This document shows, in pieces, positions 1 to 32,725 of a DNA stretch of 32,725 nt. The notes beneath the pieces were generated by a model. That model made no database searches. It was given only the letters and a program-made list of their open reading frames with translations, and was not told where the DNA came from. The position numbers were made by a program, and so were the translations under genes. This DNA comes from Myxococcales bacterium. GTDB lineage: Bacteria; Myxococcota_A; Polyangia; Polyangiales; Houyiibacteriaceae. Location of the stretch: the NCBI GenBank assembly GCA_019637115.1, contig JAHBWH010000087.1:1-32725 (forward strand), read 5' to 3'. Numbering within the stretch: the stretch's first letter is position 1; each line of letters begins with the position of its first letter.

Positions 1-1388
1 CGCGCCGCCAACTCCTTCGTCGCGACCTCGCGTTTCGGCGCCCCGGCTCGCTCATCATCTTCGCGCGCACCGAGCCGCTCCGCATGCGTCGCGACCTCCT
101 CGTCCGCCACGCGCGCGGACGCCGTCCGCGCATCCGTCGAGGGGCCGGACGGGGACGTCCACGGGAGGTCGGCGCGGCGCGTGACCTGGGTGCTCTCCGT
201 GACGTCTTCTTCGGAGGGTGTCGACCGTTCGGAGCACGCCTCCACGCTCGCGACCTCACGACGCCAACCTTCCTCGCCGCCCTCGGAGCGCCCCTCCACG
301 CTCGCGGCGTCACGACGCCAACCTTCGTCGCTGGACGCCGACCCCTCGGAGTCGGCCTCGACGCTTGCGGCGTCTGCCCGGCGGCGCCCCTCGGGCGGCA
401 CGAACGCAAACCTTGCTTCGACCGGGTCGCCTGGCGCGACGTCGAAGTCGGGGAGCGGCAGCGCGATCACCTCCGAGGTCGTCGAGGCGCCGTCCGCCAC
501 CTCTACCGAGACGGGCGAGGGCGCCATCGGGAGGACCACCTCTCCCGACTCCTGCGCTGGCGGGGCGCGGCGCGGCGCCCAGAGCACCTCCTCGGTCTGG
601 ATGTCGGTGTGGACGTGGACACCCGGGCGCGGGGCCCGGGCGGAGGGCCGGCGCGCGGTCGTGGGCGGAGCGTCCGCGTCGAACATCTCCAAAGGGACGG
701 GCTCGAGCGGCACCCGCTCGGTCATCGCGTCGAGGAGGGCGAGGCGCAGCGTCAGCGGGTGTCCTTCGGGCAGGCGCTGGCCGGGGCGCAGGGCGCGCGC
801 CTCGGCGGGCTCGAGCCCGTAGTAGCTCGCGGCCTCGTGTAGCGGTTCGCGCGGCGAGGGTTGCCCGAGCATGCGGAAGAGCCCCGCGCGCTCCTCGTCG
901 GTGAGGGCCTCGACCAGGATCGCGATCAGCTTCGGCACGTCCTGCGGGTACGAGCCGATGTCCTCGACGATCGACGCGTCCTGGAGCCAGTGGCGCTCCT
1001 GCGGGCCGGGGCCGGCGCACGCGAGGAGGCGACGGCGGACCTGCGAGGCGAGCGCCTCTTGGATCTGCATCGCGTTCACGAACCCGAGGGAGACGGCCGC
1101 CTCCCCGAAGCGCATCGGCTCGGCGTCGACGAGGTTCTCGGTGACCCGCCGCACGACCTGCGCGTATTGCGCCTCGTCCAGCTTGCCCTCGCGGAGCAGC
1201 ACGCGCCCCAAGGTCTCCGAGAGGCCCGACGACTCCGCGAAGACGGGCACGCCCTCGTCGACGTAGAGCAGCGTCGTCACGCCCGCCCGCCGGACCTCGA
1301 GCATCCCCGACGCCCCCGCCCGCCAACGCTCCGCGAGCTCCAAGACGAAGCCTGCCGGGCCCGTGAAGACGTCGACGAGAGAGGACAC
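1..1388 (-). CDS. DUF4388 (PatA-N-like) domain protein, C-terminus cut by window edge
   Basis: The minus frame stays open from 1388 to the left edge, giving 462 codons without a stop. The proposed start is GTG at 1388, because the N-terminal domain begins just after it (VSSLVDVFTGPAGFVLELAE). An in-frame ATG at 1304 would cut into the domain. Residues about 1-125 resemble DUF4388: a hydrophobic strand followed by GVPVFAESSGLSETLGRVLL and a second LG-type helical hairpin ending in a QV..RLL helix. Families with this domain occur in myxobacterial signalling and motility proteins; the biochemical role here is unknown. Residues about 240-462 are acidic and low in complexity and include a degenerate repeat with the core EGWRRDAASVE. 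The gene is divergent from the MoxR/VWA locus. The domain call rests on pattern recognition only, and the missing C-terminus could carry another domain. Confidence 0.72.
   Translation of the reverse strand, partial: MSSLVDVFTGPAGFVLELAERWRAGASGMLEVRRAGVTTLLYVDEGVPVFAESSGLSETLGRVLLREGKLDEAQYAQVVRRVTENLVDAEPMRFGEAAVSLGFVNAMQIQEALASQVRRRLLACAGPGPQERHWLQDASIVEDIGSYPQDVPKLIAILVEALTDEERAGLFRMLGQPSPREPLHEAASYYGLEPAEARALRPGQRLPEGHPLTLRLALLDAMTERVPLEPVPLEMFDADAPPTTARRPSARAPRPGVHVHTDIQTEEVLWAPRRAPPAQESGEVVLPMAPSPVSVEVADGASTTSEVIALPLPDFDVAPGDPVEARFAFVPPEGRRRADAASVEADSEGSASSDEGWRRDAASVEGRSEGGEEGWRREVASVEACSERSTPSEEDVTESTQVTRRADLPWTSPSGPSTDARTASARVADEEVATHAERLGAREDDERAGAPKREVATKELAA
235..400 (-). repeat. 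Degenerate in-frame tandem repeat in the DUF4388 gene
   Basis: About three imperfect copies of a 50-66 bp unit. The shared core ACGACGCCAACCTTC (or a variant) sits beside CCACGCTCGCG. On the minus strand each copy encodes EGWRR(D/E)(A/V)ASVE followed by an acidic Ser/Gly spacer. The copies differ in length by multiples of three, which keeps the reading frame. Confidence 0.6.
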
Positions 1389-1475
1389 GCGCCTACAGGG
1401 TGCCCGAGCCGCCCTCACTCGGTCGAGCGGGACCGCCCGGACACCGCCCACCCACGCGACAAAGGAGTCCGAGCG

Positions 1476-1490
1476 AAGGAGTGTCGTATG
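1476..1490 (+). promoter_or_regulatory. Strong Shine-Dalgarno and ATG upstream of the annotated start
   Basis: AAGGAG at 1476-1481 lies 6 nt before an ATG at 1488. That ATG is in frame with the next gene and would add 39 residues, mostly Pro/Arg-rich. The start chosen for that gene (1605) has no visible Shine-Dalgarno but begins a natural membrane-protein N-terminus. Either the protein has a 39-residue extension or the site belongs to a short leader. The rest of 1389-1604 holds no other gene that I can support. Confidence 0.4.
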
Positions 1491-1604
1491 GCGTTCACGG
1501 GGAAGCTATCCTCTCGCGACCCCGTTCAATGGGGCCGGACGCGCCGTCCGCTTCCACCCGCCGTCCCGTCTCCCGTCCGCCGCCCCACCTCCGGTCCGCG
1601 CCCC

Positions 1605-3419
1605 ATGGACGCCCTCCCCTCTCTGATCGCCACCGTCCGACGCGCGCTCTACGCGCGCGAGCTGCTGCGCTGGACGGCGATCATGGGCGCGCTCGCTGGG
1701 CTCGTCGCGCTCGCGCTCGCGTTCTTCGCGCCGACCTGGCCGCGGCTCCCGCTCTTGGCGGCGCTCGCGATCGGGCCGATCGTCGGTCTGTGGAGGGCGC
1801 GGCGCCGCATGCCCTGCGAGGAGGACCTCGTCGTCTACGTCGACCTGAAGCTGGCGGCCGACCAGGCCGTGCTCTCGGCGTGGGAGAGCGCGCGGCGGCC
1901 GCAGGGTGCCTTCGACGAGCTCGCGCGCGAGGCCGCCGCGAAGCGCCTTCGCAGCGCGCGGCGGCGCGACGTCCGGCCCAAGGTGCTGGGCCGCGAGCTC
2001 TGGGGTCTGCCCGTCGCCGCGGGAGGCTACGCCGCCGCGCTGCTCCTGCCGATCCCACCACCCCCGCTCCCCGACGCAGGCGCCGACATCGTGCAGATCG
2101 CCGAGCCCGAGGCGCTCACCCGGCTCGAGCGGCTCGAGGCCTACGCGCGCGACGACGAGCACCGCCAACGGCTCGAGGCCCTCGCTCGCGAGGCCGCCAC
2201 GCTGCGCGAGCGGCTCGCCGAAGGTATGGAGCGGCGCGAGGCCCTGGACGCGCTCGAGCGGCTGCGCGAACAAGCGGAGCGGTCGCGCTCGCCCGAGCGC
2301 CCCGAAGAGCGGCGCGCCCGCGACGCCGCCGTCGAGGCGCTGCAGGCCGAGCAGGAGATGAGCGAGGCGCTCGCCGAGCGCGACCTCGAGGCGCTCGATC
2401 GCGCGGTCGAGCGCGCGGCGGCGCGGCGGGAAGCCTCGGACCGCGAGCGCGCGCGCGAGGCGCTGCAGCGGGCGGCGGAGGCGGCACGCGCGGAGGGCGA
2501 CGAGGCGCTCGCCGAGTCGCTGCTGCGACGGGACCGGCTGCTGAACCGTCGCTCGGCGCAGGCGGAGCTCGCGCGCGAGCTCTCGGAGGCGATGCCCGAG
2601 CTTGCGGGGCTCCGCAGCGAGCTCGAGCGGCTCTCGCGCGACGGCGAGGGCGAAGGCCTGAACCAAGCGATGGTCGACGCGATGCGCGAGGCGTGGTCGC
2701 GCCTCTCGGCGGAGGAGCGGCGCCGGCTCGCCGAGGGCCTCCGTGACGCGCAGGCGGCGGAGAACACCGCCGCGCGTGAGGCGGGCCAGCAGGGCGAGGG
2801 CGCGCCGATCTCGGCCGACGAGTACGAGCGGCGGCTGCGCGAGGCGCTGGAGAACCTCGATCGCCTGCAGGTGCAGGCGGGTGGGAGCGGCGAGGGCGGG
2901 ATGCCGATGCCCGGCCAGGGCTCCGGGCGCCAGGGCTCTGGTCACGGGCAGGGCTCCGGTCAGGGCCAGGGCTCTGGTCAGGGCCAGGGCTCTGGTCAGG
3001 GCCAGGGCTCTGGTCAGGGTCAGGGCTCTGGTCAGGGGCAGGGCTCTGGTCAGGGGCAGGGCTCTGGTCAGGGGCAGGGCTCTGGTCCGGGGCAGGCGCA
3101 AGGGTCCGGCTCCGGCGCCTCGGGCTCCCCCGGCCAGGGCGGCGGGCGCGGTGAGCGTGGGGGCCAGACCGACGCGCTCCCCGCAGACGACGGGACGCTC
3201 GCGCGTGTGCGCCCCTTGCTCGGCCCCGGCGCGCCCAGCCGGAGCTGGGTCGAGTGGGTCGACCCCGAGGGCATGCCCGTCAGCGAGCGCGGGGATGGCG
3301 CCGGCGGCGCGACCGGCGACCCGACCCGCGGCGCGGCGGGGGGCATCGAGCGCGCGCCGATCCCCGAGGACTACCACGAGCACGTCCGGACGTTCTTCGG
3401 TCCCGGAGGCTCACGATGA
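1605..3419 (+). CDS. DUF4175-like membrane protein with long coiled coil and Gly-Gln-Ser repeat tail
   Basis: 604 residues from ATG 1605. Two membrane segments lie at about 23-42 and 48-64, and a third at about 128-145. Between them is a cytosolic stretch that includes CEEDLVVYVDLKLAADQAVL. Residues about 165-420 are a highly charged Glu/Arg/Ala heptad region, almost certainly coiled coil. Residues about 440-505 are (GQGQGS)n, encoded by an exact 18-bp repeat, followed by a Gly-rich tail. Large membrane and coiled-coil proteins of the DUF4175 type are found near MoxR/DUF58/VWA genes, and this one opens that locus. It may be the scaffold of the complex (inference). The start is uncertain: ATG 1488 has a much better Shine-Dalgarno. 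The family name is tentative. Confidence 0.7.
   Translation: MDALPSLIATVRRALYARELLRWTAIMGALAGLVALALAFFAPTWPRLPLLAALAIGPIVGLWRARRRMPCEEDLVVYVDLKLAADQAVLSAWESARRPQGAFDELAREAAAKRLRSARRRDVRPKVLGRELWGLPVAAGGYAAALLLPIPPPPLPDAGADIVQIAEPEALTRLERLEAYARDDEHRQRLEALAREAATLRERLAEGMERREALDALERLREQAERSRSPERPEERRARDAAVEALQAEQEMSEALAERDLEALDRAVERAAARREASDRERAREALQRAAEAARAEGDEALAESLLRRDRLLNRRSAQAELARELSEAMPELAGLRSELERLSRDGEGEGLNQAMVDAMREAWSRLSAEERRRLAEGLRDAQAAENTAAREAGQQGEGAPISADEYERRLREALENLDRLQVQAGGSGEGGMPMPGQGSGRQGSGHGQGSGQGQGSGQGQGSGQGQGSGQGQGSGQGQGSGQGQGSGQGQGSGPGQAQGSGSGASGSPGQGGGRGERGGQTDALPADDGTLARVRPLLGPGAPSRSWVEWVDPEGMPVSERGDGAGGATGDPTRGAAGGIERAPIPEDYHEHVRTFFGPGGSR
2949..3092 (+). repeat. 18-bp perfect-period minisatellite encoding GQGQGS
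   Basis: Eight copies of an 18-bp unit beginning CAGGGCTCTGGT start at 2949, 2967, 2985, 3003, 3021, 3039, 3057 and 3075. Substitutions are few and mostly silent (GGC/GGT/GGG). Shorter degenerate copies flank it (GQGSGRQGSGH before, GPGQAQGSG after). The uniformity points to recent expansion by slippage or unequal crossover. The encoded tail should be flexible and disordered. Confidence 0.9.
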
Positions 3420-3477
3420 GCGGCGGGGCGCGAAGCGCGCGGTCGGTGGTGAACGTGGCGAGACGAGAGGAGCGGGG

Positions 3478-4491
<1,014 letters not shown>

Positions 4492-4493
4492 CG

Positions 4494-6575
4494 ATGCGCC
4501 GCTGCTCGCGCGCCTCCTCGTGGCTCGCCCTCGCCGCGCTCGCCTGCTCGCTCGCCGCGCGGCCCGCGATCGCGCAGGACGACGCGAGCGCCCCCGTCGC
4601 CGTCGACGCCGTCGGCCTCTTCGGCCCTGAGCTGCACCTCCCGGCGCGCCACATCCCCGTGCGCGTCACCGTCCGCAACCGCACGGCCGCGCCGCTCCGG
4701 GGCCGCGTCATCGTCGAGTCCTCGGATTGGCGAGAGCGCTCCGAGCGCCACGGCGTCGCCCTCGACTTGCCCCCGCGCGGCGAGCGCACGGTCGAGCTGA
4801 CGGTCCTCGCGCGCGAGTCGGGGACGCTCGTCGCGGGCTTCGAGCTCGGCGGCCGGCGCGTCGCGTCGCGTCACCTCTCGATCGCCTACAACGCCGCGGC
4901 CGAGGGTCTCGTCGTGCTCGCCGATCCTCCTCGGATCCGCGGCAGCCTGCTCGACGTCCAGACCGAGCAGTTCGTGCGCCACGGCGGGACGAGCATCGTG
5001 AACATGCCGGTCGGCGTCATCTCCTTCGACGCGACGAGCGGCGAGCCGCTCGCGCCGACGCGCGCGTCGGGGTGGCACGCCGCGCGCCTCGTGGTCGCGA
5101 GCGCGCCCACGCTCGAGCGGCTCTCGCCGACGCAGCGCGACGCGCTCTTCGACTGGCTGCGCGGCGGCGGAGAGCTCGTCGTCTTCCTCCGCTCCCCCGA
5201 GGACCTCCGCGCGCCCGCGATGCAGGCGATGGCGCCGCTCACCTGGCGGCCCGACGACGACCCGACCCCCTCCGCCCTCGTGCCCACGGGCGCGCCCGCG
5301 GCCCGGATCGTCGCGAGCACCGATCGCGCGGAGCCGCGCGAGTACGGGATCTCGGTCCCCGTCGGCTTCGGGCGCGTGGAGGTCGTCCGCTACGATGGCA
5401 CCGCGCCGCCCTACGTCGACGCGCCCGAGACGCGCCGGCTCGTCGAGCAGATCGCGGGGCGGCCCCGCCGGGCGGGCGCGGAGCTCCCAATGTTCCGGCC
5501 CGGGGCGCCCGAGTCCTTCGACGATTGGTCGGGCGGCTGGACCTTCCGACCCGTGCGCTCCTACCTCGATCCGAACGAGTCCTTCCGCCCAGCGCTGGGC
5601 TTCGTCGCGATCCTGCTCCTGCTCTACGTGATCGTCGTCGGCCCGCTGAACTTCAGCTGGGTCGCGCGCAAGAACCGACCGACGCTCGCCCTGATCACCA
5701 CGCCCATCGCGGCGTTCGTCTGCCTCGCCCTGCTGCTCGGCGTCGGCTACGTCGGCAAGGGCACGACGATGCGCTACCGCGCCGTCGGTCTCCTCGAGCT
5801 CGTCGAGGGCGAGCCGAGCGGCCCCGAGCGCCGCTACCTCGGCCTCTTCCTCACGCGCCCGGCGACCTTCGACCTCGCCGTGCCAGAGCGCGGCACCACG
5901 AGCCTCGTGCACGGCGTCGGCGCGCGGGGGCTGAAGGTCGCGAGCCACGGCGAGCGCTCCATCGTGGAGGACCTGCAAGGCGGCCTGTGGGAGACGCTCT
6001 TCCTCCGCGAGGATCGGCTCTCGGGGCTCGGCGGCGCCGTGACGCTCGAGCGCGAAGGCGGCCACCTCGTGGCCGTGCGCAACGAGAGCCGCGTGACGCT
6101 GCGGGGCGCCGTCGTGCTCGACATGTCCGGCAACGCCTACGTGGTCGGTGACGTCGCGCCCGGCGCGCGCGTCGAGATCGCGCGCGCCCCGAGCGAGGCG
6201 CTCGGCAGCACCGAGCCGATGTTCTGGAGCGAGCACGATCCGAAGGTCGCGCGCGTCGCGCGGCTCCTCGGCGTGCCCGCCGACCAATCCGGGGCGGTCT
6301 ACGGCGTCGCGCAGCTCATGGGCGGCTCGCTCGTCGGCCCGTGGCCGGCGCTCTACGCGCAGATCGATCCCGAGAGCGAGGCGCCGCTCGCGGACCGCTT
6401 CGTCCGCGAGCGCGAGCTCCGCTTCGTCCGCGTCGTGCCCTACCTCGCGCGATCCCAGTCGGCGGGCCGCGCGCCGGACGGGCCCGAAGAGGAGGCCGCC
6501 GCGATGGTCGATCAGCCGCTCGGTCTCGACGAGCTGGAGCTGCAACGAGTCGGCCCCATCGGAGGTGCGCCGTGA
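4494..6575 (+). CDS. Exported membrane protein of a MoxR/ABC locus (glutamine-amidotransferase-like fold suspected)
   Basis: 693 residues from ATG 4494. The N-terminus has a classical signal peptide ending around ARPAIAQ. GTG 4488 would add two residues and overlap the MoxR stop. A periplasmic part contains LSPTQRDALFDWLRGGGELV (about 205-225), the pattern of a class I amidotransferase-like Rossmann fold, although I see no catalytic Cys-His-Glu triad. Two membrane helices follow, PALGFVAILLLLYVIVVGPL (about 366-385) and one at about 396-418, then a soluble C-terminal domain. Proteins with this layout recur beside ABC transporter, DUF58 and VWA genes; no function is established. The last codons overlap the ABC ATPase start. 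It probably links the cytosolic ATPases to the outer face of the membrane (inference). Confidence 0.8.
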   Translation: MRRCSRASSWLALAALACSLAARPAIAQDDASAPVAVDAVGLFGPELHLPARHIPVRVTVRNRTAAPLRGRVIVESSDWRERSERHGVALDLPPRGERTVELTVLARESGTLVAGFELGGRRVASRHLSIAYNAAAEGLVVLADPPRIRGSLLDVQTEQFVRHGGTSIVNMPVGVISFDATSGEPLAPTRASGWHAARLVVASAPTLERLSPTQRDALFDWLRGGGELVVFLRSPEDLRAPAMQAMAPLTWRPDDDPTPSALVPTGAPAARIVASTDRAEPREYGISVPVGFGRVEVVRYDGTAPPYVDAPETRRLVEQIAGRPRRAGAELPMFRPGAPESFDDWSGGWTFRPVRSYLDPNESFRPALGFVAILLLLYVIVVGPLNFSWVARKNRPTLALITTPIAAFVCLALLLGVGYVGKGTTMRYRAVGLLELVEGEPSGPERRYLGLFLTRPATFDLAVPERGTTSLVHGVGARGLKVASHGERSIVEDLQGGLWETLFLREDRLSGLGGAVTLEREGGHLVAVRNESRVTLRGAVVLDMSGNAYVVGDVAPGARVEIARAPSEALGSTEPMFWSEHDPKVARVARLLGVPADQSGAVYGVAQLMGGSLVGPWPALYAQIDPESEAPLADRFVRERELRFVRVVPYLARSQSAGRAPDGPEEEAAAMVDQPLGLDELELQRVGPIGGAP
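6561..6566 (+). promoter_or_regulatory. Ribosome-binding site deciding the ABC ATPase start
   Basis: GGAGGT lies 5 nt before GTG 6572, inside the coding end of the preceding gene. It fixes the GTG as start even though this overlaps the upstream TGA (GTGA), and it indicates translational coupling. Confidence 0.75.
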
Positions 6576-7501
6576 TCCGCGTCGAGGGCGTGTCGCATCG
6601 CTTCGGCGCGATGCAGGTGCTGCACGACATCTGGTTCGAGGTCCCCGCGGGCACCGTCTTCGGCTTCATCGGGCCGAACGGCGCCGGCAAGACCACCACG
6701 CTGCGGATGATGGCCACGCTCCTCGAGCCCGACGAGGGCCGCATCCTCGTCGACGGCCACGACGTCGTCGAGCACCCAGCCGAGGTGCGGCGGGTGCTCG
6801 GCTTCATGCCGGACGGCTTCGGCGTCTACGAGCGCGTCACCGTGAGCGAGTACCTCGAGTTCTTCTCGGCGGCCTACGCGATCCCGCGCGAGCGTCGCGC
6901 GCGGAACCTCGAGGCGGTGATGGAGCTGACGGACCTCGGCCCCCTCCGCGACCGCCTCGTCGCCGCGATGTCGAAGGGCATGAAGCAGCGGCTCGCGATC
7001 GCGCGCACGCTGCTCCACGACCCGAAGGTGCTCATCCTCGACGAGCCCGCGAACGGCCTCGACCCGCGCGCGCGCATCGAGATGCGCGAGCTCATCGAGC
7101 AGCTCCAGCAGCTCGGCAAGACCGTGGTCCTCTCGAGCCACATCCTCACCGAGCTCTCGGACATGGTCAGCGCGGTCTGCATCCTCGAGAAGGGCCGCGT
7201 GCTCGCCGCGGGTCCGGTCGAGCGCATCGGTCGGCAGCTCCGACCCGAGCGCGCGGTGAAGCTGCGGCTGCTCGAGTACCCCGAGGGCTGCGACGCGCCC
7301 TTCCGCGAGCTGCCCGACGTCACGCACGTCGAGCGCGGGCCCGAGGGTCACCTCCGAATCACGTACCACGGCGGCGACGAGACGGTCGCCGTGATCGTCG
7401 CTCGCGCGGTCGGCGCGAGCCTCCGCGTCGTCCGGGTCGAGCCCGAGCGCGACGACCTCGAGCACATCTTCCTCGAGGTCACGCGAGGAGAGCTGCAATG
7501 A
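6572..7501 (+). CDS. ABC-2 type transporter ATP-binding protein
   Basis: 309 residues from GTG 6572, set by GGAGGT. Walker A is GPNGAGKT (34-41), the signature segment MSKGMKQR (133-140), Walker B LILDEPANGLD (154-164), and the switch histidine is H190. The Q-loop region reads LGFMPDGFGVYERVTVSEYL, where Pro-Asp stands in place of Gln, and the signature is SKGMKQR instead of LSGGQ. Both variants are known from ATPases of the gliding/export (GldA-like) and drug/Na+ exporter groups. It probably powers the permease encoded next, with which it overlaps by 4 nt (ATGA). The C-terminal 80 residues form a small accessory domain. The substrate is unknown. Confidence 0.93.
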   Translation: MIRVEGVSHRFGAMQVLHDIWFEVPAGTVFGFIGPNGAGKTTTLRMMATLLEPDEGRILVDGHDVVEHPAEVRRVLGFMPDGFGVYERVTVSEYLEFFSAAYAIPRERRARNLEAVMELTDLGPLRDRLVAAMSKGMKQRLAIARTLLHDPKVLILDEPANGLDPRARIEMRELIEQLQQLGKTVVLSSHILTELSDMVSAVCILEKGRVLAAGPVERIGRQLRPERAVKLRLLEYPEGCDAPFRELPDVTHVERGPEGHLRITYHGGDETVAVIVARAVGASLRVVRVEPERDDLEHIFLEVTRGELQ

Positions 7502-9486
7502 GCGCGAGCCCCGACACCATGGCGTCCGCGACGCCCGGGCCGTCTCCCGCGACGCCGTCGTGGCGCCGCTTCTTCGACGACCCGAACCCGATCTTGGTCA
7601 AGGAGCTCCGCACCACGCTGCGCGCGAGCCTCTTCGTCCGCTTCCTCTACCTCAGCACGGGCCTCGTGGCGCTGCTCGTCGTCGGCATCGGCGGCGCCGC
7701 GGCCGGCGGCAACGAGGCCCCCGCCGAGGTCGGGCAGATCCTCTTCCAGGTCTTCTTCGGGGGCGCGCTCACGATCCTCTGCCTGGTCGCGCCCTCGTAC
7801 GCCGCGACCTCGCTCACGAGCGAGAAGGAGACGGGCACCTACGAGTCGCTCGTGCTCACGGGCATGGACCCCGCCCGCATCGTCTGGGGAAAGTTCCTCG
7901 CGAGCTACGCGGTCTTCGCGCTCGTGCTCGTCGCCTTCGCGCCGATCGTCGGCATCGCCTTCCTCTTCGGCGGGACCTCGCCTTGGCACGTGCTGATCGG
8001 CTTCTACGGCCTCCTGCTGGTGCTCGGCCCGGCCATCGCGCTCGGCGTCGCGCTCTCCGCGCGCCTGCGCTCCACGCGCGTCGCGATCCTGATCGCGCTC
8101 ATCACCTTCGTGCCCGCCGCCATCATCGGGGCGAGCGCGATGAGCGGGCTCGGCTACGCGGCGCGCAGCGAGTGGGGCGTGAGCATGCAGGGGCCCTTCT
8201 GGTTCACCGAGGCGCTGGCGAGCCGCTTCTTCGAGCTCGACACCTTCCTCCTGCTCGGCGTGCTGCCGCTCTACGCCTCGGGGATGATGGTGTGGTTCTT
8301 CTTGGCGAGCGCCATCGCGGGTGTCCGCCCGGCCGCCGAAGATCGCTCGACGCCGTTCAAGCATTGGGCGCTCGCAGCGCTCGCTGGCCTGCTCGCGACC
8401 ACCTTCGGCGTGACCTCGCTCTTCGGCTCGGGGCGCGACGCCGGCATCGGCTCGTTCGTGCTCACCGGCTTCGCGGGCCTCGTCGTGCTGCAGCTCGCGC
8501 TCCTCTTCACCAACGAGCCCCCCCTGCCGCCGCGGCTGTGGGAGCTGCGACAGGAAGGCCGAGGCGCGCTCGGCAAGCTCGCGGGGCTCTTCGGGCCGGG
8601 CGCGGCGCCCACCGCGCGCTTCGGCGCGGTCGTCGTGGTCGCGGCGTCGGTCGGCGCGGGCCTCGCGGCAGCGCTCTCGCGCCACCTGCAGCATCCAAGC
8701 TGGGACGACCACGCGCAGGCCGACGCGGCCATCGCCGTGGTCGCACTCGGTCACGCGGCGGTGGGGCTCTTCGTGCTGATGTTCGGTGCGTGGCTGCGGG
8801 TGATCCTCCGCAGCGGCGTCGCCTCGCGCGTCATCACGCTCTCTGCGCTCTTCGCGCTCGGGATCATCCCCTTCTTCGTAGCCCTCCTCGCCGCGACGGG
8901 GATGGGCAGCTTCGAGGAGAGCTCCGGCGTGCTCTTGGTAACACCGGTCTCACACCTGATCACGGGCGGCTTCGTGATGGATGGGAAGACCGAGCGCGCC
9001 ATCGAGGTGCTCGTTCCAGCGTCGTTCTACGGGCTCCTCGCCGTGATCTTCTGGAGCCTGCTCGAGGCGCGCGTGCGCGGGGTGGGCAAGCGCGTCGCCG
9101 AGCAGCGCGCGCTGCGCGAACGACGCGCCGAGGAGGCGGCCGCGAGCCGACCGAGCTTCACGCCGCCGGTCGGCGAGGTCATCGCGGCCATCGCCGCGGG
9201 CGCGCCGCTCGACGTCGCGGTCGCCGGGGGCGCGCCGCTCGCCGGGGTCGCACACCTTGCCGAGCCGGGTGAGGCGGCTCCGCGAGCGTTCGCGTTGGAC
9301 GGTGCGAGCGCGGGTGGTGCGAGCACGGGTGGCGCGAGCGCAGGCGGCGCGAGCACGGGTGACACGAGCACCGGTGGTGCGAGCGCGAGCAGCGCGAGCT
9401 CGGGCGGCCCGATGGGTGGCACGAGCAGGGGCGACGCGAGCGCGGACTCGCCTGACGAGGAGCCCGACCGCGGAGATCCCGCGTGA
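7498..9486 (+). CDS. ABC-2 type transporter permease with Ser/Gly repeat tail
   Basis: 662 residues. ATG 7498 overlaps the ATPase stop, with GAGGAG upstream. The N-terminus has the amphipathic segment typical of ABC-2 permeases (NPILVKELRTTLR, about 30-42). It is followed by about ten to twelve hydrophobic helices up to about residue 520, including a LTSEKETGTYESLVLTGMD cytosolic loop that matches the coupling region of this class. The last about 120 residues are soluble, ending in Gly-Ala-Ser-Thr pentapeptide repeats and an acidic tail. It is fused neither to a second ATPase nor to a substrate-binding domain. Together with the ATPase it probably forms a homodimeric exporter or a mechanical energiser of the locus (inference). 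Confidence 0.88.
   Translation: MSASPDTMASATPGPSPATPSWRRFFDDPNPILVKELRTTLRASLFVRFLYLSTGLVALLVVGIGGAAAGGNEAPAEVGQILFQVFFGGALTILCLVAPSYAATSLTSEKETGTYESLVLTGMDPARIVWGKFLASYAVFALVLVAFAPIVGIAFLFGGTSPWHVLIGFYGLLLVLGPAIALGVALSARLRSTRVAILIALITFVPAAIIGASAMSGLGYAARSEWGVSMQGPFWFTEALASRFFELDTFLLLGVLPLYASGMMVWFFLASAIAGVRPAAEDRSTPFKHWALAALAGLLATTFGVTSLFGSGRDAGIGSFVLTGFAGLVVLQLALLFTNEPPLPPRLWELRQEGRGALGKLAGLFGPGAAPTARFGAVVVVAASVGAGLAAALSRHLQHPSWDDHAQADAAIAVVALGHAAVGLFVLMFGAWLRVILRSGVASRVITLSALFALGIIPFFVALLAATGMGSFEESSGVLLVTPVSHLITGGFVMDGKTERAIEVLVPASFYGLLAVIFWSLLEARVRGVGKRVAEQRALRERRAEEAAASRPSFTPPVGEVIAAIAAGAPLDVAVAGGAPLAGVAHLAEPGEAAPRAFALDGASAGGASTGGASAGGASTGDTSTGGASASSASSGGPMGGTSRGDASADSPDEEPDRGDPA
9301..9405 (+). 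repeat. 15-bp tandem repeat in the permease tail
   Basis: Seven degenerate 15-bp units (9301, 9316, 9331, 9346, 9361, 9376, 9391), type GGTGCGAGCGCGGGT, encode GASAG, GASTG, DTSTG and similar. The period keeps the frame, and the repeat lies after the last membrane helix, so expansion is probably tolerated. Confidence 0.85.
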
Positions 9487-10361
9487 CCGACGCGACGGGC
9501 AGCTCGCTCCTCTCGCCGGACTTCATCCGCCGGCTCGCGCGCCTGCGGCTGCTCGCGCGGCGGCGCTTCGCCGGCGCGGCGGGGGGTGCGCGGCGGAGCC
9601 GGCGCCAGGGGCAGAGCGTCGAGTTCTCCGATCACCGACCCTACGCGCTCGGCGACGACGTGCGGCGCATCGACTGGAACGCCTACGCGCGCCTCGAAGA
9701 GCTCATCCTGCGGCTCTACGTCGCCGAAGAGGACCTCGTCGTGCACCTCCTCGTGGACACGAGCGCGTCGATGGGCTTCGGCGATCCCACGAAGCTCGAG
9801 GTCGCCAAGCGCATGGCGGCCGCGCTCGCTTACATCGGCCTCTCGGGGAGCGAGCGCGTCGGCGTCGCGCCTTTTGCGGAGGGGCTCGGCGACCCGCTCG
9901 CGCCGACCCGCGGGCGGCGGCGAATCGGGACGGTGCTGCGCTTCCTGGACGGCCTGACGCCCTCGGGCGAGACGGACCTCGCCCGCACCGTCGAGGCCTT
10001 CGTGGCGCGCCGCGCGCGACCCGGGCTCGTCGTCGTGCTCAGCGATCTGCTCGATCCGGGCGGGTACCAGCGGCCCCTCGATCGTCTGATCACGGAGCGC
10101 CACGAGCCCGTGGTCGTGCAGGTGCTCGACGCCGAAGAGCTCGACCCGACGCCGGGCGGCGACTTCACACTCATCGACGCGGAGCGCGGTGAGCGCGTCG
10201 ACGTCTCGCTCGACGCCCGCACCGTGGCGGCCTACCGGCGCCGCGTCGCGGCCTTCCTCGAAGGCGCCGAGGCGTACGCGAAGCGGCGCGGCATCTCGCA
10301 TCTGCGCGTGGGCGGCGAGGTCTCGTTCGAGGACGCGCTCCTCGCGTACCTGAGGGCGTAG
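9483..10361 (+). CDS. DUF58 domain protein (VWA-like partner of MoxR)
   Basis: 292 residues. GTG 9483 overlaps the permease stop (GTGA). The DUF58 signature FSDHRPYALGDDVRRIDWNA is at about 48-67. A VWA-like metal site VDTSASM (D92, S94, S96) follows, then the LSDLLDPGG strand near 180. There are no membrane helices, so it should be cytosolic; the length is normal for the short DUF58 type. DUF58 proteins are nearly always co-encoded with MoxR ATPases, and the MoxR gene is five genes upstream. It is followed by the G-rich island, so downstream genes may depend on readthrough or on a new promoter. Confidence 0.93.
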   Translation: MTDATGSSLLSPDFIRRLARLRLLARRRFAGAAGGARRSRRQGQSVEFSDHRPYALGDDVRRIDWNAYARLEELILRLYVAEEDLVVHLLVDTSASMGFGDPTKLEVAKRMAAALAYIGLSGSERVGVAPFAEGLGDPLAPTRGRRRIGTVLRFLDGLTPSGETDLARTVEAFVARRARPGLVVVLSDLLDPGGYQRPLDRLITERHEPVVVQVLDAEELDPTPGGDFTLIDAERGERVDVSLDARTVAAYRRRVAAFLEGAEAYAKRRGISHLRVGGEVSFEDALLAYLRA

Positions 10362-10372
10362 TCGATGTCTAT

Positions 10373-10773
10373 CAGTCCCTTGCCCGTGCCCCTGCCCCTG
10401 CCCTTGCCCGAACGAAGAGGGCGTCGTCGGAGCGATCTTTTGGATCGAGGGCGTCTCGTGGGGCACGGGCAGGGGCGCGGGCACAGGCACGGGCAAGGGC
10501 GGGCGCTGGGTCGAAAACGGGGGCAGGCGGGAGAACAGGGGCAGGGGCACGAGCGGGGCCGCTTGGGGTCGGTGCTGGGCCGAGGCCTGGTCCCCGGGTG
10601 GGGGGAGGCGGAACGCAACGGGCGAGCACGGGTGCAGGGGGAGGGGCAGGGGCAGGGCTTGGGGTCGGTGCTGGGCCGAGGCCCAGTAGTGTGGGTTTTG
10701 AGGCATGGGCATGCGCAAGGCCGAGCACGGGTGTTAGGGCACGGGCAAGGGCAGGGGCAGGGGCAGGGGACTG
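10373..10773. repeat. G-rich hexamer repeat island bounded by inverted repeats
   Basis: The 440 bp between the DUF58 and BatA-like genes is the only large gap in the locus and is almost entirely (GGGCAN)n-type sequence. The left arm, 10373-10410, is C-rich on the plus strand. The right arm, 10742-10773, is its reverse complement over 24 consecutive bases; then, after a 6-bp indel, it matches again over GGGACTG. Inside, a perfect 27-bp direct repeat starting GCTTGGGGTCGGTGCTGGGC occurs at 10561-10587 and 10657-10683, and CGAGCACGGGTG occurs at 10623 and 10722. Together these suggest a 96-99 bp tandem unit. An open frame at 10365-10805 translates to Gly/Gln/Arg low complexity and is not accepted as a gene. 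Confidence 0.85.
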
Positions 10774-10801
10774 CTTGGCTTGCTTTCACTTCGAGGGCGC
10801 C

Positions 10802-12721
10802 GTGAACCTCCTCTCGCCCTGGAACCTGCTCTGGCTCGGGCTCGTCGCGCCGCTCGTGCTCCTCTACGTGCTGCGGCGACGCCGGGTCGAGCGCGTCGTC
10901 GGCTCGACGCTCCTCTGGCAGGCCGCGCTCCGCGACCTCCGCGCCGAGCGGCCTTGGAAGCGGCTCGTGACGAGCGTCGCCCTGCTGCTCCAGCTCCTCG
11001 CGCTCATCGCTGGCGCGATCGCGCTCGCGCGGCCCGCCGGCGCCGGCGGCGTCCCCGCGGGCGCGACGCTCGCGCTCGTCGTCGACGTCTCGCCTTCGAT
11101 GGGCGCGCGCGACGGCGAGCGTCGACGCCTCGATCGCGCGCGCGCGCTCGGCAGTGAGCTCGCCCGCGCGATGCCCCCCGGCGGCCGCATGATGGTCGTC
11201 GCGGCGGGCCCCGAGCCGATCGTGCTCGCGCCGCCCACCGCCGATGGCGCCTCGCTCGCGCGCGCGCTCGACGCCTTGCAGCTTCGTGGGGGTGCCGCCG
11301 ACCTCGAGGGCGCCACCTCGCTCGCCGCCGAGCGCCTCCGCGACGCGCCCGCGGGGAGCCACGTCGTGCTGGTCACCGACGGCGCCGAGGACGGCGAGCT
11401 CGCGCTCGTGGGCCGCGTGGTGCCGGTCGAGGTGCGGCTCGTGGGCCCTGGAGCGGGCGCGCCCACCGACAACGTCGCGATCGTCGCCGCCGACGCGCGC
11501 CCGCGCGCCGGCGAGGGGTCCGATCGCGCCGACGTCTTCGCGCGCCTGCGCAACTTCGGCGACGCGCCGGCGGACGTCTTCCTCACCGCCTCGCTCGAGG
11601 GCCGCGAGGGCGCCGTCGCCTCGCGCCGGCTCACGCTCGCGCCCGGCGCCAACGAGGCCGTGGTCATGGCCGCCACGCTCCCGCCCGATCCGCACGGACG
11701 CGCGGCGGTGGTCCGCGTCGCGCTCTCGCGCCCCGGCGCCACTCGCGAAGGCCTCGGCGACGACCTCGATCTCGACGACGTCGCCGTCGTGCCGAGCCCG
11801 GGCGCGCGTCGCCTGCCCGTCTTTCTGGTCGGCGCGGCGCCCGCGCCCGTCGAGCGCGTGCTCCGCGCGGACCCCGAGGTCGAGCTCTTCGGCACCTCGC
11901 TCGCGGCGCTCGCCGCGCGCGACGCCGACGCGCCCGCCCTCGACGGCTTCTTCGTCTACGCCGGTGAGGTGCCGGCCGATCCGCCCCGTGGCGATTCGCT
12001 GGTCGTCGCACCCCACGGGCCACGGGTCTTCGAGCTCACGCTCGGCGAAGAAGCGGCCGGGCCCGCGCTCGTCACCTGGGACGAATCCGATCCGCGCCTG
12101 CGCTTCGTGGGGCTCAGCGACGTCCACCTCGCGCGCGCGCGCCCGATCGTCGGTGGCCGCCCGCTCGTCGAAGCGCAGATCGGCAGCGTGATCTCGGTCG
12201 TCGAGCGGCCGAGCGGCGAGACGCTGCTGCTCGCGTTCGACCCCGCGACGAGCGATTGGCCACGGCAACCGAGCTTCGTCGTCTTCTTTCGCAACCTCCT
12301 CGAGCGCGCGCGACAGCGGCGCGCCGAGGGCGGCGTGGCGCCCGGACCGCTCGGCGACCCGCTCCGGATCCCCGCGCCCGACGGCGCCCGGGTCGCGGTC
12401 GAGAGCCCCTCGGGCGCGCGCTTCGAGGGTCGCAGCCGCGGTGGGGTCGCCGTGGTCCCGGTCGACGCGGCGCCCGGCGTCTACCGCGTGCGCCAGAACG
12501 ACTGGCAGCCGCGCGAGCTGCACGCGCTGCGCAACCTGCTCGACGCGCGCGAGAGCGACGTCCGCGCGCGCCTGCGCGTCACCGCCGCCGACGGTGAGGC
12601 CCGCGTCGCCCAAGCCTCGCCGCTCGACCACCGCGAGTCCTGGCCGTGGATCGTCGCGCTGCTCCTCGCGCTCCTCGTCGCCGAAGCGTGGTGGGCCAGC
12701 CGGAAGGGAGCGGTCGCGTGA
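10802..12721 (+). CDS. BatA-like VWA membrane protein
   Basis: 639 residues from GTG 10802. The N-terminus has two membrane helices (about 8-25 and 57-77) separated by a basic linker containing VERVVGSTLLWQ, the BatA/aerotolerance N-terminal domain layout. A VWA domain follows with metal site DVSPSM (D95, S97, S99), then a long extracytoplasmic beta-rich region. A C-terminal helix PWIVALLLALLVAEAWWASR is at about 615-634. The Asp-x-Ser-x-Ser metal motif is intact; the Thr and Asp of the full site were not checked. Bat proteins work with MoxR and DUF58. Its stop overlaps a GTG that begins a chimeric micro-ORF, because the gene end has been copied downstream. Confidence 0.88.
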   Translation: MNLLSPWNLLWLGLVAPLVLLYVLRRRRVERVVGSTLLWQAALRDLRAERPWKRLVTSVALLLQLLALIAGAIALARPAGAGGVPAGATLALVVDVSPSMGARDGERRRLDRARALGSELARAMPPGGRMMVVAAGPEPIVLAPPTADGASLARALDALQLRGGAADLEGATSLAAERLRDAPAGSHVVLVTDGAEDGELALVGRVVPVEVRLVGPGAGAPTDNVAIVAADARPRAGEGSDRADVFARLRNFGDAPADVFLTASLEGREGAVASRRLTLAPGANEAVVMAATLPPDPHGRAAVVRVALSRPGATREGLGDDLDLDDVAVVPSPGARRLPVFLVGAAPAPVERVLRADPEVELFGTSLAALAARDADAPALDGFFVYAGEVPADPPRGDSLVVAPHGPRVFELTLGEEAAGPALVTWDESDPRLRFVGLSDVHLARARPIVGGRPLVEAQIGSVISVVERPSGETLLLAFDPATSDWPRQPSFVVFFRNLLERARQRRAEGGVAPGPLGDPLRIPAPDGARVAVESPSGARFEGRSRGGVAVVPVDAAPGVYRVRQNDWQPRELHALRNLLDARESDVRARLRVTAADGEARVAQASPLDHRESWPWIVALLLALLVAEAWWASRKGAVA

Positions 12722-12892
12722 CCGAGCTCTTCCGCTTCCCGCAGCCCTACGCTTGGCTGTCGATCGTCGCGCTGCTCCTCGCGCTCCTCGTCGCCGAGGC
12801 GTGGTGGGCCAGCCGGAAGGGAGCGGTCGCGTGCTCTTTGCGCTGATCGTCGCCGAGGCGTGGTGGGCCAGCCGGAAGGGAGCGGTCGCGTG
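12649..12892 (+). repeat. Triplicated gene junction (end of BatA-like gene, start of next gene)
   Basis: The last 72 bp of the BatA-like gene (12649-12720, GATCGTCGCGCTGCTCCTCG onward to GCGTG) recurs at 12762-12833 with one visible change. A shorter third copy (about 50 bp) lies at 12843-12892. The start of the next gene is also duplicated: GTGAC(C/T)GAGCTCTTCCGCTT occurs at 12718 and 12890. The spacing between GTGs is 113 and then 59 bp, neither divisible by three, so each copy is read in a different frame. The true downstream gene starts at the last copy. Confidence 0.92.
12718..12846 (+). pseudogene. Chimeric 42-codon micro-ORF from junction duplication
   Basis: GTG 12718 opens a frame of 42 residues. 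It starts with the first 11 residues of the downstream VWA protein in near-identical form (VTELFRFPQPYA) and continues into a copy of the C-terminal membrane helix of the BatA-like protein (IVALLLALLVAEAWWASRKG). It ends CSLR after a frame slip. It keeps the natural overlapping GTGA start, so it is probably translated by coupling. The product would be a single-pass membrane peptide. It is probably a by-product, but it could be a small regulatory subunit. Confidence 0.6.
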
Positions 12893-12893
12893 A
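12831..12893 (+). pseudogene. Second micro-ORF repeating the BatA-like C-terminal helix
   Basis: GTG 12831 begins a 20-residue frame, VLFALIVAEAWWASRKGAVA, identical in its second half to the C-terminus of the BatA-like protein. It ends at TGA 12891-12893, overlapping the GTG of the next true gene. It overlaps the first micro-ORF in another frame. Translation of the true downstream gene may pass through this chain of overlapping starts. Confidence 0.45.
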
Positions 12894-15823
12894 CTGAGCT
12901 CTTCCGCTTCTCGCAGCCCTACGCGCTCGCCTTCGGGCTCCCGCTCCTGGCGCTGCTCTTCTGGCGCCTCGCGCGCCTGCCGCGCGTCTTCGGCCGGCGC
13001 CACCGCGCGATCCAGTTCGTGATGGGCGCGGCGGGCGTCGCGGTGGTGCTCGCGCTCGCGGGGCTCGAGCTCGGTCGCAGCGCCGACCGCGTCGCGACGA
13101 TCGTCGTGCTCGACCGCAGCCGGAGCGCCGACGAAGGCGCGCTCGGCGACGACACCTCGGGGACGGATCCGACCCGCGCCGCGCTCCGAGGGCTCGAGCG
13201 CGCGGTGCCGACCATGCGCGACGGCGACCAAGCGGGCCTCGTCGTCTTCGGCGCGGGCGCCGAGACCGAGCTCTTGCCCTCGCCGCGCCCGCCGATCGGC
13301 CTGCCGCGCGCGAGCGTGGCGCGCGACGCGAGCGACCTCGCCGCCGGGCTCCGCCGCGCGCTCGCGGATCTGCCCGCCGAGCACACGGGCCGCGTCGTGC
13401 TCGTCAGCGACGGCCTCGAGAACCGCGGCGACGCGCTCGCGGCCGCGAGCGTGGCGGCGGGACGGGGTGTGGTCGTCGACGTCGTGCCGATCGAGCGCGC
13501 GCCGCGCCCCGAGATCGCCGTCGAGAGCGTGCGCCTGCCGCGGACGGCGCGTCCCGGCGAGCCGATCGACGTCCGCGTCGTCACGCGATCGACGACCGAC
13601 ACGCGCGCGCGGGTGCGCGTGCTGCGGGGCGGCGCGGCGCTGGCGGACGCCGAGGTGGACCTGCGCGCGGGCACCGACGCGCTCGTGCTGCGCGACCTGG
13701 CGCCGGAGAGCGGCGTCCACCGCTACGACGTCCTCGTCGAGCCGCTCGAGGAGGGCGCGGACTCGGGGCGCGACAACAACGAGGGCGGCGCGTTCTTGCG
13801 GGTGCTCGGGGGGTCGCGGGTGCTCGTCGCGGCCGACGCGCCGGAGGAGGCGAGCGCGCTGGCCCGCGCGATCCGGGAGGGCGGCCTCGAGGTCGCGCTC
13901 AGCGACGCGCGCACCTTCCCCGTCGACCTCGGGGAGCTCGCCGGCTACGACCTGGTCGTGCTCAGCGATCTGAGCGCGCGGGCGCTCACCGAGGCCCAGA
14001 TGCTCGCGCTCGGGAGCTACGTCCGAGACCTCGGCGGCGGGCTGCTGATGGCGGGCGCGCGGCGCAGCTTCGGCCTCGGCGGGTGGGCCTACACGCCGGT
14101 CGAGGACGTGCTCCCGGCGCGCTTCGATCTGCGGCAGCGGCGCGACCGGATGTCGCTCGCGATGATCATCGCCATCGACAAGAGCGGCTCGATGATGGCG
14201 CCCGCGGCGCCGGGCCGGACGAAGCTCGACCTCGCGAACGAGGCGGCCGCGCGCTCCGCGCTGCTGCTCTCGCCGGCCGATCGCGTCGGCGTGATGCACG
14301 TCGACACCGCGGTCGAGTGGACGCAGCCGATGGTGTCGGTCTCGGACCCGAACGCGATCGCGGCGCGCTGCCGCGCGGCGCAGCCGGGCGGGGGCGGCAT
14401 CTACGTCAACATCACGATGCGCGAGGCGTACGCGGCGCTCCGGGCCGAGCGCACGCAGCTCAAGCACTTCCTGCTCTTCAGCGACGGGATGGACTCCGAG
14501 GAGATGGGCGGCACGCGCGAGATGGTCACGGCGGCCCTGCGAGACCGCATCACCACCTCGGTCGTCTCGATGGGCGCGGGCCACGACACGCCCGAGCTCG
14601 AGCATCTGTCTCGGCTTGGCGGGGGGCGCTTCTACATCGTGGACGACATGACCGAGCTCCCGCGGATCTTCACGCAAGAGACCGTGGAGGCGTCGCGGGC
14701 GGCGCTCGTCGAGGAGCCGTTCCGGCCGGGCGTGGGCCTCGTCGCGGCGGCGACGCGCGGGATCGACTTCGGCGCCGCGCCGCCGCTCGGGGGGTACGCG
14801 GTCGTGCACGCGCGCGGGCGCGCGAGCGAGCTGCTCTCGGCGAGCGACGAGGACGCGCTCTTGCTCCAATGGCAGCATGGGGTGGGTCGCTCCGCGGTCT
14901 TCACGACCGACGTGGGCGCAGAGCTCGGGCGGGGGTGGCTGCGTTGGCCGGGGTACGCGACGCTCTTCGACCAGCTCGCGCGCGACCTCGCGCGCAGCCC
15001 CGAGCGTCGCGACGCGCGCGTGAGCGTCACGATCGAGAGCGGCGTCGGCCGGGTGCGCGTCGAGGCCGTCAGCGCGGGCGGGCAGTACCGCAACTACCTC
15101 GAGCTCGGCGGCGTGGTCGCGGCGCCGGGGGGACGCAGCGCGGCCGTGGAGCTCCGGCAGACCGGCGCGGGGCGCTACGAGGGCACCTTCGACGCCGACG
15201 CGCCGGGACCCTACCTCGTGACCGTACGCGAGGGCGCGGGCGACGACGCGGCGATGGTCGGCAGCGCTGGTGTCGTGCAGGCGCGCGGCAGCGAACTACG
15301 CGGGGAAGGCACCAACCACGTGCTGCTCGCGCAGATCGCGGCGCTCACCGGCGGGAAGGTGCGCCGCGACCTCGACGCGATCTTCACCGATCGACCGCCG
15401 CGCACCTGGCGGTACGAGCCCCTCTGGCCGCCGCTCGTCATCGCGGCGCTGCTGCTCTTCTTGCTCAGCGTCGCGATGCGCCGCCTCGTGTTGCCCCCGA
15501 ACCTCTGGGGGCGGGCCTGGGCGCGGGTCACGCGCCCCTTCCGGCGAAGTGCAGCAGCGCGCGGACGCGAGCCGATGACGTCGTCGCCCGCGACGCTCGA
15601 CGCGCTGACCGCGCACAAGCGCGAGCGCGCACGCGGGGACGATGCGACCGAGGCCCGCGAGCTCCGCGCGGCCCGAGAGGCCGCGGCGGGAGACGGGCCG
15701 AGCGCCGAGCCGAGCGGGGTGCCCGCGGCGAGGCGGGCCGAGGAGGACGCGGAGCCTCCGACGCCGAGCACCGATCCGTCGTCGCTCGCGGAGCAGCTCT
15801 TGGCGAAGAAGCGCCGCCGGTGA
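12890..15823 (+). CDS. Large membrane protein with VWA and glutamine-amidotransferase-like domains
   Basis: 977 residues from GTG 12890, the last of the duplicated junction copies. Two N-terminal helices (about 11-28 and 42-60) are followed by a first VWA-like domain with DRSRS (75-79). Then come a beta-sandwich, an amidotransferase-like Rossmann segment (about 310-420, ending GGGLLMAGARRSFGLGGW), and a second VWA domain with an intact DKSGS metal site near residue 429. A second beta-rich region, a helix at about 846-865 (PLVIAALLLFLLSVAMRRL) and a charged cytosolic tail complete the protein. This composite layout is found in membrane proteins paired with BatA-like and DUF58 genes. It ends the locus, and 1.5 kb of decayed DNA follows. 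Its ligand is unknown. Confidence 0.88.
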   Translation: MTELFRFSQPYALAFGLPLLALLFWRLARLPRVFGRRHRAIQFVMGAAGVAVVLALAGLELGRSADRVATIVVLDRSRSADEGALGDDTSGTDPTRAALRGLERAVPTMRDGDQAGLVVFGAGAETELLPSPRPPIGLPRASVARDASDLAAGLRRALADLPAEHTGRVVLVSDGLENRGDALAAASVAAGRGVVVDVVPIERAPRPEIAVESVRLPRTARPGEPIDVRVVTRSTTDTRARVRVLRGGAALADAEVDLRAGTDALVLRDLAPESGVHRYDVLVEPLEEGADSGRDNNEGGAFLRVLGGSRVLVAADAPEEASALARAIREGGLEVALSDARTFPVDLGELAGYDLVVLSDLSARALTEAQMLALGSYVRDLGGGLLMAGARRSFGLGGWAYTPVEDVLPARFDLRQRRDRMSLAMIIAIDKSGSMMAPAAPGRTKLDLANEAAARSALLLSPADRVGVMHVDTAVEWTQPMVSVSDPNAIAARCRAAQPGGGGIYVNITMREAYAALRAERTQLKHFLLFSDGMDSEEMGGTREMVTAALRDRITTSVVSMGAGHDTPELEHLSRLGGGRFYIVDDMTELPRIFTQETVEASRAALVEEPFRPGVGLVAAATRGIDFGAAPPLGGYAVVHARGRASELLSASDEDALLLQWQHGVGRSAVFTTDVGAELGRGWLRWPGYATLFDQLARDLARSPERRDARVSVTIESGVGRVRVEAVSAGGQYRNYLELGGVVAAPGGRSAAVELRQTGAGRYEGTFDADAPGPYLVTVREGAGDDAAMVGSAGVVQARGSELRGEGTNHVLLAQIAALTGGKVRRDLDAIFTDRPPRTWRYEPLWPPLVIAALLLFLLSVAMRRLVLPPNLWGRAWARVTRPFRRSAAARGREPMTSSPATLDALTAHKRERARGDDATEARELRAAREAAAGDGPSAEPSGVPAARRAEEDAEPPTPSTDPSSLAEQLLAKKRRR

Positions 15824-15857
15824 TGGGCAATAGCCTCGTGGGCCCGCCTCGTGGGCC

Positions 15858-16081
15858 CGGACGCGGTTCGAGTAGGGGAACCGCTCGTGGGCCCGGACGC
15901 GGTTCGAGTAGGGGAACCGGAGGGCTCCGGACGCCGGAGGGCTCCGGACGCGGTTCGAGTAGGGGGGACGGTGAGTTCGGACGCGGTTTGAGTAGGAGGG
16001 GGGGACGGTTAGTTCGGACGCGGTTTGAGTAGGAGGGGGGTGAGGAGCGGCGGGTTGGTTCGGACGCGGTTTGAGTAGGAG
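15858..16081. repeat. Six copies of CGGACGCGGTTYGAGTAGG
   Basis: Copies start at about 15858, 15894, 15945, 15978, 16015 and 16061, with spacing of 33-51 bp. Copies 1-3 read GGTTCGAG and copies 4-6 read GGTTTGAG, so the array has two sub-families, each locally expanded. Spacers are short and themselves repetitive (GGGCTCCGGACGCCGGAG; GGGTGAGGAGCGG). The unit is not palindromic, and the spacers share sequence. Confidence 0.85.
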
Positions 16082-16198
16082 GGGGGTGAGGAGCGGTGGG
16101 TCGCGGCGGGTCGCGGCGGTCCGGAGAGTCCAGCAGGGGCGTTGGGACGGCGCGGCTACCCCCCTTCGGAGGGTTGCGACCGACGACGGACGCAGGAG

Positions 16199-16317
16199 CG
16201 CGCGGCCCGGGCCATGACCGAGCCGCGCAGCGCCACGTGGGCGCGATGGCATCAGTCCGGTGGGTCGCCGCGGCCTCGCTTTCGGGGGCGGCGGTCGCGG
16301 AGGACGATGATCCGCGC
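16199..16317 (-). repeat. 119-bp duplicated element, copy 1
   Basis: By eye, 115 of 119 positions match 17005-17123 in the same orientation, with no gaps. On the minus strand it begins with codons for RIIVLRDRRPRKRG(R/H)GDPPD and a TGA stop, then continues into a conserved non-coding flank. In this copy the peptide is in frame with the remnant ORF upstream. Confidence 0.85.
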
Positions 16318-16760
16318 GGCGTCGGGGTTGGGCGGGGTGGTGTCGTGGACGTGGCGCGTCTCGGTGACGCGGCCGCTGCCTCCGCGCGCGGGTAGGGTGG
16401 CAGGGCGTAGCTCGGCCCTCTCGGGCTCGGCGCGGACTTGGATTCGGGCGGCGGCGTCCTCGGCTTCGTGGAGCGCAGCTTGCCGAGCGTCCGCCTCCGC
16501 TTGTGCGCGGCGGCGCTCCGCGCGTCGTATCCCTCGGGCTTCGCGCTCGGCGTCGAGCTCGGCTTTGACCTCGGCAAAGCTCGGATAGACGGCGCCGAGG
16601 ATGGCGTCGGGGCCCGCGGGCACGACCTCGAGGCCGTGGAAGGTGTGCCAGCGGAGCGCGCCCGTCGGCGCGGGGCTGGTCTTGTCGCCGTTCTTCCACG
16701 AGTCGACGCGCTCGCGGTTGTGCGCGCGCTGGTAGCTGGTCTCGAGTCCGCATCGGATGC
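16252..16760 (-). pseudogene. Remnant of an unidentified minus-strand gene
   Basis: The frame ending at TGA 16252-16254 reads as a natural-looking protein from about 16750. An N-terminal part contains YQRAHNRERVDSWKNGDKTS and GALRWHTFHGLEVVPAGPDA. A basic Ala/Glu/Arg helix follows (about 70 residues, probably coiled coil), then the tail carried by the 119-bp element. The only start codon in frame is GTG 16623, which would discard the best-looking part. Upstream the frame runs back to a stop at 17185 without any start. A neighbouring frame holds RVRIAEGMRAMHPWDEP just upstream, which fits a frameshifted N-terminus. I do not recognise the family. It could still be a short expressed protein of 123 residues from 16623. 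Confidence 0.35.
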
Positions 16761-17004
16761 GGCGGGGTCGTCCTTCTTCACCCGGCGCGGCGGCGAAGGT
16801 GGGCTCGCGCTCGCCGCGGCCTGGGCTCGTCCCACGGGTGCATGGCCCGCATGCCCTCGGCGATCCGCACGCGGTACGAATTGGAGGTGGGGTGAGGGGG
16901 TGCGGGCCGCGGCGGGTCGCGGCGGGTTCGAGGGGCCCGAAGGGGCGACCTGGCGGCGCGGCTACACCCTTTCCGCGGGTCCCGGCGGACGACGCACACA
17001 GATT

Positions 17005-17123
17005 CGCGCGGCCCAGGCCATGACCGAGCCGCGCAGCGCCGCGTGGGCGCGATGGCGTCAGTCCGGTGGGTCGCCGTGGCCTCGCTTTCGGGGGCGGCGG
17101 TCGCGGAGGACGATGATCCGCGC
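17005..17123 (-). repeat. 119-bp duplicated element, copy 2
   Basis: Same element as 16199-16317. Here it sits at the 3' end of the winged-helix remnant, in a frame different from either frame of that remnant, so the RIIVLRDRRPRKRG peptide is not read through. It probably moved or was copied as DNA, not as a protein domain. Confidence 0.85.
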
Positions 17124-17335
17124 CGACGAGCCGGTAGCGCGTGCCCTCGCGCTCGAGGTGGGGCGCGAGCCCGGCGGCGCGGAGCTAGGCGGGCGTTGTG
17201 TAGGCGGTTACTGGCCGCGTCGTCGCGCATGCGATCGCCCGGCCAGACCCCTTCGACCAACGCGTCACGCTCGAGGGCCGCGTCGCCGGCCTCGGCCCGC
17301 AGGCGCAGGAGCCGGATTCGCGGTGCGTCGCATGG
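17118..17335 (-). pseudogene. Frameshifted C-terminal winged-helix DNA-binding domain
   Basis: One minus frame reads LRLRAEAGDAALERDALVEG followed by VWPGDRMRDDAASNRLHNA. The adjacent frame then continues LRAAGLAPHLEREGTRYRLV. Joined across a shift near 17185 (where one frame has TAG), these give the recognition-helix and wing pattern of OmpR/SARP-like C-terminal domains common in myxobacterial regulators. The 5' part is missing: the neighbouring peptidase gene starts on the other strand at 17369. It must be a truncated, frameshifted fossil or carry a sequencing error. The family assignment is by pattern only. Confidence 0.5.
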
Positions 17336-17368
17336 ACGACGGCGGGACCGCTCGGTAGGTTCCGCCGC

Positions 17369-18802
17369 ATGGACACCGCCGCGCTGCGCGCCTACTGCGA
17401 ACGACGTTGGGACGAGTCGATCGTCCCCGAGCTCGAGGCCTACATCCGCATCCCCGCCCTCAGCCCGCACTTCGACGCGGACTGGGCCGCGAACGGTCAC
17501 CTCGAGGCCGCGGTGGAGCACGCGCGGCGTTGGTGCGCGGAGCGGCCGGTCGCGGGGCTGAGCGTCGAGGTCGTGCGCCTCCCCGGCCGCACGCCGGTGC
17601 TCTTCATGGAGATCCCCGCCGCGAACGGCGGCCGCGCCGATCGCACCGTCTTGCTCTACGGGCACCTCGACAAGCAGCCCGAGATGAGTGGCTGGGACGA
17701 GGGGAAGGGGCCGTGGATCCCCGTCCGCGAGGGCGACAAGCTCTTCGGCCGCGGCGGCGCGGACGATGGCTACGCGGCCTACGCTTCGCTCACCGCGATC
17801 GAGGCGCTCCAGCAGCAGAGGCTCCCGCACGATCGCTGCGTGGTGCTCATCGAGGCCTGCGAGGAGAGCGGGAGCTTCGATCTGCCACCCTACCTCGAGC
17901 ACCTCGGCGCGCGCATCGGCTCACCCGAGCTCGTCATCTGCCTCGACTCCGGCTGTGGCAACTACGACCAGCTCTGGAGCACGACGTCGCTGCGCGGGCT
18001 CGTCGGCGGCGTGCTGACGGTCGACGTGATGGAGCCGACGCAAGACGGCGGCGTCTCGGGCGTGCACAGCGGCGACGCGAGCGGCGTCGTGCCCTCGACG
18101 ACGCGGATCCTCCGCGCGCTGCTCGACCGGGTCGAGGACGTCGCGACCGGCGAGATCCGCCTGGCGCCGTGTCGGACGGAGATCCCCGCGGCGCGCGCGG
18201 CGCAGGCCGAGGCGGCGGCCGCGATCCTCGGCGACGCGGTGTGGGCGAAGTTCCCGTTCATCAAGGGGGCGCGCCCCGTCGCCACGGGCGCGGAGGCGAT
18301 CCTGAACCGGACCTGGCGGCCTTTCCTCGAGGTCGTCGGCGTCGGGCACGTGCCCGGCTTGTCCGGCGGCAACGTCTTGCGGAGCCGCACCGCGCTGAAG
18401 CTCTCGATGCGGGTCCCGCCGCGTGTCGACGCGGCCGCGGCGTCGGCGGCGCTGAAGGACGCGCTCGAGTCGGACCCGCCCTACGGCGCGAAGGTCGCCT
18501 TCGAGGCCGAGCAGGCGGCCGACGGCTGGGACGCGCCGCCGCTCGCGCCTTGGCTCGAGGCCAGCCTCCAGCAGGCGAGCCAGACGTTCTTCGGCGCCGA
18601 CGCCGCTTACATGGGCGAGGGCGGGACGATCCCCTTCATGGGCATGCTCGGCGCGAAGTTCCCCGACGCGCAGTTCTGCATCACCGGCGTGCTCGGCCCT
18701 GCGTCGAACGCGCACGGGCCCAACGAGTTCCTGCACATCCCTTGCGGGAAGAAGCTCACCGCCTGCATGGCGAGCGTGCTGCACGACCTCGCGAGGCGCT
18801 GA
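17369..18802 (+). CDS. M20-family metallopeptidase (dipeptidase-like)
   Basis: 477 residues from ATG 17369. The M20 di-zinc site is complete in order: H99 and D101 in LLYGHLDKQP, D132 in GRGGADDGY, the catalytic and metal Glu pair E165-E166 in IEACEESGS, D193 in ICLDSG, and the late His in SNAHGPNEF. The length and these motifs match the carnosine-dipeptidase/ArgE-related branch that hydrolyses di- and tripeptides. There is no signal peptide, so it should be cytosolic. The lid-domain segment with GVHSGDASG (about 230) is present. The gene stands alone, bounded by decayed DNA upstream and a minisatellite downstream. The exact substrate cannot be told from sequence. Confidence 0.93.
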   Translation: MDTAALRAYCERRWDESIVPELEAYIRIPALSPHFDADWAANGHLEAAVEHARRWCAERPVAGLSVEVVRLPGRTPVLFMEIPAANGGRADRTVLLYGHLDKQPEMSGWDEGKGPWIPVREGDKLFGRGGADDGYAAYASLTAIEALQQQRLPHDRCVVLIEACEESGSFDLPPYLEHLGARIGSPELVICLDSGCGNYDQLWSTTSLRGLVGGVLTVDVMEPTQDGGVSGVHSGDASGVVPSTTRILRALLDRVEDVATGEIRLAPCRTEIPAARAAQAEAAAAILGDAVWAKFPFIKGARPVATGAEAILNRTWRPFLEVVGVGHVPGLSGGNVLRSRTALKLSMRVPPRVDAAAASAALKDALESDPPYGAKVAFEAEQAADGWDAPPLAPWLEASLQQASQTFFGADAAYMGEGGTIPFMGMLGAKFPDAQFCITGVLGPASNAHGPNEFLHIPCGKKLTACMASVLHDLARR

Positions 18803-18850
18803 CGCGTCGAGCGCGTTGCGCCACGCGTTTGGCGTTCTCGACGCGCTCTT

Positions 18851-19005
18851 CGGAACCGGACTCGGAACCGGACTCGGAACCGGACTCGGAACCGGACTCG
18901 GAACCGGACTCGGAACCGGACTCGGAACCGGACTCGGAACCGGACTCGGAACCGACTCGGAACCGGACTCGGAACCGGACTCGGAACCGGACTCGGGACC
19001 GGACG
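18851..19005. repeat. 12-bp minisatellite CGGAACCGGACT
   Basis: About 13 head-to-tail copies of a 12-bp unit. The ninth, at 18947, has lost one G (11 bp), and the last ends in a diverged CGGGACCGGACG. It lies in the 288-bp gap between the M20 and M23 genes. Reading frames across it give only Gly-Thr or Glu-Pro-Asp-Ser runs and shift at the 11-bp unit, so it is treated as non-coding. The rest of the gap shows nothing else. Confidence 0.93.
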
Positions 19006-19090
19006 CGCCGAAGCGCGCCGACGCTTCGCGCTCGCGCGCGCTACCGACGCGCGCTGCGGACGCGAGACTGTGCGCCACACATGTAGGGAA

Positions 19091-20230
19091 ATGCCCGCGT
19101 GGACGGGCTCCGATCGCTCTGGCACCTTGCTGCCCGTGGTACGCATTGGGCTCCTCGTGGGGGGGACGCTTGTATCGGTCTTGGTCGGTGCGACCGCGGG
19201 CCTGACCGGGGCATCAGCTCCTCCCGTCGTCGATGAGGGAGATCGAGAGCGAGCTACAGCGGACGAAGCGGCGAGGGGGGCTTCCTCCCCCCACGCGCTC
19301 GAACGCGCAGAGCGCACGGGCGCCGACGAAGACGCCGCCGCCGCCGATGCGCTCGCGACCGCCGACGCGCTCGCGGGTGACGCCCTCACGGGCGATGTGC
19401 TCGCGGGCGACGCGCTCGCAGGCGACGCGCTCGCGGGCGACGCGCTCGCGGGCGACGCGCTCGGACGACGAGCATCTCGGGACCGCGCGATGGCGCGGGT
19501 GTGGCTCTCCGAGACGCGCGACTGTCACCGGCGCGGTCGGCGCCGCTTCTGTGATGGGCCCCGCCGCATGCCGGCGCCGACGGGCGAGGCGCTCGCGCGC
19601 GTCGAGCGGCTCGGCATCGGCACGCGCGAGGGCGTCGGCGCGATCCTCGGCCGCGCGGCGGACGAGGGGCTGCTCGCGGAGGTCCCGCCGCTCGTGGACG
19701 AGTCGCTCGTCTGGCCCGTCCCGCGTGGCTTCATGGGTCGCGGCTTCGGCTACACGCGCGAGGGCCGGCTCGCGGCGCGGCTCCACCGCGGCGTCGACAT
19801 CCCGGCGGCCGAAGGCGAGGAGGTGCGTGCGACGAACGCGGGCCTCGTGCTCTACGCGGACAACAAGCTGCGCGGCTATGGAAACCTCGTCGTGCTCCTA
19901 CACGCCAACGACACGCGCACCTTCTACGCTCACCTCAGCGAGGGCCTCGTCGCGGCGGGCGAGCGCGTGCGGCGCGGTCAGGTGATCGGCCGCGTCGGAC
20001 AGACGGGTCTCGCCGGCGGGCCGCATCTGCACTTCGAGTGGCGGCGCGGCGCGGTCTCACGGAACCCGTCGCGCCGCTTCGTCGAGCGGCCGACGCGCGA
20101 GCTGAGCGACGCCCTGCAGCGCGAGCAGTCGATCCGGCGGCACGACGGAGAGGCCCGCCTCGCGGAGGCACGCGCGCGGGCCGAGCGCACGCGCGCGTGG
20201 CGCGAGCGCGCGGCCCAAACGTCGCGTTGA
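19091..20230 (+). CDS. Membrane-anchored M23-family peptidase (LytM-like)
   Basis: 379 residues from ATG 19091 (AGGGAA just upstream); GTG 19070 would add seven residues. A membrane anchor or uncleaved signal (about 13-42, PVVRIGLLVGGTLVSVLVGA) is followed by an Ala/Asp/Gly/Leu pentapeptide repeat spacer (about 92-125). A linker containing two Cys comes next, then an M23 domain at about 210-325. Its zinc and catalytic residues are present: H232 and D236 in HRGVDIP, H281 in TFYAHLS, H312 and H314 in PHLHFEW. Such enzymes cut peptidoglycan cross-links or activate amidases; since all ligands are intact it is probably an active endopeptidase in the periplasm. A basic C-terminal helix of about 50 residues is added. 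Confidence 0.9.
   Translation: MPAWTGSDRSGTLLPVVRIGLLVGGTLVSVLVGATAGLTGASAPPVVDEGDRERATADEAARGASSPHALERAERTGADEDAAAADALATADALAGDALTGDVLAGDALAGDALAGDALAGDALGRRASRDRAMARVWLSETRDCHRRGRRRFCDGPRRMPAPTGEALARVERLGIGTREGVGAILGRAADEGLLAEVPPLVDESLVWPVPRGFMGRGFGYTREGRLAARLHRGVDIPAAEGEEVRATNAGLVLYADNKLRGYGNLVVLLHANDTRTFYAHLSEGLVAAGERVRRGQVIGRVGQTGLAGGPHLHFEWRRGAVSRNPSRRFVERPTRELSDALQREQSIRRHDGEARLAEARARAERTRAWRERAAQTSR
19376..19465 (+). repeat. 15-bp repeat encoding GDALA
   Basis: Six units of GGCGACGCGCTCGCG type at 19376-19465 encode consecutive GDALA/GDVLA/GDALT pentapeptides between the membrane anchor and the catalytic domain. Units three to five are almost identical, which suggests recent expansion of the spacer. 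Confidence 0.85.
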
Positions 20231-20231
20231 A

Positions 20232-20265
20232 GCGCCCTCCCGGAGGGGCGCCGTCGGGCGACGGC
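20232..20265 (+). terminator. Two adjacent hairpins after the M23 gene
   Basis: Directly after the stop, GCGCCC pairs with GGGCGC (20232-20251), and GCCGTC pairs perfectly with GACGGC around a GGGC loop (20250-20265). There is no T-run, so intrinsic termination is uncertain. The position favours a terminator or mRNA-end structure. Confidence 0.4.
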
Positions 20266-20316
20266 TCGTGGCGGATGACGACGTCGAGCTCGTTTGCCGT
20301 GTAGGCGTTGGACAGG

Positions 20317-20332
20317 TTCGAACGCGTTCGAA
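20317..20332. promoter_or_regulatory. Perfect 16-bp palindrome TTCGAACGCGTTCGAA
   Basis: A perfect inverted repeat 26 nt upstream of the ATG at 20359. It has the form of a dimeric repressor or activator operator in the leader of the Cys-rich copper-storage-like gene. A TTG at 20308 could make it coding, but the palindrome argues for the later start. The regulator is unknown. Confidence 0.5.
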
Positions 20333-20358
20333 GAGAGCGGCGAGCGAGACTTGGGCTC

Positions 20359-20709
20359 ATGGGTGCGGATGCCCGGTCCAGCCGGAAGTGCTACGAGGCT
20401 CGGATGACCGATTGTGCGGGCGACGCGAGCGACTGTGTGAGCCACTGCGAACGATGCATCGAGGCATGTCTTCGCGAGGGGCCTTCTCGGGCGGACTGTG
20501 TGCAGGCCTGTCGTGACTGCATCGACGCGTGTGAGACCGCCGACCGCTTCGCGCGGCGAGGCAGCCCACTCGCGGGGACTGCTCGGCAGCTCTGTGTCGA
20601 GGCATGCCTCGCCTGCGCGGACGCCTGCGAGCGGCACGACGACGAGGACTGCCGTCGTTGCGCCGAGGCGTGCCGCGCGTGCGTCGAGAGCTGCCGGACC
20701 GCGGCCTGA
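20359..20709 (+). CDS. Cys-rich four-helix-bundle copper-storage-like protein (DUF326/Csp)
   Basis: 116 residues with 19 cysteines, mostly as CxxxC and CxxC along predicted amphipathic helices (CVSHCERCIEAC; CVQACRDCIDAC; CVEACLACADAC; CRRCAEACRACVESC). This is the pattern of Csp3/DUF326 proteins, whose helix-bundle core binds many Cu(I) ions through Cys thiolates. There is no Tat or Sec signal, which fits a cytosolic Csp3-type protein. ATG 20359 is chosen; ATG 20404 would give 101 residues and lose one Cys, and TTG 20308 would run through the palindrome. It is a single gene, convergent with the HEAT-repeat gene. A ferredoxin-like or zinc role is less likely because the spacing is helical. 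Confidence 0.85.
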   Translation: MGADARSSRKCYEARMTDCAGDASDCVSHCERCIEACLREGPSRADCVQACRDCIDACETADRFARRGSPLAGTARQLCVEACLACADACERHDDEDCRRCAEACRACVESCRTAA

Positions 20710-20735
20710 AGCGGGTCGAACGCTCGGCCCACGGA

Positions 20736-22652
20736 TCAGCGCGCGGCGAGCTCGAGCTTGTTCTTCGCCGCCTTGCCGATCTTCTTGCGGCCGGCCTGCT
20801 CCACGACGAGGCGGAGGAGCTCTTCGCCGAGGTCGTTGCCCTCTTCGACGAAACAGAAGCCGAGGTAGTAGAGCTGCTCGGGGGAGACGTTCTTCTCCTT
20901 GCGCAGCGCGCCCGAGAGGTCGAAGTCCTCCCGCGCGAGGCGGTCGAAGAGGCGCAGCGCCTCGTCCCCGCGGCGCGCGTGGAGCTTGGGGTCGAGCTTG
21001 CTCTCCGCGAGCAAGAAGAGGGCGAGGCGGTAGCGATCCTCGGGCGTGGGGTCGATGCGCAGGAGCAGACCGAGAAGCTCGCGCTCACGGTCGCGCTTGC
21101 GGGATTTTCTCGCCGCGGCGACGGCCTCGCGAAGGTCCTTGGCGGTGGCCTTGGCGTCGGCGTGCGCGGCGAGGTCGTACGCTTCGCGCCAGCCCACGCG
21201 CCCGGCGTCCAACGCCTTGCGCGCGCTCGCGAGCAGCTTCTTCTTCTGTGAGCTCGGCCAGCTCGGCGCGACGGGGCGCAGAAGGTGCCGGATGCGGGCT
21301 GCGGTGCGCGCGTCGTCGGTCGCCGCGAGGTGGGTCACGAGCGCTTCGGCGCCGTCGTCGTGACCGGCCACGCGTCGCTCCGCGAGGGCGTCGGCCGCCA
21401 GCTGCGCGCGCTGCTCGTCTCGGCCTGCGTCCGCGACGATCGCCGCGAGCGCCGCCGCGCCGTCCGCGCTCTTGTCGCTCGCCAGCCGGCGGATCGCGAG
21501 GTGGGCGCGCGCGACGTCGGGGTGCGAGGCGAGCTCTCGGAAGGCTGCCGCGACCTTGGCGCTCATCGGCAACGCGCCGAGCGTGAGCAGCGCGGTCTGC
21601 GCGAGCGTCGAGCTCTGCGCCTTGGCCGCGTCGAGGAGCGCGCCGAGCACGCTCGCGTCGGCCGAGTGCGCCGCGAAGCGGAGCGCAATGACCGCCTCCT
21701 GGCGGACCTCGTCGGGCTCCTTCGGGTTCTTCGCGTGCTTCACGAGCAGCGGGACGATGCGCTCGTCCTCGAGGTGGCCCAGGACCTTCAGCGCCGCGGC
21801 GCGCGCTGGGTCGGTCTTCGCGTCGGGCTTCGGGTGCGCCGCCAAGAAGGCCTCGAGCTGCGCGCGGAGCGCGCGCCGCGCGTTTCCGTCCGCGTCCTTG
21901 ATCTGCGCGCGGAGCTCGTGCGTGACGGTGCGCGCGGACGCCGGGTCGTCGATGATGCCAACGAGGAGCGCGCCGAGGGCCTCCTTGCCGCCGAGCCGCG
22001 AGAGCACCGTCTCGATGGCGCGCTTCTCCGCGGCGCCGGGCGCTGGCATGCCCTTCAACGCGCCCGCCGCGCCGAGCGGGACGTTCTCGAGGCGCTTGCG
22101 CAGGGGAACCACGACGTCTTTGCCGATCGCGACGGCGGCCTCGACGGCGGCCTCGCGCACGCCCTCGTCGCGCGCGCCGAGCAGATTGAGCACGGCCGCG
22201 CGGAGCTCGTCCGGGACGCCGTCGGCGCGGAGCTTCGCGACCGCGCGGAGGGCGGCGCGCTGCGCGAGGGTGTCGTGCGCGTCGGGGTCGAGGAGCGCCG
22301 CGAGCGCGCGGGCGACGGGCCCCTGAAGGTCGCCGCCGAGCTCGCCGAGCACGACGGCGGCGGCGACGCGGACCTCGGGATCCGAGCTCGCCAACAGACC
22401 GACCACACCCCCACGCGACGCGGCGGTGCCGTTCGTGGGGGAGGCCTTGGCGGGTGAGCTCTTCGTGTCCCTCGCGTGTGCGTCCTTCGCGTTCGAGGTC
22501 TTCGTGTCGTTCGAGGTCTTGGTGTCCTTGGCGTGGACGCTCTTCGTGTCCTTCGCGGGCTTCGCGCTCGAGCCCTTCGCATTCTTCGCGCTCTTCGCGC
22601 TCTTCGCGCTCTTCGCGCCCGTCGGCGCGCTCGTCCCCCCAGGACGGCTCAT
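20736..22652 (-). CDS. HEAT-repeat protein with Lys/Ala/Asp-rich N-terminus
   Basis: 638 residues from ATG 22652. Residues about 10-75 are a low-complexity Ala-Lys-Asp-Thr-Ser linker (KSAKSAKSAKNAKG and AKDTK variants). Residues about 80-480 are repeated helical hairpins of HEAT/PBS-lyase type (SSDPEVRVAAAVVLGELGGD; PDEVRQEAVIALRFAAHSAD). The C-terminal about 150 residues are helical, TPR-like and basic. HEAT solenoids bind proteins; no enzyme motif is seen. The start overlaps the stop of the upstream gene (ATGA, 22649-22652), so the two are translationally coupled and may act together. An in-frame extension to 23114 is open but lies wholly within the upstream gene. Confidence 0.85.
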   Translation of the reverse strand: MSRPGGTSAPTGAKSAKSAKSAKNAKGSSAKPAKDTKSVHAKDTKTSNDTKTSNAKDAHARDTKSSPAKASPTNGTAASRGGVVGLLASSDPEVRVAAAVVLGELGGDLQGPVARALAALLDPDAHDTLAQRAALRAVAKLRADGVPDELRAAVLNLLGARDEGVREAAVEAAVAIGKDVVVPLRKRLENVPLGAAGALKGMPAPGAAEKRAIETVLSRLGGKEALGALLVGIIDDPASARTVTHELRAQIKDADGNARRALRAQLEAFLAAHPKPDAKTDPARAAALKVLGHLEDERIVPLLVKHAKNPKEPDEVRQEAVIALRFAAHSADASVLGALLDAAKAQSSTLAQTALLTLGALPMSAKVAAAFRELASHPDVARAHLAIRRLASDKSADGAAALAAIVADAGRDEQRAQLAADALAERRVAGHDDGAEALVTHLAATDDARTAARIRHLLRPVAPSWPSSQKKKLLASARKALDAGRVGWREAYDLAAHADAKATAKDLREAVAAARKSRKRDRERELLGLLLRIDPTPEDRYRLALFLLAESKLDPKLHARRGDEALRLFDRLAREDFDLSGALRKEKNVSPEQLYYLGFCFVEEGNDLGEELLRLVVEQAGRKKIGKAAKNKLELAAR

Positions 22653-23440
22653 CGCTCGTCCTCGCTCTCTCCGTCGATCTCCTCGTCTGCGTCGCCCTCG
22701 TCGGCGGCCGCGCCGAGCAGCGCGCCGAGGCCCGCGAGCTGCGGGTTGCCGGCCATCATGCGGCTGGCGATGTCCTGCGCCTGCGTGAAGAGATCCTTCT
22801 CCGGATCGATCTCGGGCAGCGCGCCCGAGCGGAGCAGCTGCTCTCCGGCCTGTTGCAGGGCGTCGCGCATCGCCGGATCGCCGAGGAGCTGCTGCGCCAG
22901 GCCGGCGAGTCCCTCGATGCCGCCCGGCAGGTCCGCGCCTCCCGGCAGCCCTTGCCCGCCGGTCATCCCTTGGAAGCTCGCCTGAATCTTCCCGAGCATG
23001 TCCCCGCCCATCATCGACTGGAGCGCGCCGAAGAGGTCTCCTCCCGGGGCGCCCGCGGGGCCGCCGAGACCGAGCCGCGCGTTCGCCTCGGCCTCCGAGG
23101 GCACCGGGACCCACTCGCCGCCCTCACCGACCTCGACGACGAGGGCCTCGTACGAGGTGGCCGCCGGACGCGCGACCTCCGGGTAGACGAACGCGCGCGG
23201 CTCGACCAGGCCGTCGAGCGCGGCGCCGAGCGCCAAGCGGAGGATCGCGCCCGCCTGCGTCGGCTCGGTGTCGAAGTCGAGCCCGAGCTGGATCGTCACG
23301 CCGCCCTCGAGCGTCCCGGCGTGGATCTCTCCGTTAGGGGTCGAGAACGTGTGAACGCCGGACGCGCTCGTCGGCTCGCCGAGCTGCTTGCGGACCTGTT
23401 CGAGCGTGAGCGGGAGGGCGAAGATTCCGGGGCTGGCCAT
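22649..23440 (-). CDS. Conserved-looking protein of unknown function, coupled to HEAT-repeat gene
   Basis: 263 residues from ATG 23440, with GGAGG 8 nt upstream. I do not recognise the family. Residues 1-95 look like an alpha/beta domain (LTLEQVRKQLGEPTSASGVH, then hydrophobic strands with TIQLGLDFDTEPTQAGAILR). Residues about 125-180 are Gly/Met/Gln-rich (GGDLFGALQSMMGGDMLGK). The C-terminal third is helical, and the tail is strongly acidic (EGDADEEIDGESEDER). There is no signal peptide or membrane helix. The 4-nt overlap with the HEAT-repeat gene suggests a functional pair. Confidence 0.82.
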   Translation of the reverse strand: MASPGIFALPLTLEQVRKQLGEPTSASGVHTFSTPNGEIHAGTLEGGVTIQLGLDFDTEPTQAGAILRLALGAALDGLVEPRAFVYPEVARPAATSYEALVVEVGEGGEWVPVPSEAEANARLGLGGPAGAPGGDLFGALQSMMGGDMLGKIQASFQGMTGGQGLPGGADLPGGIEGLAGLAQQLLGDPAMRDALQQAGEQLLRSGALPEIDPEKDLFTQAQDIASRMMAGNPQLAGLGALLGAAADEGDADEEIDGESEDER

Positions 23441-23448
23441 ACCCGCAT

Positions 23449-23462
23449 CCTCCGCGAGGAGG
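23449..23462 (-). promoter_or_regulatory. Hairpin that contains the ribosome site of the unknown gene
   Basis: CCTCC-GCGA-GGAGG on the plus strand forms a 5-bp perfect stem. On the minus strand one arm is the GGAGG Shine-Dalgarno located 8 nt before ATG 23440, so the stem would hide the ribosome site. The rest of the divergent gap up to 23598 shows no clear promoter boxes. Confidence 0.4.
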
Positions 23463-23598
23463 GCGAGCCGGACAAGCGCAGCGTGCGGGTCCCGGTTCCG
23501 GGAGGGGGCCGCGTTTTGCCAGCGCGAGGCCCGATCGCGCTGCGTGCGTGACTTCGCCCACGGGCCGTCGGCTCCGCCTCTGGCAGCATGCGCGCACC

Positions 23599-25236
23599 AT
23601 GAAGCTCCGCCCCCTCTCGGACGTCGCCGCCGACCTCGGGCTCGCTCCCGAGCACGTCATCCCCTACGGCCGCCACAAGGCGAAGGTCGAGCTCGAGGCG
23701 CTGCGGGATCCCGCCGAGGCGCGCGGGAAGCTCGTCCTCGTCAGCGCCATCAACCCCACCAAGGCGGGCGAGGGCAAGACCACGACGAGCGTCGGGCTCG
23801 CGATGGGCCTCGAGCGCATCGGTCGGCGCACGGCGGTTTGCTTGCGCGAGCCGAGCCTCGGGCCCGTCTTCGGCATCAAGGGCGGCGGCACGGGCGGCGG
23901 CGTCGCGCAGATCGAGCCGGCGACCGACATCAACCTGCACTTCACCGGCGACCTCCACGCGATCACGAGCGCGCACAACCTCCTCGCGGCGCTCGTCGAC
24001 AACGAGCTGCACTTCGGCGGTAAGAGCGGCCTCGACGCGCGGCGCGTCTCGTGGCCCCGCGTGCTCGACATGAACGATCGGGCGCTGCGCAACGTCGTGG
24101 TCGGGATGCGCGGCGAGGGCGTGATCCGCGAGACGAGCTTCGACATCACCGCCGCGAGCGAGATCATGGCGGTGCTCTGCCTGGCCGAGAGCGAGGAGGA
24201 CCTCGAGGCGCGGCTCGCGCGCGTCGTCGTCGGGCGGCGCAAGGACCGGTCGCCCGTGACGGCGGGGGACCTCGGCGCGGCCGCGGCGCTCCGCGTGCTG
24301 CTGCGCGACGCCCTCCGCCCGAACCTCGTCCAGACACGCGAGGGCACCCCTGCGCTCGTGCACGGCGGACCCTTCGCAAACATCGCGCACGGCTGCTCAT
24401 CGGTGCTCGCGACGCGCATGGGGCTCGGGTACGCAGACGTCGTGGTCACGGAGGCGGGCTTCGGCTTCGACCTCGGGGGCGAGAAGTTTCTCGACATCAA
24501 GTGCCGCCAGGCGGGCCTCTGGCCGGACCTCGTGGTGCTCGTCGCGACCTGCCGCGCGCTCAAGGCGCACGGCGGCGCGAAGGACTTCGCGGCGCGTGAC
24601 GACGCGGCCCTGAAGGCGGGCCTCGCGAACCTCGACCACCACCTCGACGCCATCGCCGGCTTCGGGTTGCGGGCGGTCGTCGCGATCAACCGCTTCCCGA
24701 GCGACGCGCCCGAAGAGCTCGCGATGGTGCAGGACCATTGCGCGGCGCGCGGCGTGGTCGCCAAGTCCTCGACCGGCTTCTCGGACGGTGGCGCGGGCGC
24801 CGAAGGGCTCGCCGACGCGGTCGCGCGCCAGCTCGACGAGAGCCCCGCGCCTGCGCCGCGCTTCACCTACGCGGACGACGCGCCCTACGCGGAGAAGATC
24901 GACGCCATCGCGAAGCGCATCTACGGCGCCGACGGCGCGGTCATCTTGCCGGCGGCGCGGCGCGTGCTCGACCAGCTCGAGCGCGACGGCGTGCGTCTGC
25001 CCGTGTGCATGGCGAAGACGCCGCTCTCGCTCAGCGACGATCCCGGCATGACGGGGCCCCGACCGAAGGGCTTCGAGGTGACGGTGCGCGAGGCACGGCT
25101 CAGCGCGGGCGCGGGCTTCGTCGTCTGCCTGCTCGGCGACGTGATGACGATGCCGGGTCTGCCGAAGGAGCCGAGCGCGATGCGCGTCCGCGTGACGCCC
25201 GATGGGCGGGTGCTCGGGCTGATGCAGAACGACTGA
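23599..25236 (+). CDS. fhs: Formate-tetrahydrofolate ligase
   Basis: 545 residues, close to the usual about 555. It makes 10-formyltetrahydrofolate from formate, ATP and tetrahydrofolate in cytosolic one-carbon metabolism. Family marks are the P-loop-like NPTKAGEGKTTTSVGLAMGL (about 52-71), REPSLGPVFGIKGGGTGGG (about 79-97), NLHFTGDLHAITSAHNLLAA, TEAGFGFDLGGEKF, and the C-terminal MTMPGLPKEPSA motif. ATG 23599 gives the normal N-terminus (MKLRPLSDVA); the frame extends to GTG 23548 without family support. It has no folate-pathway neighbours here, and no clear ribosome site is visible. Confidence 0.97.
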   Translation: MKLRPLSDVAADLGLAPEHVIPYGRHKAKVELEALRDPAEARGKLVLVSAINPTKAGEGKTTTSVGLAMGLERIGRRTAVCLREPSLGPVFGIKGGGTGGGVAQIEPATDINLHFTGDLHAITSAHNLLAALVDNELHFGGKSGLDARRVSWPRVLDMNDRALRNVVVGMRGEGVIRETSFDITAASEIMAVLCLAESEEDLEARLARVVVGRRKDRSPVTAGDLGAAAALRVLLRDALRPNLVQTREGTPALVHGGPFANIAHGCSSVLATRMGLGYADVVVTEAGFGFDLGGEKFLDIKCRQAGLWPDLVVLVATCRALKAHGGAKDFAARDDAALKAGLANLDHHLDAIAGFGLRAVVAINRFPSDAPEELAMVQDHCAARGVVAKSSTGFSDGGAGAEGLADAVARQLDESPAPAPRFTYADDAPYAEKIDAIAKRIYGADGAVILPAARRVLDQLERDGVRLPVCMAKTPLSLSDDPGMTGPRPKGFEVTVREARLSAGAGFVVCLLGDVMTMPGLPKEPSAMRVRVTPDGRVLGLMQND

Positions 25237-25272
25237 ACGGCGAGCTCGGAGGTTTCGCGCGAGATCGCATGT

Positions 25273-25292
25273 GAGCGGCGCGGGGCGCGCTC
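25273..25292 (+). terminator. Weak hairpin between convergent fhs and LuxR-type gene
   Basis: GAGCG pairs with CGCTC across a GC-rich loop, and GTTCTTGT follows. It lies 37 nt after the fhs stop, in the 105-bp convergent gap. The stem is only five pairs and the T-run is poor. Confidence 0.25.
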
Positions 25293-25341
25293 GTTCTTGT
25301 CCCCATGGCAATGCGCTCGAGCGACCGCGACGCGCCACCGC

Positions 25342-26622
25342 TCAAGACGCCTGCGTGTCATCGAGCGGCGGAGGCTGGTGTGGCGGAGGCCTACACACCA
25401 ACGCCGACAGCTCCGCCCGCGAGCCGATGCGGAGCTTCTGGAAGACGTGGTGGAGTTGGTTGGCGATGGTGCGCGGCGAGGTGCCGCGAAGGGAGGCGAT
25501 CTCCCGGTTGCTGGCGCCCGAGGCGGCGAGCAGGGCCACCGCCCGCTCACCGGGGGAGAGTCCGACACCCTCCCACTTCTGTCCGAGGTCCTCGCAGACC
25601 TGCACGACGAGGCGCTCTCCTGCCCACGAGAGCTCCCTCGTGACGGCGAGCGAGAGCGCCCACGCGAGCTCCTCGCGCCGGCACATTCCCAGCTTCCGTA
25701 GCGCACGCCCGACGAGCGTCGAGACGGTCGACTCCTGAAGGCCGAGCGCGTACCCGATGTACTTGTTGGCGTGACCACGTGCCGCGAGCTCGACGACCTG
25801 GGCCTCTCGTTTGCTCAAGCGCCTCGGGTCGACGCTCGGAGGCGGGTTGTGGCGCGCGACCACGTACCGTCGGCCGTCGGATTCCCAGCGATCCACGAGA
25901 CTCCAGCGCCCGCGTACGAGGCCTTGCCAGAGATCGAGGGCCTCATCCGGTGTGGCTCGGCGTGGGCCGCGCGCGCGTTCGATCGCGCGCACATGGCGCG
26001 AGAAAGCCTCGCGCGTCGTCTCCGCCCGGGCGTCGCCCTCCGCGTGCACGCACCGGCCATCGACCTCGAGAACGGCGTCCGTCGTGGCGCGGATACCCGC
26101 CTCCCGCAAGCGCAGCCCTGCGCCGAGGTGTGCGCCGATGCGTCCCCAGCGCTGACGGTCTTGGGCGGAGGTTCGTTCCTTGCGGAAGGAGAGGGCCCCG
26201 ACGAAGAGGTGTCGGTCGGGGGGCGCCGGAACGTAGAGCGCCACGTGATCGACGACCGCGCGAGCGAGCTCGCTCCCACCCACTCGGTCGTAGCGGATGT
26301 CGTCGCAGGGTTCACTCGAGAGCATCTCGCTGAGCGAGATCAAGCGACCCATGTTCTTCTCGTACAAGAACCTCATGCCAGCGTCCGGCGTGGTCGTGTT
26401 CAGGCTGCGGAGATAGCCTTCGACCTCGGGGCTCGCGCCCACATTCGCCATCCCCAGTGGCGCCGTCTTGTTCAGCTGCGCACCGAAGATCATCGCCTGA
26501 ACACCCAATCCGCGGCCAAGCGAGGGGAGGGCGTGATGCGCCAGAGCGAGGAGCCACTGGTCGGTCGTAACGTCGAGTCGGTACGCCGTCTCGACGACGC
26601 TGATGGGATCGAACGAGGGCAT
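25342..26622 (-). CDS. Transcription regulator with two tandem LuxR/GerE HTH domains
   Basis: 426 residues from ATG 26622. Residues 1-200 form an unrecognised alpha/beta sensory region (possibly PAS/GAF-like) with no phospho-acceptor motif. Two GerE-type DNA-binding domains follow. The first, about 269-322, is LSKREAQVVELAARGHANKY ... LQESTVSTLVGRALRKLG. The second, about 355-409, is LSPGERAVALLAASGASNRE ... TSPRTIANQLHHVFQKLRIG. Each keeps the L(S/T)xxE start and the recognition helix. Most LuxR regulators carry one such domain. The gene diverges from a Ser/Thr kinase gene across a 247-bp gap and may regulate it or be its target. No Shine-Dalgarno is visible. Confidence 0.88.
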   Translation of the reverse strand: MPSFDPISVVETAYRLDVTTDQWLLALAHHALPSLGRGLGVQAMIFGAQLNKTAPLGMANVGASPEVEGYLRSLNTTTPDAGMRFLYEKNMGRLISLSEMLSSEPCDDIRYDRVGGSELARAVVDHVALYVPAPPDRHLFVGALSFRKERTSAQDRQRWGRIGAHLGAGLRLREAGIRATTDAVLEVDGRCVHAEGDARAETTREAFSRHVRAIERARGPRRATPDEALDLWQGLVRGRWSLVDRWESDGRRYVVARHNPPPSVDPRRLSKREAQVVELAARGHANKYIGYALGLQESTVSTLVGRALRKLGMCRREELAWALSLAVTRELSWAGERLVVQVCEDLGQKWEGVGLSPGERAVALLAASGASNREIASLRGTSPRTIANQLHHVFQKLRIGSRAELSALVCRPPPHQPPPLDDTQAS

Positions 26623-26869
26623 GCAGAGGCATGTGAGTGAGAACGTGAACGTGTGTCAATGGTGTGCTGAGGATGTCGCGCGGGCGCGAGGTCTTGGACG
26701 ACGGCCATGCGTGTGGACGAAGTTACTATGGACGGTTTGACGTGGACGAAATGACCATCGACGAGTTCGGAGCGCGCTGGCAACGTCGCCTGGTGCCGTC
26801 CGAACCTCCGAGTCACTGTGGTAGTGAAGTAGCGGGGCCCCGGAGGAGCTCTCTCCAGGAGCTCGAGGC
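26623..26869. promoter_or_regulatory. Divergent promoter region between LuxR-type regulator and kinase
   Basis: A 247-bp gap, visibly less GC-rich than its surroundings. GTGGACGAA occurs twice in direct orientation (26713-26721 and 26742-26750, 29 bp apart), with TTGACG at 26737. These could be regulator sites and a -35 box, but no good -10 matches at 17 bp. AGGAG at 26857-26861 is the kinase ribosome site. Confidence 0.35.
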
Positions 26870-28342
26870 ATGATCGCGAGCGAGCACCTCGAAGAGTTCG
26901 AGCCGCGCGCAGACCCCTACATTGGGACTACATTGGCTGGCCGATATCGCGTGCTGCGGCGGCTCGGTGGCGGAGGTATGGGGAGCGTCTACGAGGCCGA
27001 GCACGTCGTGATCGGACGGCGTGTGGCGGTGAAGATGCTTCATGCCCAGCTCTCGGTCCATGACGAGGTCGTGCGCCGCTTCCTCAACGAAGCCCGCGCG
27101 GCGGCGATGATCCGTCACCCGAACATCCTCGAATGCACCGATATCGGGCAAACCGACGATGGTGCCCCCTTCCTCGTGCTCGAGCTGCTCGAGGGGCGTG
27201 ACCTCGACTCCTGCATCCGGGAGCAGGGCGCGCTCCCCGCCGGCCGGGTCGTCCGCATCGCGCTCCAGGTGGCGTCCGCCCTGCAGCGGGCGCACGGAGA
27301 AGGTGTCGTGCACCGCGACATCAAGCCGGAGAACGTCTTCCTGCTCGAGGGAGATGACGTCCGAGTGCTCGACTTCGGGATCGCGAAGCTGACGGGGCGC
27401 GACGCGAACGGAGTCGGGACCACGCCGGGCGCGGTGCTCGGGACGCCCAGCTACATGGCGCCCGAGCAGTTCGGCGACGCCAGCCGTGTCGGCCCGAGCG
27501 CGGACATCTACGCCCTCGGGGTCTTGCTCTACGAGGCGCTCTCGGGAGAGCTGCCGTTCCGCGGCCAGACGCTGCCGGAGCTGGTCGTGCAGGTGATGAC
27601 CGAGCCGCCGCCTCCGCTCGAGACGCTCCGGCCAGACCTGCCGAAGGCGCTCGTGGCCACCGTGATGCGCGCGATGGCGAAGTCTCCGGACGCGAGGCAA
27701 GCCTCCATGGCCGAGCTGGCGCGCGAGCTCGAGCCCTTCGCGTCGCACGACGCGCCCGTCCCTCTGGGCGTCAGGGCGTCACGCGACGTGCCGTCGCGGA
27801 GCGGGATCTCGCTGCGGTCTGGCTCGAGCGTGGAGGAAGCCCTGGCGGCCGCAGGCGTCCGTCCCAGTCGGGACGGACGCGCGCGCTCGCCAATGATCGT
27901 CTTGGTCGGCGTGGTCGCCTTGGCCTCGTTGGTCGTCGTCGCTGTCGTCGTCTCCCGCCGCGACCAGCTCCCTGCCGCGGACGTCTCCGCAGCATCGCCA
28001 GAGCACGAAGAGCTGCTCGAGCAGACGCGCTCGATCGACGATTCGGCGGCCGCGAGGCCCTCGACCGAAGAGGACGAGGTGGAGGGGCAGAGCGTGCTCG
28101 AGGGGTCGTCCGGAGCCGTCGAGAGAACGGATGAGACGCCGGATGGGGTGGAGATGCCGGGTGTCGCCCTCATCGAGACAATGGCGGTCGAGACCCCGCC
28201 GCGAGGCCGGCCCACGACGATGACCAAGGCGCCGCGAGGCGCGGAGGACTCCGCGAACGCCACGCCGGCGACGCCGATGACGCCGCCGCCAGCGACACCG
28301 GCACCCGGGCGCATCGCCCCGGTCTCACTCGGTGAGTACTGA
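26870..28342 (+). CDS. Membrane-anchored eukaryotic-like Ser/Thr protein kinase
   Basis: 490 residues. The Hanks-type kinase domain (about 25-290) has glycine loop GGGGMGSV (33-40), K55 in VAVKML, HRDIKPEN (148-155; catalytic D150), DFG (168-170), an activation loop with several Thr, and GTPSYMAPEQ (191-200). The residues named are intact, so it should be active. A linker rich in Ser/Arg leads to one membrane helix (about 341-362). An extracytoplasmic Thr/Pro/Glu-rich tail of about 125 residues follows, with no recognised sensor domain. This is the PknB-like topology without PASTA repeats. ATG 26870 follows AGGAG by 8 nt. The PEGA gene follows 101 bp downstream. Confidence 0.96.
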   Translation: MIASEHLEEFEPRADPYIGTTLAGRYRVLRRLGGGGMGSVYEAEHVVIGRRVAVKMLHAQLSVHDEVVRRFLNEARAAAMIRHPNILECTDIGQTDDGAPFLVLELLEGRDLDSCIREQGALPAGRVVRIALQVASALQRAHGEGVVHRDIKPENVFLLEGDDVRVLDFGIAKLTGRDANGVGTTPGAVLGTPSYMAPEQFGDASRVGPSADIYALGVLLYEALSGELPFRGQTLPELVVQVMTEPPPPLETLRPDLPKALVATVMRAMAKSPDARQASMAELARELEPFASHDAPVPLGVRASRDVPSRSGISLRSGSSVEEALAAAGVRPSRDGRARSPMIVLVGVVALASLVVVAVVVSRRDQLPAADVSAASPEHEELLEQTRSIDDSAAARPSTEEDEVEGQSVLEGSSGAVERTDETPDGVEMPGVALIETMAVETPPRGRPTTMTKAPRGAEDSANATPATPMTPPPATPAPGRIAPVSLGEY

Positions 28343-28375
28343 CGCGCGAACGTGGGCTGCCAGCACGCGCGAACG
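28342..28375 (+). promoter_or_regulatory. Direct repeat ACGCGCGAACG before the PEGA gene
   Basis: ACGCGCGAACG occurs at 28342-28352 and 28365-28375, 23 bp apart (about two helical turns), in the 101-bp gap between the kinase and PEGA genes. The arrangement could be a tandem binding site for a regulator. No promoter boxes are evident next to it. Confidence 0.3.
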
Positions 28376-28443
28376 ATGATGCCGAGTCTGCCTGCGAGTC
28401 TGAGATCGGGACGCAGCGACACGAGGTTGAAGGAGGAGGCGAG

Positions 28444-29547
28444 ATGAAGCGCGAGTGGGTGAATCGACGGCGCCATGGGGGATGGTGGTTCGTGCGCGCC
28501 GTCGTCTCGTTCGTTTGCGTGGCCTGGGTGGGCGCCGTGACGGACGTCCCCACCGTCGCCGCGCAACCCACGCGATCCGGGGCCGACCGAGATTCAGAGG
28601 CTCCCCGCTTCACGGAGGAGGCGAGGCGTCGCTACCGGGATGTCGCGATGTCGGGAGAGGCCGCGTTCAACGCCGGCGACTTCGCGGCGGCGCGACGCAT
28701 CTGGGGAGAGGCACGGACCATCTGGCCCAACCCCCGGATCTACCGCCTGCTCGGGCGCGTCGCGCAGCAGCTCGGCGACTACCCAGAAGCGGTACGTATG
28801 TACCGGCTCGCCCTCACGGCGCCCGATGCTGGGAACCCGCTCGATCCACCGAGACGACGCGAGCTCGAGGAGGCGCTCCTTCCAGACGTCGAGCGTCGCG
28901 TCGGCGAGCTCCTGCTCGAGCGCGACCCGGCAGACGCCGTCGTCGAGATCGACGGTGAGCCCGTGCGAGCCGACGCGCCCGTCCTCCTCGCGCCGGGGAC
29001 CTACACGTTGGTGGCTCGACGACCGGGTTTCGAGCCCCTCGAGCGTGGCATCGAGGTGCGTGCGGGGAGCCGCGAGCCGGTGCGCGTGGCGCTGTCGCGC
29101 CTGGCTGGCGAGGCCAGCGGTGAAAGCGAGGCGGCGGCGCCGCCAGCGACGGACGGGCCGTCGCCAACGTTGCCGGCGGCTTCGTCAGAGGCTGTCGAGC
29201 GTCCCCGCGTTGGCCTGACCGGGCCGATCGTCCTCTTCGGCGTCGCGATCGCCGGTGCGCTGGCCTTTGGGGTCAGCGGGACGTTGGCGCTGCACGAGGA
29301 CGCGCGACTCGCGGATGACTGCGGGGCGAACGTCGGCGCGCGCTGCGCGGACGAGGAGCTGGAGCGCCTCCAACGACGAGCGCTCGCGGCGGACATCGGG
29401 TGGATGACGGCCACGGTCGCGCTGGTCGCGGGTGTCACTTGGCTGAGCGTAGCGCTGAGGCGCGGGCGCCGAGCGACCGCCTTGCGCGTGGCGCCCTGGG
29501 TTCATGCACGCGCGGGCGGCGTGCTCGTGCGAGGGACGGTGTGGTGA
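28444..29547 (+). CDS. Exported TPR/PEGA-domain membrane protein
   Basis: 367 residues. ATG 28444 follows AAGGAGGAGG closely. A signal peptide ends near VAAQ (residue 41). TPR-like helices are at about 65-125 (GEAAFNAGDFAAARRIWGEA, then QLGDYPEAVRMYRLAL). A PEGA-type beta domain at about 160-218 contains AVVEIDGEPV, LLAPGTYTLVARRPGFEPLE and a final strand. An Ala/Ser/Pro linker is followed by two helices (about 260-282 and 319-338) flanking a short Cys-containing loop. PEGA/TPR proteins are common next to Ser/Thr kinases in myxobacteria and are thought to sit in the envelope. It may sense or transmit envelope state to the kinase encoded upstream (inference). Confidence 0.85.
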   Translation: MKREWVNRRRHGGWWFVRAVVSFVCVAWVGAVTDVPTVAAQPTRSGADRDSEAPRFTEEARRRYRDVAMSGEAAFNAGDFAAARRIWGEARTIWPNPRIYRLLGRVAQQLGDYPEAVRMYRLALTAPDAGNPLDPPRRRELEEALLPDVERRVGELLLERDPADAVVEIDGEPVRADAPVLLAPGTYTLVARRPGFEPLERGIEVRAGSREPVRVALSRLAGEASGESEAAAPPATDGPSPTLPAASSEAVERPRVGLTGPIVLFGVAIAGALAFGVSGTLALHEDARLADDCGANVGARCADEELERLQRRALAADIGWMTATVALVAGVTWLSVALRRGRRATALRVAPWVHARAGGVLVRGTVW

Positions 29548-29686
29548 TGGGGGCGCTGGCGGGGTTGGAGCACGTCCGGTCGGCGGCCGCGCGCAGCGAA
29601 GCGGGTGTTCGTCGTGACCATGCGCTTCGGAGGGATCGCGTCGACGGGTCGCTGCGGCAAGGGCGGCGTCGTGCGGAAGGGGGGCG

Positions 29687-31840
29687 ATGATGCGACTGAA
29701 GGGGAGCGCCACGGGGTCGCCGCGCATGGCCATCGCCGCCGCCGTGTGGCTCATCCCGATGGCAGGTTGCGCGTTGGTTCTCGACGGGAGCCGCCACCAA
29801 GACGGCGCCGCGACCGCGGATGCCGGGGCTGACGCGTTGGATGCACTCGATGCGACCGCAGACGCTCGTCCCGACGCGGCGAGCGTGATGGATGCGGACT
29901 CGGAGCCGGATGGTGCCGCGGACGCGAGCATCGACGCGCCCGCCGATGCGGGTTTCGACGCGGGTCCACGGTGCCCCACGCTCGACCCGCCGACGAACGG
30001 ATCCGTCATCGCCAACGCGGAGAGCTCTCCGGGGGCCGTCGCGACCTATGGCTGCGACGACGGTTTCGTCCTCTCCGGCACGGCGACGCGGGTCTGCGCG
30101 GCGTCGGGTGATTGGAGCGGCACGCCGCCGACCTGCGCGCCTCGTGTCACGCCCTGCACGCCGAACCCTTGTGGCTCGGGCGCGTGCATGGAGGTCGGCG
30201 ACGACTTCGACTGCGACTGTGAAGGCAGTGGCTACACTGGGCCAACGTGCGCGACCGGGGTGCTCTGCGTCGGGACGGCGCCATTGAACGGGACCGTGAT
30301 CCCGTCGATGGTGAACTACCCGGGTGACGTGGCGTATGCGTGCAATGCGGGATACTCGCCGATGGGTGCGAGCATGGGCGCGTGCGGCGTGGACGGCACG
30401 ATCGCGCCCGGCCCGCCGACCTGCGTCGCGAACGCTTGTGGGATGACGCTGACGGCGCCGACGAACGGAACGATCTCCCGGACGAGCGGCGTCACGGGGG
30501 ACGTCGCGACGTACCAGTGCAACATGGGCTACACGCTGAGCACTGGGGGCACGACGTTCGCGCGGACGTGCCAGCCGTCGGGGGCGTGGAGTGGCTCCGC
30601 GCCGACGTGCGCTCCGAACCCGTGCACGATGCCGCTGACCGCGCCCGCGAATGGGACGGTCTCTCGCACGAGTGGGGTGACGGGACAGGTCGCGACGTAC
30701 CAGTGCAACATGGGCTACACGCTCAGCACTGGCGGGTCGACCTTCGATCGGACGTGCCAAGCCTCGGGGACGTGGAGCGGGTCTGCGCCGACGTGCACGC
30801 CGAACCCATGCCCAACGTTGTCCAACCCGAGGTGGGGCACGGTGTCGCCGACGACGGGCACGACCGGGACCGTTGCGACGTACAGCTGCGAGGCATTGTC
30901 GACCCTCGAGGGGACAGGTGCGACACCCAATAGACGTACATGTCAGACGGACGGTACCTGGTCCGGGACGGCGCCCATCTGCCGGCCGCGATGGCGAAGT
31001 GTGCCGAGTCACACGACCGCCAACCTCAACGGCGTTTGGGCCTCCGGTGAGATTGCAGTAGCGGTGGGAGATGGTGGTGTGATCCGGCGCTGGACTGGGA
31101 CGCAGTGGGTCAGCCAGAATAGTGGAACGACGCAGGGCCTGCGGGCCGTGTGGGGTGCCGGCGGAAACAATGTCTATACCGTCGGAGATGGAGGAGTGAT
31201 TCGCCGATGGAACGGTTCCTCGTGGGTCGCGCAGACGAGCGGAACGACGCGGGGTCTTCGAGCAATCCACGGAAGCGCAGGGAGCAATATATGGGCGGTC
31301 GGTGATGGTGTAATACTTCACTACGACGGTTCCGCGTGGCGGACGCGATTTTCTGGATCGACCACGGATGCACGCTCCTATCGTGCGGTTGTGGTGCACA
31401 ATGGCGTCCAAATCAGTATCGTAGAAATGAGCAGGTTGGAGTCCGTGACGATCGCCGGGACTTCCTTCACTCGATCAACTAGCACGCCACCGTTTTCAGC
31501 CGAGTTTGTCTCTGGATGGGGGCCCGTGTCGACGGTGACGACATTCGCCTCAGGCGGTGTCGTCTTCGCACGACATGTGCCAGGCTCGTCCGGTGGATGG
31601 GTTCAGTATGACGCGCCATTGCTTCTCACCAACGGGCTGTGGGGGACGTCTGAGTCCGATATATGGGCCGTTGGGATCACGTTAGACCCTAGTAGTATTC
31701 GGCGTTGGAATGGTACTTCGTGGGGGCCCCGTGTGCCGCATGAGGGTCCGACGTCGCCGGCTCTCAACGCCGTGTCCGGAACCGGTGAGACAAACGTCTG
31801 GGCGGTCGGCAACGGAGGGCTGATTCTCCGCTATCAGTGA
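29687..31840 (+). CDS. Surface lipoprotein with sushi/CCP and EGF domains and propeller-like C-terminus
   Basis: 717 residues from ATG 29687 (GAAGGGGGG upstream; ATG 29690 is equally possible). A lipoprotein signal ends in IPMAGC (Cys28). An Ala/Asp-rich spacer (about 40-95) follows. Then come five CCP (sushi) modules with their Cys/Trp pattern (CPTLDPPTNGSV...DWSGTPPTC and so on) and one EGF-like module (NPCGSGACMEVGDDFDCDCE) between modules 1 and 2. Residues about 440-717 hold WAVGDGGVIRRW-type blades (VAVGDGGVIRRW, YTVGDGGVIRRW, NIWAVGDG, DIWAVGI, NVWAVGNGG), a partial beta-propeller. The C-terminal third is less GC-rich than the rest. It is probably tethered outside the cell for adhesion or recognition. 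29548-29686 upstream holds no other gene. Confidence 0.88.
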   Translation: MMRLKGSATGSPRMAIAAAVWLIPMAGCALVLDGSRHQDGAATADAGADALDALDATADARPDAASVMDADSEPDGAADASIDAPADAGFDAGPRCPTLDPPTNGSVIANAESSPGAVATYGCDDGFVLSGTATRVCAASGDWSGTPPTCAPRVTPCTPNPCGSGACMEVGDDFDCDCEGSGYTGPTCATGVLCVGTAPLNGTVIPSMVNYPGDVAYACNAGYSPMGASMGACGVDGTIAPGPPTCVANACGMTLTAPTNGTISRTSGVTGDVATYQCNMGYTLSTGGTTFARTCQPSGAWSGSAPTCAPNPCTMPLTAPANGTVSRTSGVTGQVATYQCNMGYTLSTGGSTFDRTCQASGTWSGSAPTCTPNPCPTLSNPRWGTVSPTTGTTGTVATYSCEALSTLEGTGATPNRRTCQTDGTWSGTAPICRPRWRSVPSHTTANLNGVWASGEIAVAVGDGGVIRRWTGTQWVSQNSGTTQGLRAVWGAGGNNVYTVGDGGVIRRWNGSSWVAQTSGTTRGLRAIHGSAGSNIWAVGDGVILHYDGSAWRTRFSGSTTDARSYRAVVVHNGVQISIVEMSRLESVTIAGTSFTRSTSTPPFSAEFVSGWGPVSTVTTFASGGVVFARHVPGSSGGWVQYDAPLLLTNGLWGTSESDIWAVGITLDPSSIRRWNGTSWGPRVPHEGPTSPALNAVSGTGETNVWAVGNGGLILRYQ
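30437..30808 (+). repeat. 186-bp tandem duplication of a sushi domain
   Basis: 30437-30622 and 30623-30808 encode two consecutive 62-residue CCP modules that share VATYQCNMGYTLSTGG and WSGSAPTC. DNA identity is high but not complete; in the part compared many differences are synonymous (for example GCTGAG/GCTCAG), so the duplication is not brand-new. Confidence 0.9.
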
Positions 31841-31901
31841 GCTCTGAGCGTGCTGAACCCGCTCTGGATGGGGACGCGCGACTCGGGTGGGCCTGGCCCC
31901 T

Positions 31902-31917
31902 CGCTCATGGGTGAGCG
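31902..31917. terminator. Hairpin in the convergent gap after the sushi lipoprotein gene
   Basis: CGCTCA-TGGG-TGAGCG is a perfect 6-bp stem with a 4-nt loop, followed by TCAAGTTAAGTTT on the plus strand. It lies in the 126-bp gap between convergent genes, so it may end transcription from the left. Confidence 0.4.
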
Positions 31918-31966
31918 TCAAGTTAAGTTTGTCGAGTGGCGCCTCCTTACACACTGCGCGGAAACG

Positions 31967-32725
31967 TCACGACGTTGGGGGCCTGTCGCAGAGCAGGCGG
32001 CGGATCATCGCGAGGCCGGGGGCGTCGAGCGGCTTGACGAGGTGGGCGTCGAAGCCCGCGTCGTGCGCGGCGCGCCGGGTCTCGGCGTCGCCGTGGCCTG
32101 TGAGGGCGACGAGGCGGGTGGGCGACCCGAGCGCGCGGACGCGGCGTGCGATCTCGAGGCCGTCGAAGCCTGGGAGCGAGAGGTCGACGAGCGCGAGGTC
32201 CGGGTGTCCCTCGAGGATCGCGGTGACGGCCGCCGGGCCGTCGGGGGCCTCGGCGATCACGTGCAGGCCCTTCGCCTCGAGCACGAGCCGGAGCATCCAC
32301 CGCGCGTCGTCGTCGTCCTCGACGATGACGACGCGCGGTGGCGCGGTGGGTAGCTCATCGGTCGCGATCCGTCGGCGCACCCCGGTCACGGGGGTCACGG
32401 GGGTCGCGGGCTCGTCGCTCGGCGCGAGCGACGGCGCCGAGGCCCGAGGCGGGTCCGAGCCCCGCCGCTTGTCGAGCGTCGATTCGCTTGGCCTTGATGC
32501 GCTCACGCCGCGCATCGGCGTCTGTGGCGCCTGGTGCGTTGGCGTACCGATCCGGGGTGCCGTGTCGGGCCTCCGCGCGCTGCCCGGTGGCGGGGCTTTG
32601 CCCGCTGGCGTGTCGCCCGCTTCGCATGCGCGCATGTCGCGTCGCGGCGCCTCGCGTGGTGGCGCCTCGCTCAGCGGCGGCGCCTCGCGTGGTGGCGCCT
32701 CGCTCAGCGGCGGCGCCTCGCGTGG
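31967..32725 (-). CDS. Response-regulator receiver domain at the C-terminus of a protein cut by the window edge
   Basis: The frame is open from the right edge to the stop at 31967 (252 residues). The last about 125 residues are a complete receiver domain: acidic pocket VVIVEDDDDARW, phospho-acceptor Asp in ALVDLSLPGFDG, ALTGHG with the conserved Thr, and HLVKPLD with the conserved Lys. Before it lie about 125 residues of Pro/Ala/Arg/Thr-rich linker, starting with a PPREAPPLSEA repeat. An internal ATG at 32635 would give a 222-residue stand-alone regulator. The in-frame repeat reaching the edge makes a larger protein, such as a hybrid histidine kinase ending in a receiver, more likely (inference). 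Confidence 0.82.
   Translation of the reverse strand, partial: PREAPPLSEAPPREAPPLSEAPPREAPRRDMRACEAGDTPAGKAPPPGSARRPDTAPRIGTPTHQAPQTPMRGVSASRPSESTLDKRRGSDPPRASAPSLAPSDEPATPVTPVTGVRRRIATDELPTAPPRVVIVEDDDDARWMLRLVLEAKGLHVIAEAPDGPAAVTAILEGHPDLALVDLSLPGFDGLEIARRVRALGSPTRLVALTGHGDAETRRAAHDAGFDAHLVKPLDAPGLAMIRRLLCDRPPTS
32646..32725 (-). repeat. 33-bp tandem repeat encoding PPREAPPLSEA, open at the window edge
   Basis: Two full identical 33-bp units (32646-32678, 32679-32711) and 14 bp of a third reach the end of the window. All bases compared are the same, so the expansion is recent and may continue outside. It encodes a proline-rich hinge before the receiver domain. Confidence 0.9.

Follow-up and report, generated by a model that had tools for sequence, protein, structure and literature searches.

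The end of a gene for a BatA-type membrane protein (gene A) and the start of the gene behind it (gene B) stand in three tandem copies in this genome, with 113 and 59 bp between successive starts. This array is probably a lineage-specific short tandem duplication of at least two steps, tolerated between two intact genes, and the micro-ORFs that came with it are by-products, which possibly relay translational coupling from one gene to the other.

The triplicated junction and its operon

The window, the whole stretch of 32,725 nucleotides that was analysed, is an entire contig (C421) of a draft genome (G000) of 8.88 Mb, which is in 434 contigs and is 98% complete. The closest genome apart from this one, that of a congener whose protein B is 76% identical, is a Myxococcota MAG (G001, L007/L011). 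The features referred to below are as follows, with the upstream operon genes taken from Pfam and the gene call.

3478 to 4491, forward strand: MoxR-type AAA ATPase
4488 to 6575, forward strand: DUF4350-like protein
6572 to 7501, forward strand: ABC ATPase
7498 to 9486, forward strand: ABC-2 permease
9483 to 10361, forward strand: DUF58 protein
10802 to 12721, forward strand: gene A, membrane protein of 639 aa with a BatA N-terminal domain and a VWA domain (Pfam BatA PF07584, VWA_2 PF13519)
12641 to 12753, forward strand: junction copy 1, the end of gene A (last helix, SD, stop) and the first 12 codons of a B-like frame
12704 to 12709, again 12817 to 12822 and 12876 to 12881, forward strand: Shine-Dalgarno-like AAGGGA within GGAAGGGAG, in the 22-nt upstream identity
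12718 to 12846, forward strand: ORF2, 42 aa (MTELFRFPQPYAWLSIVALLLALLVAEAWWASRKGAVACSLR), the N-terminus of B fused to the C-terminal helix of A, with a GTGA overlap with A
12754 to 12831, forward strand: junction copy 2, the end of gene A (last helix, SD) as far as the GTG
12831 to 12893, forward strand: ORF3, 20 aa (MLFALIVAEAWWASRKGAVA), mostly the last helix of A, with a GTGC start inside ORF2 and ending in a GTGA overlap with B
12832 to 12925, forward strand: junction copy 3, the last part of the final helix of A, the SD, GTGA and the true start of B
12890 to 15823, forward strand: gene B, VWA/GATase1-like membrane protein of 977 aa (Pfam PF13519, PF07090)

The genes upstream of A (3478-10361, forward strand) overlap by 4 nt at four consecutive junctions. 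The order of MoxR AAA, DUF58, BatA-VWA and a second VWA gene is the same as in MoxR - DUF58 - BatA/VWA operons of the aerotolerance type, and the coding sequences are in themselves ordinary. Unlike those operons, this locus holds ABC transporter genes and two expanded junctions. The second expanded junction is the gap between the DUF58 gene and gene A (10362-10801), which is filled by GGGCAG/CCCCTG-type hexamer repeats over about 440 nt; in the relatives G006 (L092) and G009 (L101) this gap is only about 3-6 nt. Downstream of gene B, GGACGCGGTTYGAGTAG is repeated six times (15848-16101) and is matched exactly nowhere else in the genome. Other strong tandem arrays on the contig lie at 2931-3096 (18-bp unit, nine copies), 18850-19004 (12-bp, 13 copies), 19363-19463 (15-bp, 6.7 copies) and 30442-30811 (186-bp, two copies).

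Both genes that flank the array are intact. Gene A has a GTG start and a TGA stop at 12719-12721, and the alignment with its G009 orthologue begins at residue 1 at 10802. The alignment of protein B with that of the congener also begins at residue 1, with MTELFRF conserved. This suggests that 12890 is likely the true start of gene B, though an automatic call may begin at 12860.

The earlier note had claimed a junction triplicated at 113 and 59 bp, and the identities between the copies bear this out. Copy 1 (12641-12719) matches copy 2 (12754-12832) at 76 of 79 positions, copy 2 (12773-12831) matches copy 3 (12832-12890) at 55 of 59, and copy 1 (12660-12752) matches copy 3 (12832-12924) at 86 of 93. 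The best score on the self-diagonal of 12600-13000 was 68, at offset 113, while 60 first-order shuffles gave 13 or less. The start of B is present twice as 5'-coding sequence (12718-12753 and 12890-12925); in the middle copy only its GTG remains, followed directly by A-derived sequence. The 4 differences between copies 2 and 3 all fall within the first 15 nt of copy 3, with none in the next 44 nt. Across the three copies the differences are nested, since GAG is found in copies 2 and 3 and CTCCTC in copies 1 and 2.

All three starts (12718, 12831 and 12890) are GTG and follow an identical CCAGCCGGAAGGGAGCGGTCGC. The 22 nt upstream of each are identical, and the predicted SD duplex is -8.2 kcal/mol in each case. 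The same note had placed a GTGA overlap at every start. This holds at 12718 and 12890 and fails at 12831, where the start reads GTGC and ORF2 and ORF3 overlap by 16 nt, the stop of ORF2 lying 13 nt beyond the middle GTG. Its statement that the micro-ORFs repeat the C-terminal helix of gene A was confirmed (IVALLLALLVAEAWWASRKGAVA).

The distance from the stop of A to the start of B is -4 nt at a single junction and +168 nt here, a total gain of 172 bp. Because 172 is 1 modulo 3, genes A and B now share one reading frame. Between them (12719-12889), the only stop in that frame is the TGA of gene A, and its loss would fuse both proteins.

Relatives and the base rate of tandem arrays

The junction was compared across 12 orthologous loci with a readable junction, those of the congener and eleven others, and all 12 have a single 4-nt overlap. 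In the congener, the A frame ending in ESWPWLAALVLFLFAIEAWWASRKGAVA and its stop overlaps MTELFRFAQPLALAVALP via GTGA. The eleven further loci (L012 to L022), as read from the printed frames, each have a single ATGA or GTGA overlap. By this comparison of sequences, the triplicated junction is the derived state and is so far private to this genome, with its polarity and age fixed only loosely because one other member of the genus is available.

The base rate of tandem arrays was estimated from 1.06 Mb of G000 and from samples of three relatives (G001, G006 and G009). With a period of at least 30, G000 has 95 arrays in 1.06 Mb (about 90 per Mb), including 36 inside genes, 46 intergenic and 3 that overlap both a stop and a start. 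The period is a multiple of 3 in 34 of the 36 arrays inside genes, which indicates that arrays that break a frame persist mostly between genes. The 3 arrays over both a stop and a start compare with about 4 expected from the intergenic density at 149 tight junctions of around 100 bp each, a rough estimate that uses genes from our own simple gene caller. Arrays at junctions therefore show no excess over the intergenic rate. One region flagged as such an array (L159, 16050-16120) is merely a weak 34-bp repeat in which the start is not copied. The density in relatives is comparable: for periods of 30-250, there are 76 arrays per Mb in G000 versus 99 in G001, 118 in G006 and 34 in G009.

A targeted scan for copied gene-end junctions found four gene pairs in G000, and the same scan in smaller samples of the three relatives found none. 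In one of the four pairs (L164:17448-17699, on G000:C414), a thioredoxin-like gene has its leader and start three times over, spaced 93 and 91 bp apart, with ATGA kept at each. Its intermediate chimeric ORF (50 aa, 17478-17630) ends 31 nt short of the true start, so there is no complete relay, as expected of accidents. In relatives, the coding sequence directly upstream of the thioredoxin-like gene differs or is absent, and this case is therefore safest called a triplicated gene start and not a triplicated operon junction.

Possible hand-over of translation through the micro-ORFs

The A/B junction of the relatives is exactly a 4-nt overlapping pair of the kind in which termination-reinitiation has been described, with a stop/start overlap and an SD inside the upstream gene (PMC6728339, PMC10666635). 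Strict translational coupling was found in 13 of 14 tested overlapping pairs (PMC6728339). In reporters, hardly any coupling by termination-reinitiation is left at a spacing of about 20 nt, and the final 15 nt of the upstream gene are enough for reinitiation (PMC10666635). Going by that spacing, termination-reinitiation directly from A to B should be abolished at +168 nt. Unlike in the 4-nt pairs, the direct overlap of A and B is lost here, and any coupling would run through two micro-ORFs, with one step a 16-nt overlap.

The overlaps of A with ORF2, ORF2 with ORF3 and ORF3 with B are -4, -16 and -4, so that stop and start overlap at every step, and an SD stands ahead of each start. Since all the starts still have their ribosome-binding sites and every frame, by chance, reaches the next start, stepwise reinitiation is possible. 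Ribosomes leaving A would reinitiate at ORF2, then at ORF3 and then at B, and the micro-ORFs would passively relay the coupling of A and B over 168 nt, a distance at which it would otherwise be lost. The geometry of the overlaps and the identical ribosome-binding sites make this hand-over plausible. Some loss of ribosomes would be expected at each step, and the level of B would probably be lowered relative to A. Alternatively, ribosomes may initiate afresh at the SD of B itself.

It is improbable, in our estimate, that the triplication was kept by selection as a tuning device, in which the extra termination-reinitiation steps adjust the A:B ratio. The unbroken chain of overlaps with identical SDs and the strong distance dependence of published coupling would fit such a device. 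The differences in copy 3 would fit it too, though only post hoc: two of them introduce stop codons, at 12844-12846 and 12895-12897, into the frame of ORF2, each a short way from the next start, which puts the stop of ORF2 beside the start of ORF3. However, the array is in a single genome, junction arrays are not commoner than the intergenic rate predicts, and the second triplicated start (L164) lacks a complete relay. The right frame at both joins would also come about by chance in about 1 in 9 cases without selection. The reading we prefer is a tolerated duplication, from which a relay may have arisen passively.

Origin of the array and its wider meaning

The earlier note had offered a replication error frozen in an operon as one explanation, and our results support it: the array is in one genome only, the junction is single in the congener and eleven relatives, and both the roughly 90 tandem arrays per Mb and the second triplicated gene start agree with it. 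Like other bacterial short tandem duplications that arise by replication slippage or unequal exchange, this one is head-to-tail, has units of tens to hundreds of bp, and belongs to a class that is tolerated if no frame is broken. The copies are similar to one another, close relatives lack them and similar arrays lie elsewhere in the genome. Simply as a duplication, it is unremarkable. It differs from the usual case in that its unit spans a stop/start overlap and so gives rise to chimeric micro-ORFs, each with a ribosome-binding site. A literature search for duplicated overlapping gene junctions found nothing.

In the first step, slippage or unequal exchange would have copied about 113 bp, comprising the last helix of A, its stop, the SD and the first codons of B. 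A second, shorter event would have added the 59-bp repeat; a full copy followed by internal deletion is the other possibility, and a 113-bp unit reduced by internal deletions is indistinguishable from a 59-bp duplication. The duplication could be tolerated since it leaves the end of A and the start of B in place, and it may well have been neutral. One observation speaks against this account, as the clustering of differences in copy 3 is unexplained by simple drift after duplication. A templated origin of its odd 5' end (TGCTCTTTGCGCTGATCGTCG) was considered and rejected: the lone other genomic site within 2 mismatches, on C197, is unremarkable.

We also considered an artefact of assembly or amplification of the metagenome, in which strain variants of one junction were falsely joined. 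The genome is a draft in many contigs, and the differences between the copies are SNP-like, as such a false join would have them. Against this, the sequence at the joins occurs nowhere else in the genome, and assemblers do not invent such sequence without reads. The genome also contains numerous further tandem arrays and another triplicated start, and the nested sharing of differences is as expected of stepwise duplication. The uniqueness of the join sequence and the nested differences make a false join quite unlikely.

A search with the ORF2 peptide in 33 family genomes returned only its own copies, the C-termini of A and weak helix matches. The further suggestion that the triplication is a way of making small membrane peptides was unsupported, as ORF2 has no free-standing homologue there and there was no sign of selection. 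Functional small membrane peptides that mimic the C-terminal anchor of A and act on A or B as competitors or regulators are very improbable: ORF2 has an SD and a strongly hydrophobic helix (Kyte-Doolittle maximum of 1.99 over 19 residues) followed by RK, but no free-standing homologous peptide was seen in the 33 family genomes, there was no Pfam match, and any duplicated junction of these two membrane genes in this frame yields such peptides.

For the tolerated duplication that we favor, a broader generalization is conceivable, if unlikely: duplicating an overlapping junction might automatically make a chain of relay micro-ORFs that preserves coupling, and so provide a route for insertions into operons and for the birth of small chimeric membrane proteins. 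The locus is a natural test case in which two models of coupling make different predictions. If coupling works by local reinitiation, B would depend on the micro-ORFs; if B is initiated afresh, it would not. The locus also shows how overlapping genes can give rise, in one step, to small chimeric membrane ORFs that carry ribosome-binding sites of their own.
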